A stretch of 58,940 nucleotides of DNA from an uncultured Dokdonia sp. Lineage in GTDB: Bacteria; Bacteroidota; Bacteroidia; Flavobacteriales; Flavobacteriaceae. The notes under the pieces were generated by a model. The model saw only the letters and a program-made list of their open reading frames with translations, made no database searches and was not told the DNA's origin. The DNA lies in NCBI RefSeq assembly GCF_937910895.1, contig NZ_CALEMI010000076.1, positions 1 to 58,940 of the forward strand, in the 5' to 3' direction. A program made the position numbers and the translations under genes. Positions 1 to 58,940 of the stretch are shown one piece after another. Numbering within the stretch: position 1 is the stretch's first letter; every line of letters begins with the position of its first letter.

Positions 1-339
1 ACTACCCCAATATCCGTTCAAAGAATTATTCCAGCTTGCTCCATTATCTATAGACGTATGACCATTTACTTCTCCTGATAGAAACATTCCGTCTTTAAAC
101 AATAACGTTTGATTATAGCCTCCTTGAGAATCATAACCTCCTGGTTTAACACCAATTGTAGAAAAAGTATTAGCTCCTATGTTGTATTTTTTAATGTCAC
201 CTGTTTGATTTTGAATGTAAAAACTTCCATCAGAACCTACAGTAACAGCACGTCTATTATCAGTATTAGGCGCAATAGCAACCGACCATGTACCTCCTGA
301 ATTTGAAGAAAAGTAAACTCCCTTAAGACCGGTAAACAT
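1..339 (-). CDS. Asp-box (BNR-like) repeat protein, partial at left edge
   Basis: The minus strand is open from an ATG at 339 to the window edge, giving about 113 residues. The translation contains two Asp-box-like motifs, SSNSGGTW near residue 10 and SIDNGASW near residue 98, which mark blades of beta-propeller proteins such as sialidases and VPS10/photosystem-stability-factor-like proteins. Such proteins are normally exported, yet this frame begins directly inside a propeller blade with no signal peptide, and an in-frame stop lies at 355-357. Either a TTG at 354 or the ATG is used for a cytosolic protein, or this is the 5'-truncated remnant of a longer gene. The rest of the gene lies outside the window, so function cannot be assigned. 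Confidence 0.55.
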   Translation of the reverse strand, partial: MFTGLKGVYFSSNSGGTWSVAIAPNTDNRRAVTVGSDGSFYIQNQTGDIKKYNIGANTFSTIGVKPGGYDSQGGYNQTLLFKDGMFLSGEVNGHTSIDNGASWNNSLNGYWGS

Positions 340-402
340 TATATTCTTTAACAATCAGTTAATTACACAAAAACTAAAAAGACAGCTTCTATCTAAAAAA
401 TC

Positions 403-2232
403 TTATTCGTTTGCAGGCTTATGTTGCTCTTGAAGCTCTGTAGCTTTGCGCTCCAATTCTGCCTGGAATTCTTCCATAACAGGTTTTACGGTACTGTCTG
501 GTATATCTGCAACTCTAATATACATCAACCCGTCTACAGCATTGTTAAATTTAGGGTCTACGTTAAAAGCAACCAATCGCGCGTTTTGTTTTACGTATTT
601 TTTTATCAAAACCGGAATTCTTAATGCACCTGGCTCAATTTCATCGATAATTTTATCAAACTTTTGCATGTCTGCTTTGGTGGCATCAAAAACAAAGTCT
701 TTATCAACGTCTTTTAGTTTTACTTTGAACTCTTTTTTAGGAAAAATATATTGTGCTATATAAGGATCATAATAATGAGATTTCATAAATTCAATCATCA
801 ATGATTTTGAGAAATTTGAAAATTGATTTGAAATACTCACACCCCCTATAAGATACTTATGTTCTGGAAAACGTAATGTGGTGTGTACGATACCTTTCCA
901 TAATAAGAATAGTGGCATTGGTTTTTGTTGGTATTCTTTTATGATGAATGCACGCCCCATTTCTATACTCTGACTCATCATCGTATGTAGTTCTGGCTCA
1001 AAACGAAAGAGGTCTTGCAAATAAAAGCCATCGATTCCGTATTTTTTGAAAATTTCTGAGCCGAGTCCCATACGATAGGCACCTGCAATTTTTTGGGTAT
1101 CACTATCCCATAAAAACATGTGGTGGTAGTAGCGGTCAAATTTATCAAGATCTATAGCTTCATTGGTGCCTTCTCCTATGGCTCTAAATGTGATTTCGCG
1201 TAAGCGGCCTATTTCTTGGAGTGTATTAGGCATCTCATCTGCAGGGGCAAGAAAAACTTCGTAATTTTTAGATTGTAATAAACGACGGTCATTTTTACGC
1301 AATTGATCAATCTCTTTAAAGATTAAATCACTATTTATAGAGACGGCAATTTCTTTAGGTTCTTTGGGAACTTTAAGGGTTTGTGGAATGTTGCTTAAAC
1401 GACTTTTTGTTTCAAAAGATTTAGCAAGCATATAAGTTTTCTTACGAAGAAATTCAGTAAAACTAGGAAGATCTGTATATTCTTTTTGTGCAGTTACTTT
1501 TATAGGATTTCCTATACGTACTTTAATAGTACGGTTTCTTTGAGTGAGTAATTCACTTGGAAGTTTGGCAGTACGTAATGTACTACTTATACGTGATAAT
1601 TGATAAAACAGCCGACTATTTTTTGCGTGAAAATAGATAGGTACAATAGGAACTTCTGCCTTTTTAATCAGTTTTATAGCGGCTTCTTCCCAAGGTTTGT
1701 CAATAATGAGTTTGTCATCCTTATAGGTAGAGACTTCTCCTGCTGGGAAAATACCTAGCGGAGATCCTTCTTGAAGATGTAAAAGCGCATTTTTAAAACC
1801 CGTAATACTTGATTTTACGTCTTTTCGATCCTCAAAAGGATTTACGGGCATCACATAAGGTTTTAAAGGATCTATGCGGTGTAAAAGGAAGTTGGCTATA
1901 ATTTTAAAATCTTCACGCTGTTCAAGCATGAGTTTAAGCAATAGGATACCATCAATACCTCCTAACGGGTGGTTTGAAATCGTAATATAAGCACCAGTTT
2001 TGGGGAGTCGTTTTAGGTCTTCTTCTGGGATCTCAAATTTGATTTTAAATTCATCCAAAAGCGCATTTAAAAAATCAAGATCGTTTAAGTGTTTATTGCG
2101 ATCGTAGATTTTGTTTAAGCTGGAAATTTTAAGAGTCTTCATAAGTGACCAACCCAAGAAAGTACCGAAAAAGCCAAATTTATCAGCTTTTATAGCTTGT
2201 GCAACTTCTTTTGCGGTCACTAAACTCATCAA
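403..2232 (-). CDS. Bifunctional aminolipid acyltransferase (PlsC-OlsB fusion, OlsF-like)
   Basis: The 609-residue protein has two acyltransferase halves. The N-terminal half (about 60-290) is a lysophospholipid-acyltransferase domain with the NHPLGGID signature near residue 87 and FPAGEVST near 163. The spacing is His-X5-Asp, as in the hemolysin/OlsF branch, rather than the usual His-X4-Asp. The C-terminal half (about 320-510) resembles the OlsB/Acetyltransf_5 fold, with LREITFRAIGEG, FDRYYHHMFLWD and AGAYRMG. Family knowledge: OlsF-type fusions make ornithine or related aminolipids by N- then O-acylation; flavobacteria also make glycine-type lipids, so the amino acid substrate is uncertain. 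The gene starts 36 bp after lysC and is probably co-transcribed with it. It should act at the inner face of the cytoplasmic membrane. Confidence 0.75.
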   Translation of the reverse strand: MMSLVTAKEVAQAIKADKFGFFGTFLGWSLMKTLKISSLNKIYDRNKHLNDLDFLNALLDEFKIKFEIPEEDLKRLPKTGAYITISNHPLGGIDGILLLKLMLEQREDFKIIANFLLHRIDPLKPYVMPVNPFEDRKDVKSSITGFKNALLHLQEGSPLGIFPAGEVSTYKDDKLIIDKPWEEAAIKLIKKAEVPIVPIYFHAKNSRLFYQLSRISSTLRTAKLPSELLTQRNRTIKVRIGNPIKVTAQKEYTDLPSFTEFLRKKTYMLAKSFETKSRLSNIPQTLKVPKEPKEIAVSINSDLIFKEIDQLRKNDRRLLQSKNYEVFLAPADEMPNTLQEIGRLREITFRAIGEGTNEAIDLDKFDRYYHHMFLWDSDTQKIAGAYRMGLGSEIFKKYGIDGFYLQDLFRFEPELHTMMSQSIEMGRAFIIKEYQQKPMPLFLLWKGIVHTTLRFPEHKYLIGGVSISNQFSNFSKSLMIEFMKSHYYDPYIAQYIFPKKEFKVKLKDVDKDFVFDATKADMQKFDKIIDEIEPGALRIPVLIKKYVKQNARLVAFNVDPKFNNAVDGLMYIRVADIPDSTVKPVMEEFQAELERKATELQEQHKPANE

Positions 2233-2268
2233 TTACGTCTTTAAACTAAGGAGTCAAATATACAATAC

Positions 2269-3522
2269 TTACTCTTCTTTTAATACATACTGAGTAACTG
2301 TTCTGTTTTCTTGTTTTAAAAGCACTTTCCGACCGTGTAGAAGTGTATTCCTCTCATTTGAAGAAGCGTGTCTTACAGTAAGTAAAGTAACACCTTCATT
2401 CCATCGCACTTTATACGTTGCTTTAAGTTTTTTTACTAAGGATTCTAGCGTATTAAACTTATTTTCGATACAAACAGAGAAGCTAATAGCAGAGTTTTGC
2501 ATCATGGTTACTTTCATTTTATAGGTGTGTAATAATTTGAAAATATCACTTATGTTTTCTTCCATAATAAAACTAAAATCAATAGAAGATAATGAAAGAA
2601 GGATTTGATTTTTCTTTACGATATAACAAGCAACCATAGGATCAAGTTGTATTCCTTTTCCTATAAATGTTCCAAGATCATCAGGCGTTATAAAAGATTT
2701 TACGTAAAGAGGTATTTCTTTTCTCTGTAATGGTTGTAGTGTCTTTGGATGTATAACAGAAGCTCCGTAAAATGCCATTTCAATGGCTTCATTGTATGAA
2801 ATACGTTTTAATAATTTGGTGTTTTTGAAGACGCTAGGATCAGCATTTAAAACTCCCGGAACATCTTTCCAAATAGTCAAATTATGTGCATTTAAACAAT
2901 ACGCAAAAATAGCGCCTGTATAGTCACTTCCTTCTCTACCAAGGGTTGTTGTAAAGTTGTTTTCGTCAGAAGCAATAAAGCCTTGTGTAATAAAAAGACC
3001 GTCTTTTTGAACGGCATTTTGAATCTTCTTTTGTGTCGTTTCCCAATCTACGTGAGCGTCTCTATAGCTTGTGTCTGTTTTTATAAGTTCGCGTGCATCA
3101 AGCCATTGATTTTTGATCTTATTTTCAGAAAGAAAGGCACTTACAATTTTTGTAGAGGTGAGTTCACCATAGCAGATGACTTGGTCGTATACAAAATCAT
3201 AATTAGGTGATTTATTACGCTCAAGAAAACTTTTTAAGTTTTTAAATAGCGTATGTACGGTTTCAAAAATAGGATGCCCTTCAGGAAAGAGTATAGAGAT
3301 GATATCAAAATGATATGTATAAGATGCTTCTATAGCTTCTGAAACTTGATCTTTATTTGTAAAGTATGCGTGTATTACTTTTTCTAGTGCATTGGTTGTT
3401 TTACCCATCGCAGATATAACAATAAGCGTATTTTTAACACCTGTTTTTTGTAAGACAGTGAGTATGTTTTTTACACTTTCTGCATCTTTTACGGAAGCTC
3501 CTCCAAATTTGAATACTTGCAT
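2269..3522 (-). CDS. lysC: Aspartate kinase, monofunctional
   Basis: This enzyme phosphorylates aspartate, the first step towards lysine, methionine, threonine and diaminopimelate. The kinase domain opens with KFGGASV at residues 5-11 and carries GREGSDYTGA near residue 195, both part of the nucleotide/aspartate site. The C-terminal third (about 300-385) looks like the ACT-type regulatory region. At 417 residues there is no homoserine dehydrogenase fusion. A perfect -7 element (TATTTTTG, minus strand) lies at 3550-3557, giving a leader of about 20 nt. The next gene, the acyltransferase, follows after 36 bp, an unusual pairing for an amino acid biosynthesis gene. Confidence 0.9.
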   Translation of the reverse strand: MQVFKFGGASVKDAESVKNILTVLQKTGVKNTLIVISAMGKTTNALEKVIHAYFTNKDQVSEAIEASYTYHFDIISILFPEGHPIFETVHTLFKNLKSFLERNKSPNYDFVYDQVICYGELTSTKIVSAFLSENKIKNQWLDARELIKTDTSYRDAHVDWETTQKKIQNAVQKDGLFITQGFIASDENNFTTTLGREGSDYTGAIFAYCLNAHNLTIWKDVPGVLNADPSVFKNTKLLKRISYNEAIEMAFYGASVIHPKTLQPLQRKEIPLYVKSFITPDDLGTFIGKGIQLDPMVACYIVKKNQILLSLSSIDFSFIMEENISDIFKLLHTYKMKVTMMQNSAISFSVCIENKFNTLESLVKKLKATYKVRWNEGVTLLTVRHASSNERNTLLHGRKVLLKQENRTVTQYVLKEE

Positions 3523-3549
3523 TTTTTAGATTGTCTTTATACTATGTGG

Positions 3550-3557
3550 CAAAAATA
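3550..3557 (-). promoter_or_regulatory. -7 promoter element of lysC
   Basis: TATTTTTG on the minus strand fits the Bacteroidota TAnnTTTG -7 consensus and lies 28 bp before the lysC start codon. No clear -33 TTG was picked out. Confidence 0.6.
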
Positions 3558-3597
3558 ATTCAAAAGGTTAAATGTACTCATTCCCAGATTTTTTATT

Positions 3598-3613
3598 CGC
3601 TTTCGCGAAAGCG
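3598..3613. repeat. 16-bp palindrome CGCTTTCGCGAAAGCG, intergenic copy
   Basis: Perfect copy of the dispersed palindrome, between lysC and the acetyltransferase gene, extended by one base on each side of the core context (TTCGC...GCGTAA). Confidence 0.95.
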
Positions 3614-3664
3614 TAAAAACACATACACGCAAATTATATTTTTTGTCAAGGAAATGGGTATCCT

Positions 3665-4147
3665 TTACGATATGGAATGAATATATTTTTGTAATCTCTC
3701 TTTATTCATTTGAACAAGATGCCAATCTTTTAAGAAAAGGGCGCCACTATTCTCATAAAAAGTGATAGCATCTGTATTCCAATCTAAAACAACCCATTCC
3801 ACTCTATTCACATCCTGTGATACTGCATAACGCATTACTTGATTGTATAATGCCTTACCATATCCTTTTCCTCTATATTTTTTTGAAACAATAAGGTCTT
3901 CGAGATGTAGTGATTTGCCTTCCCAAGTAGAGAATCTATAGTAGACCAATGCCATTCCCACAATCTCCTCCTCATCTTCTGCCACAAAACAAGTAAACAA
4001 AGGGTTTGCTCCTGTTCCATAGGTGATCAATGTTTCGACTGAGATATGAACAGCATCAGGTTCGTTTTCAAAAACTGCAAGCTCAGTGATAAGAGCAAGT
4101 ACAGCTGGCATATCTTCGGCTTTTGCCTTGCGAATAGGGTGATTCAT
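3665..4147 (-). CDS. GNAT acetyltransferase, diamine/SSAT-like
   Basis: The 160-residue protein is a single GNAT domain. The N-terminus (IRKAKAEDMPAVLALITELA followed by FENEPDAV) and the C-terminal VEWVVLDWNTDAITFYENSGA match the spermidine/spermine and thialysine acetyltransferase branch. The acetyl-CoA-binding loop is RGKGYGKALY near residue 95. It should transfer acetyl groups from acetyl-CoA to a small amine in the cytoplasm; polyamine versus thialysine cannot be decided here. It is the last minus-strand gene before the fbp promoter region; a near-consensus -7 (TACTTTCG) lies just upstream. Confidence 0.8.
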   Translation of the reverse strand: MNHPIRKAKAEDMPAVLALITELAVFENEPDAVHISVETLITYGTGANPLFTCFVAEDEEEIVGMALVYYRFSTWEGKSLHLEDLIVSKKYRGKGYGKALYNQVMRYAVSQDVNRVEWVVLDWNTDAITFYENSGALFLKDWHLVQMNKERLQKYIHSIS

Positions 4148-4188
4148 AAGAAATCTGGTTTAAGTAAGCGAAAGTAAAAAATATATAT

Positions 4189-4352
4189 AGAAGTCATCTG
4201 GACTTTTTATGATTCCCTACAAAATGACCATTTTGCGTTCATATTTTGTCTTTTTTATCACTATGTAGCGATGCTACATAGTTCAAAAAAGCTTTCATCT
4301 GAGAAAAAAAGCCTCTTTTTTCGCTTGAATAAAAAAAGTCTAGATGACTTCT
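4189..4352. repeat. 164-bp nested inverted-repeat element
   Basis: A 20-bp arm at 4189-4208 pairs with 4333-4352, with a single G-T mismatch. At the exact centre sits a second perfect hairpin, ACTATGTAGC (4260-4269) and GCTACATAGT (4273-4282), with a 3-base loop. Both inverted repeats share the same midpoint near 4271, so the whole segment behaves as one unit. The size and terminal inverted repeats fit a MITE-like element or a large cruciform; no coding sequence is visible inside. It lies between the divergent acetyltransferase and fbp genes, 48 bp before the fbp -7 element. Confidence 0.7.
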
Positions 4353-4399
4353 TAGATAAAAGAATACGAAATCGTTGTAGTTATGGTGTTTTTTTTGAA

Positions 4400-4407
4400 T
4401 ATTTTTG
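4400..4407 (+). promoter_or_regulatory. -7 promoter element of fbp
   Basis: TATTTTTG fits TAnnTTTG and lies 24 bp before the fbp ATG. A TTG at 4375-4377, 22 bp upstream, is a possible -33 element. Confidence 0.6.
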
Positions 4408-4431
4408 CAAAAAATAACCTACACATACCAA

Positions 4432-5439
4432 ATGGCTCGTAAAAATCAAACCCTAGGAGAGTTTATTATTGAAAATCAATCGGAATTTAAATACTCTTCA
4501 GGTGAATTATCTCGATTGATTAATGCAATTCGATTGGCTGCAAAAGTGGTAAATCATCAAGTCAATAAAGCAGGGCTTGTTGATATTTTAGGAGGAGCAG
4601 GAGATACAAATATACAAGGAGAAGATCAGCAAAAGCTTGATGTTATCGCAAATGATGCCTTTATTAAAACACTTATAAATAGAGAAATAGTTTGCGGGAT
4701 TGGTAGTGAAGAAAATGATGATTTTATAACCGTAGAAGGTCATAATGACGATCATCAAAATAAGTATGTAATTCTTATGGATCCACTAGATGGTTCTTCA
4801 AATATTGATGTAAATGTTTCTGTAGGAACTATTTTTTCTATTTATAGAAGAATCACACCTTCGGGGACTCCCGTGACCATAGAAGATTTTTTACAACCAG
4901 GGCGTAATCAGGTGGCTGCCGGATATATCATATATGGTACGAGTACCATGTTAGTCTATACCACAGGTCATGGGGTTAATGGATTTACATTAAATCCAGC
5001 TATAGGTACCTTTTATCTATCACATCCTAATATGATGTTTCCTGAAGAAGGAACTATTTATTCTGTGAATGAAGGAAATTATACCCATTTTCCACAAGGG
5101 GTGAAAAATTATATTAAATATTGTCAGGAAGAATCAGAAAATCGTCCTTATACATCTAGATATATTGGCTCTTTGGTTTCAGATATACATCGTAATATGA
5201 TTAAAGGGGGTATTTATATGTATCCTAAAAGCTCTGTAAATTCAAATGGAAAACTTAGATTACTTTATGAATGCAATCCTATGGCATTTATCACAGAGCA
5301 AGCAGGTGGAAAAGCAAGTGATGGCTACACTCCTATATTAGACCTCCAACCTACAGAATTACATCAAAGAGCTCCTTTCTTTTGCGGAAGCAAAAAAATG
5401 GTAGAAAAAGCAGAAGACTTTATGGCTAAGTCATTATAA
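4432..5439 (+). CDS. fbp: Fructose-1,6-bisphosphatase class I
   Basis: This enzyme removes the 1-phosphate of fructose-1,6-bisphosphate in gluconeogenesis. The ATG at 4432 gives 335 residues, the usual family length; an in-frame TTG at 4405 overlaps the -7 element and is not a credible start. Metal and substrate motifs are visible: GIGSEEND (about 89-96), [20 protein letters not shown] (about 117-136) and, near the C-terminus, [17 protein letters not shown]. It is transcribed alone from the TATTTTTG promoter at 4400. A separate promoter for the GTPase operon begins 35 bp after its stop. Confidence 0.95.
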
Positions 5440-5473
5440 TAGGGATATATGTAAGTAGTATCTTCATTTTTTA

Positions 5474-5481
5474 TATATTTG
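5474..5481 (+). promoter_or_regulatory. -7 promoter element of the GTPase operon
   Basis: TATATTTG fits TAnnTTTG and lies 15 bp before the ATG at 5497. Because an alternative TTG start at 5479 would overlap it, this element supports the ATG start. Confidence 0.6.
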
Positions 5482-5496
5482 ATTTGCTGTAACGTA

Positions 5497-5862
5497 ATGA
5501 ATCCCTCTTGTATGTCTAAAGGAAGTAAAGAACAGAGTAATCAAAGTCAATTAGAATCAAATTCAAAGATAGATGCGATTAAGCAACTTATTTTTGGAGA
5601 AAATATGGCTGAATACAGCCTTGAGTTTGAAACCCTTAAAAAAGATCTTGCAAACAGGCGTCAGGAATTATCAGATTATATTGATGATACCCGAAAGGAA
5701 CTCATGACCGCTATTGATAATCTAAGTACAGATGTTAATATTCGTATATCAGACTTAGAAGAGTCATTAAATGATAAGGCAACATCTCTAGATGAGAAAA
5801 AAGTAGACAGATCACAATTAGGCAATTTACTTATAAAGTTAGGTGAGAGTATAAAATCTTAA
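5497..5862 (+). CDS. Coiled-coil protein, first gene of Ras-like GTPase operon
   Basis: From the ATG at 5497 this gives a hydrophilic 121-residue protein with no membrane segment or signal peptide. The central part (about 35-105), from MAEYSLEFETLKKDLANR to LDEKKVDRSQL, has heptad-like spacing and charge pattern of a coiled coil. The family is not recognised. It sits 22 bp before the OmpA-less adaptor gene and is the first gene after the promoter at 5474, so it probably works with the GTPase and kinase encoded downstream, perhaps as a small adaptor. An internal ATG at 5605 (MAEYSL) is another possible start. Confidence 0.7.
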   Translation: MNPSCMSKGSKEQSNQSQLESNSKIDAIKQLIFGENMAEYSLEFETLKKDLANRRQELSDYIDDTRKELMTAIDNLSTDVNIRISDLEESLNDKATSLDEKKVDRSQLGNLLIKLGESIKS

Positions 5863-5884
5863 TAGTCCTATTATAATCCCTGTC

Positions 5885-6682
5885 ATGGACTCAAAGGAAA
5901 GACTTGAGATTTTAAAAGAAATCTTACTTACAGAAGAGCGTGAGTTTGATAAAAATCTTGTGATTAAAATCCAGAAATTAGAATCACAACAAGAACACCT
6001 TTCTGATAGAGTGACTCCAATTCTTGATGAACGTATGGACGACTTTGTCCAGAAAATGCCTAAAACATTAGGACCTGTAATTACAGAAACGTTAAAAGCA
6101 GAGATTAAAAAATCACAAGATGCCGTAGCTGAGGCATTATATCCTGTAATGGGTAAAATGATAAAAAAGTATGTTCAAGCGGAGATTAAAAAACTCAATG
6201 AAGATATTAATAAAAGACTTAATAAAACATTTTCGTTTAAGAACTGGTTTTCAGGAAAGGATCAAAATATTGATGCAGCAGCATTAATGTATGAGCAATA
6301 TAAAGCAAGAATTGAGCAAATTATGGTCATTGAAAAAGGATCAGGATTGCTTAAGGCAAATTATGCAAAGAGGCCAACTTTGGATGAAGATATGGTAGCA
6401 GGAATGTTAACAGCCATCAAAAGTTTTGTAGAAGATGCATACAATAATGGAGAAATGGAATTAGAGAGGATAGATTATGAATTGTTTACAATTCATCTTC
6501 AAAACTTTTCAAATTATTATATTGCAGTTGTTATCACAGGTATTTATGATGATGACTATAAAGACAGACTAGAAGATGTGCTTTTGGATTTTGCACAATT
6601 TGTTGTTAATAGGAGCGATTTAGAAAATTCAGAAACTTTTACCAAAAAATTAAAATCATATTTTACAGATGAGCGTATCTAA
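5885..6682 (+). CDS. Adaptor resembling the cytoplasmic part of GTPase-linked OmpA-family proteins
   Basis: The 265-residue protein has an N-terminal helical region (1-115) with EILLTEE, and ALYPVMGKMIKKYVQAEIKKLNEDINKRL in pieces near 83-115. This is followed by EQIMVIEKGSGLLKANYA (about 144-161) and DMVAGMLTAIKSFVEDAY (about 168-185). The same order, I recall, is found N-terminal to OmpA domains in certain proteobacterial and cyanobacterial proteins; here no OmpA domain, signal peptide or membrane segment is present. The second half (about 140-235) has the strand-helix pattern of a roadblock/longin-like fold, which typically partners small GTPases; that is inference. It overlaps the GTPase gene by 14 nt, indicating translational coupling. 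Confidence 0.65.
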   Translation: MDSKERLEILKEILLTEEREFDKNLVIKIQKLESQQEHLSDRVTPILDERMDDFVQKMPKTLGPVITETLKAEIKKSQDAVAEALYPVMGKMIKKYVQAEIKKLNEDINKRLNKTFSFKNWFSGKDQNIDAAALMYEQYKARIEQIMVIEKGSGLLKANYAKRPTLDEDMVAGMLTAIKSFVEDAYNNGEMELERIDYELFTIHLQNFSNYYIAVVITGIYDDDYKDRLEDVLLDFAQFVVNRSDLENSETFTKKLKSYFTDERI

Positions 6683-7163
6683 AAAAATTGTGTTATTAGG
6701 GCATTTTGGGGTAGGAAAGTCTTCACTTCTTAGACGTTTTGTTGAAAATACCTTTTCAGAAAACTATACCGTTACGATAGGTGTTCATATCATGAAAAAA
6801 GAAGTGCATTTAGAAAAAGACAATATTACGTTAGTGATATGGGATGTAGAGGGAACAGATGATTTTACAAAATACAGGTCCTCTTATCTTATGGGTGCTT
6901 CGAGTTTTATATATGTTTTTGATGCTTCTAGACCTATTACCTACGGAGATATAAAATATAACTTAGAACACCTAAAAGAAAAATATCCACACGTTTCTGC
7001 GCACATTATCGGCAATAAAGTGGATTTGGTCGATCCTGACGTTCTTTTGAACGATTTAAAAGCACAAGACATTCAGCATTCTTATCTTTCCAGTGCCAAG
7101 ACTGGAGAAAATGTTGAATTGCTGTTTAAAAACGTAGCAGCACAATTACTTGAGAATGCTTAA
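6669..7163 (+). CDS. Small Ras-like GTPase
   Basis: The 164-residue protein is a complete G domain: P-loop GHFGVGKSS (11-19), switch I threonines in YTVTIGVH (33-40), G3 WDVEGTDDF (58-66), G4 NKVD (116-119) and G5 SAK (142-144). It groups by appearance with Rab/Ras-like proteins, not Era/Obg-type bacterial GTPases. In G3 the usual DTAGQ is DVEGT, so the catalytic glutamine of Ras is Thr63; hydrolysis may be slow or need a partner. No prenylation motif is present. It overlaps the upstream adaptor gene by 14 nt and the downstream kinase gene by 8 nt, so the three proteins are made together and likely act in one pathway. Confidence 0.9.
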   Translation: MSVSKKIVLLGHFGVGKSSLLRRFVENTFSENYTVTIGVHIMKKEVHLEKDNITLVIWDVEGTDDFTKYRSSYLMGASSFIYVFDASRPITYGDIKYNLEHLKEKYPHVSAHIIGNKVDLVDPDVLLNDLKAQDIQHSYLSSAKTGENVELLFKNVAAQLLENA

Positions 7164-8715
7164 TAAGCTTAGACAAGAATTTTTAGAGAATACGACTCAA
7201 TTACTTATCGTAAATAATACAAATCAGGTTTTAGACACAGATGACTCCTTGTTTTCTATAAAAAAAGGATCTGATATTACCGACTTTCACCCCTTCTTTC
7301 ATGTCATTTCCTCCCTTTTTGAGGACGATAGGAAACAACAAAAATTCTATTGTGTCCAAATGGAGATAAAAGGGAAGACATGTTTTTTTGATATTCGATC
7401 ACAGGTTGATTTTGAAAAAAAACAAGTGGTGTTGTTTATAGAAGATCTTACAGATCATTATAAAACGCTACATCAAATAAAACAAGTACGTAACGAGTCT
7501 ATCATCAACTTTAATATTACACAGGAATTAAACCACCAATTAAACGTAGAAAGAGGTTTTAAAAATAAATTTTTAGCAAATGTAAGCCATGAGATTAGAA
7601 CACCCCTCAATAGTATCTTGGGTTTTCTAAGTGTACTTGAAAATACAAGTTTAGACAGAGAGCAGTTAGATATCATAGGAATCATTAAAGATTCTTCAAA
7701 AAATCTTGTCGCCATCGTAGATGATCTGTTAGATATCTCAAAAATTGAAGCAGGACATTTAGAAATTAAAAATAAGCGGTTTGATTTTAAAAAATTTACA
7801 AAGTCACTTGTAAAAACGTACGATTTACAAGCCAACGAGAAAAGATTACAATTTGTTACAGATATCGGAACTAACATTCCAAAATTTCTTATTGGAGATC
7901 AACTTCGGCTTAATCAGATTTTGATTAATTTGCTTGAAAATGCCCTAAAATATACTCATCAAGGCACTGTAACATTACGTATATCTACTACCTCTCGTAA
8001 TATGCGTCGTATTCCAGTAACTTTTGAAATTATAGATACAGGAATAGGAATCCCCAAAGAGTATCTCACAACCATTTTTGAAAGTTTCACACAATTAGAA
8101 AAACGTGGTTTATTTGGTGGTTCTGGATTAGGTCTTAGTATCGTAAAGCAACTCACTCAACTCATGGATAGTAATCTTGAAGTGAGTAGCAAAGAAAATG
8201 AGGGTTCTACGTTTAAATTCACAATTTCTCTGGGCGTTTCTCATGATCAAAAAGAAGAGAAAGAGACACCTGTTATAAGAAACTCAGAGAAAAGAAGCGG
8301 AGGGAGTAAAAAGAAAAAGTACCGCATCCTTCTTGGAGAAGATATAGAAGTGAATCAGCTTCTTATGATGCGACTATTTGCAGACGAAGGAACCTATAGT
8401 TTAGATATTGCCAAAAACGGAGAACAAGTCGTACTCTTTCTTGAAAAATACCAATATGATCTTGTGTTGATGGATCTCTCTATGCCTGTTATGGACGGTT
8501 ATGATGCAGCTATGCGAATACGAAATCATACCGATAAAAAAATAAAGAAAATTCCTATTGTTGCTTTGACAGCAAGAACAACAGAAGAAGAAAGAGACGA
8601 AGCAAAGGAATGCGGCATGAATGCCTACTTAACAAAACCAATTAATTCTGATCTATTGTTTAAAACAATAGATCGACTATTGCATCGATATAAGCCAAAA
8701 AAAGAGAAGAATTAA
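7156..8715 (+). CDS. Hybrid sensor histidine kinase with C-terminal receiver
   Basis: The ATG at 7156 gives 519 residues. There is a short N-terminal PAS-like region (about 10-105) with no transmembrane segment. Next come a HisKA domain with NVSHEIRTPLNS (phospho-His about 146) and an HATPase_c domain with NLLENALKYT, IDTGIGIP and GGSGLGLSI. A receiver with YDLVLMDLSMPVMDG (phospho-Asp about 440) ends the protein. It should autophosphorylate and pass phosphate to its own receiver; no Hpt protein or output regulator is encoded nearby. Being cytosolic and translationally coupled to a Ras-like GTPase, it probably takes its input from the GTPase/adaptor rather than from a periplasmic ligand. This last step is inference. 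Confidence 0.9.
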   Translation: MLNKLRQEFLENTTQLLIVNNTNQVLDTDDSLFSIKKGSDITDFHPFFHVISSLFEDDRKQQKFYCVQMEIKGKTCFFDIRSQVDFEKKQVVLFIEDLTDHYKTLHQIKQVRNESIINFNITQELNHQLNVERGFKNKFLANVSHEIRTPLNSILGFLSVLENTSLDREQLDIIGIIKDSSKNLVAIVDDLLDISKIEAGHLEIKNKRFDFKKFTKSLVKTYDLQANEKRLQFVTDIGTNIPKFLIGDQLRLNQILINLLENALKYTHQGTVTLRISTTSRNMRRIPVTFEIIDTGIGIPKEYLTTIFESFTQLEKRGLFGGSGLGLSIVKQLTQLMDSNLEVSSKENEGSTFKFTISLGVSHDQKEEKETPVIRNSEKRSGGSKKKKYRILLGEDIEVNQLLMMRLFADEGTYSLDIAKNGEQVVLFLEKYQYDLVLMDLSMPVMDGYDAAMRIRNHTDKKIKKIPIVALTARTTEEERDEAKECGMNAYLTKPINSDLLFKTIDRLLHRYKPKKEKN

Positions 8716-8721
8716 AACCAT

Positions 8722-8749
8722 AAAAAAGCGACAATTTTGTCGCTTTTTT
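8722..8749. terminator. Bidirectional rho-independent terminator
   Basis: A perfect 13-bp stem, AAAAAAGCGACAA paired with TTGTCGCTTTTTT, has T runs on both strands. It ends the GTPase-kinase operon (plus) and the TerB-like gene (minus). Confidence 0.85.
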
Positions 8750-8774
8750 TATATATAATATTATGAGAGCGTTC

Positions 8775-9206
8775 TTAACGGTTCATTAATTTGATTTCCT
8801 CTTTAAAAGTATCTAGATCTACACCTTCATTCACAAGAGATAACGCCTTGTCTACAATATATTTTACATTAGTTGCTGTAAACCCTAGTCCTACAGCAAG
8901 TCTTTCTAACATAACAGTTTGTTTTTCTCCAAGTTCATGATCTGAATATACCATTCTTCCAAGATCAAAAAGACGCTCTAAACGGTTTTCATAGGAGATA
9001 GGAGGATTGACACTATGAGACATGTAATCTTTTAATATCGCTTTGTAATCTTCTTCTGAAATATCAAGATTTCGAGCTGTTCTATCTAGGAATTTTTTTT
9101 CATCTTCAGTAATGATCGCATCGCTCATTGCAATACGAACCATCGCTGCAAAATGATCTTCATTACGCTTGCGGAAACCGCTATCATATAAATCTGAAAT
9201 AGACAT
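8775..9206 (-). CDS. TerB-like protein
   Basis: The start at 9206 (MSISDLYDSGF) gives 143 residues; an in-frame upstream Met at 9233 overlaps the -7 element and is rejected. The all-helical sequence with MVRIAMSDAIITEDEKKFLDR (read in two parts, about 22-42) and LFDLGRMVYSDHELGEKQ matches the TerB/TerB-like fold. In that fold, pairs of helices carry DG/DHELG-type acidic turns that can bind metal. No other tellurite-resistance genes are nearby, so a stress-related metal or scaffold role is only a guess. It converges on the kinase operon and diverges from the HupE-like gene. Confidence 0.75.
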   Translation of the reverse strand: MSISDLYDSGFRKRNEDHFAAMVRIAMSDAIITEDEKKFLDRTARNLDISEEDYKAILKDYMSHSVNPPISYENRLERLFDLGRMVYSDHELGEKQTVMLERLAVGLGFTATNVKYIVDKALSLVNEGVDLDTFKEEIKLMNR

Positions 9207-9230
9207 ATTTTTATCTTTAAAATTAAGACA

Positions 9231-9238
9231 CAAATATA
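9231..9238 (-). promoter_or_regulatory. -7 promoter element of the TerB-like gene
   Basis: TATATTTG on the minus strand lies 24 bp before the start at 9206. Confidence 0.6.
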
Positions 9239-9264
9239 GCTATTATTGCATCATTTTTAATTTG

Positions 9265-9272
9265 TACATTTG
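9265..9272 (+). promoter_or_regulatory. -7 promoter element of the HupE-like gene
   Basis: TACATTTG lies 22 bp before the ATG at 9295; a TTG at 9246-9248 could be the -33 element, though the 16-bp spacing is short. Confidence 0.6.
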
Positions 9273-9294
9273 GAAAACCCCTAATATATTTTTA

Positions 9295-9888
9295 ATGGAT
9301 ACTTTTTGGTTTTATTTTAAAGAAGGACTCTTCCACGTACTCGATTGGAACGCCTACGATCATATTTTATTTATTATTGTTTTGACAATTCCTTACACCT
9401 TTGCTAGTTGGAAAAGACTATTAACATTGGTAACTGTCTTTACAGTAGGTCATACCATATCATTGAGTCTTGCTGCTTATGGAGTTGTAAAAATTAACAC
9501 CACCCTTATTGAGTTGCTTATTCCTGTAACTATTCTGATAACAGCACTCTATAATATTTTTACAGCAGGTAAAAAAGGACGCAAAGAAAAAGTAGGAGTG
9601 TATCTAATCGTTGCCTTATTTTTTGGACTTATTCATGGGTTTGGATTTTCTACCTATTTCAAGATGATGACGGCTAGTACAGAAGCTAAATTCCTTCCAC
9701 TTTTAGAATATACTTTAGGAATAGAAGCCTCTCAAATTATCATTGTACTTTTAGTATTAATAGTGAGCTTTATAGGACAGTTTATATTCCGTTTTTCCAT
9801 AAGAGATTGGGTGATGGTTATTTCTGCAGTTGTGATTGGCGTTGCTATTCCTATTTTTAGAAATGCATTAATTGCGTTAAATATTTAA
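9295..9888 (+). CDS. HupE/UreJ-family membrane protein
   Basis: The ATG at 9295, just after the promoter, gives 197 residues with about six hydrophobic segments. GLFHVLDWNAYDHILFIIVL at the N-terminus and FFGLIHGFGFSTYF (about 109-122) carry the conserved His and Asp residues of the HupE/UreJ_2 family. HupE and UreJ are linked to nickel or cobalt supply in other bacteria. No hydrogenase or urease genes are present in the window, and in Bacteroidota this short form is often isolated, so the substrate is unknown. It is a single-gene unit. Confidence 0.8.
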   Translation: MDTFWFYFKEGLFHVLDWNAYDHILFIIVLTIPYTFASWKRLLTLVTVFTVGHTISLSLAAYGVVKINTTLIELLIPVTILITALYNIFTAGKKGRKEKVGVYLIVALFFGLIHGFGFSTYFKMMTASTEAKFLPLLEYTLGIEASQIIIVLLVLIVSFIGQFIFRFSIRDWVMVISAVVIGVAIPIFRNALIALNI

Positions 9889-9954
9889 GAATCTGTTGCG
9901 TATCCCATAAGAGGCACTTAAATTAGTGGTTATAAATGAGTATAGGCGTATATA

Positions 9955-9970
9955 CGCTTTCGCGAAAGCG
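9955..9970. repeat. 16-bp palindrome, intergenic copy
   Basis: Perfect CGCTTTCGCGAAAGCG, 21 bp before the dCMP deaminase start codon, preceded by TATA. Confidence 0.95.
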
Positions 9971-9990
9971 AACTCCGCATCCTATAATAC

Positions 9991-10422
9991 ATGGCTTCAA
10001 AGCAACATAAATACGATATCGCTTACTTAAGAATGGCGCAAGAATGGGGAAAACTTTCCTATTGTGAGCGTAAACAAGTAGGCGCTATTATAGTGAAAGA
10101 TAAAATGATTATCTCAGACGGCTATAATGGAACCCCTACAGGCTTTGAAAACTTTTGTGAAGATGATGAAGGATATACAAAATGGTATGTATTACACGCC
10201 GAAGCAAACGCTATTTTAAAAGTAGCTTCTTCTACACAATCCTGCAATGGAGCTACATTATATATTACCTTAAGTCCTTGTAAAGAGTGCAGTAAACTCA
10301 TTCATCAAGCGGGAATAAAACGGGTTGTTTTTAAAGAGGGATATAAAGATCAGAGCGGTATGAAATTTTTAGAAAAAGCAGGCGTTGAGATAGTACATCT
10401 TTCAAATTTAGAGGATTCATGA
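9991..10422 (+). CDS. dCMP deaminase (ComE operon protein 2-like)
   Basis: The 143-residue cytidine/deoxycytidylate deaminase carries the zinc site HAEANAI (about 69-75) and PCKEC (about 95-99). It should convert dCMP to dUMP for thymidylate supply in the cytoplasm. The N-terminus (MAQEWGKLSYCERKQVGAII in register with the family) and the length fit the dCMP rather than the cytidine branch. The stop overlaps the start of the S41 protease gene by 4 nt (ATGA), a conserved-looking pairing. No good promoter consensus was found; the dispersed palindrome sits in the upstream region. Confidence 0.9.
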   Translation: MASKQHKYDIAYLRMAQEWGKLSYCERKQVGAIIVKDKMIISDGYNGTPTGFENFCEDDEGYTKWYVLHAEANAILKVASSTQSCNGATLYITLSPCKECSKLIHQAGIKRVVFKEGYKDQSGMKFLEKAGVEIVHLSNLEDS

Positions 10423-12005
10423 GATTAAAAAAGAAATACATACCCATCCTGTTTAGTTTAGGAATTGTCCTAGGAATTATCTTAGGAAGTTTTCTGAATT
10501 TTGGCTCCTCTACAGACACCGCATTTTTTAATTCCAATAGTAAAAAAGAAAAACTTAGTAAACTTATAGATTATATAGATTATGAGTATGTAGATACTGT
10601 AAATACAGACAGTATTGTAGATGTAACCGTCAATGGAATTTTGGATAATCTCGATCCACATTCTACCTATATTCCACCAGAAGAGTTACAAGAAATTGAA
10701 GAAAACATGAAAGGTGATTTTGTAGGAATCGGGATTCGTTTCTATCCTTATCAAGACTCTGTTGCTGTCATACACGCTATTGTTGGTGGTCCTAGTGATC
10801 AAGTAGGGATACGCGGTGGTGATCGTATTATATCTGCAAATGATATCCCTCTTTCTGGACAAGCCATGAGTGATGATTCTTTATCTAAAATTTTAAAAGG
10901 GCGTGTCAATACCTCTGTAAATCTTAAAATAAAAAGACAAGGAGAACCTGAACTTCTCTCCTATACTGTAAAAAGAGATATTGTTCCCATTTCTAGTGTT
11001 ACGGCAAGCTATATGCTCACAGACCAATTAGGATATATCAAGATTAATAGGTTTGCCGAGTCTACGTATGACGAATTTATAAAAGCGCTTAAAGAACTTA
11101 AGTCTAAGGGTGCGATACAATTAGCCCTTGACTTAAGAGATAATCCTGGAGGTTATGTATCAAGTGCAGAGGCGATAGCCGATGAGTTTCTAGAGAAAAA
11201 TAAACTCATTTTATTTACTAAAAATAAATCAGGAAAGGTCAATAAAACCTACTCAAATCGCGGTGGTATTTTTGAAGAGGGAGCGGTTTTTATTCTTATT
11301 AATGAAAACTCTGCATCTGCTAGTGAGATTGTAGCAGGAGCACTACAGGATAATGACAAAGGATTGATTATAGGAAGACGCTCTTTTGGTAAAGGGCTTG
11401 TTCAAAGGGAGATGTCATTAGGAGATGGGAGCGCTGTAAGACTTACTATTGCCAGATATTATACACCTACAGGAAGATCTATACAGAAACCTTATGAACT
11501 AGGGAATAAAGATTATTTTGAAGACTACTTAGAACGTTATGAAAATGGAGAGCTTCGAAGCGCAGATAGTATTAAAGTCGCAGACTCTCTTAAATTTAAA
11601 ACCCCTTTGGGGAAGATCGTCTATGGAGGAGGAGGCATTATACCAGATGTATTTGTTCCTAAAAATATAGATTATGAGATAGAGCACCTCAATTATTTAC
11701 TGCGATCTGGATACATGCGTATGTTTATTTTTGAAGAATTAGAGAAAGATCGTTCGTATTATAATACACTTTCTTTAGAAGAATTTCAAAATGACATTAT
11801 GATATCCGACACAATTGTCGAAGATTTTATATCTTACGCACAATTAAGGGGAATTAATTTAAGAGCAAAAAAATATAGGAACGTTTATAAAAGCTACCTA
11901 AAAGCCACTATGGCAAAACAGCTCTTTGGCGACAACGCTTTTGAACAAATGGTAAATCAAGATGATGCGATTATCCAAAAAGTCATAAGCCTAAGTGCCA
12001 ATTAG
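10419..12005 (+). CDS. S41-family C-terminal processing protease
   Basis: The 528-residue protein begins with a signal anchor (about 5-24), followed by a PDZ domain containing VGGPSDQVGIRGGDRII (about 122-138) and the S41 protease core. The catalytic serine is in NENSASASEIVAGAL and the lysine lies in RRSFGKGLVQ (about 325-335), the Ser-Lys dyad of Ctp/tail-specific proteases. It should cleave C-termini of periplasmic or envelope proteins. It is translationally coupled to the dCMP deaminase through a 4-nt overlap. The C-terminal extension of about 100 residues after the core is typical for Bacteroidota members. Confidence 0.9.
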   Translation: MRLKKKYIPILFSLGIVLGIILGSFLNFGSSTDTAFFNSNSKKEKLSKLIDYIDYEYVDTVNTDSIVDVTVNGILDNLDPHSTYIPPEELQEIEENMKGDFVGIGIRFYPYQDSVAVIHAIVGGPSDQVGIRGGDRIISANDIPLSGQAMSDDSLSKILKGRVNTSVNLKIKRQGEPELLSYTVKRDIVPISSVTASYMLTDQLGYIKINRFAESTYDEFIKALKELKSKGAIQLALDLRDNPGGYVSSAEAIADEFLEKNKLILFTKNKSGKVNKTYSNRGGIFEEGAVFILINENSASASEIVAGALQDNDKGLIIGRRSFGKGLVQREMSLGDGSAVRLTIARYYTPTGRSIQKPYELGNKDYFEDYLERYENGELRSADSIKVADSLKFKTPLGKIVYGGGGIIPDVFVPKNIDYEIEHLNYLLRSGYMRMFIFEELEKDRSYYNTLSLEEFQNDIMISDTIVEDFISYAQLRGINLRAKKYRNVYKSYLKATMAKQLFGDNAFEQMVNQDDAIIQKVISLSAN

Positions 12006-12019
12006 GGGGATATATTATT

Positions 12020-12313
12020 ATGGTTATAGTTGCATCTGTATTTGTATTTATTATTGCTGTTATTTTTAGATTACTAGATAACAGTGCTAAGCTATTTATT
12101 TCTAACGGAATATCAGTAAGTCCGTTTTATCTTCCGGCAGCAACCGTTATAGAAGAGATGAATAAGCTAGATGACGACAAGTTGAAACAAAAATTAAGAC
12201 GAAACTTACTCTACCAAAAATTACATAAGTTATTTACAATCCTAGCCATTATTACTCTGATTGTAGGAATTGGTTTAGAGATCTACAAGCCAGAACTTAT
12301 ATACCTATTTTAA
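12020..12313 (+). CDS. Small two-helix membrane protein of unknown function
   Basis: The 97-residue protein has hydrophobic segments at about 2-16 and 72-90, separated by a charged helical stretch (EEMNKLDDDKLKQKLRRNLL). No family is recognised. It starts 14 bp after the S41 protease gene on the same strand, so it may be co-transcribed. Its stop overlaps by 4 nt the stop region of the convergent 70-residue membrane protein gene. Confidence 0.6.
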   Translation: MVIVASVFVFIIAVIFRLLDNSAKLFISNGISVSPFYLPAATVIEEMNKLDDDKLKQKLRRNLLYQKLHKLFTILAIITLIVGIGLEIYKPELIYLF

Positions 12314-12522
12314 AGTGAGCGTTTACGCTCTTTTTCCTTCTTAGCAATTTTTCTAGATACGAGTAAGATAAGAAGGAGGATAATAGCACAAGTACTCCCT
12401 ACAATACCAATAAATGCGACCGTACTATCACCTTGAAAAGGAGCTTCAAAATTGATCTGAGTAATATTATAAATAAGTAATAGTGCGGCAAGGATGATAA
12501 ATACTGGAATAGCAATACGCAT
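12310..12522 (-). CDS. Small two-helix membrane protein of unknown function
   Basis: The 70-residue protein has two hydrophobic helices (about 4-21 and 35-56) and a strongly basic tail, RKIAKKEKERKRSL, predicting a cytoplasmic C-terminus. No family is recognised. It starts 5 bp after marC on the same strand and is probably the second gene of a marC operon. Confidence 0.6.
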   Translation of the reverse strand: MRIAIPVFIILAALLLIYNITQINFEAPFQGDSTVAFIGIVGSTCAIILLLILLVSRKIAKKEKERKRSL

Positions 12523-12527
12523 AAGTT

Positions 12528-13112
12528 CTATTTAAATAATTCTTGAATATTTGCAGTAAATAACTTTACCGCAATGGCTAGCAAAATTACACCAAAAACT
12601 TTTTGAATAATAGCGATTCCGTTTTTACCCATAAATTTTTCTATATGTCTAGATGTTTTTAAGACAATATATATAAGTATAATATTGATGGTAATAGCAA
12701 TAAGGATATTTTCTATTTGGTATTCTGCACGTAATGCTAGAAGTGATGTTAAACTACCAGGTCCTGCTAGCAATGGAAATGCCAATGGAAAAACAGAGAC
12801 TGTTTTTGCACTCAAATTTCCATCATCTTTAAAGATACTCACACCTAAAATCATTTCTAATGCTAGGAAAAATAGAATAAAAGATCCTGCTACAGCAAAT
12901 TCATTAACATTAACCCCTATAATACTAAGAATACGTTCTCCTATAAACACAAAAGCAATCATAATAACGAGTGCCACTATAGATGCCTTTTCGCTTTGAA
13001 TATGTCCTGCTTTTTTTCGCAGTTTGATCACAATAGGAATATTACCTAAAATATCAATAACCGCAAATAAAATCATGGTAGCGGCTGTTATTTCTTTTAT
13101 GTCAAAATTCAT
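12528..13112 (-). CDS. MarC-family (UPF0056) membrane protein
   Basis: The ATG at 13112 gives 194 residues with about six hydrophobic segments. DILGNIPIVIKLRKKAG, VSVFPLAFPLLAGPGSLTSL and the closing FGVILLAIAVKLFTANIQEL are characteristic of MarC. Despite the name, no role in multiple antibiotic resistance is established and the transported substrate is unknown. An in-frame GTG at 13127 is only 12 bp from the -7 element, so the ATG is preferred. It is followed after 5 bp by the 70-residue membrane protein. Confidence 0.85.
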   Translation of the reverse strand: MNFDIKEITAATMILFAVIDILGNIPIVIKLRKKAGHIQSEKASIVALVIMIAFVFIGERILSIIGVNVNEFAVAGSFILFFLALEMILGVSIFKDDGNLSAKTVSVFPLAFPLLAGPGSLTSLLALRAEYQIENILIAITINIILIYIVLKTSRHIEKFMGKNGIAIIQKVFGVILLAIAVKLFTANIQELFK

Positions 13113-13138
13113 AATAAAATCTTTCACAAGATGAGTGG

Positions 13139-13146
13139 CAAAATTA
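13139..13146 (-). promoter_or_regulatory. -7 promoter element of marC
   Basis: TAATTTTG on the minus strand lies 26 bp before the ATG at 13112. Confidence 0.55.
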
Positions 13147-13213
13147 CCATAATTTAAAGGATTATAACTGTATAATACGTGTGAAATTAATGCAAAGTAT
13201 AGGTGAATTTATA

Positions 13214-13229
13214 CGCTTTCGCGAAAGCG
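13214..13229. repeat. 16-bp palindrome, intergenic copy
   Basis: Perfect copy; here the palindrome extends outwards to at least ATACGCTTTCGCGAAAGCGTAT, between divergent marC and the DUF3109 gene. Confidence 0.95.
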
Positions 13230-13340
13230 TATACAGGAATATTTTGACATCACATATTCAGCATAAAAAGGTTTTAACACCCAGAAATTGCAAACTCTTT
13301 AAATTTGTAGATAGCTATTTTATAGCTCATACTTTCGAGG

Positions 13341-13348
13341 TATCTTTG
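13341..13348 (+). promoter_or_regulatory. -7 promoter element of the DUF3109 gene
   Basis: TATCTTTG ends only 4 bp before the ATG at 13353, so the transcript should be leaderless or nearly so. Confidence 0.55.
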
Positions 13349-13352
13349 CGTA

Positions 13353-13922
13353 ATGTTTCAGCTTAAAAATACCATCGTTTCTGAGGATATCATAGAAAAA
13401 GATTTTGTGTGTAATCTCAATGCGTGTAAAGGCGAGTGCTGTATCGCTGGAGAAGCTGGTGCACCACTTGAAGAAGACGAAGTCCAAATCCTTAAAGAAA
13501 TCTATGAAGACGTAAAGCCTTTTTTACGGTCAGAAGGGATTGCAGCTATAGAAGCACAGGGAACATCTATCACAACAGCTATAGGAGAGTTGGAAACTAC
13601 CTTGGTCAATGGCGCAGAATGTGCCTACGTCACATTTACTGATAAAGGCATTGCTAGCTGTGGGATAGAAGATGCGTATAATGCAGGAAAAGTAGACTTT
13701 AAAAAACCAATCTCTTGTCATTTATATCCTGTTCGCGTACAAAAATACAGTTCGTTTTCTGCAGTAAATTACCATAAATGGCCTATTTGTGATGATGCGT
13801 GTACGTTAGGAAAAGAATTGCAAGTGCCCGTTTATAAATTTGTAAAGGAAGCGCTTACGCGAAAATTTGGAGAAGCGTGGTACCAAGAATTGGAGGAAGC
13901 TGCAAAGGGAATTAGATCTTAA
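13353..13922 (+). CDS. DUF3109 family cysteine-rich protein
   Basis: The 189-residue protein matches DUF3109: FVCNLNACKGECCIAGEAGAPL near the N-terminus and further cysteines in CGIEDA, SCHLYPVRV and WPICDDAC. The regularly spaced cysteines suggest a metal or iron-sulfur site, like the YkgJ/CxxCxxCC-type families; the biochemical role is unknown. The ATG lies immediately after a -7 element, pointing to leaderless expression. The aminotransferase gene follows after 52 bp on the same strand. Confidence 0.85.
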   Translation: MFQLKNTIVSEDIIEKDFVCNLNACKGECCIAGEAGAPLEEDEVQILKEIYEDVKPFLRSEGIAAIEAQGTSITTAIGELETTLVNGAECAYVTFTDKGIASCGIEDAYNAGKVDFKKPISCHLYPVRVQKYSSFSAVNYHKWPICDDACTLGKELQVPVYKFVKEALTRKFGEAWYQELEEAAKGIRS

Positions 13923-13974
13923 AGCTAAGTCTCGGTATAGGCTGTCTACGTTCTCAAATAGAAAGAAATATACT

Positions 13975-15117
13975 ATGAAGAACATGTCCAAATTGCCAGA
14001 AGTAACCACCTCTATTTTTAGTGTGATGGGGCAGATGGCACAAAAATACGATGCGATCAATCTTTCTCAAGGATTTCCAGGATTTGATACAGATCCTGCA
14101 CTACATGCACTGGTCACAGAAGCTATGGCTTCAGGGTATAATCAATATGCTCCCATGCAAGGCGTTTATAGTCTTAGAGAACAAATTGCATTAAAATTAA
14201 ATACGCTTTATGGGAGTGACTATCATCCAGAAACCGAAGTAACCGTAACCGTAGGTGCCACTCAGGCTATTTATACAGCCATTTCTGCTTTTGTACACGT
14301 AAATGATGAGGTTATTGTTTTAAAACCCGCGTATGATTCGTATGAGCCTGCCATTTTAATCAACGGCGGAAAAATAGTATCTATACAACTCAAAGCCCCT
14401 GATTATACAGTAGATTGGAATACTGTTCAAGAAGCGATCACTCCAGCTACGAAGATGCTGATTATCAATACCCCTCATAATCCTACAGGGACGGTCTTAA
14501 CAAAAGCAGATATGCTTGCGCTAGAACGTATTCTGGAAGGCACAAACATCATCTTACTTAGTGATGAGGTGTATGAGCATATTGTTTTTGATGGTGTGAC
14601 GCATGAGAGTGTCGCCAAGTATCCTAAACTAGCAGACAGCGCTTTTATTACAGCTTCTTTCGGAAAAACATTTCACAATACAGGATGGAAAATGGGATAT
14701 ACAGTAGCACCCAAACATCTCATGGAAGAATTTCAGAAAGTACATCAGTTTACGGTTTTTTCTGTCGATCACCCTATGCAAAAAGCATTTGCTCAGTATT
14801 TAAAAACACCTAGTCATTATTTAGAACTAGGCACTTTTTATCAACGTAAAAGAGATTTGTTTTTAGACCTTATTAAGGACTCTCGATTTAAAATGACGCC
14901 GTCTTTAGGTACCTATTTTCAATTATTAGATTATAGCGATATTACAGAAGAAAATGATGTTCTTTTCGCCGAAAGGCTTATCAAAGAAAAAGGCATTGCT
15001 TCGATCCCAACCTCTGTTTTTAATCTGGATCAAGAAGATTTTAAGATGCTACGTTTCTGCTTTGCAAAAACAGATGAAACTTTGGAGAAAGCAGCTGAGA
15101 TTTTGAATGGGATATAA
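13975..15117 (+). CDS. PLP aminotransferase, methionine aminotransferase (YbdL)-like
   Basis: The ATG at 13975 (MKNMSKLPEV) gives 380 residues, the usual fold-type I length; the longer upstream frame overlaps DUF3109 and lacks family similarity. Visible motifs are INLSQGFPGFDTD, NTPHNPTG, LSDEVYEHIVF and SFGKTFHNTGWKMGY, whose lysine binds PLP. This subfamily (kynurenine/methionine aminotransferases, YbdL) transaminates methionine, glutamine or related substrates to 2-oxo acids. An omega-amidase that would process the resulting 2-oxo amides is encoded 10 kb downstream, so the pair may act in methionine salvage; that link is inferred. Confidence 0.85.
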   Translation: MKNMSKLPEVTTSIFSVMGQMAQKYDAINLSQGFPGFDTDPALHALVTEAMASGYNQYAPMQGVYSLREQIALKLNTLYGSDYHPETEVTVTVGATQAIYTAISAFVHVNDEVIVLKPAYDSYEPAILINGGKIVSIQLKAPDYTVDWNTVQEAITPATKMLIINTPHNPTGTVLTKADMLALERILEGTNIILLSDEVYEHIVFDGVTHESVAKYPKLADSAFITASFGKTFHNTGWKMGYTVAPKHLMEEFQKVHQFTVFSVDHPMQKAFAQYLKTPSHYLELGTFYQRKRDLFLDLIKDSRFKMTPSLGTYFQLLDYSDITEENDVLFAERLIKEKGIASIPTSVFNLDQEDFKMLRFCFAKTDETLEKAAEILNGI

Positions 15118-15176
15118 AATAGTATTAGGTTTACAGGTTATGATATTTTAGTAATATTCTAAACAAGAATAAGAAA

Positions 15177-15830
15177 TCACTCCTCATACCACCGCAAAAC
15201 TCCAAAATCAAAAGGCGTCCATAAACTCGCTTTCATATCGCTCTCTTTAAGTGCTGAATTCGCCCACGTATTGCAGGTGTTATAAAACATATAATTTCCT
15301 TTGGCTCTATAAAAAGTATCCCGATCTGGAGTGTACGTAGCTCCTTCTATACGCTGTTTTTGGTTCCCATTGTGGTCAAAAGCAGCGAGGATGTACGCGT
15401 TGAGTTTTTGAAGTTGTGTGTCTGTAACAGGAACGGCAATCCATCGGTCTCGTTTGGAGCGATACCGTGTGACGTGAACGAGTGTTTTGCTTTTCAAAAA
15501 AGCAGCTCTAAAAGCAGTAGAAAAGGTAAGATCACCCCAAGTGGGCGTGTTTATGTAAAAATTTTCTTCTCCCCAACCAAAAGCAAAAAACTGTTCTCTA
15601 GGATGATACGTTTGATCTTCTAGTAAGGCAGGAATCATCAGATTTTTAGGAAGTATAATATCGCTATGCACCCCATTAGTGGTGAGATATATAATATGCT
15701 TTTTTTGAGCATTATCCGTTTGTTCAGCAACAGGAATATAGGTTAGAATCAAAGAAATGACGATATACATCACAGGGATTAATAAGATATATCCTATAAT
15801 TTTTAGAAATCGTTTTCCGTATGTTCTCAT
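15177..15830 (-). CDS. DUF2459 (TIGR02117-like) membrane-anchored protein
   Basis: The 217-residue protein has one N-terminal membrane segment (about 9-31) and an extracytoplasmic domain with TNGVHSDIILP, FAFGWGEENFYINTPTWGDL and MFYNTCNTWANSALK. These are the conserved His, Trp and Cys blocks of DUF2459. The Cys/His pattern recalls a papain-like hydrolase, but no activity is established. It starts 3 bp from the end of the serine hydrolase gene on the same strand, so the two are probably one transcript and may act on the same envelope substrate. Confidence 0.8.
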   Translation of the reverse strand: MRTYGKRFLKIIGYILLIPVMYIVISLILTYIPVAEQTDNAQKKHIIYLTTNGVHSDIILPKNLMIPALLEDQTYHPREQFFAFGWGEENFYINTPTWGDLTFSTAFRAAFLKSKTLVHVTRYRSKRDRWIAVPVTDTQLQKLNAYILAAFDHNGNQKQRIEGATYTPDRDTFYRAKGNYMFYNTCNTWANSALKESDMKASLWTPFDFGVLRWYEE

Positions 15831-15833
15831 GCT

Positions 15834-16982
15834 TTATAACGCTTTGGTAAGTTTTGCCATAAACTCACCTACTTTATTAGGTTCTAGCCAACGTGTCACG
15901 ACAACAAGGTCATGTTTGCGATCTATAATAATGAAGTTTCCGCCAAACCCAGCAGCATAGTACACCTCTTCACCTACACCTTCCCAATGTCTAGCCCCTT
16001 TCTTATTGAGCCACCACATAAACCCATAATTCACGTTAGCAACAGAAGGCTCAATGGCGTTTTGAATCCATTCTGAAGAGATCAGACGCTCGTTGTTCCA
16101 AACGCCGTCGTGTAGAAAGAGTAGTCCAAAACGTGCCATATCTTCGGCACTGATAAAGAGACCAGCACCACTATGTCCGCCTCCCGTGACAGACTTCATT
16201 TGGATACCATCTATCTCTACCCACGCCTCTTTGTATCCATGCCATCTCCAAGTGGTAGAGGCTCCTATTTTATCCATCACTTCCTCTTTTAGAACTTGAG
16301 GAAGTGGCTTACGCCAAACATGCAAAAGACTATAAGACAATACGTTGACGCGAACATCATTATATTCCATAACGGTGCCAGGTGTTTTGGGGGTTGCGTA
16401 TTGCCAATCATCTAGATCTCCTTCTCTAGGTGGGCGATCTGCCCAATCTTTACCACCCCACAGAATCCCCTGCCAGGCACTATTTTGTTGTAATAAATGT
16501 CGCCAAGTAATTTGAGAATTATGCTGTCCATCAAACGTCCCATCCCAAAGATAATTTTTTACAGGATCATCGACATTGGCAATAAGGTTTTTGTCTATAG
16601 CAAGTCCAGCCATGGTGGATAAAAAACTTTTGGTAACAGAAAACGTCATATCTACACGCTTTGTATCGCCCCATTGCGCCACGACTTTTCCGTTTTTTAA
16701 AATCATACCCGCGAGACCACCCCGTTTTTTTGTAGGCCCTAAAATTTCGTGAAAGGGTTCGCGCTTAAACCCTTCCAAAATAGCAATTCGCAAATCTCTA
16801 GAGCCTGAGTATTCGTTCGCTTTCGCGAAAGCGATCACATCAGCAAGCCCATTTGTATCAATTTCTGCTTCTTTGGCTGTGATCTCCGTCCATGCTGCAT
16901 TACGCTCTGGAAAATAATACGCTTGTGCCGTTGCTTGAAAGCTCGTAAGACCTATTATAAAAAGTATACTAAGTGTTTTCAT
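15834..16982 (-). CDS. Secreted beta-lactamase-fold serine hydrolase
   Basis: The start at 16982 gives 382 residues with a signal peptide ending near FQATAQA; the longer frame to 17030 places the signal too far from the N-terminus. The class C/penicillin-binding-like motif is SVTK (in MTFSVTKSFLSTMAGLA), and YND (VMEYNDVRVN) supplies the Tyr of the second motif. It likely hydrolyses an ester or amide outside the cytoplasmic membrane; it need not be a beta-lactamase. One dispersed palindrome lies inside the gene (16818-16833) and encodes AFAKA in DVIAFAKANEY. Confidence 0.85.
   Translation of the reverse strand: MKTLSILFIIGLTSFQATAQAYYFPERNAAWTEITAKEAEIDTNGLADVIAFAKANEYSGSRDLRIAILEGFKREPFHEILGPTKKRGGLAGMILKNGKVVAQWGDTKRVDMTFSVTKSFLSTMAGLAIDKNLIANVDDPVKNYLWDGTFDGQHNSQITWRHLLQQNSAWQGILWGGKDWADRPPREGDLDDWQYATPKTPGTVMEYNDVRVNVLSYSLLHVWRKPLPQVLKEEVMDKIGASTTWRWHGYKEAWVEIDGIQMKSVTGGGHSGAGLFISAEDMARFGLLFLHDGVWNNERLISSEWIQNAIEPSVANVNYGFMWWLNKKGARHWEGVGEEVYYAAGFGGNFIIIDRKHDLVVVTRWLEPNKVGEFMAKLTKAL
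16818..16833. repeat. 16-bp palindrome inside the serine hydrolase gene
   Basis: Perfect copy read in the GCT-TTC-GCG-AAA-GCG frame, encoding AFAKA. Confidence 0.95.
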
Positions 16983-17197
16983 AGACATTAAATGTACTAT
17001 ATTCCTTTTTATAATAGAAAAAGCAGTCACCTTAAATAACTAAATTATTATATGTCAAAAGTAGACTTTGATATATTTTTAGGTAGAAATATGTGAAATG
17101 TATAGGTCTGATACTCTTACTTTATAAATTTTTAAAAAAATGACCTTGTTCAACAAAAAGAGATAGTATGTATCTTGTTTTTTTATATCTTCATCCT

Positions 17198-17662
17198 ATG
17201 AATAATTCATTATTTGATGCAATACGTTCTGCAGACTTAGAAACGGTCTCAAAAATATTGAATGCGCATCCAGAACTTGTTGACATAAAAGATCCCAGAG
17301 GATCAACACCTTTGTTACTGGCAACTTATTACGGACATAAAGATATTTCTAATGCTATTTTAGAACATCATCCTAACGTAAATGCACAGGATGGATCTGG
17401 TAATACTCCTTTGATGGGTGTTTGTTTTAAAGGATATCCCGAGATTGCAAAACTTTTGATAGATGCAGGTGCAGATGTAAATGCTGTCAACTTTAATAAA
17501 GCGACAGCACTTATTTATGCGGCAACCTTTGCGCAGTCAGAAATAGCAAAACTCTTAATCGAAAAAGGCGCAGACAAAAATCATAAAGACGAGCGCGGGC
17601 ACACTGCTTATGACCATGCTAAAATGCAAGGTGTAACTTCTCTTATGAAGATTTTGTCATAA
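17198..17662 (+). CDS. Ankyrin repeat protein
   Basis: The ATG at 17198 gives 154 residues made of about four ankyrin repeats: GSTPLLLATYYGHKDISNAI, GNTPLMGVCFKGYPEIAKLL, KATALIYAATFAQSEIAKLL and a final RGHTAYDHAK. There is no signal peptide. Such small ankyrin proteins are common in flavobacteria, sometimes beside catalase, which is absent here; binding partner unknown. A longer in-frame start at 17168 is possible but its first ten residues are non-ankyrin and hydrophobic. Transcribed alone, between divergent and convergent neighbours. Confidence 0.85.
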   Translation: MNNSLFDAIRSADLETVSKILNAHPELVDIKDPRGSTPLLLATYYGHKDISNAILEHHPNVNAQDGSGNTPLMGVCFKGYPEIAKLLIDAGADVNAVNFNKATALIYAATFAQSEIAKLLIEKGADKNHKDERGHTAYDHAKMQGVTSLMKILS

Positions 17663-17687
17663 GATATTTCTGTTTGTAGAAGCACGT

Positions 17688-18155
17688 TTAATACGTGATA
17701 TCAAAAATCCCTTCTGTAACATTAAAAGAAGGGTCTCCTTCTATGAGCGGCTTTGTTGTAAAATAAAAAGTACCTTTAATATTTTTTCTTGTCGTATTGT
17801 GAGACGTTATCGTTAGGGCACCGCTTTTTGCAAACCCAGACTGCTCATCGTTTTCTTGATACTTCCCTTGAACCTTTAGAAAATCGTATGTTCCTGATGC
17901 AATGTCTTTGGGAAGAAATAATTGTATGTCTTCTCCTGTACCCATAGCTCCCGTGAGTAGTAGTGTATTTAAATTAGGAGGAATAAATCCAGAAACGTGA
18001 ACGGCATCATAAGGCTTTCCGTTGATTTTAGCTTTTAAAGTATTTGTTAGGGTCTGTGAGGATTTTTGTTTTGTTTCTTGTTGACCACAACTACTCATCA
18101 TAAGTATAGGGAGTATGAATAAAAAGAGGATGCCGGAAAACTTTATAATTTTCAT
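17688..18155 (-). CDS. DUF6252-like lipoprotein
   Basis: The 155-residue protein begins with a signal peptide ending in the lipobox LMMSSC (Cys23). The mature part starts with a polar linker followed by LKAKINGKPYDAVHVSG, typical of the DUF6252 domain, and ends in a beta-rich region with GTYDF and KGTFYF. It should be anchored in the outer membrane; function unknown. It ends opposite the ankyrin gene. Upstream lies a 200-bp stretch rich in inverted repeats that may form its leader. Confidence 0.75.
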   Translation of the reverse strand: MKIIKFSGILFLFILPILMMSSCGQQETKQKSSQTLTNTLKAKINGKPYDAVHVSGFIPPNLNTLLLTGAMGTGEDIQLFLPKDIASGTYDFLKVQGKYQENDEQSGFAKSGALTITSHNTTRKNIKGTFYFTTKPLIEGDPSFNVTEGIFDITY

Positions 18156-18198
18156 AATTTAATTCTTTTAAAATGGATACATATTTGTTTTGTTTAAT

Positions 18199-18338
18199 GT
18201 TTGCGCCTAATACAAGGCGCAAACAAAACAAAAATGGGGAGTTTTAGTGAGAGAAGTATACTATCTGTTATAAGCATTATTTCTTGTAAAGAATAATATA
18301 CTCAAAGAATCAAATAGTATAGTGAGAGATCCCCATTT
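18199..18338. other. Structured intergenic region: hairpin plus rod-like inverted repeats
   Basis: A perfect 9-bp hairpin, GTTTGCGCC (18199-18207) with GGCGCAAAC (18216-18224), is followed by AAATGGGGA (18232-18240). That arm pairs with TCCCCATTT (18330-18338), and inside it TATACTAT pairs with ATAGTATA. A direct repeat TAGTGAGAGA occurs on both sides of the internal loop. The arrangement could be a structured RNA or an extended leader of the DUF6252 lipoprotein gene. Neither strand shows a convincing promoter plus terminator. Confidence 0.45.
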
Positions 18339-18359
18339 GGATGTATGGCTAATTTATTT

Positions 18360-19670
18360 TTATAATTGAATGATTTCTACACGTCTGTTTTGAGCTTTAG
18401 CCGTGGGTGTATTTTCGTTAGAAAGAGGTTCGGATGCTCCTTTACCGATGGTTTGAAGTTTTGACGTATCAACGCCAAACTCCTTTTTTAATATTTTTTG
18501 TACAGCAATAGCTCTATTTTCTGACAAAGGGACATTGACATCATCACTTCCATCATTATCTGTGTGTCCTACAATTTTGTAGGATTTGCTTGGATTTGCT
18601 TTCATGACTTCGGCAATCTGCTTTAAAGTAGCATACGAAGATGCTTTGATACTTTCAGACCCGCTATCAAAGGTAATTCCGTGGGCTTGATAGCTTCCGT
18701 TTTCAAAAAGCCTATCCGCGGTATGAACTCCTGTAGCAAATTTGATGTTACTCATATAGTAATGTTGATCTTCTGGGGTAATGCCTGTTTCAAAACGTAG
18801 CGTTTTAAATACAACTTCGTCTTCTTTAGCTCTTGGAATATCAAGCACTTTATCTTCATTCACATAGACTTTCATCCGTGTTCCTTTTTTTAAGATGGAG
18901 ATATGATTTATTACTTTAGCAGTTCCTTGTTTTGAGAATTCTTTTGGCGCGCTTTTCCCTTGAAGATTTAATGCTTTGTTAGGTGTCTTCTTATCTAAAT
19001 AAACGCCACGCCCAGACCCGTCAGCGACAGATACTGTGACTTTGGTCACATGCTTTCCTACATTTTGCTTTCCTAAATATTGATTAGGATCTTCCAGATC
19101 AGAGAGTACAACGTTTAGATATCTTTTAAAACCCCAAGCGTCAGGATTAAAATCATAGATGACATCAAATTCTAATGTGAAATCTTCTGGGATATCTGTG
19201 GGAATTTCAGAAAACACGTATATACCATATCCTTGACCGATACGCATCCAGTTGCCAGGAATAGTAGTAAGAGATACCACTTCTGCGCTTAGGTTGGTAT
19301 TCCATTTTTGAGGTAAATCTCCTATTTGATCGGTAGAAAAATCTTCATAAGCAATTAATTTTTCTCCTGGGATAAAGTCATATTTGGAATAGGCTTCAAA
19401 ACTTTCTTCTGCAACGTCTAGGGTAGCATCTTCATCTTGAGTGGTTGTCTCTGTATCTGAAGATTGTTTGTTTTTTTTCTTTCTCTTCTTTTTTTTCTTT
19501 TCTTCTTTTTCTCCATCAAAAACGTCGTCCAGTTCCTTATCTACTTGTTCATCTACTTTTTGTTCGACTTTTTTCTCTAGTTTTCTTTTTATTTTTTTTA
19601 AAAGCTGTGCCTCTGCGTGTGTACTACAAAATAGAGCGAGTATCACGATTAATAAAGATGTACGTTTCAT
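18360..19670 (-). CDS. OmpA-family protein with lysine-rich linker
   Basis: The 436-residue protein has a signal peptide (to about THAEAQ, 22) and an amphipathic charged region with alternating K/E. A basic low-complexity stretch follows (KEEKKKKKRKKKNKQ, about 55-70). A beta-sandwich-like domain (about 105-315, AYEDFSTDQIGDLPQKW) precedes a C-terminal OmpA peptidoglycan-binding domain with VGHTDNDGSDD and LSENRAIAVQKIL. It should sit in the periplasm or outer membrane, attached to peptidoglycan. It diverges from the ECF sigma gene with 116 bp between start codons, so it may be a target of that sigma factor; this is only positional inference. Confidence 0.8.
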   Translation of the reverse strand: MKRTSLLIVILALFCSTHAEAQLLKKIKRKLEKKVEQKVDEQVDKELDDVFDGEKEEKKKKKRKKKNKQSSDTETTTQDEDATLDVAEESFEAYSKYDFIPGEKLIAYEDFSTDQIGDLPQKWNTNLSAEVVSLTTIPGNWMRIGQGYGIYVFSEIPTDIPEDFTLEFDVIYDFNPDAWGFKRYLNVVLSDLEDPNQYLGKQNVGKHVTKVTVSVADGSGRGVYLDKKTPNKALNLQGKSAPKEFSKQGTAKVINHISILKKGTRMKVYVNEDKVLDIPRAKEDEVVFKTLRFETGITPEDQHYYMSNIKFATGVHTADRLFENGSYQAHGITFDSGSESIKASSYATLKQIAEVMKANPSKSYKIVGHTDNDGSDDVNVPLSENRAIAVQKILKKEFGVDTSKLQTIGKGASEPLSNENTPTAKAQNRRVEIIQL

Positions 19671-19786
19671 AATGTGTTGTTGTTGATTTCACATCTTTAT
19701 GCAAGGAATTTAAAAAGGTTAACACAGTGTCAAAAAAAAAAATTATTTTAGACTTCCTGTTAACTTTATAGCATCTATTTACATAA

Positions 19787-20329
19787 ATGAAAAACGAACC
19801 TTCTATCACAACACTTAGAACTGGAGATTCAGTAGCTTATCAAGTGATTTATGAAGGAAATAGAGATGCTTTTATTGCTTTTGCGAGTAAATATGATCTG
19901 GATCAAGACGCTATTTTGGATGTCTATCAAGAAAGCATGATCGCATTGTATGAAAATATTATGAAAGGCAATGTAAAAGAATTTAGTAGTAGTATAAAAA
20001 CCTATCTCTTTGGGATAGGTAAATTTAAACTCTATGAACAGTTAAGAGCTCAGAAAAAGCTAGTACTTGTCGATGATTTTCAGGATCAGGAAGTACTTAT
20101 AGATGTAGAAACGACTAAGCTCACAGAGCAACAAAAAGCATTAAGAAAACATTTTCAAAAATTAGGCGAGCGTTGTCGTAATATATTAGAACTATTTTAT
20201 TTACAAGGATTTAAAATTAAAGAAATCATGACTGTTGCCAATTACGAAAATGAAAATACAGTCAAAGCACAAAAGTCACGTTGCCTTAAACAACTTAAAA
20301 CAATGATGAACCCCCAAAAGAATGGATAA
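19787..20329 (+). CDS. ECF-type sigma-70 RNA polymerase sigma factor
   Basis: The 180-residue protein has region 2 (about 25-85, AILDVYQESMIALYENI, SIKTYLFGIGKFKL) and region 4 with a helix-turn-helix (about 125-175, GFKIKEIMTVANYENENTVKAQKSRCLKQLK in pieces). It would redirect RNA polymerase to stress or envelope promoters. It overlaps the next gene, a membrane TPR protein with an anti-sigma-like N-terminus, by 8 nt, the usual sigma/anti-sigma arrangement. No TAnnTTTG element was found upstream, consistent with autoregulation from a different promoter type. Confidence 0.85.
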   Translation: MKNEPSITTLRTGDSVAYQVIYEGNRDAFIAFASKYDLDQDAILDVYQESMIALYENIMKGNVKEFSSSIKTYLFGIGKFKLYEQLRAQKKLVLVDDFQDQEVLIDVETTKLTEQQKALRKHFQKLGERCRNILELFYLQGFKIKEIMTVANYENENTVKAQKSRCLKQLKTMMNPQKNG

Positions 20330-21044
20330 GGATACACTTATACATAAATATTTCCATCAGGCACTAAGTGACCAAGAGCGTGTCGAGTTGAACCACCTAT
20401 TGGAAAACGATACTGAGTTTAAAGCGACTTTTGAACTTGAGAAAGATCTTCATGCTGTACTTGTAGCCACTGGGAAAGAGGACTTAAAACAACAGTTTGT
20501 TGATTTTGAAAATCAAGAAAGTCAACCACAGGAAACATCTTCTCCTTCCTTTTTACGATATGCGATTGCTGCATGCATCATTATAGGGCTCAGTCTGTAT
20601 GGGTCTAAATTCTTTATAAACACCACAAGTGCTGATGATCTTTTTGCACAAAATTTTGAAGTCTATCGTAATATTGTACAACCTATAGAGAGAGGTACAG
20701 GACTAGAAACTCCTGAAGAAGAAGCCTTTTTCAAATATGAAACAAAAGAATATCAATCGGCGATAGAAGGATTTCAAGCTGAGTTTTCAAAAACAGAAAA
20801 ACCCTATTATTTATTTTATACAGCAAATGCATATTTGGCGTTGAGAGATACAAAAAAAGCGATTCCATTGCTTGAAAAGCATCAGACTTTTAAAGATGAT
20901 TTTTATGAAAAATCACGATGGTATCTCGCGTTGGCATACCTAAAGGACAAGAATAAGAAAAGCATTCCACTCTTAGAAGAGATCAGTGCGAGTGAGGGAT
21001 ATCATCATAAGGAAGCTAAAGTACTTTTAAAAGCTATTCGTTAA
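20322..21044 (+). CDS. Membrane anti-sigma-like protein with periplasmic TPR domain
   Basis: The 240-residue protein has a helical cytosolic N-terminus (1-60: LIHKYFHQALSDQERVEL, LLENDTEFKATFELEKDL) of the kind found in Bacteroidota anti-sigma and FecR-like proteins. One transmembrane segment (about 79-98) follows, then a periplasmic TPR domain (about 135-240: YLFYTANAYLALRDTKKAI and WYLALAYLKDKNKKS). The gene order and overlap with the sigma gene support sigma binding on the cytosolic side. It ends overlapping by 11 nt the convergent gene for the TPR-CHAT protease. Confidence 0.7.
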   Translation: MDKDTLIHKYFHQALSDQERVELNHLLENDTEFKATFELEKDLHAVLVATGKEDLKQQFVDFENQESQPQETSSPSFLRYAIAACIIIGLSLYGSKFFINTTSADDLFAQNFEVYRNIVQPIERGTGLETPEEEAFFKYETKEYQSAIEGFQAEFSKTEKPYYLFYTANAYLALRDTKKAIPLLEKHQTFKDDFYEKSRWYLALAYLKDKNKKSIPLLEEISASEGYHHKEAKVLLKAIR

Positions 21045-24000
21045 GTTTTGTTCGCTTTCGCGAAAGCGTATACAACACCCCTAAAAGCAAGACTCCACCT
21101 AGTATATACCACCAGAAATACGATTTTTGTACAATAGGGGAGGTGTTGCCACTCAATACAAATCCTGCCCAATAATAGGGATGTCTTAACGCCTTATCAG
21201 ATGTATTGTTGAGGTATGCTAAATTTGATTTTCTAAGCGCAATCTGCTTTTTATCACCTTCTTTTAAATGGGTATAAAATGATTTCATGATCTCCTTTGT
21301 CGATTGATCGTTTACATTCCATAAACTCGTCAGCGTACTATTGGTGCCAGCATAGGTAAATGCTCTGGAGAGACTTTGAAGGTCTTCACCTTCTTTTAAT
21401 ATACCAGTTCCCGTATTACAAGCGCTCAACACCGCGAGTTGCGCTGGGATATTATAGGTGTAAAGCTCATCAAATAAGAGCCGTTGGTTTTTAGAAAAAA
21501 TAAGACTTGATTGCTCGGAGTCTTTAGATGCAGAAAGGGCGTGCATAGCTAGATGCAGAATATCATATTTTTCTTTTTGCTGTATGAAATTTTCTTTCGA
21601 AGCTTCTGTACCCGTGTATAAATCACCATTAAAAATAGCGTTGATCTCCTTACTTTCTTCCTGTGCAAAAGGAAGTTCGTAAAACCCACTTCGTTGCAGC
21701 GCCATCAAGTCACTAGGCATATTTTCATTTTGAGCATAAATAGGTGCAAAAACACCTAAACGTTTTCCGTTACTTTTCAACTCTTTTTGTACTCCTAAAA
21801 GCGGTAGTGAAAAAGCCGTGGAGACAGCATTCGATTCAATTAAGAAATTACCTTCTGGGTTAATGAGTGCCGCAAAAGGGACATAGCTCAGTTCGTTTTG
21901 AGTGATAAAGGTGAGTTCTTTTTTTGAGACATTTTCTAGACCCTCTAAGAAAGGGGCTACGAGTCGTGTGTATAAATCGGCAAACGTTTGTTCATAAGGA
22001 GCTGTTCTATCAAATATGATAGCTCGTTGTGCATCAATAAGCGTATTGAGTTGCTCTCGATCTCCAAGAGGTACGATTTTAAGATTGTCTTTTTGAATAC
22101 GAATTCCAAAAATGCTTTTTTCTCCTATGACATATCGTATAATACATTGATCTTCTGAGAGCGTATTTTGAAATGCAGTTAGTGACCATTGCTCTGAAGC
22201 AATAGTTGCTTTCTTATCTTGTAACCGTTGGATCACTGTTTTAATACTATCTGAGGTTGCTTGAAGTGCAGTCAGATTTTCAGAGGCATCTGTAATCGCT
22301 TTTGATGTAATCGCATCTATTTTTATATCGACAATGTCTTTTAGGATATCAAGATTTTCGGGTATTTCTACATATATATTTCGCTTTCTATTAAAAGTTG
22401 CTGTAAGATGTTGTGATACGTTGTTTTCTATAAGGTTGACCAACTGAGAGGTATCTTCAAATAAGGCTTGATGGTCTAATACGTTTTGATTGATTTGAAA
22501 GATGTATTGCTCTAGGTTTGCATTAAATAATCCATCTTTATACAACTGATTAAATTTTTGAGCTGCGATGTATGAAAGATCTGCTTTTCTGTATAGGTAA
22601 AGAGAATCTTTAGTAGATAAATAGAGTTGGTCATAACCGTCTGCAATGGTTAGCATAGCATTGATCGTCATTGCTGAATTTTCTTTTTCAAAGGAAGCGA
22701 TAGAAAGTCGTTTCTTATCTATGTTGCTACTATCTTTCATCAACTTTACAACAGCTTCTTGTAGATGTGTTATAAAGGATGTTTTGTCACCTGCTTTAAA
22801 TGCAGCCTGTGCTCTTAGGTTTTTAACTCTTGCCTGAAATGTTTTAAAATAAGAAGCGCCTTCAATGGCTATGTCTTCAAATTCGGTATTCATTAGATCA
22901 TATTGCTCAGCGTTAAAATACACTCTACCCAGCATAAACTTAGCCACACTATAATTATGGATACAATCATAGCGTTTCATTTCTTCGGTAAATTCCTTGA
23001 GATATTTCTTATTTTCTTCTGATGTCCAGACAATCTCCATTTTTAAAACAGCCAAGGAATAAGGTTCTAAAAAATCACATCTAGGATTAATCATTGTTTC
23101 TTTAATGCTTTGCATTTTTTGAAAAATGGTCAATGCATTATCAATATCACCCGTATGGGCATAATACCTTAAAAAAGGAAGGTAAAAATAAAGTCGTGTT
23201 GAGCTTTTTGCAAGCTCCCTTTCATGTGGATCAAAAGTGTGTCCTAACAACGTAGAGCCTAACCAGTCCTCTTTTTTGCTCTCTAGCGTTTTTAATGTTT
23301 TAAGTGCAGCATCGTAATCGCCATAGAGTAAGAGTTCATTTACATAGTTTCCTAATTTGTGGATAATAGGATAGGGATCTTTGACATCACTATTCAATCC
23401 AAAAACAATCCCTTTTTTATAGTACTTTAAAGATTTGTTTAAAATATCTTGATCGCTATAATTAGAGCCTATCCAGTTGTAATGTTCAGAGATTAATGAA
23501 GAGTCTACTGCTGTTCCCTGTTGCATAAGCTCTATGCCTAATGCATTGTAATAAGAGGATGCTTTGTAATTTCTTGAATAATTATAAAGGAATCCTAGAT
23601 CAGAATAAATCGATTGGGTGGTGCTAGCAGATGCGTTTTTTAATTTTAAAAAGGTGACATATTCTTTACAAATAACTAGGCAAAAATCAACACCTTTACT
23701 TGGAAAAGCCGTCACATAATAATTACCCACAGAGGAACTTAAGTAGTTCAAGGAATAGTCATTAGCTGGAGTAACTTCTTTGTTTTTCCATACGGAATCT
23801 AAATACGTCAGCCCTTTTTCGACTTCATTATTTTGTATAGCGAGTGACCCTTGCGTTGACCAATATCTTAGTCTGTTAAACGCATATAAAGAATCTTTCT
23901 CGGAAGATTGTTGTAGAACATCTTTTCTAATTTTTAAGGCTTCCTCGTTTTTAAATTCTTTAAACTGCAAAGAGTCTGCAATCCTAGATAAAGATTCCGT

Positions 24001-24069
24001 TTGTTGGGCATATATAAAAGGAATACTAAGAATAAGAAAACTTAAAGTAAGTATTAATTTTCTTTTCAT
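21034..24069 (-). CDS. Secreted TPR-CHAT protease with C-terminal membrane anchor
   Basis: The 1011-residue protein has a signal peptide (about 1-21, ending YAQQ) and a long helical TPR-like region (about 60-520). A coiled-coil-like linker (about 590-625) leads to a CHAT caspase-like domain (about 690-975). The presumed catalytic dyad is His in LHLAMHA (about 843) and Cys in LSACNTG (about 884); SLWNVND and HPYYWAGFVLSG are also typical. A transmembrane segment (about 985-1003) precedes a short basic tail, so the protease domain should face the periplasm. The last residues, TLSRKRT, are encoded by a copy of the dispersed palindrome. It converges on and overlaps the anti-sigma-like gene; a near-consensus -7 (TATCTTTA) lies upstream. 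Confidence 0.85.
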   Translation of the reverse strand: MKRKLILTLSFLILSIPFIYAQQTESLSRIADSLQFKEFKNEEALKIRKDVLQQSSEKDSLYAFNRLRYWSTQGSLAIQNNEVEKGLTYLDSVWKNKEVTPANDYSLNYLSSSVGNYYVTAFPSKGVDFCLVICKEYVTFLKLKNASASTTQSIYSDLGFLYNYSRNYKASSYYNALGIELMQQGTAVDSSLISEHYNWIGSNYSDQDILNKSLKYYKKGIVFGLNSDVKDPYPIIHKLGNYVNELLLYGDYDAALKTLKTLESKKEDWLGSTLLGHTFDPHERELAKSSTRLYFYLPFLRYYAHTGDIDNALTIFQKMQSIKETMINPRCDFLEPYSLAVLKMEIVWTSEENKKYLKEFTEEMKRYDCIHNYSVAKFMLGRVYFNAEQYDLMNTEFEDIAIEGASYFKTFQARVKNLRAQAAFKAGDKTSFITHLQEAVVKLMKDSSNIDKKRLSIASFEKENSAMTINAMLTIADGYDQLYLSTKDSLYLYRKADLSYIAAQKFNQLYKDGLFNANLEQYIFQINQNVLDHQALFEDTSQLVNLIENNVSQHLTATFNRKRNIYVEIPENLDILKDIVDIKIDAITSKAITDASENLTALQATSDSIKTVIQRLQDKKATIASEQWSLTAFQNTLSEDQCIIRYVIGEKSIFGIRIQKDNLKIVPLGDREQLNTLIDAQRAIIFDRTAPYEQTFADLYTRLVAPFLEGLENVSKKELTFITQNELSYVPFAALINPEGNFLIESNAVSTAFSLPLLGVQKELKSNGKRLGVFAPIYAQNENMPSDLMALQRSGFYELPFAQEESKEINAIFNGDLYTGTEASKENFIQQKEKYDILHLAMHALSASKDSEQSSLIFSKNQRLLFDELYTYNIPAQLAVLSACNTGTGILKEGEDLQSLSRAFTYAGTNSTLTSLWNVNDQSTKEIMKSFYTHLKEGDKKQIALRKSNLAYLNNTSDKALRHPYYWAGFVLSGNTSPIVQKSYFWWYILGGVLLLGVLYTLSRKRTKLNE
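21053..21068. repeat. 16-bp palindrome inside the 3' end of the CHAT gene
   Basis: Perfect copy read in the CTT-TCG-CGA-AAG-CG frame, encoding LSRKR in the cytosolic tail. Confidence 0.95.
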
Positions 24070-24101
24070 TGGTCTAACAGTTAGCTGCGAACTAAAGATA
24101 C

Positions 24102-24749
24102 TTAAATTTTATAATCTCTAAAGTTTTCTACCCATTGGGTACAGCCATGACGATACATCGCTTCTTTGTTCTTTAGTCCAACACCCAAAAAGTCAATGTT
24201 TAGTTCTTGTGCGGCTTTTAAGTCCCACAACCCATCTCCGACAGCAACTATTTTTTTGAAATCTTGATTGTAAAAATTCTTAGATTTTTCAATAGCTTCT
24301 TGTACAAAACCTACTCTAGAAATGCTCGTTATGGAAGTTGCCAACACTTCTGAAACTAAAGGGATATTAGCATCTTTCATTTTGATTGCGGTTGCTTTAG
24401 GAAAAGCACCTGTGCCATAGGCAAATGGGATTTCAGATTTTTGAAAATGTAACAAAAGGTCTCTAGCACCAGGAATTTCGATAACAGGATCGTGCTTTTG
24501 AAGTTCCGTTTCTAATAATGTGTCAAGTTCAAATCGAAGCGAATCTGGTGCTTTCTTTCCAAAATTACGCTCATAATTATACTCCAAAGCATATCGATCT
24601 GTGTGGTGTAGGTAATTATCATAATCTGTATCGATGTCTTTCAAGCCAATATCCTCCAGTACTTTAGTGATTACCTTTAGATAGGTAGGAATACTATCGG
24701 TAAGAGTACCATCTATATCAAAAACATATAAGGTATCAGTTTTATTCAT
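24102..24749 (-). CDS. HAD-family phosphatase
   Basis: The start at 24749 (MNKTDTLYVF), shortly after a -7 element, gives 215 residues. Motif I is FDIDGTLTDS (about 8-17), with the nucleophile Asp and the acid/base Asp two residues later. Motif IV is VAVGDGLWDLKAAQELNIDFLGVG, and the cap between resembles the phosphoglycolate phosphatase/beta-phosphoglucomutase branch. The substrate cannot be read from sequence. An upstream in-frame Met at 24830 would extend past the promoter and is rejected. The gene stops 32 bp after the CHAT gene start region, on the same strand. Confidence 0.85.
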   Translation of the reverse strand: MNKTDTLYVFDIDGTLTDSIPTYLKVITKVLEDIGLKDIDTDYDNYLHHTDRYALEYNYERNFGKKAPDSLRFELDTLLETELQKHDPVIEIPGARDLLLHFQKSEIPFAYGTGAFPKATAIKMKDANIPLVSEVLATSITSISRVGFVQEAIEKSKNFYNQDFKKIVAVGDGLWDLKAAQELNIDFLGVGLKNKEAMYRHGCTQWVENFRDYKI

Positions 24750-24785
24750 GTAAATTATCTTTTTGAGTTTTAGGGTACCACTCTT

Positions 24786-24793
24786 CAAAAATA
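24786..24793 (-). promoter_or_regulatory. -7 promoter element of the HAD phosphatase gene
   Basis: TATTTTTG on the minus strand lies 36 bp before the start at 24749. Confidence 0.55.
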
Positions 24794-24931
24794 CTAAATA
24801 TAGCACTTTGGTAATGTGTAAAATGAGCACGAATATTATATAGTATCTAAATCTCTAACTGATGAATAATCATCTTAATATTGCAATATCACGTTAATAT
24901 AATTTATATAAAATTAATTTTAAACTTCTTG

Positions 24932-24939
24932 TATCTTTG
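24932..24939 (+). promoter_or_regulatory. -7 promoter element of the omega-amidase gene
   Basis: TATCTTTG ends 5 bp before the ATG at 24945, predicting a leaderless or nearly leaderless mRNA. Confidence 0.55.
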
Positions 24940-24944
24940 ATCGT

Positions 24945-25721
24945 ATGAAAGAAAATCTTCACATTGCTATTATTCAGACCCATCTTGTCTGGGAAAATGC
25001 GACAGCAAATCGCGCCAACTTAGATATCTTATTAGAGCAAGTATCGGATGAGGTTCACATTGTTATTTTACCAGAAATGTTTACGACGGGATTTAGTATG
25101 AATCCTGAGCCACTTGCTGAGTCTATGAATGGGCACACAGTAGTGTGGTTAAAAAAATGGGCGCAACAAAAAAACACAGCCATTTGTGGAAGTATCATCA
25201 TTACCGAAAATCAAAAGTATTACAATCGATTTTTGTTTGTGAAACCTAATGGAGAGATAGATTGTTATGATAAGCGTCATCGCTTTATGATGGCTGGAGA
25301 AGGAGAATTATATACAGCTGGAGAACATCCAGTACTCATAGAATATAAAGGATGGAAGTTGTTCCCACAAATATGTTATGATTTACGTTTTCCAGTTTTT
25401 GCTAGGAATACGGTAGATTATGATGTAGTCATATACGTAGCCAATTGGCCAAAACCTCGTGTAGCTGCTTGGGATGCTTTACTCAAAGCAAGAGCAATAG
25501 AAAATATGAGTTATGCCATAGGTGTCAATCGTATAGGATTAGATGGTAATGGGCTAGAATATGTAGGTCATTCTGGGATATACAATGTGCTTGGGGATGA
25601 GATCGCTTTCGCGAAAGCGGAAGAAAAAATAATCACAGCTACCTTATCAAAAGAACACATCACAACAACAAGACAGAAGTTGCCTTTTCTTGACGACAGA
25701 GATTTATTTACGCTTGGGTAG
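24945..25721 (+). CDS. Omega-amidase, nitrilase superfamily (YafV/Nit2-like)
   Basis: The 258-residue enzyme shows the nitrilase triad: Glu in LPEMFTTGFSM (about 45), Lys in YDKRHRF (about 109) and Cys in PQICYDLRFPVF (about 143). YafV-type enzymes hydrolyse 2-oxoglutaramate or 2-oxosuccinamate formed by transamination of Gln or Asn, driving methionine-type aminotransferases. A methionine aminotransferase-like gene lies at 13975. A copy of the dispersed palindrome lies within the gene at 25604-25619 and encodes AFAKA in DEIAFAKAEEK, close to the C-terminus and outside the catalytic motifs. Confidence 0.9.
   Translation: MKENLHIAIIQTHLVWENATANRANLDILLEQVSDEVHIVILPEMFTTGFSMNPEPLAESMNGHTVVWLKKWAQQKNTAICGSIIITENQKYYNRFLFVKPNGEIDCYDKRHRFMMAGEGELYTAGEHPVLIEYKGWKLFPQICYDLRFPVFARNTVDYDVVIYVANWPKPRVAAWDALLKARAIENMSYAIGVNRIGLDGNGLEYVGHSGIYNVLGDEIAFAKAEEKIITATLSKEHITTTRQKLPFLDDRDLFTLG
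25604..25619. repeat. 16-bp palindrome inside the omega-amidase gene
   Basis: Perfect copy read in the GCT-TTC-GCG-AAA-GCG frame, encoding AFAKA. Confidence 0.95.
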
Positions 25722-25831
25722 ATTAATTTTTTTGTTAAATACTTGATGGAGGTACTATTGGTATTTTTATTTTCAATGAATCTTACTATATTCATCTCAT
25801 TAAAAATCAATTATTATATACTATAAAGGCT

Positions 25832-26008
25832 ATGAAAAATTTAATCTCTTTAGGTAGATACCTAACAAACAAAGAAAAGAAATTAATAAATGGAGGTGAT
25901 TCTCTGCGTAATGAAAATTTTGACATAGAGAATAGGAGTACACGCTCAGGAGCTCCAGGAGCTGGGACCAATATAAGAATTAGAGGTATAGGGAGTCCCT
26001 GTTGTTGA
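25832..26008 (+). CDS. 58-residue double-glycine leader peptide with SusC-plug-like tail
   Basis: The ATG at 25832 opens a 58-codon frame to a TGA at 26006-26008. The leader MKNLISLGRYLTNKEKKLIN ends in GG (21-22) and looks like the ComC/bacteriocin-type double-glycine leaders seen in flavobacteria, which are cut by peptidase-containing ABC transporters. The predicted mature part is about 36 residues, starting DSLRNENFDIENRSTR. Its tail, SGAPGAGTNIRIRGIGS followed by PCC, closely resembles the plug-domain signature of SusC/RagA-type TonB-dependent transporters (as I recall, GAPGA-x-TSIRIRG-x-GS). The gene stands alone between the omega-amidase gene and a convergent lipoprotein gene. No exporter, modifying enzyme or immunity gene is visible nearby. 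It could be a secreted peptide that mimics the plug; a decayed fragment is less likely because leader and stop are intact. Confidence 0.7.
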   Translation: MKNLISLGRYLTNKEKKLINGGDSLRNENFDIENRSTRSGAPGAGTNIRIRGIGSPCC

Positions 26009-26058
26009 TAATGAAGTAATCAACTCTCTTTTTAAAGATTGAGATAATTGACACTTAT

Positions 26059-27693
26059 TTAATCTTTAAGTTCAAGCGCCTTTATAAGAGACCAACTCGC
26101 ATTTACTTCAATGTCTTCTCCAAAATGAATGACTTTTTCTGGCTGTCTTTTTTCGAGATAGTTTCCTGTATCATATACCTTATTGCCATTTTTATCTTCT
26201 ATGATTTGGATAAGATAGGTAGCAGGTTTTAAGGTGTTAAAGTCAAATACTGTCTCACTTGTTGTATATCGTTCTTGTATTACTTCTCCTTTCAAATCAG
26301 TAAGTTGAATAATATAAGGAAAGTTTTTTGCATTCGTTAAAGTGAATCTGATATTGCCATAATCAGATAGCTCTTTTGTATTTGTTGTAAATGATAGTGA
26401 ATCATTTATAGCTCCAAAAAAATCTGTCATCGCACCAGGTAATGCTGTAATAGTATATTTGGATTTTTCTTCGGTTTTAAAGGTTAAAGAGATATTTGTA
26501 TTTCTTTCAGATAAAAGGAGTGTGTAGTCGATAGGAATAGAATCTTTAACCACACGAATAAGGCTATCTTTTATAGTCTCTAAAGGAATATTACTTTTTA
26601 TTTCAAAAGGTGTATTAAGCACCATCGTTCTTCCAGTTTTTGAAGTAAAACGTAAAGAATCTGCTTTAGGTGTCCGTAGTTTTGCCACTAGGGTATCTAT
26701 ATATCTAGGACCTTTTACTTTAAAAACAAGAGAGTCTATTTCTGGCTTAGGATCAAACCAATAGTATAAGGTATCCGTATTGGTTTTTCGAGAAATCGTA
26801 GATCTAAAATCTGGAATGGTCTCTGTAAGTAAGTCAATAGAAATACTGTCTACAGGGCCTGAAATGCCAAACGTTATTCTATTAGATCCTGAGTGTCTAG
26901 GACGAGATGATTTAGTTTCTAGAACTTCTTTAAATAGTTTTAGCGTATAACTACTATCACTTGGGACAGTTATAAATTGCTTTAAAAAAGCAATTTTGTC
27001 TTTATTAGGTTGAAAGGTGAAATTTGCATCTTCGTCCTTCATCGCTATAAGCATATACTCGCCTTCTTTTATATTTCCTATTTCAAAGGAAGTAAGACTA
27101 TCTAATGTGTTTGTTACATATCTTGGACGCTCATTGTAAATGATAGAATCTGTAAACGTACTATCTACTGTATATAGCATGACCGACACAAAATTATCGG
27201 GCTTACTTTTTAGCTCGTCTATAATGACTCCTTTGACCGTGAGACTATCTATATAATCTCCTGTGGAAAACACATATTTGAAATAAGAAAATGGATTGCT
27301 TTCATTGTTATCTACAATACTTTGTCCAAAATTAAATACATAAGTCGTATTAGGTTCTAGAGTGTCTTTAATTTCAATATTCACATATTTAGACGCAGAC
27401 CCTTGAGGAGAAATAACACTATTTTCAAGAGGTGGAGAGATAATCAGTTGTTTTTGATAGTCTTTAAGCTTGATATATTCATCAAAATAAATACGAATTC
27501 GATTCCCTTCAAAATTGGTAGTATAGTTAGGTGGCTCAGATTTAATAAATACAGGAGGGATACTGTCTTTTAGACCTCCAGTAGGAGAACCTCTCTTTGC
27601 ACAATTCACCAAAGTAAGCGACATAAACGCGATTACTCCAAGATAATAAAGGCACTTTTTTATTTTCAAAATGTATATAGATGTCGTATTCAT
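26059..27693 (-). CDS. Ig-like domain lipoprotein
   Basis: The start at 27693 (MNTTSIYIL) gives 544 residues with a signal peptide and lipobox LTLVNC (Cys about 31). The mature protein opens KRGSPTGGLKDSIPPVF, then RIRIYFDEYIKLKD and PNTTYVFNFGQSIVDNNE, matching the bacterial Ig-like (Big_5) domain proteins common in Bacteroidota. Later beta-rich repeats end with YLIQIIEDKNGNKVYDTGNY. It is probably a surface or outer-membrane lipoprotein of unknown role. A near-consensus -7 (TTTCTTTG) just before the start suggests a short leader. The gene is downstream of comF on the same strand. Confidence 0.8.
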   Translation of the reverse strand: MNTTSIYILKIKKCLYYLGVIAFMSLTLVNCAKRGSPTGGLKDSIPPVFIKSEPPNYTTNFEGNRIRIYFDEYIKLKDYQKQLIISPPLENSVISPQGSASKYVNIEIKDTLEPNTTYVFNFGQSIVDNNESNPFSYFKYVFSTGDYIDSLTVKGVIIDELKSKPDNFVSVMLYTVDSTFTDSIIYNERPRYVTNTLDSLTSFEIGNIKEGEYMLIAMKDEDANFTFQPNKDKIAFLKQFITVPSDSSYTLKLFKEVLETKSSRPRHSGSNRITFGISGPVDSISIDLLTETIPDFRSTISRKTNTDTLYYWFDPKPEIDSLVFKVKGPRYIDTLVAKLRTPKADSLRFTSKTGRTMVLNTPFEIKSNIPLETIKDSLIRVVKDSIPIDYTLLLSERNTNISLTFKTEEKSKYTITALPGAMTDFFGAINDSLSFTTNTKELSDYGNIRFTLTNAKNFPYIIQLTDLKGEVIQERYTTSETVFDFNTLKPATYLIQIIEDKNGNKVYDTGNYLEKRQPEKVIHFGEDIEVNASWSLIKALELKD

Positions 27694-27800
27694 GAATGTA
27701 GCAAAGAAACAACTAATTTTTAGCCAAACGAAATACTTATTAGTGAAACCTAATGTTGAGAAGTCTGTAAGACGCACTCAACATTGTGAGTTGAACTAAT

Positions 27801-27823
27801 CCCGCTTTTCAGCGGGTTTTCTT
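27801..27823 (+). terminator. Hairpin CCCGCT/AGCGGG with following T-rich tract
   Basis: CCCGCT-TTTC-AGCGGG is followed by TTTTCTT on the plus strand. It lies between comF and the Ig-like lipoprotein gene, both on the minus strand, where it lacks a T run, so its orientation is puzzling. Confidence 0.45.
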
Positions 27824-27852
27824 AATCGTATTTTAACTCTGTATTTAATCAT

Positions 27853-28533
27853 TTATTGCGCTATTGCCATCGTTGCGATACTTAACTTTATTTTAGGGAT
27901 TTTAAGCAATTGTAAGGCACATGCTTCTAGTGTAGCGCCTGTCGTAAGAATATCATCTACGAGTAGAATATGTTTTCCTGCAAGCGTTTGGTTTTCGGTA
28001 ATTGAAAACGCATCCAATATTTCATCACTTCGAGAAAAACGACCTTTGAAAACTTGTGTTTTTGTGTTTTTTGATTTGATTAAAACATGACCGACATGAC
28101 TGGCTTCCAAATGTTTTGACAATGCAATCGCAAATCCAGTGACTTGATTATATCCGCGTTTTTTTCTTTTTTTTGGATGTATAGGCACAGGGATTACCAC
28201 ATCTATATTCTGATAGGCAGGTAATTGAGCTAGTTCTTGCCCTAGCCAATCACCCAAAAAAGCACTAATTTCTTCTTGACCTCTGTATTTGAGATTATGT
28301 AACAGCGCTTGGACAGGACCTTTCTTTTCAAAATAAAACAATGCCGTAGCCTGCTCTAGTAAAATACGACCATAAAATACTTTTTGAATAAGCGCATCGT
28401 TATACACATGAGATTGAGTAAGTGGTAAGTGATGCCTGCAACGTGTACAAATCATATATTCTGATGCCTGTAAGCTTTCAGAACATCCGTGGCAAGCTTT
28501 TGGAAATAAAAAATAGCGGAGTGATTGCAACAT
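27853..28533 (-). CDS. ComF family protein (phosphoribosyltransferase-like)
   Basis: The 226-residue protein has an N-terminal zinc-ribbon-like set of cysteines (CHGC near 14-17 and CTRC near 29-32). It continues with a PRTase-like fold with VIPVPIHPKKRKKRGYNQ and the PRPP-binding loop ILLVDDILTTGATLEA (about 188-203). ComF proteins take part in DNA uptake or recombination in naturally competent bacteria; the molecular step is unclear. No other competence genes are in the window. It is likely the first gene of a two-gene unit with the lipoprotein. Confidence 0.9.
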   Translation of the reverse strand: MLQSLRYFLFPKACHGCSESLQASEYMICTRCRHHLPLTQSHVYNDALIQKVFYGRILLEQATALFYFEKKGPVQALLHNLKYRGQEEISAFLGDWLGQELAQLPAYQNIDVVIPVPIHPKKRKKRGYNQVTGFAIALSKHLEASHVGHVLIKSKNTKTQVFKGRFSRSDEILDAFSITENQTLAGKHILLVDDILTTGATLEACALQLLKIPKIKLSIATMAIAQ

Positions 28534-28587
28534 GCATTTGTTATTTTTTTTCTAATTTAACCCCTTTTCAAAGAATATAAAATTTCT

Positions 28588-29469
28588 ATGAGTACTAAAA
28601 GTACTAAAAACACACTTCTTTTACTGACCATACTGCTTTGTGTAGTTGTTCTAGGCTTAGGCGCATACACCGTAAAGTTTTATGGTGAGGTGCAAGAAAA
28701 CGAATCTCAACTTAAAGAAGAAAAAGCATTTATTGAACAAGAACTCAAGGAAGAAATAAAAAGATATAACGAAGTATTATCTGAAAAAAACATCCTAGAA
28801 AATGAGCTCTCTGATGCAAAAGAACACTTAGAAGATTTACAAAAACGCTTAGATAGCAATAAGATCACACAATCTATTGTAAGAGCGTATCGAATAGAAC
28901 TTACGAAGGTACGTCGTGAGAGAGAACTATTATTTAAACAAAATGATAGTCTTCTTAATGAAACAGAACGACTGGCAAAGCTCCAAGCAGAAACACAAGA
29001 TGCTCTGGAAAAGGCGACAAAAGCACAAAGCACCCTAGAAAACGATAACAAAGCCCTTATTGAAAAAATAAATATAGGAGCTCAAATTACAGCGAGTAAT
29101 CTCATTGTACGAGGCGTCATACAACGCAACAGCGGTAAGTTTTTAAATACCTCAAGAGCAAATCGAGCTAAAATGGTACGGATTTGTTATGAAGTAAATG
29201 AGAACAAACTAGCAAAAGCAGGTACCCTGAATTTCTTTGTACAAGTACTTAACGGTCAAGGAAAAATGATAGGTGTCCCCAGAGAAGAAAAACTTTCTAA
29301 TGGCGAAAGTATTCGCTTTAACTCACGTACATCTATTCCCTACAGTAATAAGCCTTTTAATGTATGCGAACTTGTGCTGCCAGTGCAAACTTTTGAAGAA
29401 GGAACCTATACCGTTAATGTGTTTCATGAAGACAGACTTTTGCTAACTTCGCCACTTGTCTTAAAATAA
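28588..29469 (+). CDS. Membrane-anchored coiled-coil protein of unknown function
   Basis: The 293-residue protein has one N-terminal membrane segment (about 9-30), a long charged coiled coil (about 32-165) rich in E, K and L, and a C-terminal beta-rich domain (about 170-293). That domain runs from NLIVRGVIQRNSGKFLNTSRA through VRICYEVNENKLA to YTVNVFHEDRLLL. I do not recognise the C-terminal domain; it looks like a small extracytoplasmic beta-sandwich. It diverges from comF with 54 bp between starts. Confidence 0.75.
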   Translation: MSTKSTKNTLLLLTILLCVVVLGLGAYTVKFYGEVQENESQLKEEKAFIEQELKEEIKRYNEVLSEKNILENELSDAKEHLEDLQKRLDSNKITQSIVRAYRIELTKVRRERELLFKQNDSLLNETERLAKLQAETQDALEKATKAQSTLENDNKALIEKINIGAQITASNLIVRGVIQRNSGKFLNTSRANRAKMVRICYEVNENKLAKAGTLNFFVQVLNGQGKMIGVPREEKLSNGESIRFNSRTSIPYSNKPFNVCELVLPVQTFEEGTYTVNVFHEDRLLLTSPLVLK

Positions 29470-29504
29470 CAGCACTTCAATTTCTTCAAATTAAGTGGTA
29501 TCCC

Positions 29505-29512
29505 TATTTTTG
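29505..29512 (+). promoter_or_regulatory. -7 promoter element upstream of glycyl-tRNA synthetase
   Basis: TATTTTTG lies 176 bp before the glycyl-tRNA synthetase start. The leader would contain a palindrome AAGGATATATCCTT (29556-29569) and a copy of the dispersed repeat. Confidence 0.45.
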
Positions 29513-29620
29513 CGATCTTATTAGTTTCATAAACCTAGTTTTTTAGATGGATGTTAAGGATATATCCTTGATGATAAGAAAATAAGAAGATACTCAGGTA
29601 ACGACTTGTAAAGGCATATA

Positions 29621-29636
29621 CGCTTTCGCGAAAGCG
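29621..29636. repeat. 16-bp palindrome, intergenic copy
   Basis: Perfect copy, 52 bp before the glycyl-tRNA synthetase start codon, preceded by ATATA. Confidence 0.95.
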
Positions 29637-29688
29637 TGTAAAGCAACAAAACAATAGAGCAACAGCACAAAGAAATACAAAATACATT

Positions 29689-31224
29689 ATGGCTAAGCAA
29701 GAAGATCAATTCAAGAAAGTAATCTCTCACGCAAAAGAATACGGGTATATTTTTGGGAGTAGTGAGATTTATGACGGATTAAGTGCCGTATATGATTATG
29801 GACAGAATGGCGTGGAGCTCAAAAAAAATATCCGGGAGTACTGGTGGAAAAGTATGGTCAATATGCACCAAAATATCGTAGGTCTTGATGCCGCAATATT
29901 TATGCATCCTACCACTTGGAAAGCCTCTGGTCACGTAGATGCTTTCAGTGATCCTTTGATTGATAATAAAGATTCAAAAAAGCGATATAGAGCTGATGTT
30001 CTGGTAGAGGATTATGCAGAAAAACTAAACCAAAAGGCAGAAAAGGAAATTGCCAAAGCAGCCAAATGTTTTGGAGATTCCTTTGATCGTGCTCAATTTG
30101 AAGCGACCAATCCGCGTGTATTGGGATATAGAGAAAAAATGAAAGCAGCTACGGGTCGGTTAGCAAAATCTTTGGATGCAGACGATCTAGCCGATGTAAA
30201 AGCACTTATTGAAGAGTTAGAAATTGTATGTCCGGTTTCTGGTTCAAAAAATTGGACAGATGTACGTCAGTTCAATTTGATGTTTGGAACCAAGTTAGGG
30301 GCTTCGGCAGAAACAGCAACCGATTTGTATTTACGCCCAGAAACAGCTCAAGGAATTTTTGTGAATTTTTTGAATGTGCAAAAAACGGGGCGCATGAAAA
30401 TTCCTTTTGGAATTGCGCAAACGGGAAAGGCTTTTAGAAATGAGATTGTTGCAAGACAATTTATCTTTCGTATGCGAGAATTTGAACAAATGGAAATGCA
30501 ATTTTTTGTGCGCCCAGGAGAAGAAATGAAATGGTATGAGTACTGGAAAGAAACAAGATTAAACTGGCATACATCCTTAGGGCTTGGAGAAGAGAACTAT
30601 CGTTTTCATGATCACGAAAAATTAGCACACTACGCAAACGCAGCGACAGATATTGAGTTTAATTTTCCATTTGGATTTAAAGAATTGGAAGGGATTCATT
30701 CCCGTACTGATTTTGACCTGAAAGCTCATGAAGAATTTTCGGGAAAGAAATTGCAATTTTTTGATCCAGAATTAAACGAAAGCTATGTGCCTTATGTGGT
30801 GGAGACTTCTATAGGTCTTGATCGTATGTTTTTGGCTGTTTTTTCAAATTCATTGCAAGAGGAGGAATTAGAAGATGGGAGCTCACGTGTAGTGCTTAAG
30901 TTACCAGCTATTTTGGCTCCAGTGAAAGTGGCGGTATTTCCATTAGTAAAAAAAGATGGATTACCAGAAATAGCAAAGAAGATTGTTGATGATTTGAAGT
31001 TTGATTTTAACGTGATCTACGACGAAAAAGATGCCGTAGGAAAGCGTTATAGACGTCAGGATGCTGCAGGAACTCCATTTTGCATTACAGTAGATCATGA
31101 CACAATAAAGGATCAAACGGTAACGATCCGTCACCGTGACTCTATGAAACAAGAGCGAATTGCTATTCAGGACATTAACGCAATTATTGAGCAACAGGTA
31201 AGTTTTAAGAGTTGGATATCTTAG
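29689..31224 (+). CDS. glyQS: Glycyl-tRNA synthetase, single-chain class II
   Basis: The 511-residue enzyme charges tRNA-Gly with glycine. It is the archaeal/eukaryotic-like alpha2 form, not the split alpha/beta form: SGHVDAFSDPLI near the N-terminus, LRPETAQGIFVNF, RNEIVARQFIFRMREFEQME (motif 2) and ETSIGLDRMFLAVF (motif 3). The C-terminal anticodon-binding domain covers about 400-500 (LAPVKVAVFPLV, YRRQDAAGTPFCITVD). Start ATG at 29689 fits family N-termini. It is probably transcribed alone from about 29520. Confidence 0.95.
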   Translation: MAKQEDQFKKVISHAKEYGYIFGSSEIYDGLSAVYDYGQNGVELKKNIREYWWKSMVNMHQNIVGLDAAIFMHPTTWKASGHVDAFSDPLIDNKDSKKRYRADVLVEDYAEKLNQKAEKEIAKAAKCFGDSFDRAQFEATNPRVLGYREKMKAATGRLAKSLDADDLADVKALIEELEIVCPVSGSKNWTDVRQFNLMFGTKLGASAETATDLYLRPETAQGIFVNFLNVQKTGRMKIPFGIAQTGKAFRNEIVARQFIFRMREFEQMEMQFFVRPGEEMKWYEYWKETRLNWHTSLGLGEENYRFHDHEKLAHYANAATDIEFNFPFGFKELEGIHSRTDFDLKAHEEFSGKKLQFFDPELNESYVPYVVETSIGLDRMFLAVFSNSLQEEELEDGSSRVVLKLPAILAPVKVAVFPLVKKDGLPEIAKKIVDDLKFDFNVIYDEKDAVGKRYRRQDAAGTPFCITVDHDTIKDQTVTIRHRDSMKQERIAIQDINAIIEQQVSFKSWIS

Positions 31225-31358
31225 TTAAAATACTATGCATACATAGTTAAAGTGGGTATTTGTAAGTCTTTTTTAGTTGTTTTTAAAAAGAATTTAAGTA
31301 AATTTATGAACTTTTTAACAAAAACTTTATACTAATTAGACTTAAAAAACTACACACA

Positions 31359-34013
31359 ATGAGTAAGTTCATGAAATTACTTGTAGTTGCATTATTAGCC
31401 TTTGGCTTTAGTGTTACTGCTCAAGAAAAGCACCAAGCTACAAGGCAAGGTACGATGGCTGCGCCGATACTAGTTCCTAGTATTGCAGACCAGATTAAAA
31501 ATGGTACTGTAAAGTATGCAGACAACACACCTCAGTTAGGGCATGCAAAAGGAAAAACAAGTAGTACGGTTATACCAGGAAAAGGTTTTCCAAAAGGAGT
31601 TGATCCTTTATTAGATTTACAACGTAATGCTGTACAAAGACGCATGAGAGCGCCTAATCTTGTATTCACAGCAGATATTTCACAAGCAACACCTTCTGAT
31701 CCAACAGGAGCGGTGGGAGTCAATCAATTTATGGGAGCTTGGAATAGTGCTTTTAGAATTTTTGATAAAAATGGTAACCCAGAATCAGCAGAACTTGCTT
31801 TGGGAACTATTTTTCCAGGAAACAATATTGGAGATCCAATTATCTTTTTTGATGCAGAGGCAGACAACGGAGCAGGAAACCCTAAAGGACGTTTTGTAAT
31901 CACAGAATTTGATAACAACCCTAATGGATTTAATGTAGCAGTATCTACAGGTCCAGATGCAATGACTTCGGCTTGGAATGTATATACAACAGGATTCGGA
32001 ACAGGTGCTTTTCCTGACTATACAAAATTTTCTGTATGGGGAGATTCTTATATAGTAACTGCAAACATAGGTGCTACAGAAAGAGTGTTTGCTGTTGAGC
32101 GTAACGAAATGTTACAAGGAAATCCAGCACAATTTGTAGGATTCCCTTTACCAGGGATCGCTACAAATGGTTTTTATAGCCCACAAGGATTTCATATTAC
32201 AGATGACCAGCATCCACCAGCAGGTACACCAGCACCTATCATCTATATGCAAGACGATGCATGGGGAGGAGTTCCAGCAGGATTTGATCATTTACAGATT
32301 TGGGAAGCGACTATTGATTGGGCAAACCCAGCAAATCACTCTATAGTATCAGCTCAAGAAATTCCAACAACAGCATTTGTTTCTGTTTTTGATGGAGGAA
32401 GTTTTTCTAACAGACCACAACCAGGAGGGCCAGATCTTGATGTATTGCAAGCAACGGTAATGAATCAAGTTCAATATAGAAGATTTGGAACTCATAATTC
32501 TGTAGTACTTAATTTCGTAATTAATGCATTAGGTACAACAGGAGAATTAGCAGGGATAAGATGGTATGAATTAAGACAACCAACTGGTGACGATACAGAG
32601 GATTGGGTAATCTTTCAAGAAGGAACCTATACTGCTCCTGACGGAAGAGATGCGTATTCTGGAAGTATGGTTATGAATTCAGAGGGAGATATTGCATTGG
32701 CATATTCTTCATCATCTTCAACAGATCAGATTTCTATACGTTATACAGGACGTCAAAGTACTGACGCTATCAATATTATGACATCTGCAGAAGAGCTTAT
32801 CGCTCAAAGTACAGCAGCAAATCCCTCTAATAGATTTGCAGATTATGTACAACTTACTGTGGATCCAGTAGATGATTCTTTTTGGCATATTGCAGAATAT
32901 TTTGAACCTACACGTCGTGATGTAGTAGCAAACTTCGAGTTATTAGAGCCAATGGCAGATGATATTGGAGTTTCAAGTATTGATAGCCCAACAGGCGGTG
33001 TTCTTTCAAATGCTGAGCCTATTACCATTTCTATTAGAAACTTTGGAAACAATGATATTACTGATCCTATGGTTCAGTACTCTATAGATGGTACAGATGC
33101 TCCAGCAGAAATGTACTCAGGTACAATTACAGCAGGTACTACAGAGTCATTCACATTTGCTACGCTTGCAGATCTTGGAACAGATGGTCAAACCTACGAG
33201 ATTGTGGCAACAACACTTCTTTCAGGAGATTCTAATACAGACAATGATTCTTCTACAGTAATGGTAACAAATTCTGTTGAATTATGTGAGCCAGTTTCTA
33301 ACTGTGCTGGATTTGACGATGGTGTTACATTATTACAATTAGCAGATCAAGATATTGCTGTAAACTGTGGTCCTACTGGATACAGTGACGATCGTGATAT
33401 CGTATTTACTTTTGATCCTGATGGACCTGATACTTTAGACGGTGTCTTACAGATGGGGTTTGCAGATTCTATTTTTGCGATTTGGATTGATGTAAATGAT
33501 AATGGTATTTTTGAGGCAGGTGAGGTTGTAGCAACAGAACAAGTAGCTACTGCAAACTCTGATTTTGCTTTTAGTTTAGACTTATCAGCGTTTACGGTAG
33601 CAGAATTAGCAGGAGAGCACACAATGCGTGTACGTGGTGAAGATGAAAGTACTGCTGGAGATGTATTAGATCCATGTGGTGATTTAGCTTTTGGTAGAAC
33701 AAATGATTATACTGCGTTCTTCGATGAATCATTAAGCGCTGCAGAAGAAGTATTTGAAGGATCGGATTTAGTGATTTCTACAACAGATAATAATCTTTTT
33801 GATATTAGCTTAACTACTGCTTTCGATGGTAGAACTGCTATTAGCGTATTTAACTTAGCTGGACAAAGATTGGCTTACAATAATCTTACCAGAGAAGGAA
33901 ATCAGTTCAATTATAATCTTGATATGTCTTATGCAGCAGCAGGAGTATATATTGTACAGTTTGATGCTATTGATGGTGGAAGTCCAGTAACCGCAAAAAT
34001 CTTAGTTAAGTAA
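31359..34013 (+). CDS. T9SS cargo protein with CARDB-like and GEVED-like domains (paralogue A)
   Basis: The 884-residue protein has a signal peptide (ending FSVTAQ, about 21) and a large N-terminal domain (about 95-520) with SQATPSDPTGAVGVNQFMGA. One CARDB-like beta-sandwich follows (about 530-635, DDIGVSSIDSPTGGVLSNAE), then a GEVED-like domain (about 645-790). Its final signature is FGRTNDYTA where YGEVEDYTV is usual, and DPCGD precedes it. A C-terminal type IX sorting domain (about 805-884, ISVFNLAGQRLAYN, AGVYIVQF, AKILVK) closes the protein. It should be secreted through the outer membrane and attached to the surface. The downstream gene is a paralogue with the same order and an extra CARDB domain. 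Confidence 0.85.
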   Translation: MSKFMKLLVVALLAFGFSVTAQEKHQATRQGTMAAPILVPSIADQIKNGTVKYADNTPQLGHAKGKTSSTVIPGKGFPKGVDPLLDLQRNAVQRRMRAPNLVFTADISQATPSDPTGAVGVNQFMGAWNSAFRIFDKNGNPESAELALGTIFPGNNIGDPIIFFDAEADNGAGNPKGRFVITEFDNNPNGFNVAVSTGPDAMTSAWNVYTTGFGTGAFPDYTKFSVWGDSYIVTANIGATERVFAVERNEMLQGNPAQFVGFPLPGIATNGFYSPQGFHITDDQHPPAGTPAPIIYMQDDAWGGVPAGFDHLQIWEATIDWANPANHSIVSAQEIPTTAFVSVFDGGSFSNRPQPGGPDLDVLQATVMNQVQYRRFGTHNSVVLNFVINALGTTGELAGIRWYELRQPTGDDTEDWVIFQEGTYTAPDGRDAYSGSMVMNSEGDIALAYSSSSSTDQISIRYTGRQSTDAINIMTSAEELIAQSTAANPSNRFADYVQLTVDPVDDSFWHIAEYFEPTRRDVVANFELLEPMADDIGVSSIDSPTGGVLSNAEPITISIRNFGNNDITDPMVQYSIDGTDAPAEMYSGTITAGTTESFTFATLADLGTDGQTYEIVATTLLSGDSNTDNDSSTVMVTNSVELCEPVSNCAGFDDGVTLLQLADQDIAVNCGPTGYSDDRDIVFTFDPDGPDTLDGVLQMGFADSIFAIWIDVNDNGIFEAGEVVATEQVATANSDFAFSLDLSAFTVAELAGEHTMRVRGEDESTAGDVLDPCGDLAFGRTNDYTAFFDESLSAAEEVFEGSDLVISTTDNNLFDISLTTAFDGRTAISVFNLAGQRLAYNNLTREGNQFNYNLDMSYAAAGVYIVQFDAIDGGSPVTAKILVK

Positions 34014-34038
34014 GGATAACTTTCATAAAACTAATATG

Positions 34039-34073
34039 AAAATCCTCGTCTTCATAAAAGACGGGGATTTTTG
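34039..34073 (+). terminator. Terminator of paralogue A
   Basis: AAATCCTCGTCTT pairs with AAGACGGGGATTT (one G-T), followed by a T run; it separates the two paralogues into individual transcripts. Confidence 0.8.
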
Positions 34074-34197
34074 TTTTTAATAATCTATACGTTTGTGTAT
34101 CCCATAGATACTTTCTTAAAGTATTAATGAAATCTTAATATATATGATTTTTTTTTGATACTTTTAACATATATAAATCCTATTAAAACAATATATT

Positions 34198-37143
34198 ATG
34201 ATTAAAAAACTAAAAGTAGCAGCCATTGCGCTGCTGGCTATAGGCTTTCAAGCCACGGCTCAACAAGATGCCCAAGGAGGTAGCTTGAACTATGTTGGAC
34301 AAACTGCATCTATGCGGATAGTCCCATCAATATCCTCTAGGTCATCATTAATCCCAGCACCTGACTGGAATGGTCAAGAACCTCAAGACGGCAGATATGT
34401 AAGAGGCGTAAAAGCTGACGTAGTTCCTGGAAAAGATCCTCAAACTGAAAATGATTATTTCTCACTTCACCCAGGAAAACTAGATAAGAAAATCAATTTA
34501 AATAGATCTCTAGAAAATGATTTCGTTGTAAACAATAATGTAGGATCTCCCTCAGACCCTGCACTGGCTGTAGGGCCAAATCACGTAGTAATTGTTTTTA
34601 ATACAGGATTTATCATCTATGATAAGGACGGAAATGATCTTACAGGACCTTTAAACGTTAACAATATCTTCTCAAATGGAGGATGTTGTGATTTAACAGC
34701 TTCGTATGATAATGCTGCAGACAGATGGATACTTACTTATCTATTTGTAGGCGCTGGTATGGAACTTGCTGTTTCTGATGGTCCAGATCCAACAACTGCA
34801 AACTGGATGTTATACTCATTTCCGCAGGTATCTGATTATAACAAATTATCAGTATGGCGTGATGGATATTATATTACAGATAACGGTCCTAATGATGTTT
34901 GGGCTATAGATAGAGATGCAGCACTTGCTGGTGATCCAGCCGCAAGTATTCAAGGTTTTGTGGTTAATGGAATTTCATCTCCAGCGGGAGGGTTTACAAG
35001 TGCTCAAGTAGCAAATGTAACAGATGATAACTTACCTGCCACTGGGGGAGCTCCTCTTGTATATATGAGAGATGACGGTTTCCAAGGAGTTACAGAAGAT
35101 GAGTACTGGTTATGGACAATTGACGTTGATTTTGATAACCCAGCAAATTCTGGAGTATCTGTACCAGAAGAATTTTCAGCAGAACCGTTTATTAATGTTT
35201 TTGATGGAGGAGGCTTTAGTAATCTTACACAACCAGGTGGAGGGATTGCTATTGATGCCCTTCAATCTACTATTATGAACCAAATGCAGTTCAGAAAATT
35301 TGCTGCCCACAACTCCATTATATTTAATTTTGTAGTAGATACAGACGCAACAGCTGGAGAGCTTGCAGGAATTCGTTGGGTTGAACTTCGTCAGTCTGGA
35401 GATGGAATGCCTTGGACGCTTTTTCAAGAAGGTACATATAATGCTCCTGACGGGAAACATGCTTGGATGGGTAGTATGGCAATGGATAACCAAGGAAACA
35501 TAGGTATGGGATATTCTTCTATGGCTGGACCTACAACACCAAACCCTACAGCCAATAGAGTAGGGGCTTTCTATACAGGACGCTTTGCAAGTGACGATTC
35601 AGGAACCATGAGTATTGCTGAAGTTGAAATTGCTATCGGAACTCAAAATATCGGAGGACTGCGTTTTGGAGATTATGCAAAGTTAGATGTTGATCCAAAT
35701 AACGATAAGGAGTTTTGGTTTATTACTGAATATGCAAACACAAATCACGTTGCAAAATTCCAAATACAATCAGACTTTAATAACGATATAGGCGTTGTAA
35801 GTATTGATACTCCAGTAGACGGGGATTTATCTGCTCCACAAGATGTAACGGTTACGATTTTTAACTTTGGATTGAATGATGCGTCTGGATTTGATATAAC
35901 GTATGATATAGATGGAGGTACTCCAGTAACAGAACCATTCCCAGGAACTATAGCAAGTGCAACAAGTGAGCAATTTACATTTGCAACACAAGGAGATTTT
36001 TCTGTGGTAGGTCAAACCTATAGTGTATCAGCTTCTACCGTTTTTGGTGCAGACGAATTTGCAGATAACAATACAACAATAAGAGATGTAACCCATCTTA
36101 ATCCTAATGATGTAGGCGCAACAAGTGTCACAGCACCTATTTCTGATGTATCACAAGTGACGATTGAGATCCAAAACTTTGGTACTTCAACGCAAACCTC
36201 TATTCCTGTATTCTATTCATTAAATGGAGGAGCACCTGTACAAGAAACGTATACAGGATCTATCGCATTTGGAGCAACAGATACCTATACATTTACAGCA
36301 ACTGAAGATCTTTCAGCTTTAGGAGATTATGTATTTGTAGCGGGAACAGAACTTACTGGAGATTCTGATAATACAAACGATGATACAACAGCGACAATTA
36401 CAAATAGTATTTGTGAACCAACGTCAAATTGTTCAGGATTTGATGATGGTGTCACTCAAATTGCCTTAGCAGATCAAGATATTACTGTAAATTGTGGTAG
36501 TTCTCCAGCAGGCTATAGTGATGATACTGATATTATATTCAATTTTGTACTTGACGAAAATCCATTTGAAGGGGTTTTACAGATGGGATTTGCTGCTTCT
36601 GTATTTGCCATTTGGATTGACTTTAATGATAATAATACTTTTGAAGCAGACGAATTAATAGCTAATGAATTTGTAGCACAGGCAAATACTGACTTCGGAT
36701 TTACAGTAGACTTTTCTACGGTTGTTGCAGAGGTTACTCCTGGGATGCACAGAATGAGACTAAGAGGAGAAGACGAAAGTACGGCAGGAGATGTATTAGA
36801 TCCTTGCGGTGATTTAGCATTTGGTAGAACCAACGATTATACAGCTAATATGAGTGGTACATTAGGAACAGCAGATGAGTTATTTGCTGCAACAGATTTG
36901 CAAGTACACTCTTTAGGAAATGATCAATTTGAAGTTATTTTTAACGATACGTCAAGTTTCTCTCAAAAACTTCCTATCACTATTTATAATACGTTGGGTC
37001 AAACATTAGCGTACTACACGGTTGATAATAATGGCGCTGGCTACACAAAAACTATAGATATGTCTTACGTGTCTAGTGGTGTTTATTTTGTAAAAGTAGG
37101 TACTGCCGATTTAAATAAAGTAAGAAGAATTATTGTAAAGTAA
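34198..37143 (+). CDS. T9SS cargo protein with two CARDB-like domains and a GEVED-like domain (paralogue B)
   Basis: The 981-residue paralogue of the preceding gene has a signal peptide (ending FQATAQ, about 22) and a similar N-terminal domain (VGSPSDPALAVGPNHVVIVF; FDGGGFSNLTQPGGG). Two consecutive CARDB-like domains follow (about 525-635 and 638-740), then the GEVED-like domain with RLRGEDESTAGDVLDPCGD. A type IX sorting domain ends in KVRRIIVK. The GEVED/linker section is nearly identical to paralogue A over a short stretch, indicating tandem duplication followed by divergence and gain or loss of one CARDB unit. It likely shares surface location and ligand class with paralogue A. Confidence 0.85.
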   Translation: MIKKLKVAAIALLAIGFQATAQQDAQGGSLNYVGQTASMRIVPSISSRSSLIPAPDWNGQEPQDGRYVRGVKADVVPGKDPQTENDYFSLHPGKLDKKINLNRSLENDFVVNNNVGSPSDPALAVGPNHVVIVFNTGFIIYDKDGNDLTGPLNVNNIFSNGGCCDLTASYDNAADRWILTYLFVGAGMELAVSDGPDPTTANWMLYSFPQVSDYNKLSVWRDGYYITDNGPNDVWAIDRDAALAGDPAASIQGFVVNGISSPAGGFTSAQVANVTDDNLPATGGAPLVYMRDDGFQGVTEDEYWLWTIDVDFDNPANSGVSVPEEFSAEPFINVFDGGGFSNLTQPGGGIAIDALQSTIMNQMQFRKFAAHNSIIFNFVVDTDATAGELAGIRWVELRQSGDGMPWTLFQEGTYNAPDGKHAWMGSMAMDNQGNIGMGYSSMAGPTTPNPTANRVGAFYTGRFASDDSGTMSIAEVEIAIGTQNIGGLRFGDYAKLDVDPNNDKEFWFITEYANTNHVAKFQIQSDFNNDIGVVSIDTPVDGDLSAPQDVTVTIFNFGLNDASGFDITYDIDGGTPVTEPFPGTIASATSEQFTFATQGDFSVVGQTYSVSASTVFGADEFADNNTTIRDVTHLNPNDVGATSVTAPISDVSQVTIEIQNFGTSTQTSIPVFYSLNGGAPVQETYTGSIAFGATDTYTFTATEDLSALGDYVFVAGTELTGDSDNTNDDTTATITNSICEPTSNCSGFDDGVTQIALADQDITVNCGSSPAGYSDDTDIIFNFVLDENPFEGVLQMGFAASVFAIWIDFNDNNTFEADELIANEFVAQANTDFGFTVDFSTVVAEVTPGMHRMRLRGEDESTAGDVLDPCGDLAFGRTNDYTANMSGTLGTADELFAATDLQVHSLGNDQFEVIFNDTSSFSQKLPITIYNTLGQTLAYYTVDNNGAGYTKTIDMSYVSSGVYFVKVGTADLNKVRRIIVK

Positions 37144-37162
37144 TTTTTTGAAATCATATATG

Positions 37163-37196
37163 AAAAGGGAGTAAATGCATATTTGCTCCCTTTTTT
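37163..37196 (+). terminator. Terminator of paralogue B
   Basis: An AAAAGGGAG arm pairs with CTCCCTTTT around an ATGCAT-containing loop, followed by a T run. Confidence 0.8.
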
Positions 37197-37256
37197 AATT
37201 AAAAAACCTCTTGAGGTAGACTAAGCCTATTAAATAGATGTTGATCTGACGGGGTA

Positions 37257-37272
37257 CGCTTTCGCGAAAGCG
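37257..37272. repeat. 16-bp palindrome, intergenic copy
   Basis: Perfect copy in the 291-bp stretch between paralogue B and the convergent lipoprotein gene. Confidence 0.95.
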
Positions 37273-37275
37273 CAT

Positions 37276-37314
37276 AAAAAAAGATTAACTCTTTTACAGA
37301 ACTAATCCTTTTTT
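37276..37314 (+). terminator. Second terminator-like hairpin after paralogue B
   Basis: AAAAAAAGATTA pairs with TAATCCTTTTTT (one mismatch) around a 15-base loop. It may stop read-through in the plus direction. The remainder of this gap (37315-37434) shows nothing clear. Confidence 0.4.
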
Positions 37315-37434
37315 AAATTTTATTAGTGAAAGCCGTTTTTTAAAGTCTAAAAGACACATACAAAATAGGGAGTTAAATTCACCCCAGTTTTTCAGCAGAA
37401 TTTATGATGAATACCTTTTGTTTAGAAAGCACAG

Positions 37435-37782
37435 TTACTTTTTGGCTTCTATCATTTCTTCTATAGATACAGGAGTTGCTTTGTTACAACGATTCATCAT
37501 ACGCAGTCCTCTGAATTTAAAGTAGACCGCCATCCCATCTTTTTTATAACTATCTTCTAAATTGATCGGATCATAAAATAAACCATCTTTTAGTTTGATT
37601 GTATATTCACAATCATCCTTCTCCTTTGAATAGACAATAGTGCCGCTTGTATATCCAGTCGGGTCAAACGCATCTTCGGTTACTTTTTCTTCTATGGTAT
37701 CTTTTGTCACTTCTTTGGTGTTTTTGCAGGAAGTAACGCATAAGAATGCTGCAGTTCCTAATACTAGTAGTGTAGTTTTCAT
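37435..37782 (-). CDS. Small lipoprotein of unknown function
   Basis: The ATG at 37782 gives 115 residues with signal peptide and lipobox CVTSC (Cys about 18). The mature part has a polar T/K/E-rich linker and a small domain with CEYTIKLKDGLFYDP and AVYFKFRGLRMMNRCNKATP. Similar DUF-type lipoproteins occur in flavobacteria; no function is known. It starts 42 bp after the large barrel gene on the same strand and is probably co-transcribed with it, so it may be an accessory lipoprotein of that barrel. Confidence 0.7.
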   Translation of the reverse strand: MKTTLLVLGTAAFLCVTSCKNTKEVTKDTIEEKVTEDAFDPTGYTSGTIVYSKEKDDCEYTIKLKDGLFYDPINLEDSYKKDGMAVYFKFRGLRMMNRCNKATPVSIEEMIEAKK

Positions 37783-37824
37783 AATCATTAGGTTAGGTTT
37801 TAAAAATTAAAGGTCGTGAAAATT

Positions 37825-40800
37825 TTAGAATAAAGCTTTCAACTGAATATTCCCTGTATGTATGGTTCTAGAGTTTTCACTTTTTCTACCAAAATAAGAG
37901 ATGTTTAAATCTAAAAATTTAGTCAATCTTTTTTGAGCAATCACATTCCAAGTAAAATTAGTACCTGGTTGTAATCCTTCTAGTATTTGATACGCAACAG
38001 GGCTAAAAGCACTGCCATCAAATTGATTGTCTATATAATTAAACTCTCCCATAAGTGATCCTTTTTCTCCATCTGCAATTGCAAAAGAAGTGCCAAAACT
38101 ATTTTGCTGCAATGCTTCTAACCCTCCATTGGTGTTTTTCTTATCTTGATAGGTATAAAATAAAGAGACTCTAGAGGTCTTACTTATCAAATAAGATATC
38201 TTAGGATTTGCCGCAGCATTATCAACACTAAAATTACGAGACGGAAAATTTTCTGCAATACTTTTTGTAGTACCAGCTTCTGCTTTAAAATTGAAAAGCC
38301 AACTTTCTTTTATCTTATGCAGGAAGTTGATTTGATGACTCTCTAACTCATTATCTTGAAGCCCTGTAGACAGGAGATTTGTTGATTTATTAGAGATATA
38401 ACTATAGGTGGTGGTATAGACTTGCTTCCCCCGATTAAACGTAAGTGCATTCCGGAAATTTAAACTTAAGCCTATTTCATTTTCATCTGCCGTAAAAGGA
38501 TTGATAGTAAAGCGTTCTCCTTCACGTAAAGATCTTCTGTCTATACTATAGTTGGTTTGGTTATAAAAACGTGATAATAACTTCCAGAGACCCTTTGAGC
38601 CACTCCATTGTTGAGGATTTATAGTGAGTTGGCTGCTCAATTTGTTTTGATGTGTTTGTAAGAAAATCTGATTAGGCAGTAGGACTCGTATAAAATCTGC
38701 TTCATCTTGAAATTGCGATATCTCAAACTCTTCCAATTGCTGTATCCCGTCATTATTATAATCATTCCACGTATGTGTACCTTGACCTTCATCTACAGCA
38801 ACAAACGTAAACTCTTGTTGCGGTTGTGTCCCGCTATTGGTTTCAAAAACAGTGTTGAGTCTCAAGATGTCCTTTGCAAAACGCTGATCGTATAGTAATC
38901 GAGAGTTTAAAGAATTTTGAGCTTCTATCGTAGGATCTTCAAAAGACAATGTTCTGTAGTTTACAAAAACAGAGAGGTTGGTCTTTTTGTTTTTTACTAA
39001 TTGCGATTTTAAAAAATAAGTATTCGAAGTATTTACACGCCGAATTCTATTTGCTCGCAAACTATCATTAATGCGGTAGCGATATCCTGCCTCTACGTAC
39101 ACATTAGTGCTATCACCTACGCCTACAAACCCTTCATATAACTGAAATCGCTGACTATCAGGTGTGATAGAATCATTTGCTTTGGTTACTCGAATATTGT
39201 CTTCTGTATAAAATTTACCACCGATCCATGACTTCTTAAGATCATATACAGCGCTACTGTACAATTTAGAAAAGTCAGACGTTACATTCAGGTCATTTGT
39301 ATTTAAGACACTTGCATTGATAGCACCTTTTATTTTTTTTGATTGAATCGTACTTATTAAAGAATGTCTAGTACCTGAATAAGACGTATTAAAATCTAAG
39401 TTTTCAAAACTATAAAGTACAGATCCAAACTTTCGATTTTGGTATTGTAACCCGGTTGTTAAAAAACTCTGATTTCCCACCAAGATAAGTCCGTTGCCAT
39501 TGGTGTTTTGAAGCCCCGTATCTAGATTCCAGTCACGATTAAACTCTACATTGTATAACCCTTCTACATTCGTAAAATTTTCCTGTACATAATCCCATTT
39601 CCCAAAGACTTCAAGAGTAGCTATACTATCTTTTTTAAATACTTGCTGTTTTGCATCTAGATGGGTAGCAAACGCATTATTATCGTCATCATCTACTGGA
39701 GAAAATAGGTTGAGATCATTTCGACTTCCTGCAGCTTCAAAAGCAATAGTTGTTTTTTCAGAAGGTGCGTATGTACCGTTCACAATCGCCAGCTGTAATA
39801 AGGTAGGCGCAAAAAGTCTGATTTGAGGTTCAAACGATCCTTGCTTGACACCATCTATAGGTGGGACATATTCAAAGGTACGCCGTAAGGTATTGGTGGT
39901 ACTAAGGATATAATCTCCCTGATTGGGACCTACATTACTAAAACGCACATTAAACAAGGTCTCTTCTGGGTCATTGCTAAACTCAAAAACCTCCACGCCA
40001 CCCACGGTGATTTGCCGATACAATACTTTGTTTTCACTAAAGGTATCTGGCACAGCACTAGGCGCTATCATTTGGCTAGGATCATCGCCAGCATTTGCAA
40101 GAACTGCCACTTGATCTTCACTTAACGTCTGCTGTAGCGGCTGATTTTTAGCATCAGATTCTGAATATACCTGTGCATAAATTTTAAACGTATCGCTTTC
40201 GCGAAAGCTCCCTCCGCCATACGCTATAAAACGCGTAAAATTACGTTCGCTAAACTGATAATCTACCGTGATACGCATCTCGCTAGTAATAGGAAAAGTC
40301 GGATTAAACCGAATCTCTCCCGCATTATAATCAATGATATAATCTTTTGCTTCGCCACGTTCTAAGAGAATCCCATTTACATATACAGATTCACTTCCTG
40401 AGACAATCAAAACAAAGAGTTCCCCATTAGGTCCTGTAAGTTTATACGGACCTTGATTTCCTTCTTGTCCTGTAAACACACTGGTGTTAAAAACACCTCG
40501 TACTAACGCGCCTGTCGCAAAAAGATTGGTTTTAGAATCTTCGTCATGATTGAGATCTGCCTGTAAAGACAACCCTTGTATTTTTTTGGTAAACCTGCCG
40601 TAATAGGACTCGGTATCTTGGAGGTTAATATCGCCCGCACGAATGTTCCAAGAATCACTAAAAAGCTCTATAAAAATTTGATCAAACTCATCTAGATTTT
40701 GAGAAAACCCTCCTTCCTGACTAGGTATATTAGCATCTTGTATCGAAGCCCGTAAGGTCACCTTGTCACTTAACTTCCCGCTTAATTGCAAATCTAATTC

Positions 40801-41262
40801 AGAATTTACCGTACTATTTTGATTGCTACCTACAGTGACCCCACGTACAATGCTTCCGCTAGTGTTAAGCCCACTAAACGGAGTAAACACACGCTTTCTT
40901 TTCTGATTTCTTAGACTCGTCAATCGATCTAGATTTCCTGAATTTGTTACAATTCGTTTTGGATCAAACTGATAATATTTACGTGTCAAGAAGTCGGGAT
41001 AAACTCGGTATGTAATTACTAAGGTGTCTGTGGGGATGGCTTCTTTCGCTTTAAGCGAAAGCAAACTATTGGCATAATCAATTGTATACTTTGTACTATC
41101 AAGAGGAACGCCTTCTCTGGTAGTGATTTTAAATAAAGAAGGATTGATAGGTACAGAATCTAGTTGCATAGTATCCCGTAAAGCGATTCTTTTGGTGCGT
41201 ACCTCTTGCGCTACGAGTGTGGCTGAGCAGAAGAGGAATAACAAAAAGTAAAGATTACGCAT
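37825..41262 (-). CDS. Large outer-membrane beta-barrel protein, SprA-like features
   Basis: The 1145-residue protein has a signal peptide (ending TLVAQ, about 19) and an N-terminal beta domain with DTLVITYRVYP. It also has VTLRASIQDANIPSQEGGFSQ near 165 and GSESVYVNGILLERGEAKDYIIDYNAGEIRF in pieces near 285-315. The latter repeat style recalls SprA and related envelope proteins of gliding/T9SS bacteria. The second half consists of alternating aromatic beta strands and ends ISYFGRKSEN...IQLKALF, as expected for a barrel closing strand. It is too short for SprA itself (about 2400 residues). One dispersed palindrome lies within (40194-40208, encoding SFRES). Confidence 0.65.
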   Translation of the reverse strand: MRNLYFLLFLFCSATLVAQEVRTKRIALRDTMQLDSVPINPSLFKITTREGVPLDSTKYTIDYANSLLSLKAKEAIPTDTLVITYRVYPDFLTRKYYQFDPKRIVTNSGNLDRLTSLRNQKRKRVFTPFSGLNTSGSIVRGVTVGSNQNSTVNSELDLQLSGKLSDKVTLRASIQDANIPSQEGGFSQNLDEFDQIFIELFSDSWNIRAGDINLQDTESYYGRFTKKIQGLSLQADLNHDEDSKTNLFATGALVRGVFNTSVFTGQEGNQGPYKLTGPNGELFVLIVSGSESVYVNGILLERGEAKDYIIDYNAGEIRFNPTFPITSEMRITVDYQFSERNFTRFIAYGGGSFRESDTFKIYAQVYSESDAKNQPLQQTLSEDQVAVLANAGDDPSQMIAPSAVPDTFSENKVLYRQITVGGVEVFEFSNDPEETLFNVRFSNVGPNQGDYILSTTNTLRRTFEYVPPIDGVKQGSFEPQIRLFAPTLLQLAIVNGTYAPSEKTTIAFEAAGSRNDLNLFSPVDDDDNNAFATHLDAKQQVFKKDSIATLEVFGKWDYVQENFTNVEGLYNVEFNRDWNLDTGLQNTNGNGLILVGNQSFLTTGLQYQNRKFGSVLYSFENLDFNTSYSGTRHSLISTIQSKKIKGAINASVLNTNDLNVTSDFSKLYSSAVYDLKKSWIGGKFYTEDNIRVTKANDSITPDSQRFQLYEGFVGVGDSTNVYVEAGYRYRINDSLRANRIRRVNTSNTYFLKSQLVKNKKTNLSVFVNYRTLSFEDPTIEAQNSLNSRLLYDQRFAKDILRLNTVFETNSGTQPQQEFTFVAVDEGQGTHTWNDYNNDGIQQLEEFEISQFQDEADFIRVLLPNQIFLQTHQNKLSSQLTINPQQWSGSKGLWKLLSRFYNQTNYSIDRRSLREGERFTINPFTADENEIGLSLNFRNALTFNRGKQVYTTTYSYISNKSTNLLSTGLQDNELESHQINFLHKIKESWLFNFKAEAGTTKSIAENFPSRNFSVDNAAANPKISYLISKTSRVSLFYTYQDKKNTNGGLEALQQNSFGTSFAIADGEKGSLMGEFNYIDNQFDGSAFSPVAYQILEGLQPGTNFTWNVIAQKRLTKFLDLNISYFGRKSENSRTIHTGNIQLKALF
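40194..40208. repeat. Palindrome inside the barrel gene (15 of 16 bp)
   Basis: CGCTTTCGCGAAAGC then T; read in the third frame, encoding SFRES in GGSFRESDT. Confidence 0.9.
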
Positions 41263-41311
41263 GATTATTAGAACTCGCTTGGGCTAGAAATATTTTATAA
41301 GCATTGTAAAT

Positions 41312-41319
41312 CAAAGGTA
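41312..41319 (-). promoter_or_regulatory. -7 promoter element of the barrel gene
   Basis: TACCTTTG on the minus strand lies 49 bp before the start at 41262. Confidence 0.55.
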
Positions 41320-41405
41320 AACTTTATAGCCTTTTTAACTTCTTATGCTGGCTACTTTTATAATTTAGCATTTTATCCAAATTATGTAATAGATTTTCTA
41401 ATGCA

Positions 41406-41413
41406 TACTTTTG
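41406..41413 (+). promoter_or_regulatory. -7 promoter element of exonuclease III gene
   Basis: TACTTTTG lies 21 bp before the ATG at 41435. Confidence 0.6.
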
Positions 41414-41434
41414 GCTTAACAGTTTTTACGAGAC

Positions 41435-42199
41435 ATGAAAATTATTTCTTACAATGTAAATGGCATTCGAGCTGCCCTAAAAAAAGGATTTGATACGTGG
41501 TTGCAAGCTACAAATCCAGATGTAGTATTACTTCAAGAAACCAAAGCGACTCAAGATCAAGTGGATGTGGCAGCTTTTGAAGCCTTAGGATATCACCATT
41601 ATTGGTTTAGTGCCCAGAAAAAAGGATACAGTGGGGTTGCTATTTTGACCAAACAAAAACCGAATCATATTGAATATGGTACAGGCATCGAATCTATGGA
41701 TTTTGAAGGTCGTAATATTCGAGTAGACTTTGACGACGTATCCGTCATGAGTTTGTATTTGCCTTCGGGTACCAACATAGCTCGGTTAGAACACAAGCTG
41801 GAATTTATGGATTTGTTTCAATCCTACATCAACGATCTCAAAAAAGAGTATCCCAACCTTGTCATAGGTGGGGATTACAATATCTGTCATGAAGCCATAG
41901 ACATTCATGATCCCATACGTAATAAAAATACGAGTGGCTTTCTTCCCGTAGAAAGAGAATGGATTGGTAACTTTATAGAAAGCGGTTTTATAGATTCCTT
42001 TCGTCATTTGAATAAAGAACCCGACAATTATACGTGGTGGAGTTATAGAGCAAATGCGAGAGCAAACAATAAAGGATGGCGTATTGACTACAATATGGTG
42101 AGCGCTCCTTTAAAAGAGAACATTTCAAGAGCCATTATTTTAAAAGATGCCATGCATAGTGACCATTGTCCGCACATGGTTGAATTATCACTCCCTTAA
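41435..42199 (+). CDS. xth: Exodeoxyribonuclease III
   Basis: The 254-residue AP endonuclease/3'-exonuclease acts in base excision repair. All conserved sites are present: MKIISYNVNGIRAALKKG at the start, LLQETKAT (Glu, metal), the loop GYSGVAIL, GDYNICH (Asp/Asn) and SDHCPH (catalytic Asp-His) at the end. The start codon fits the family exactly. The OmpA-type lipoprotein gene follows after 43 bp on the same strand. Confidence 0.95.
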   Translation: MKIISYNVNGIRAALKKGFDTWLQATNPDVVLLQETKATQDQVDVAAFEALGYHHYWFSAQKKGYSGVAILTKQKPNHIEYGTGIESMDFEGRNIRVDFDDVSVMSLYLPSGTNIARLEHKLEFMDLFQSYINDLKKEYPNLVIGGDYNICHEAIDIHDPIRNKNTSGFLPVEREWIGNFIESGFIDSFRHLNKEPDNYTWWSYRANARANNKGWRIDYNMVSAPLKENISRAIILKDAMHSDHCPHMVELSLP

Positions 42200-42242
42200 T
42201 CTAAAATAACTAACAAGAATAACCTAAAATTAAGAATACCCC

Positions 42243-43226
42243 ATGATGAAGAAAGTCCTACTCCTATGCCTTGCAGGAATAATGTTAAGTTCTTGCGTTT
42301 CAAAAAAAGTATTTGAAGACCTTGAGTCAAAATATGCAAGACTTAGAAAAGAAAACCGAACGCTTTCTAGTGATCTCGCTTCCGCGAAAAAAGACCTAGC
42401 CAAAATGACGAGCGATTACGAGATTACCTCTGAAGAATTGAATGCAACAAAATCTGCGCTGGCGAATTATAAAGGTAAATACGAAAGTGCCGAAGCGCAG
42501 TTAGCCGCTTTGCAAGCCTCTTACGATGCACTCGAAGCAAATAGTAGTGCTAGTATTGCAGCAAATTCAAAAAAGAACAGAGAATTACTCGCAGAGTTAG
42601 AAGTAAAACAAGCCGCACTTGCAGCTAATAAAGAAGCACTAGAGGTAGAACGTAAACGATTAGAAAAATTACAAAAAGACCTAGCCGATAGGTCAAAACG
42701 TATTGATGAATTAGAAGCGGTAATCGCAGCCAAGGACGCCAACTTACGCAATCTAAAAGAAGCCATTTCCAAAGCGCTTACAGATTTTGAAGGCAAAGGA
42801 CTTACCGTAGAGCAAAGAGATGGTAAAGTGTATGTGTCCTTAGAAAATAAATTACTGTTTGATAGTGGTAGCTGGACAGTGGGTGCCAACGGAAGAACAG
42901 CGGTACAACAGCTAGGAAATGTTTTGGGAGACAATCCAGACATTGCCGTTCTCATAGAAGGACATACGGATGATGTGCCTTATTCTGGTAGTGGAAACCT
43001 AAAAGGAAACTGGGACTTATCAGCAAAAAGAGCCACAGCGATTGTCAATATTCTAAGAGAAAATACAACAATAGATCCAAAAAATCTGACCGCTGCAGGA
43101 CGTGGAGAATATGCGCCTGTCGCTCCAAATGATACGGCCGAAAACAAAGCAAAAAACAGACGTATTGAAGTGATTCTTACACCAAAACTAGATGAAGTAA
43201 CCGCTTTATTACAGGATATAGATTAA
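42243..43226 (+). CDS. OmpA-family lipoprotein with coiled-coil stalk
   Basis: The 327-residue protein has a signal peptide with lipobox LSSC (Cys about 18), a long coiled coil (about 22-175, A/E/K/L-rich) and a C-terminal OmpA peptidoglycan-binding domain (about 200-317). That domain has LLFDSGSWTVGANGR, IEGHTDDVPY and WDLSAKRATAIVNIL. It should tether the outer membrane to peptidoglycan, similar to Pal or the MotB plug-stalk design. A degenerate copy of the palindrome (42377-42390, CGCTTCCGCGAAAA) lies in the coiled-coil part, encoding ASAKK. Confidence 0.85.
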   Translation: MMKKVLLLCLAGIMLSSCVSKKVFEDLESKYARLRKENRTLSSDLASAKKDLAKMTSDYEITSEELNATKSALANYKGKYESAEAQLAALQASYDALEANSSASIAANSKKNRELLAELEVKQAALAANKEALEVERKRLEKLQKDLADRSKRIDELEAVIAAKDANLRNLKEAISKALTDFEGKGLTVEQRDGKVYVSLENKLLFDSGSWTVGANGRTAVQQLGNVLGDNPDIAVLIEGHTDDVPYSGSGNLKGNWDLSAKRATAIVNILRENTTIDPKNLTAAGRGEYAPVAPNDTAENKAKNRRIEVILTPKLDEVTALLQDID

Positions 43227-43273
43227 GTAAAAGTAAAAAGAGGAGGATATCTAAAAACAAATCAAGTGTCACC

Positions 43274-43329
43274 CTGAGCCTGTCGAAGGGTTTTGATAAT
43301 CAGAAGGTTAAAAACTTCGACAAGCTCAG
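43274..43329. repeat. Flavobacterial intergenic hairpin repeat
   Basis: CTGAGCCTGTCGAAG (43274-43288) and CTTCGACAAGCTCAG (43315-43329) form a 15-bp stem with one mismatch and a 26-base loop. I recognise this as a dispersed intergenic repeat common in Bacteroidota genomes; it yields spurious LRQAQGD-type translations. Confidence 0.85.
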
Positions 43330-43400
43330 TTGAACAAGTTAAAATACATTTTAGGCATCCTCTATAATTAAAAAAATACCCGTCTACACGGGCATTAAAA

Positions 43401-44435
43401 ATGAAATATACCCATTTACCCAATACAGATATTAAAGTCTCAAAAATCTGCCTAGGCTCTATGACTTGGGGAGAACAAAACACCGAAGCCGAAGGTCATG
43501 CACAATTAGACTATGCCACAGCACAAGGTGTCAATTTTATTGACACTGCCGAGTTGTATAGCGTTCCTAATGCAAGGGCAGAAACCTATGGAAGTACAGA
43601 ACGCATCATAGGAAGCTGGTTACAAAAAACTGGAAAACGTGATCAAGTCGTCATCGCTTCAAAAATTGCCGGACCTGCCGATTTTACAAAACATATTCGT
43701 ACGGGAGGATTTGCAAAACACGAACTCGAAGATGCTGTTCATAAAAGCTTAGGGCGTCTTGGTACAGACTATATTGATTTATACCAATTACACTGGCCAG
43801 AGCGCAACACCAACTTTTTTGGACAACTAGGATATACCCATGATCCTGATGAAGCTTGGAAAGATAACTTTGCTCAAATCTTAGAAGATTTGGACAGCTT
43901 GATAAAAGCAGGAAAAATTAGACACATAGGACTTTCTAACGAATCTCCTTACGGATTGTCAAGATATTTGGAAGAGGCTCGTAAAGGAGCTCCTAAGATG
44001 ATTACGGTGCAAAACCCATATAGTTTATTAAATAGAAAAGATGAGGTTGGACTTACAGAAATCATGCATAGGGAAGAGGTAGGGCTTTTGCCATACTCTC
44101 CCCTTGGTTTTGGACAATTAACAGGGAAGTATCTTGACGGATATCCACCCAATGCGAGAGTTACCTTATTTCCAAATTACAGTAGATACCATAGCGAGAA
44201 CGGTTTTGCTGCTACTAGACGCTATAAAGAAATTGCAGACGCCCACGGATTAAGCCTTACACAAATGGCACTTGCTTTTGTAAATACGAGGCCTTTTGTA
44301 ACGGCAAATATCATTGGCGCTACTTCTATAGAACAGCTTACTGAAAATATAGACAGTATCAACGTTCAACTGTCTGATGAAGTCTTAAAAGCAATTAATG
44401 AGGTACATGCAGAAATTCCAAATCCTGCGCCTTGA
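43401..44435 (+). CDS. Aldo/keto reductase, Tas-like
   Basis: The 344-residue NADPH-dependent oxidoreductase has the Tas-type start (MKYTHLPNTDIKVSKICLGS, then MTWGEQNTEAEGHAQLD). The catalytic tetrad Asp/Tyr is in FIDTAELYSV (about 48-57), Lys in VIASKIAGP and His in DLYQLHWPE. The NADP site near the C-terminus is in IIGATSIEQLTENI. The physiological substrate of Tas is not known. A small hairpin (CCCGT-CTAC-ACGGG) immediately precedes the start region. Confidence 0.9.
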   Translation: MKYTHLPNTDIKVSKICLGSMTWGEQNTEAEGHAQLDYATAQGVNFIDTAELYSVPNARAETYGSTERIIGSWLQKTGKRDQVVIASKIAGPADFTKHIRTGGFAKHELEDAVHKSLGRLGTDYIDLYQLHWPERNTNFFGQLGYTHDPDEAWKDNFAQILEDLDSLIKAGKIRHIGLSNESPYGLSRYLEEARKGAPKMITVQNPYSLLNRKDEVGLTEIMHREEVGLLPYSPLGFGQLTGKYLDGYPPNARVTLFPNYSRYHSENGFAATRRYKEIADAHGLSLTQMALAFVNTRPFVTANIIGATSIEQLTENIDSINVQLSDEVLKAINEVHAEIPNPAP

Positions 44436-44446
44436 TATCATATACA

Positions 44447-44462
44447 CGCTTTCGCGAAAGCG
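44447..44462. repeat. 16-bp palindrome, intergenic copy
   Basis: Perfect copy 11 bp after the Tas-like gene, before the shared terminator. Confidence 0.95.
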
Positions 44463-44472
44463 TATGAAAAAC

Positions 44473-44513
44473 AAAACCCACAACAGGATATATTATTCAT
44501 GTTGTGGGTTTTT
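44473..44513. terminator. Bidirectional terminator between tas-like gene and radA
   Basis: AAAACCCACAACA pairs with TGTTGTGGGTTTT around a 15-base loop, with T runs in both directions. Confidence 0.8.
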
Positions 44514-44535
44514 AATTTTCTAAAAAAAGTAAATC

Positions 44536-45906
44536 TTACCCAAACAAATGCCGAACAACATCGTGTACTTTGGCAACTTTAATGATGTTGATGGTGTAGT
44601 TGTGATCTGGGATTTTACAATATTTGGAAATAATAATTCCTTTAAATCCTAATTTTTCTGCTTCGTGAATGCGTTGCTCTACACGCGTCACAGGACGTAC
44701 TTCTCCTGCAAGACCAATTTCTGCAGCAAGGCATAAGGATTTATCTATGGCAATATCTACATTACTAGAAAGCACTGCAGCGATAACGGCAAGATCAATC
44801 GCGGGATCATCTACAGAAATACCTCCTGTTACATTGAGGAATACATCTTTGGCGCCTAGTTTAAAACCTGCACGCTTTTCTAAAACAGCGAGTAGCATAT
44901 TGAGGCGTTTTGCATTATATCCCGTAGCACTCCGTTGAGGTGTTCCATATACTGCGGAACTTACGAGGGCTTGTATTTCAATCATAAGAGGGCGTAAGCC
45001 TTCAAGAGTCGCAGCAATAGCCGTACCACTTAACTCTTCGTCATTTTTTGATATTAAGACTTCGCTAGGATTGGATACTTCACGTAAACCACTGCCTTGC
45101 ATTTCGTAAATTCCTAACTCATTAGTGCTTCCAAAACGGTTTTTATGCGCTCTTAAAATACGGTATACATGGTTACGATCTCCTTCAAACTGTAGTACCG
45201 TATCTACCATGTGTTCTAAAATCTTGGGACCTGCAATATTTCCGTCTTTGGTGATATGTCCAATCAGGATAACAGGAGTAGCGGTCTCTTTGGCATATTT
45301 AATAAGTTCTGATGTGGTCTCGCGTATCTGTGAGATACTTCCAGGGCTACTTTCTATATGATTGGTGTGTAGTGTTTGTATAGAATCTATGATGACAATA
45401 TCAGGTTGTATTTCTGCAATATGTCTAAAGATATGTTGGGTTTTTGTCTCCGCAAGGATATAGCATTGACCACTATCTGGATGAATCCGATCTGCTCGCA
45501 TTTTGATTTGCTGCTGACTTTCCTCTCCTGAGACATAAAGGGTTTTGTAAGGGAGATTTAAGGATATTTGTAGGCAGAGTGTACTTTTTCCGATTCCAGG
45601 TTCTCCTCCTAATAAGGTTAATGATCCAGGCACAAGACCTCCACCAAGCACTCGGTTGAGTTCGCCATTTTTGGTATCAAGTCTGATTTCAGCAGACGTG
45701 GTGATCTCGTTTATTTTTAAAGGTTTGTTGGTGCGAGTATTCGCTTTCGCGAAAGCGGTATCCTGTTTCCAGTCCTTTGTCTCTGCTTTTTGAATCACTT
45801 CTTCAACAATGGTATTCCACTGTTTACAGGCATGACATTGTCCTTGCCATTTGGCATGCTGGGTACCGCAATTTTGACAGAAGAAGGTGGTTTTTGTTTT
45901 TGCCAT
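44536..45906 (-). CDS. radA: DNA repair protein RadA (Sms)
   Basis: The start at 45906 (MAKTKTTFFC) gives 456 residues, the usual length. The protein has a zinc finger CQNCGTQHAKWQGQCHAC (about 10-27), Walker A GGEPGIGKSTL (about 99-109), the RadA-specific KNRFG motif (about 258-262), and a C-terminal Lon-like domain (VTGGISVDDPAIDLAV, AEIGLAGEVRPV). RadA drives branch migration and recombination intermediate processing. A palindrome copy at 45742-45757 encodes AFAKA in the linker between zinc finger and ATPase core, a tolerant position. Confidence 0.95.
   Translation of the reverse strand: MAKTKTTFFCQNCGTQHAKWQGQCHACKQWNTIVEEVIQKAETKDWKQDTAFAKANTRTNKPLKINEITTSAEIRLDTKNGELNRVLGGGLVPGSLTLLGGEPGIGKSTLCLQISLNLPYKTLYVSGEESQQQIKMRADRIHPDSGQCYILAETKTQHIFRHIAEIQPDIVIIDSIQTLHTNHIESSPGSISQIRETTSELIKYAKETATPVILIGHITKDGNIAGPKILEHMVDTVLQFEGDRNHVYRILRAHKNRFGSTNELGIYEMQGSGLREVSNPSEVLISKNDEELSGTAIAATLEGLRPLMIEIQALVSSAVYGTPQRSATGYNAKRLNMLLAVLEKRAGFKLGAKDVFLNVTGGISVDDPAIDLAVIAAVLSSNVDIAIDKSLCLAAEIGLAGEVRPVTRVEQRIHEAEKLGFKGIIISKYCKIPDHNYTINIIKVAKVHDVVRHLFG
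45742..45757. repeat. 16-bp palindrome inside radA
   Basis: Perfect copy read in the GCT-TTC-GCG-AAA-GCG frame, encoding AFAKA. Confidence 0.95.
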
Positions 45907-46116
45907 TGATGAGTTTTGCTTTGCTAAAATACTCGTAAATAATCCTCGGAGCAAGCTTAAGAAGTATTCAACAGAATGTTTTTTAAATTTTTGGAGTTAG
46001 CTTCAAGGTATCAAATCCCAATCTTAAATAGAAACAAGCTTCAAACCCTTATAAAAACAGTGCTTCATTACTAAAAAATAGGTAAAAATACGGGTTTTTT
46101 AATAGTACGAACACTC
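45907..46116. other. Gene-free stretch upstream of radA
   Basis: No open frame with coding character, hairpin or repeat was seen in this AT-rich stretch. It presumably holds the radA promoter, but no perfect TAnnTTTG was found on the minus strand. Confidence 0.5.
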
Positions 46117-46124
46117 TATATTTG
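46117..46124 (+). promoter_or_regulatory. Orphan -7 promoter element
   Basis: TATATTTG fits the consensus but no plus-strand gene follows; see the possible small RNA downstream. Confidence 0.5.
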
Positions 46125-46130
46125 CACTGT

Positions 46131-46213
46131 CAGAAACAATATGTGTTTTGACAGAATATTTGATTGGGGGATTGAATATTACATAAAGAGCAGTTACTTA
46201 GTAACTGCTCTTT
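46131..46213 (+). ncRNA. Possible small RNA of about 80 nt
   Basis: The segment runs from the expected start after the orphan -7 element to a perfect 13-bp hairpin (AAAGAGCAGTTAC with GTAACTGCTCTTT, 46185-46213). Within it CTGTCA pairs with TGACAG and AATATT with AATATT, so it could fold into three stem-loops. The T tract after the last hairpin is weak (TTTCTAG), so termination is uncertain, and the hairpin may instead serve the minus-strand esterase-fold gene. No known RNA family was recognised. Confidence 0.4.
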
Positions 46214-46251
46214 CTAGTTGTATGGTATAGGAATAAATAGGGTTTGATTAT

Positions 46252-47400
46252 TTAATACCCAAAATCTGCTTTAATTTGATCTGCTTTATCAAGCATTAAA
46301 TCTTTGGTTAAGAAAGAAATTTCTTCTAGTAAAAAGGCATTTTGATACGTTCGCATCGCTTTTTTTGGTTCTCCTGATTTTTCCAAAGAGAGCGCAATAT
46401 AATAATTACCTAGCATCGTGTCTGGATATTGCTTTCTGGCAAGTTGACCAAGTTGCTCCATATCCTCCCAATTAGATTTTTTTTCTAGTGCTTTGCCGAC
46501 CGCAACAATATCATTAACGCGTATAGGGTCGTCTAGTCCAAAAAGCTGTTTTACCGTCGTGTACTTATCAATAAGATAGGTGTACGGAGAACCGTCTAAT
46601 TTAAGTAATACTTCTTTGTATTCTTTTTTGCTAATGGGGCGATATATAGAAAATATTTGTTCAATAGCCTTAGGGATCGCTCTCCCTACCAAAGAGTAAT
46701 GAGTGGCTCCTTCAAAATTGTCATAATAATACTTTAGGTTGGTATTTGAAACAAGGTTTATTTGACTATTTAGAGGCTCTATGGTTTCGCGTAGGACGCT
46801 AATATCTTCTGTAGCAGTGGCTAGATAGTAAAATATTTTTTGTTCTGTCGCGCCTAGTCTTGCCACAAGACGTGTTTCCATTTCTGGAGCCAAATCAGGG
46901 CTTAGTGATATATATCCTTGAAAAAGTGCAGGGCTCTTCATAAGGTAATAGTTCATAAAATTGGCAGTAAGATCATGACCTACCACCAGTCTAAACTGAT
47001 TGGTACGATACTTTTCGTCAAGCCAAGGCATTAATTCCAAACCTATAAATTCAAAAAAGGCAGCGCCTCCATCTACAGGCAAATAACTTACATCATCATA
47101 GTAGGTGTCTTGATCTCTGGTATTTACTTGGTTGATGCCTACAACAATAGTTTCTGGCATTTCTTCCCAATAGCTGTAGTAATCTACATTACCCGCTACG
47201 GGTTCAAATAAGTAGTCTCCATCTAAGACAATAATAACCGGATAGGTCTTTTCTAGATTAGATTCATAATTACGCGGTAACTGTATCTTGAGTTGGCGTT
47301 TTCCATCTAGTTTTATAGAGGAGATTTCTTCATATTGTGTTTGTGCAATACTTGCAAATGAGAGGTATACACATAAAAGTGAGAAAATAATGGATTTCAT
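46252..47400 (-). CDS. Esterase-fold (Fes/YieL-like) protein with Asp in the nucleophile position
   Basis: The 382-residue protein has a signal peptide (ending FASIAQ, about 20) and an alpha/beta-hydrolase esterase domain (about 25-255). This contains YPVIIVLDGDYLF, PETIVVGINQVNTRDQDTY and LMPWLDEKYRT, as in enterobactin-esterase-type proteins. At the nucleophile elbow the usual G-H-S-x-G is GHDLTA (141-146), replacing Ser by Asp143. A His is kept in GATHYSLV. It may be catalytically dead or use Asp as nucleophile, as haloalkane dehalogenases do. The C-terminal part (about 265-380) is helical and TPR-like. Located in the periplasm; role unknown. Confidence 0.75.
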   Translation of the reverse strand: MKSIIFSLLCVYLSFASIAQTQYEEISSIKLDGKRQLKIQLPRNYESNLEKTYPVIIVLDGDYLFEPVAGNVDYYSYWEEMPETIVVGINQVNTRDQDTYYDDVSYLPVDGGAAFFEFIGLELMPWLDEKYRTNQFRLVVGHDLTANFMNYYLMKSPALFQGYISLSPDLAPEMETRLVARLGATEQKIFYYLATATEDISVLRETIEPLNSQINLVSNTNLKYYYDNFEGATHYSLVGRAIPKAIEQIFSIYRPISKKEYKEVLLKLDGSPYTYLIDKYTTVKQLFGLDDPIRVNDIVAVGKALEKKSNWEDMEQLGQLARKQYPDTMLGNYYIALSLEKSGEPKKAMRTYQNAFLLEEISFLTKDLMLDKADQIKADFGY

Positions 47401-47439
47401 TAGGGCTGTTTTTTATTATGTGCTCTAAAATACAAAATT

Positions 47440-48402
47440 TTATCTGCGACGTATCACAAATACATAAAGAGCAAAGAGACCGCCTACAATAATATTAAAA
47501 ATAGTTTGGGTCCCCCAGATGATAGAGCCAAAAGCGTTCCCATCTGACTCGGCATATCCAAAAAAAGTAAAAATGGCGACCATAGCGATAGGGTAGGCTC
47601 CCATGCCTGCATTTGTGGCGCTCATTGCAAAAGCGCCTACGACAAAAGCAGCAAGTGTGACACCTATAGAAACTCCTTGTAATCCTGGCACTGTGAGGGT
47701 CACAATCCAGAACATAGCGATGTACATAGACCAAATAAACAAGGTATGAAAGATGAAAGCTGCATTTTTCTTCATCGACAAAATACTTTTGACGCCTTCT
47801 AAGATGCCTAAACCAAATGCACGAATTTTAACAATAAATGAATGTGATGAATTTTTAAGGATACGTAGACCTATAATTCCTATGACTAAAAGCACCGCAA
47901 GCCCTACAATAGAAGGAATAGGATTTGCTTCTCTTTTAAAATAATCAATAAGTAGTGTAGACTGTAATATAATAGTCGTAATCATAATTAAGATCAGCAT
48001 CACGAGATCTGCAATACGCTCTGATACAATCGTTCCAAATGCTTTTTCAAAAGGAATATTGTCTGTACGTTGTATAGAAACAGCACGTAATACTTCGCCA
48101 GATCTAATGACAAAGGTATTTGCAAAATAGCCTGTCATCACGGCAGCAAGGCTATTTCCAAGTTTGGGAGAATAGCCCATAGGTTCTAGCATAAACCTCC
48201 AGCGATAAGCTCTTGAGAGATGGCTTAACATAGAAAAAATAAAAGAAATTACAATCCATAAAGGATTTGCATTTTTTATGGTATTCCACAAGTCAATTCT
48301 TTCTTGTGGGCTCATTTTACCTAGCCAAAGCCACATTAAAAAAACGCCCAATACGAGTGGGAGTATAATTTTAAGTGCTTTTATCGCTTTTTTATAAGCC
48401 AC
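47440..48402 (-). CDS. LPG-synthase-TM (UPF0104/YbhN-like) flippase-fold membrane protein
   Basis: The 320-residue protein has about eight membrane segments and the family motifs HLSRAYRWRFMLEPMGY, GYFANTFVIRSGEVLRAVSIQ and FGTIVSERIADLVML. This is the transmembrane half of lysyl-phosphatidylglycerol synthases without the catalytic part, so it is thought to move lipids across the membrane. It starts 4 bp after panD and is the last gene of the panC-panD operon, a link often seen in Bacteroidota though the reason is unclear. Confidence 0.85.
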   Translation of the reverse strand: MAYKKAIKALKIILPLVLGVFLMWLWLGKMSPQERIDLWNTIKNANPLWIVISFIFSMLSHLSRAYRWRFMLEPMGYSPKLGNSLAAVMTGYFANTFVIRSGEVLRAVSIQRTDNIPFEKAFGTIVSERIADLVMLILIMITTIILQSTLLIDYFKREANPIPSIVGLAVLLVIGIIGLRILKNSSHSFIVKIRAFGLGILEGVKSILSMKKNAAFIFHTLFIWSMYIAMFWIVTLTVPGLQGVSIGVTLAAFVVGAFAMSATNAGMGAYPIAMVAIFTFFGYAESDGNAFGSIIWGTQTIFNIIVGGLFALYVFVIRRR

Positions 48403-48406
48403 AGGC

Positions 48407-48757
48407 TTACTTTAATAAGTTTGTGTTTTCGTCTGGAAAACAAAGCGTAGGTTTAAACTTTTTTGCTTCGTCAAAATCCATAAACGCATATACGATGAGT
48501 ATTAAGATGTCTCCTTTTGCAACTTTTCTAGCAGCAGCACCATTTAAAGTGATCTCGCCACTGTTTCTATGTCCAGGAATGGCATACGTCTCTAAACGTT
48601 CTCCATTGGTCACATTTACAATTTGAACGCGTTCTCCTTCTATAATATTTGCAGCATCCATAAGATCTTCATCTATGGTAATACTTCCTATATAATGTAA
48701 TTCAGCTCCTGTTACTTTAACACGGTGAATTTTAGATTTTACAACATTTACTAACAT
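48407..48757 (-). CDS. panD: Aspartate 1-decarboxylase
   Basis: The 116-residue pyruvoyl enzyme makes beta-alanine for pantothenate. The self-cleavage site is Gly24-Ser25 in YIGSITID; Ser25 becomes the pyruvoyl group. The start sequence [20 protein letters not shown] fits the family. It follows panC by 18 bp and precedes the flippase-fold gene by 4 bp. Maturation factor PanZ is not expected in Bacteroidota. Confidence 0.95.
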
Positions 48758-48775
48758 GGGGCAAATATACGTATT

Positions 48776-49624
48776 TTAGTTAATAGCCATATTGTCTATA
48801 AGGCGTATATCTCCTGCAAAAGCGGCAATAAACGCACGGTATTTTTGATGAGTACGCTTTCGCGAAAGCGGTCTCAGATTCTTAATATTTGAGATTTCAA
48901 AATATTCTAATTCAAGATGCGGGTTGTTTTCAAATTGGATAGCAACCCACTCTCTTAGTGCTTGCGCACTTTTGGAATCAAAATCTTTTTTTACTTGCTG
49001 GAGTATTTTATAAATAAAGGCTGCTTCTTCTAATTGTTGCGCAGTTAACCTCGCGTTACGACTACTCATTGCAAGGCCGTTTTCTTGTCTATGGATAGGA
49101 CACCCTGTTATTTTAAGAGGCAATTTCTCTATTTCGACAAGTTTTTTGACAATAAGTAATTGCTGGTAATCTTTTTCTCCAAAAAAGGCTTCGTCTGGAT
49201 TTACCTGTCTAAAGAGATGGTTAAGTACAGTCCCAACGCCATCAAAATGACCTGGGCGATGTGTGCCTTCCATGACGGTTTCAATTCCTTTAAAGTTATA
49301 TTGCTTTGACATCACTTGATTCCCATACACTTCTTGAGGGGTAGGTGCATAAATAACTACCTTATCTCCGTATTTGCTTAAAAATGAAGTATCTTGCTCA
49401 AGAGTGCGGGGGTATTTTTCTAAATCAATAGCATTATTAAATTGGGTGGGATTTACAAAAATACTCACTACTATGTAGTGATGACGTTTTAATCCAAATG
49501 CAATAAGTGATGCATGTCCAAGGTGTAAAGCTCCCATAGTAGGTACAAAGCCTATAGAATATTTCTGTTCTCTTTTTTCTGAAACATATTTAGCTATTTC
49601 AGTTTTTGTTTTTATTATGTTCAC
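48776..49624 (-). CDS. panC: Pantothenate synthetase
   Basis: The 282-residue enzyme joins pantoate and beta-alanine with ATP. The HIGH-type motif is in FVPTMGALHLGHASLI (about 25-40), and the second nucleotide motif includes GLAMSSRNARL. It is first in an operon with panD, which supplies beta-alanine, so substrate supply and use are coordinated. A palindrome copy at 48855-48870 lies near the 3' end and encodes LSRKR in RPLSRKRTHQKYR, in the C-terminal domain. Confidence 0.95.
   Translation of the reverse strand: MNIIKTKTEIAKYVSEKREQKYSIGFVPTMGALHLGHASLIAFGLKRHHYIVVSIFVNPTQFNNAIDLEKYPRTLEQDTSFLSKYGDKVVIYAPTPQEVYGNQVMSKQYNFKGIETVMEGTHRPGHFDGVGTVLNHLFRQVNPDEAFFGEKDYQQLLIVKKLVEIEKLPLKITGCPIHRQENGLAMSSRNARLTAQQLEEAAFIYKILQQVKKDFDSKSAQALREWVAIQFENNPHLELEYFEISNIKNLRPLSRKRTHQKYRAFIAAFAGDIRLIDNMAIN
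48855..48870. repeat. 16-bp palindrome inside panC
   Basis: Perfect copy read in the CTT-TCG-CGA-AAG-CG frame, encoding LSRKR. Confidence 0.95.
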
Positions 49625-49646
49625 TTTACCAAAAAATTAACGCCTG

Positions 49647-49654
49647 CAAACTTA
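49647..49654 (-). promoter_or_regulatory. -7 promoter element of panC operon
   Basis: TAAGTTTG on the minus strand lies 22 bp before the panC start at 49624. Confidence 0.6.
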
Positions 49655-49685
49655 CTATATTAAAGGCAGATTGCATAAAATTTAG

Positions 49686-49693
49686 TATTTTTG
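49686..49693 (+). promoter_or_regulatory. -7 promoter element of the glycogen-synthase-like gene
   Basis: TATTTTTG lies 39 bp before the ATG at 49733, back to back with the panC promoter. Confidence 0.6.
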
Positions 49694-49732
49694 CGTGTTT
49701 TTACACACAAAAAGTAATCAACAATACTATAT

Positions 49733-50542
49733 ATGAAAGATAAGAGGATATTATACGTGTCGTCTGAAGTAATACCTTACCTACCAGAGACCGAAATTGC
49801 CTCTATGTCGTTTGAAGCTCCTCAAATGGTGAATTCCAAGGGGGGACAAATACGCATTTTTATGCCTCGCTATGGCAATATCAATGAGCGCAGGCATCAA
49901 CTACACGAAGTTATAAGGCTTTCAGGAATGAACTTAGTCATCAATGACTTTGATATGCCGCTTATTATAAAAGTTGCCTCTATACCTAAAGAACGCATAC
50001 AAGTATACTTTATAGATAATGAGGAGTACTTTAAGAGAAAAGCTACATTTACAGATGAGGATGGAAATCTTTTTCCTGACAATGATGAACGTGCTATCTT
50101 TTTTGCAAAAGGCGTTGTAGAGACAGTAAAGAAGTTAAATTGGTCGCCAGATATCATTCACGTACATGGGTGGTTAGCCTCTTTGTTGCCATTATACCTT
50201 AAGAAATATTACGCTAGCGAACCGTTATTTAGTCAAAGTAAAATAGTAACCTCTGTATACAATCAAGGTTTTGAAGGGTCATTAAGTAATGAAATGATCA
50301 ATAAGATTGCTTTTGATGGAATTGACACAGGAAGTATTACAGAGTTGAAAGACCCTACCTACGAGAATCTCATGAAGGTAGCTATTAGAAACTCTGACGC
50401 TGCTATTATAGGCTCATCAGAGTTGCACGAAAACCTTGCAAAGATACTTAATACATCTAAAATTCCTGTTTTGTCTTACAAAAAGAAAGAGGAATTCCCA
50501 CAAGCATACGAAGAATTTTACACCACCAAAGTGCTAGAATAA
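49733..50542 (+). CDS. Glycogen/starch synthase N-terminal domain protein, probably non-catalytic
   Basis: The 269-residue protein matches the N-terminal (GT5) half of glycogen synthase: ILYVSSEVIPYLPETEIASM, GGQIRIFMPRYGNIN, DNDERAIFFAKGVVETV and WSPDIIHVHGWLASLLPLYL. It ends without the C-terminal GT-B half that carries nucleotide-sugar and catalytic residues. The ADP-glucose-binding K-x-G-G-L block of true synthases is LPETEIA here. It is therefore unlikely to make glycogen. It begins a unit with the DUF4270 lipoprotein (7 bp gap) and glmS, so a cell-envelope role seems more likely. Confidence 0.75.
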   Translation: MKDKRILYVSSEVIPYLPETEIASMSFEAPQMVNSKGGQIRIFMPRYGNINERRHQLHEVIRLSGMNLVINDFDMPLIIKVASIPKERIQVYFIDNEEYFKRKATFTDEDGNLFPDNDERAIFFAKGVVETVKKLNWSPDIIHVHGWLASLLPLYLKKYYASEPLFSQSKIVTSVYNQGFEGSLSNEMINKIAFDGIDTGSITELKDPTYENLMKVAIRNSDAAIIGSSELHENLAKILNTSKIPVLSYKKKEEFPQAYEEFYTTKVLE

Positions 50543-50549
50543 AACGACT

Positions 50550-52247
50550 ATGAAGATTTACAATTATATGAGAAAAGGCTTAGTAGCCTTCATCTTCGTA
50601 TTTGCATGTGTTGCTTGCGAAGAGGATTTAGGAGAAGTAGGAACAGGTATTGTTGGAGAAGTAAACTTTGAAACCTATCTAGTTGACGATATAGGCGTTA
50701 CTGCTTATAGTATGAATTATCCAGAAGGAGTTCAGACAAATGGCGTGCCAGTAGGGGCGCTAGGTGTTTATAATGACCCTGTATATGGTAAAACAACGGC
50801 TTCATACCTATCACAAATGGCGTTGTCAAGAACCAATCCAAATTTTGGTGACAATACGGTACTTGATAGTGTCATATTTACCCTTCCTTATTTTGCTAGA
50901 CAAGTTGAAGTGGATGAGGATGGTAACAATACCTACGAGCTAGATTCTATATTTAGAAACACAGGCGGGATTACATTGTCTGCATATAGATCTAACTTTT
51001 TCTTAAATGATCTTGATCCTGATACAAATTTTGAAGAATCTGAAGTTTATTTTTCTACAGATGTTCCAAGTTTTCAAGGTGTAGAAGGTGATTTACTTTT
51101 TCAAGTAACCGACTTTGTACCACAAGATGATGAGATTATCTTGACAGAAGTAACTTTTGATGAAGATGGAGAGCCAATTTTAGATACTTCAGGTGAAGTA
51201 GTTAAGGCATTCTCAGAGCGTATCTCACCCGCGTTACGATTAGAACTTGATATAGATTATTGGAATACAAACATCATTCAGAGAGAAGGCGAAGATGCTT
51301 TTTTGAATATAAATACATTTAATGATTACTTTAGGGGTATTTACTTAAAAGCAGAAGACAATGATAATGATGGAAATTTATTTTTGTTCAATTTTGATCA
51401 AGCAAACATAACGCTTTATTACAGCTTTGAGGGAGACGATGATTCTGGAGAACCAGGAGAACCAACTAATGATGGGTTCGGAGAAATTTCTTTAGAATTC
51501 AGTGGCGTAAATGTGATAGATTATCAGAACCAGTTTAATCCTACCATTGTCAATGCTATCGAAAATGCTAACACCGTTACAGGAGAAGAGAATTTGTATT
51601 TAAAAGGAGGAGATGGGAGTATTGCGATTATAGAACTTTTCGGTCCAGATTTTGACGGAGATGAGGTTGCTGATCAATTGGAAGTACTACGCAGTTGTGA
51701 TAATATTATCATTAATGAAGCTAATCTAACATTTTACGTAGATCAAGATGCATTAGGTGCTGGCGGAGGAGTATTAGAACCAGAAAGGGTTTTTATAGTT
51801 GATTTTGATAATAATAGACTATTAATTGATGGAGTTATAGACAATACTTCTGGAAATAATGGCCCTGTCAATACGAGAACAAATCACTTAGGTAGACTTG
51901 TTAGAGAAGTAGAAGGTGATGAATCAAGTTTAGGACAGAGTTATAGAATACGAGTCACGCAGCACATAAATAATATTATTAAAAATGATTCTACAAACGT
52001 GCGTTTGGCATTGGCAGTATCACAGAATGTAAGTTTGGATAATACAGCTATTATAGGAGGCACTGGAAGTATAGACGATGCGAAAAGAGTACCAGTTTCT
52101 AGTGTGATTTCTCCAGAAGGAACTATTCTTCATGGCAATCTGAGTGCTGATGAGTCCAAAAAATTGAAATTGAGGATATTCTACACATTAACAGAAGATA
52201 TAGACCCTAACAGTCCTTGTGGACAAATATTGGGTTTAGATAATTAA
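50550..52247 (+). CDS. DUF4270 lipoprotein
   Basis: The 565-residue protein has a signal peptide with lipobox CVACEED (Cys about 23); an internal Met at residue 7 is an alternative start. The sequence VGTGIVGEVNFETYLVDD, GVYNDPVYGKTTASYLSQM and LDSVIFTLPY matches DUF4270, a Bacteroidota family of surface beta-rich lipoproteins. The C-terminal region has RVTQHINNIIKNDSTNVRLAL, also typical. Function is unknown; it always seems to accompany the short glycogen-synthase-like gene, and glmS follows after 20 bp. Confidence 0.85.
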   Translation: MKIYNYMRKGLVAFIFVFACVACEEDLGEVGTGIVGEVNFETYLVDDIGVTAYSMNYPEGVQTNGVPVGALGVYNDPVYGKTTASYLSQMALSRTNPNFGDNTVLDSVIFTLPYFARQVEVDEDGNNTYELDSIFRNTGGITLSAYRSNFFLNDLDPDTNFEESEVYFSTDVPSFQGVEGDLLFQVTDFVPQDDEIILTEVTFDEDGEPILDTSGEVVKAFSERISPALRLELDIDYWNTNIIQREGEDAFLNINTFNDYFRGIYLKAEDNDNDGNLFLFNFDQANITLYYSFEGDDDSGEPGEPTNDGFGEISLEFSGVNVIDYQNQFNPTIVNAIENANTVTGEENLYLKGGDGSIAIIELFGPDFDGDEVADQLEVLRSCDNIIINEANLTFYVDQDALGAGGGVLEPERVFIVDFDNNRLLIDGVIDNTSGNNGPVNTRTNHLGRLVREVEGDESSLGQSYRIRVTQHINNIIKNDSTNVRLALAVSQNVSLDNTAIIGGTGSIDDAKRVPVSSVISPEGTILHGNLSADESKKLKLRIFYTLTEDIDPNSPCGQILGLDN

Positions 52248-52267
52248 ATAACATAACATATAGAAGC

Positions 52268-54115
52268 ATGTGCGGAATTGTTGGTTACATAGGATATAGA
52301 GATGCATACCCTATTATTTTACAAGGGTTACAACGTCTTGAGTATAGAGGGTATGATAGTGCTGGAATAGCACTTTATGATGGTAAAAATCTTAAGTTAT
52401 CAAAAACGAAAGGGAAGGTTGAAGATCTTAAAAAGCGTTTAGAAAGTGAAATGTCTACTGAGGGGTCTATAGGAATAGGACATACTAGATGGGCAACACA
52501 CGGAGTGCCTAATGACGTCAATTCTCACCCACATATTTCTAATTCTGGGAATCTTGTTATTATACATAATGGAATTATAGAAAATTATGACCCATTACGT
52601 AAAGAGCTTATCAATAGAGGATATACTTTTACATCAGATACAGATACAGAGGTACTTGTTAACTTAATTGAAGATGTAAAAATAAAAGAAGGAGTAAAAC
52701 TTGGAAAAGCTGTTCAAATAGCACTTAATCAAACAATTGGTGCTTATGCGATTGCAGTATTTGATAAGACAAAGCCTAACGAAATTGTCGTTGCGCGTTT
52801 AGGAAGTCCATTGGCAATCGGAGTGGGTGACGATGAGTTTTTCATTGCCTCTGATGCAACTCCTTTTATTGAGTTTACAAACAATGCAATCTACCTTGAA
52901 GATGGAGAGATGGCTGTTGTGCGTGATCATAAAAAGCTAAAAATACGCAAGATTAAAGACGATTCTCTAGTAGATCCATATATTCAAGAGCTTCAATTAA
53001 ATCTTGAACAGATAGAAAAAGGAGGGTACGACCACTTTATGCTTAAGGAGATTTATGAGCAACCTGCTGCTATAACAGATACCTTTAGAGGGCGTATGCT
53101 CGTAGATCAAGGCATCATAAAAATGGCAGGGATAGATGACAATTTAGACAAGTTTTTAAATGCACGTCGTATTATTATTGTTGCTTGTGGTACTTCTTGG
53201 CATGCAGGTCTTGTTGCGGAGTATGTTTTTGAAGAATTTGCTCGTATTCCTGTAGAAGTAGAATATGCTTCTGAATTTAGATACAGAAATCCTATTGTTT
53301 ATAAAGATGATGTTGTAATTGCGATTTCTCAAAGTGGAGAAACCGCAGATACGATGGCTGCAATTAAACTTGCCAAAGAACAAGGTGCCTTTGTGTTTGG
53401 AGTCTGTAATGTTGTAGGATCTTCTATTTCTAGAGAAACCCATGCAGGAGCATATACCCATGCAGGTCCAGAAATAGGTGTGGCATCCACAAAGGCATTT
53501 ACAACTCAGATTACTATTCTTACATTAATCGCTTTAAAACTAGCAAAGCATAAAGGAAAGCTTTCAAATTCTCAGTTTAGAGCCTATTTACAAGAGTTAG
53601 AGCGTATCCCTGCAAAAGTGGCAAAAGCATTAAAGTGTAATGATCAAGCAGAGTATGTAGCATCCCAGTATAAGGACGCTTCTAATGCGTTATATCTAGG
53701 GCGTGGTTATAACTTCCCAGTGGCTTTAGAAGGCGCACTGAAGCTTAAAGAAATATCTTATATTCATGCCGAAGGATATCCTGCAGCAGAGATGAAACAT
53801 GGTCCTATTGCATTGATTGATGAGCAAATGCCAGTAGTTGTTATTGCTACAAAAAAAGGACACTATGAGAAAGTTGTTAGTAATGTAGCAGAAATTAAAG
53901 CACGAAGCGGAAAGATCATTGGTATTGTAACTGAAGGAGATGAAGAAGTCAGAGAATTAGCAGATCACGTGATTGAAATACCTGAGACTTTAGAACCTTT
54001 TACACCACTGCTCGCAACGATCCCATTACAATTATTATCATATCATATTGCTGTAATGTTAGGAAAGGACGTAGATCAACCTAGGAATTTAGCAAAGTCG
54101 GTAACTGTAGAATAA
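52268..54115 (+). CDS. glmS: Glutamine--fructose-6-phosphate aminotransferase (isomerizing)
   Basis: The 615-residue enzyme makes glucosamine-6-phosphate for peptidoglycan and lipid A. The N-terminal glutaminase starts with Cys2 (MCGIVGYIG) and has RLEYRGYDSAGIAL and HTRWATHG. Two SIS domains follow (CGTSWHAGLVAEY, SQSGETADTM, LGRGYNFPVALEGALKLKE), and the end, DVDQPRNLAKSVTVE, is family-typical. It closes the unit begun by the glycogen-synthase-like gene and is followed by a strong terminator. No glmS ribozyme-like leader was noticed in the 20-bp gap. Confidence 0.95.
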   Translation: MCGIVGYIGYRDAYPIILQGLQRLEYRGYDSAGIALYDGKNLKLSKTKGKVEDLKKRLESEMSTEGSIGIGHTRWATHGVPNDVNSHPHISNSGNLVIIHNGIIENYDPLRKELINRGYTFTSDTDTEVLVNLIEDVKIKEGVKLGKAVQIALNQTIGAYAIAVFDKTKPNEIVVARLGSPLAIGVGDDEFFIASDATPFIEFTNNAIYLEDGEMAVVRDHKKLKIRKIKDDSLVDPYIQELQLNLEQIEKGGYDHFMLKEIYEQPAAITDTFRGRMLVDQGIIKMAGIDDNLDKFLNARRIIIVACGTSWHAGLVAEYVFEEFARIPVEVEYASEFRYRNPIVYKDDVVIAISQSGETADTMAAIKLAKEQGAFVFGVCNVVGSSISRETHAGAYTHAGPEIGVASTKAFTTQITILTLIALKLAKHKGKLSNSQFRAYLQELERIPAKVAKALKCNDQAEYVASQYKDASNALYLGRGYNFPVALEGALKLKEISYIHAEGYPAAEMKHGPIALIDEQMPVVVIATKKGHYEKVVSNVAEIKARSGKIIGIVTEGDEEVRELADHVIEIPETLEPFTPLLATIPLQLLSYHIAVMLGKDVDQPRNLAKSVTVE

Positions 54116-54141
54116 TAAGTGTACTGAATACTATATTTTAG

Positions 54142-54169
54142 AAAAACCCGCTACAAAAGCGGGTTTTTT
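54142..54169 (+). terminator. Terminator of glmS
   Basis: AAAAACCCGCT pairs with AGCGGGTTTTT around a 5-base loop, followed by a T run. Confidence 0.85.
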
Positions 54170-54322
54170 ATTGTTGCCCAAGGGATTTCAATGATACAAT
54201 GCAAAGCACCATTTTCTAAAAAAGCAGTGGTGTTATAAATATCTTTCATAGAAATACAATGTTTAAGAGATAGAGACACAAGTAGCAAACAAAAAACGCA
54301 CATAAATTAGGATGAAAGATAG

Positions 54323-55114
54323 TTAACTACTCTGTTGATGATGTATGAGGTCAATCCCTCTTACATATTTTGAATTTTTAGATAAACGGGAAGAAAGTGT
54401 TTGCGTGAGTTTGCGACTTTCTTTATCATCAGACACCTTGTACTTTAATTCTAACACCACATCAGATAATTGTGTTTTGGTAGTATGATAATTACTAAAG
54501 TGAGGATTGTAAAAAACCATATTGTAATCTATGGTGATTCTATATTTTTCACAATCAGACAGAAAATACCTACGCTCGTAAGAATTGTATAAAGAAGGTG
54601 TAAGATTACTTAATTTTAAGGCAAGTTCTGGAGTATGATTTTCAAGGATGTCTTGATGAAGTTTCTCTTGAGTTTCTGTGAGAGATTTTTCTTGTAGGTT
54701 GTATCTATATCCGCTTAAAGCGAAAGACAGCTTATCCCCCACAGCACCGTATTTTTTTTTAATTTCAAAAACGGGGTTGTGTATGTTTTCAAAAACCTCT
54801 CCATACCATCGTAGTCGGTATTTATCTCGGTGTTCGTCTCCAGAGACATTTTGATGATAAAAATTCATTGAGTGATCATCATAATAGATGTTGTTGACGG
54901 TACGTCGTTGGAAAATTTCGCGAAAGCAAAAAGAATTTGAAAGAACCTCTGTCTCTATAAGATCTTCAGGAGTGCCATGTTCATAAATGAACTTGCGCTC
55001 ATATCTGTGATTGCTTTTAGCGGCTGTTTTTCCCATAGTCCTTTCCATACATTTGGTCAGTCTAGTTGTTTTAAGTTTGACCTGAAATTGAATGTAGCTA
55101 AATTTAAAGCGCAT
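54323..55114 (-). CDS. VTC-domain protein (polyphosphate polymerase-like)
   Basis: The 263-residue protein is a single VTC domain: SNHRYERKFIYE, NIYYDDHSMNFYHQNVSGDE, KYRLRWYGE, VFEIKKKYG and ITIDYNMVFYN, with basic residues lining the tunnel as in yeast Vtc4. Family members polymerise or bind polyphosphate; in bacteria this pairing with DUF4956 is common but activity is mostly untested. The start at 55114 overlaps the DUF4956 gene by 11 nt; inner Met codons (residues 23 and 27) are also possible since the first 25 residues lack family similarity. Degenerate palindrome pieces occur at 54713 and 54916-54927. Confidence 0.8.
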   Translation of the reverse strand: MRFKFSYIQFQVKLKTTRLTKCMERTMGKTAAKSNHRYERKFIYEHGTPEDLIETEVLSNSFCFREIFQRRTVNNIYYDDHSMNFYHQNVSGDEHRDKYRLRWYGEVFENIHNPVFEIKKKYGAVGDKLSFALSGYRYNLQEKSLTETQEKLHQDILENHTPELALKLSNLTPSLYNSYERRYFLSDCEKYRITIDYNMVFYNPHFSNYHTTKTQLSDVVLELKYKVSDDKESRKLTQTLSSRLSKNSKYVRGIDLIHHQQSS

Positions 55115-55778
55115 TATCTATAAAAGTCACTTGCACTTTAGGATCTATAGCAATCAATTTTGAATTGATAGTATTTAAATCTTTTAGAGATTTTACTTTT
55201 ACTAGAAAGTTAATAGCAACAGTTCGCTCTTCGTGCTTTATTCTTTTTATTTCCAATTGTTTTGTATTTGCACTTACGGCATCACTTATTTTTTGGATAA
55301 GTGCTGTTTTCTTATCAGTATCACATTCAAGGTTGATCAGTAGATTTTGTGTGATAGAACCACTCCCGCTTTTGTGTTGTAATATCACGATACTCATTAA
55401 TACCATAAACCCAATAAGCGTAGGAAGCAATTGGTTTGCTCCCATTCCTAAACCTAGGGCAATTGCCATAAAAAAGTAGCCTAATTCTTCGGGTTCTTTA
55501 ATAGCGGTTCTAAAACGTACAATAGATAGTGCTCCGACAAGACCTAGAGATAAGGCTAGTGATGACTTTACAATAGATATAATAATAAAAGTGGTAAGTC
55601 CTACAATCATTAAAACCTTAGAAAGTTGTCCCCTATTTGATATTGATTGCCCATATTTCTTATAGACAACAGCGAGTATATATAGCAATGTAGCACACAA
55701 TAGTATATAGACTACATAATTTATAGGAGAAAAAGAATCTTCAAAGTTTAAAGAAAACTGATCTAGAAATTTATCCAT
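55104..55778 (-). CDS. DUF4956 membrane protein
   Basis: The 224-residue protein has about four membrane segments (about 22-40, 55-75, 78-93, 105-128) and a cytosolic C-terminal domain (about 145-224). SLGLVGALSIVRFRTAIKEPEELGYFF is the DUF4956 signature. The family is the usual membrane partner of VTC-domain proteins, so the two probably form one membrane complex handling polyphosphate. It is first in the operon; a perfect -7 element lies 178 bp upstream, giving an unusually long leader. Confidence 0.85.
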   Translation of the reverse strand: MDKFLDQFSLNFEDSFSPINYVVYILLCATLLYILAVVYKKYGQSISNRGQLSKVLMIVGLTTFIIISIVKSSLALSLGLVGALSIVRFRTAIKEPEELGYFFMAIALGLGMGANQLLPTLIGFMVLMSIVILQHKSGSGSITQNLLINLECDTDKKTALIQKISDAVSANTKQLEIKRIKHEERTVAINFLVKVKSLKDLNTINSKLIAIDPKVQVTFIDNAL

Positions 55779-55955
55779 AGGATCTGTATAAAGTTGTGGT
55801 AAAGCGAATGTAAATTTATTTACCTAAAGGAACTAAAGATTTACTCGATAATCGAGATTTAAATGTTTCGAGGCTTGTCTCAAAATCAAAGGGTTTGTTT
55901 CTTAAAATATCTTGTGGACTAGCCCCGAGGTAGTGTGCTAAATTTCCTTAGAGGG

Positions 55956-55963
55956 CAAACATA
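55956..55963 (-). promoter_or_regulatory. -7 promoter element of the DUF4956-VTC operon
   Basis: TATGTTTG on the minus strand; no -33 TTG seen. Predicted leader of about 170 nt before DUF4956. Confidence 0.45.
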
Positions 55964-56015
55964 CACGCACTTTTTTTGGATAAATAAATAAACGTCTGAG
56001 TGTTGAGTTTGAGTA

Positions 56016-56030
56016 CGCTTTCGCGAAAGC
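56016..56030. repeat. Palindrome, intergenic copy (15 of 16 bp)
   Basis: CGCTTTCGCGAAAGC followed by A instead of G, upstream of the atpD promoter. Confidence 0.9.
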
Positions 56031-56086
56031 AAAAAAAGCCTTATGAAAATTAAATACAATAGGCTTTTATATAAAGAAGAAAACAG

Positions 56087-56094
56087 TATCTTTG
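56087..56094 (+). promoter_or_regulatory. -7 promoter element of atpD-atpC
   Basis: TATCTTTG lies 59 bp before the atpD ATG. Confidence 0.6.
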
Positions 56095-56147
56095 CGCCGT
56101 GAAAAACGAAGTATTTTTCATCATATATTTTGCTAAACATTAAATAG

Positions 56148-57662
<1,515 letters not shown>

Positions 57663-57673
57663 TCACCTAAGCT

Positions 57674-57700
57674 AGTACTGAACTTTTTTCAGTACTTTTT
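57674..57700 (+). terminator. Terminator-like hairpin between atpD and atpC
   Basis: AGTACTGAA pairs with TTCAGTACT, followed by TTTT. It sits inside an expected operon and could reduce atpC transcription or stabilise atpD mRNA. Confidence 0.6.
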
Positions 57701-57714
57701 AAACAAGTTTAACT

Positions 57715-57993
57715 ATGTATTTAGAAATCGTAACACCAGAAGCATCATTAGTCAAAGGAGAAGTAACCTCTGTTACGGTACCTGGCGTAGATGGAGAGTT
57801 TCAAATGTTAAATAATCACGCTGCTATCGTATCACTTCTTGTGGAAGGTAAAGTGAAGTTTAACGGAAACCCTGAGATTGCAGAAGGTTTTGAAGATTCC
57901 TTTGTAAAAGAAAGTGACGGTAGATGGTCACTAGCTATCACAAGCGGAACTCTAGAAATGAATAATAATAAAGTGATTGTATTGGCAGATTAA
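57715..57993 (+). CDS. atpC: F-type ATP synthase subunit epsilon, short form
   Basis: The 92-residue protein has the N-terminal beta-sandwich of epsilon (MYLEIVTPEASLVKGEVTSV, VPGVDGEFQMLNNHAAIVSLL) but lacks the C-terminal two-helix domain that inhibits ATP hydrolysis in E. coli. This short form is usual in Bacteroidota. It follows atpD after 52 bp containing a hairpin and is followed by a strong terminator. Confidence 0.92.
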   Translation: MYLEIVTPEASLVKGEVTSVTVPGVDGEFQMLNNHAAIVSLLVEGKVKFNGNPEIAEGFEDSFVKESDGRWSLAITSGTLEMNNNKVIVLAD

Positions 57994-58025
57994 TTCTAGC
58001 CTATATGATCTAAATTGGTATATTT

Positions 58026-58057
58026 AATCCCTGCTTATCATAAGCAGGGATTTTTTT
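58026..58057 (+). terminator. Terminator of atpC
   Basis: AATCCCTGCTTA pairs with TAAGCAGGGATT around TCA and runs into seven T bases; the next start codon follows at once. Confidence 0.85.
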
Positions 58058-58885
58058 ATGTTTTTAAATACTCCATTTCCCTTTATAAAATCATTTAGAT
58101 ACCATTTTTTAATTGGTATTACCTTAGGCGTCTTTACTGCATTTCTTATTATTTTTCTAGAGCCTATGGGAGCAAACAACTATTCTAATCCCTACAAGAA
58201 TTTATATTTTACAGGATATGGAGCTATTGTTTTTTTAAGTTATTTATTCTTTGTCTTTCTTTCAAATATCTATATGCATTTTCTAAATGTATGGAAGTGG
58301 TTAGAAGAGATTTTGTTTTTATTTCTATTTATTTCAACAGGGATTGTAGTTGCTTTTTTTTATACAGAGATATTCATTAATAAAAGTACAGAGCGATTAC
58401 ACTTAGATGGATTTTTATGGTGGTATAAAAGCATGTTTCTAGGTTTTGGAATTATAACAGGGATTTTAATGATTGTATTAAGACGTTATTACGGTACAAG
58501 GACACTAGTATCAGAAAAGATAGACTCTTCTGGCAGTTTTAAAAATGAAGAAATGGCAGAGAAGATGATTCTCAAGGGAGTTCTTAAAAAGGACTTTTTT
58601 AAATGTGTGCCTGATCATATATTATTTATAAAATCTGAAGATAATTATGTGATTGTGTACTATATAACACCCCAAGGGACTAAAGAAAAGATGCTACGTA
58701 GTACATTAAAACATATTCAAAATCAATTGCCAGATTTTCTCAAAGTACATAGATCATTTATTGTGAATCCTAAGCATATAAAAGAACTTAAAGGAAATGC
58801 TCAAAATGCAAAACTATATGTAACGAGGCTGTCTAAAAAGGTGGCCTCTTTTTTTTTGCATTATTTTTTTGATTTCGTATCTTAA
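58058..58885 (+). CDS. LytTR-family regulator with N-terminal membrane domain
   Basis: The 275-residue protein has four hydrophobic segments (about 16-33, 50-70, 83-103, 125-142) and a C-terminal LytTR DNA-binding domain (about 180-265). That domain contains ILFIKSEDNYVIVYY, RSTLKHIQNQLPDFLKVHRSFIVNPKHI and KLYVTRLSKKV. It probably regulates transcription from the membrane. The usual closing VSRRY-type strand is replaced by ASFFLHYFFDFVS, encoded by a terminator-like hairpin and T run, so the C-terminus may be eroded. The start codon touches the T tract of the atpC terminator, leaving no room for an ordinary leader. Confidence 0.75.
   Translation: MFLNTPFPFIKSFRYHFLIGITLGVFTAFLIIFLEPMGANNYSNPYKNLYFTGYGAIVFLSYLFFVFLSNIYMHFLNVWKWLEEILFLFLFISTGIVVAFFYTEIFINKSTERLHLDGFLWWYKSMFLGFGIITGILMIVLRRYYGTRTLVSEKIDSSGSFKNEEMAEKMILKGVLKKDFFKCVPDHILFIKSEDNYVIVYYITPQGTKEKMLRSTLKHIQNQLPDFLKVHRSFIVNPKHIKELKGNAQNAKLYVTRLSKKVASFFLHYFFDFVS
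58825..58858 (+). terminator. Terminator-like hairpin inside the end of the LytTR gene
   Basis: GAGGC (58825-58829) pairs with GCCTC (58844-58848), extendable by G-T pairs, followed by ten T bases; it lies within the last codons of the gene. Confidence 0.55.
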
Positions 58886-58889
58886 TAAC

Positions 58890-58940
58890 ATGAAATCTAG
58901 TCCTGTATGGAAGACTAATAATCAGTCACAGTTAAGTCTT
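58890..58940 (+). CDS. Possible start of a gene at right edge
   Basis: An ATG at 58890, 5 bp after the LytTR gene, opens 17 codons to the window end (MKSSPVWKTNNQSQLSL). Too short to identify. Confidence 0.3.
   Translation, partial: MKSSPVWKTNNQSQLSL

Follow-up and report, generated by a model that had tools for sequence, protein, structure and literature searches.

A short double-glycine leader peptide gene with a SusC-plug-like tail in an uncultured Dokdonia genome

Results

An intact peptide gene in an insert between convergent genes

The window is a 58,940-nucleotide stretch of contig NZ_CALEMI010000076.1 from an uncultured Dokdonia sp. It carries, on the forward strand at 25832-26008 (stop included), a 58-codon gene whose intact frame translates as MKNLISLGRYLTNKEKKLINGGDSLRNENFDIENRSTRSGAPGAGTNIRIRGIGSPCC, with a double-glycine (GG) leader and a SusC-plug-like tail. 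The leader occupies residues 1-22 (25832-25897, forward strand) and ends in LINGG; it was delimited by leader alignment and profile, and cleavage by a C39 peptidase is predicted after Gly22. Residues 36-56, STRSGAPGAGTNIRIRGIGSP (25937-25999, forward strand), bear the SusC/RagA plug signature, as judged by a plug profile and by scores against SusC proteins of the same genome. The translation closes with two vicinal cysteines, residues 57-58 (26000-26005, forward strand), which set it apart in cysteine count from other cores of its kind. The frame, the leader end and the tail are those reported in an earlier note on this DNA. A single-sequence structure model (mean pLDDT 59.6), judged too weak for fold comparison, contained a low-confidence helix spanning residues 3-21 and left the core unstructured.

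The gene lies in an insert of ~337 bp (25722-26058) between two convergent genes, and the insert is absent from 17/17 congeners. The upstream neighbour (24945-25721, forward strand) encodes a carbon-nitrogen hydrolase (PF00795), and the downstream convergent neighbour (26059-27777, reverse strand) encodes a protein with Big_5 and DUF2141 domains (Pfam). Both neighbours are present in all 17 congeners, where the aligned gene ends are -5 to 94 nt apart, compared with 343 nt in the own genome, indicating that ~337 bp were either gained here or lost elsewhere; a gain in this lineage is the simpler reading. The G+C content is 0.29 for the insert, 0.20 for its upstream part and 0.48 for the plug-coding part. 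A mobile element with target duplication was considered and set aside, as the flanks share only a 17-nt direct repeat of 76% identity, which is not convincing.

The Bacteroidetes-type promoter has the consensus TAnnTTTG. A possible promoter of this type, TTG-N18-TACTATTG, with one mismatch, is located at 25732-25760 (forward strand), and it is not significant, as an equally good site occurred in 227/1000 shuffles. Such a site was present in only 15/87 GG-peptide candidates. A sigma-70 scan gave no promoter on the strand of the gene, and no convincing terminator was found in the insert. The Pfam scan of the nine neighbouring proteins (19787-31221) revealed neither a transporter nor a recognisable immunity protein; seven belong to other families and two have no Pfam family. 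This neighbourhood includes a 1011-aa CHAT-domain protein (21034-24069, reverse strand) near a sigma-70 region 2 protein (19787-20329).

The earlier note had raised the possibility that the frame is a fragment of a nearby decayed SusC gene. This origin was rejected on three grounds. A six-frame search of the window finds the pattern [IVF]R[ILGV]RG only in the peptide gene; the own-genome matches to TIGR04056, 47 in all, fall on other contigs; and the gene sits in an insert that separates two conserved genes.

The leader belongs to a large GG-peptide repertoire

When the leader was aligned with those of two GG peptides of the same genome, on contigs C14 and C91, 7/22 columns were invariant. The leader type is LGxxLxxxExKxxxGG, and the conserved hydrophobic and charged positions are present in the window peptide. 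A profile built from these three rows, on which the window leader scores highest by construction, recovered many similar leaders in the own genome. At E ≤ 5 it gave 38 matches there (G000), 32 in G011, 35 in G007 and 28 in G015, and 0-8 per genome in the other 14 of the 18 genus genomes; the weak end of these matches includes chance ones inside long frames.

We read 60 stretches from G000, G007, G011, G014 and G015, which cover part of the leader-profile matches, a few of them chosen for transporters or plug genes. Applied to these stretches and to the loci of the leader-profile search, a motif filter requiring a core of at least 12 residues retained 86 distinct candidate GG peptides; L166 was dismissed by eye as a false positive, and its core is too short to be counted among the 86. 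The loci read in the own genome contained 29 recognised GG peptides at scattered sites. Cysteine-rich peptides of this kind lie on many of its contigs, for example at L111, L115, L121 and L122 (contigs C160, C8, C142 and C71 of G000). Three to eight cysteines are found in 84/86 candidate cores. The remaining two are the window peptide, with the two cysteines of its terminal CC only, and the L145 peptide of genome G011, which has none and carries another leader type.

Among the 57 congener peptides read, a match at E ≤ 0.001 was found for 13/29 own-genome cores, one of them just at the limit, and none for the other 16, the window peptide included. A private core is therefore common here and not special to the window gene, and core turnover in the GG-peptide repertoire is usual. 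The large-genome members of the clade possess a large, scattered and apparently fast-turning repertoire of GG peptides. No curated leader model in NCBIfam or Pfam matched the window peptide, and the sibling GG peptides scanned (seven in NCBIfam, four in Pfam) also fell below cut-off.

Export machinery and known GG-peptide systems

C39 ABC transporters, which the earlier note had proposed to look for, are present: the own genome has four C39 peptidase matches over cut-off, and two of these, on contigs C85 and C31, correspond to complete C39-ABC proteins (729 and 730 aa). One of the four, at G000:C91:57390-57830, has an internal TAA. A transporter gene beside the peptide gene is absent among the nine neighbouring proteins; adjacency was not treated as strictly required, because sibling GG peptides lie on many contigs.

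The window peptide resembles the C39-exported GG peptides of its own genome in leader type, small gene size and the presence of C39 ABC transporters in the genome. It differs in its core: 84/86 candidate cores have 3-8 cysteines, whereas the window core has two adjacent ones and a plug motif. With class I lanthipeptides it shares a GG leader and a core containing Ser/Thr and Cys, and LanC and LanB are encoded on contig C31, but the window gene lies outside that cluster. In the class I lanthipeptide locus itself (L119, G000:C31:17000-34500), a C39 ABC transporter is encoded beside LanC and a split LanB, and a VKOR-thioredoxin protein and two GG peptides lie close by.

Bacteroidetocins (class IIf) are likewise short Bacteroidetes peptides with a GG leader. 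Their leaders have 15-16 residues, bacteroidetocins A and B have four cysteines and the wider set at least two, and transport and thiol oxidoreductase genes lie nearby (PMC6671954). The window peptide departs from them in its 22-residue leader and in its neighbourhood, since neither a transporter nor a thiol oxidoreductase was recognised in the nine proteins scanned there. It has two cysteines, adjacent and at the C-terminus. Among the literature records listed, judged by titles and abstract openings, none described a GG peptide with a SusC plug core.

The tail resembles the SusC plug

Scored on a profile built from 23 SusC plug segments, residues 36-56 reached 63.5 bits with all columns positive, compared with a mean of 11.1 and a maximum of 28.6 for 20,000 shuffled tails; the segments came largely from SusCs fetched for likeness to the peptide or its DNA. 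Because of this selection, an independent yardstick was taken from the own genome, in the form of its three SusC proteins that exceed the TIGR04056 cut-off. Their signatures differ from that of the peptide, which scored 44, 46 and 52 against them; among 487 further short frames of 40-80 aa, drawn from the window and from loci L109-L168, the maximum was 32. Against seven SusC examples, the window peptide reached 79 and the next best of the 86 GG candidates 33. By the plug profile and the own-SusC yardstick alike, the plug signature claimed earlier for the tail stands, within residues 36-56. At the level of sequence, the resemblance of the tail to the SusC plug signature is genuine and unusual.

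A sequence this short gives little signal in general libraries. The sole NCBIfam listing for the peptide was TIGR04056 (E = 0.34, 9.1 bits, against a cut-off of 368.25), the Pfam scan gave no family, and phmmer against the PDB returned no SusC, only four sequences (transglutaminases and uS11) at E ≥ 0.25. The peptide shares with SusC/RagA (TIGR04056) the plug signature at residues 36-56 but has no barrel, its 58 aa contrasting with a model of 981 positions; the whole plug and barrel of SusC/RagA transporters (~1000 aa) are absent from it.

Two more extensive correspondences were examined and rejected. BLAST matches spanning, for example, query residues 23-55 raised the possibility that the whole mature core is SusC-like, but residues 23-35 fell mostly in negative columns. 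The +1 frame past the motif reads VPVVDNEVINSLFKD, resembling the PLYVVDG part of SusC, as if a longer plug had been frameshifted; compared with six SusC stretches, this post-stop frame scored within the range of shuffles (P = 0.142 over 1000).

Elsewhere in the own genome (L127, positions 5007-14630, G000:C161), three consecutive long frames of 1314, 1017 and 821 aa match the N-terminal portion of the SusC model several times over and possibly encode plug-bearing, barrel-less proteins.

Leader and plug-like tail occur together in one genome

The earlier note had named a lack of homologues with both leader and plug-like tail in related genomes as one of the outcomes that would refute its proposal. 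This outcome was obtained: among all genomes searched, the two were found together in the own genome only. The sets searched overlap and are samples of larger groups, and the counts include the own genome unless noted. The peptide search gave matches in 3/59 relatives at E ≤ 0.01, of which the two non-self ones have frames of 1036 and 996 aa, and in 2/18 genus genomes at E ≤ 0.1, the other being a 1055-aa frame. That frame makes G012 the only one of the 18 genus genomes, own included, with a matching SusC-length frame. Matches were obtained in 8/397 family, 2/395 order and 3/395 phylum genomes, the non-self ones lying in open frames of 931-1154 aa. A second family draw gave 7/298, at the same seven places as the first, and the own genome was not among them. 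The own-genome C14 and C91 peptides matched weakly, mainly through the leader.

A scan of genome_contigs gave at least three relatives among the matches listed (at least 592 stretches); these match residues 26-55, 34-55 and 36-55, and none of them has the leader. Searches of viral contigs and phages gave no relatives. Plasmids gave four places on Persicobacter replicons at E 0.7-0.9, covering query residues 26-55 or 36-55. At the DNA level, matches at E ≤ 0.01 were found in 31/397 family genomes, own included, many of them near query bases 50-94 (25945-25989), where they fall in SusC genes of other genomes. The plug pattern lay in a long open frame at 9/14 of the non-self DNA-match loci fetched.

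Codon comparison and the C14 peptide

No donor SusC was identified: inside the plug segment, the own-genome DNA search gave only pieces of 14-15 nt, and the best own-genome piece (25999-26040) matches the end of an ORF on contig C50 that has no plug. Identical codons at identical residues amounted to 130/346 between the peptide and 26 SusC genes and to 1405/3841 among SusC genes themselves. The two rates are the same, so there is no sign of DNA-level descent and the DNA evidence is neutral. The tail of the C14 peptide aligns ungapped with the window tail at a score of 38, a value reached by 0.27% of 3000 shuffles, and this alignment hints at what may be an ordinary paralogous core.

Discussion

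Our best reading of the core is that it represents a captured or convergent plug fragment. The explanation that we prefer, and that we regard as about evenly poised between right and wrong, is that the gene is a young, genome-specific member of a scattered GG-peptide repertoire, most likely with a captured SusC fragment. It is supported by the intact frame, by the many similar leaders in large-genome congeners and by the presence of C39-ABC proteins; by a SusC-like segment that far outscores shuffled tails, the remaining GG peptides and the further short frames compared; and by the conserved convergent neighbours, which lack the gene between them in 17/17 congeners, together with the usual turnover of cores. 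Against it count the lack of a donor in the own genome, the differing signatures of the three own SusCs, the codon rate no higher than that among SusC genes, the post-stop frame that is no more SusC-like than shuffles, and the C14 tail with its hint of an ordinary paralogous core. The core differs from those of its cysteine-rich siblings because 21 of its residues match the SusC/RagA plug signature. By this explanation, a short stretch of SusC coding sequence would have been captured downstream of a GG leader, giving the one-gene insert that conserved genes flank. If the gene is expressed, the leader helix would be recognised by a C39 peptidase-ABC transporter whose gene lies at another locus, and cleavage after Gly22, as expected from the family, would release a flexible 36-residue peptide beginning DSLRNENF. 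Such a peptide, if active, probably acts as other secreted GG peptides do, in competition or signalling.

A rather unlikely alternative is convergence, by which an ordinary GG core of the C14 type (GxPGxGxxxxxxGIxxPC) would have acquired the plug motif through chance drift, independently of SusC. The codons have no excess likeness to SusC, and the C14 tail is the best ungapped match among the other 85 candidates (38, next 26), but the P of about 0.003 precedes the picking of the best of 85 and loses significance once that choice is allowed for, only 31/69 positions of the codon-aligned DNA are identical with C14, and the score against SusC is roughly double (79 against 38). We also consider it unlikely that the insert is inert, an untranslated or non-functional piece of recombinant scrap whose frame is open by chance. 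The leader keeps the conserved positions of its family and no stop interrupts the 58 codons, against which stand the occurrence in one genome only, the low G+C (0.29, and 0.20 in the upstream part) and the lack of a significant promoter or terminator in the insert.

The earlier note went further and proposed that the peptide mimics the plug, blocking or signalling through a SusC barrel; beyond the motif, this gained no positive support. That an exported peptide inserts into, blocks or signals through SusC transporters, whether those of competitors or its own, appears improbable. In its favour, the motif is nearer to two other-genus SusCs of the family (79) than to the three of the own genome (44-52), the former having been fetched for likeness to the peptide, and G012 alone in the genus has a matching SusC-length frame. 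A precedent also exists in the bacteroidetocins, peptide toxins from Bacteroidetes that work through BamA, a barrel protein of the outer membrane (PMC8546649). Against it, the peptide was found in one genome with no conservation, no recognisable immunity or transport gene lies among the nine neighbouring proteins, and only ~21 plug residues are present, in a core without fold in the single-sequence model (mean pLDDT 59.6). Moreover, the plug of a SusC-type transporter sits inside the barrel, which counts against such mimicry. Improbable too, in our estimate, is the specific scenario in which the plug fragment, exported via a C39 transporter, jams or triggers the SusC-type nutrient transporters of neighbouring cells. 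With a partial plug and no recognisable transporter or immunity protein among the nine neighbours scanned, action on a SusC barrel is speculation. In our view, no function of the plug sequence is so far demonstrated or conserved.

Should the peptide be produced and act on SusC-type barrels, it would offer a way of disturbing transporters that are major in the nutrient uptake of Bacteroidota by means of a piece of the transporters' own plug. Even without a role at SusC, the gene suggests that exported peptides may draw their cores from unrelated genes, and it directs attention to the large and scattered GG-peptide repertoire of this clade.
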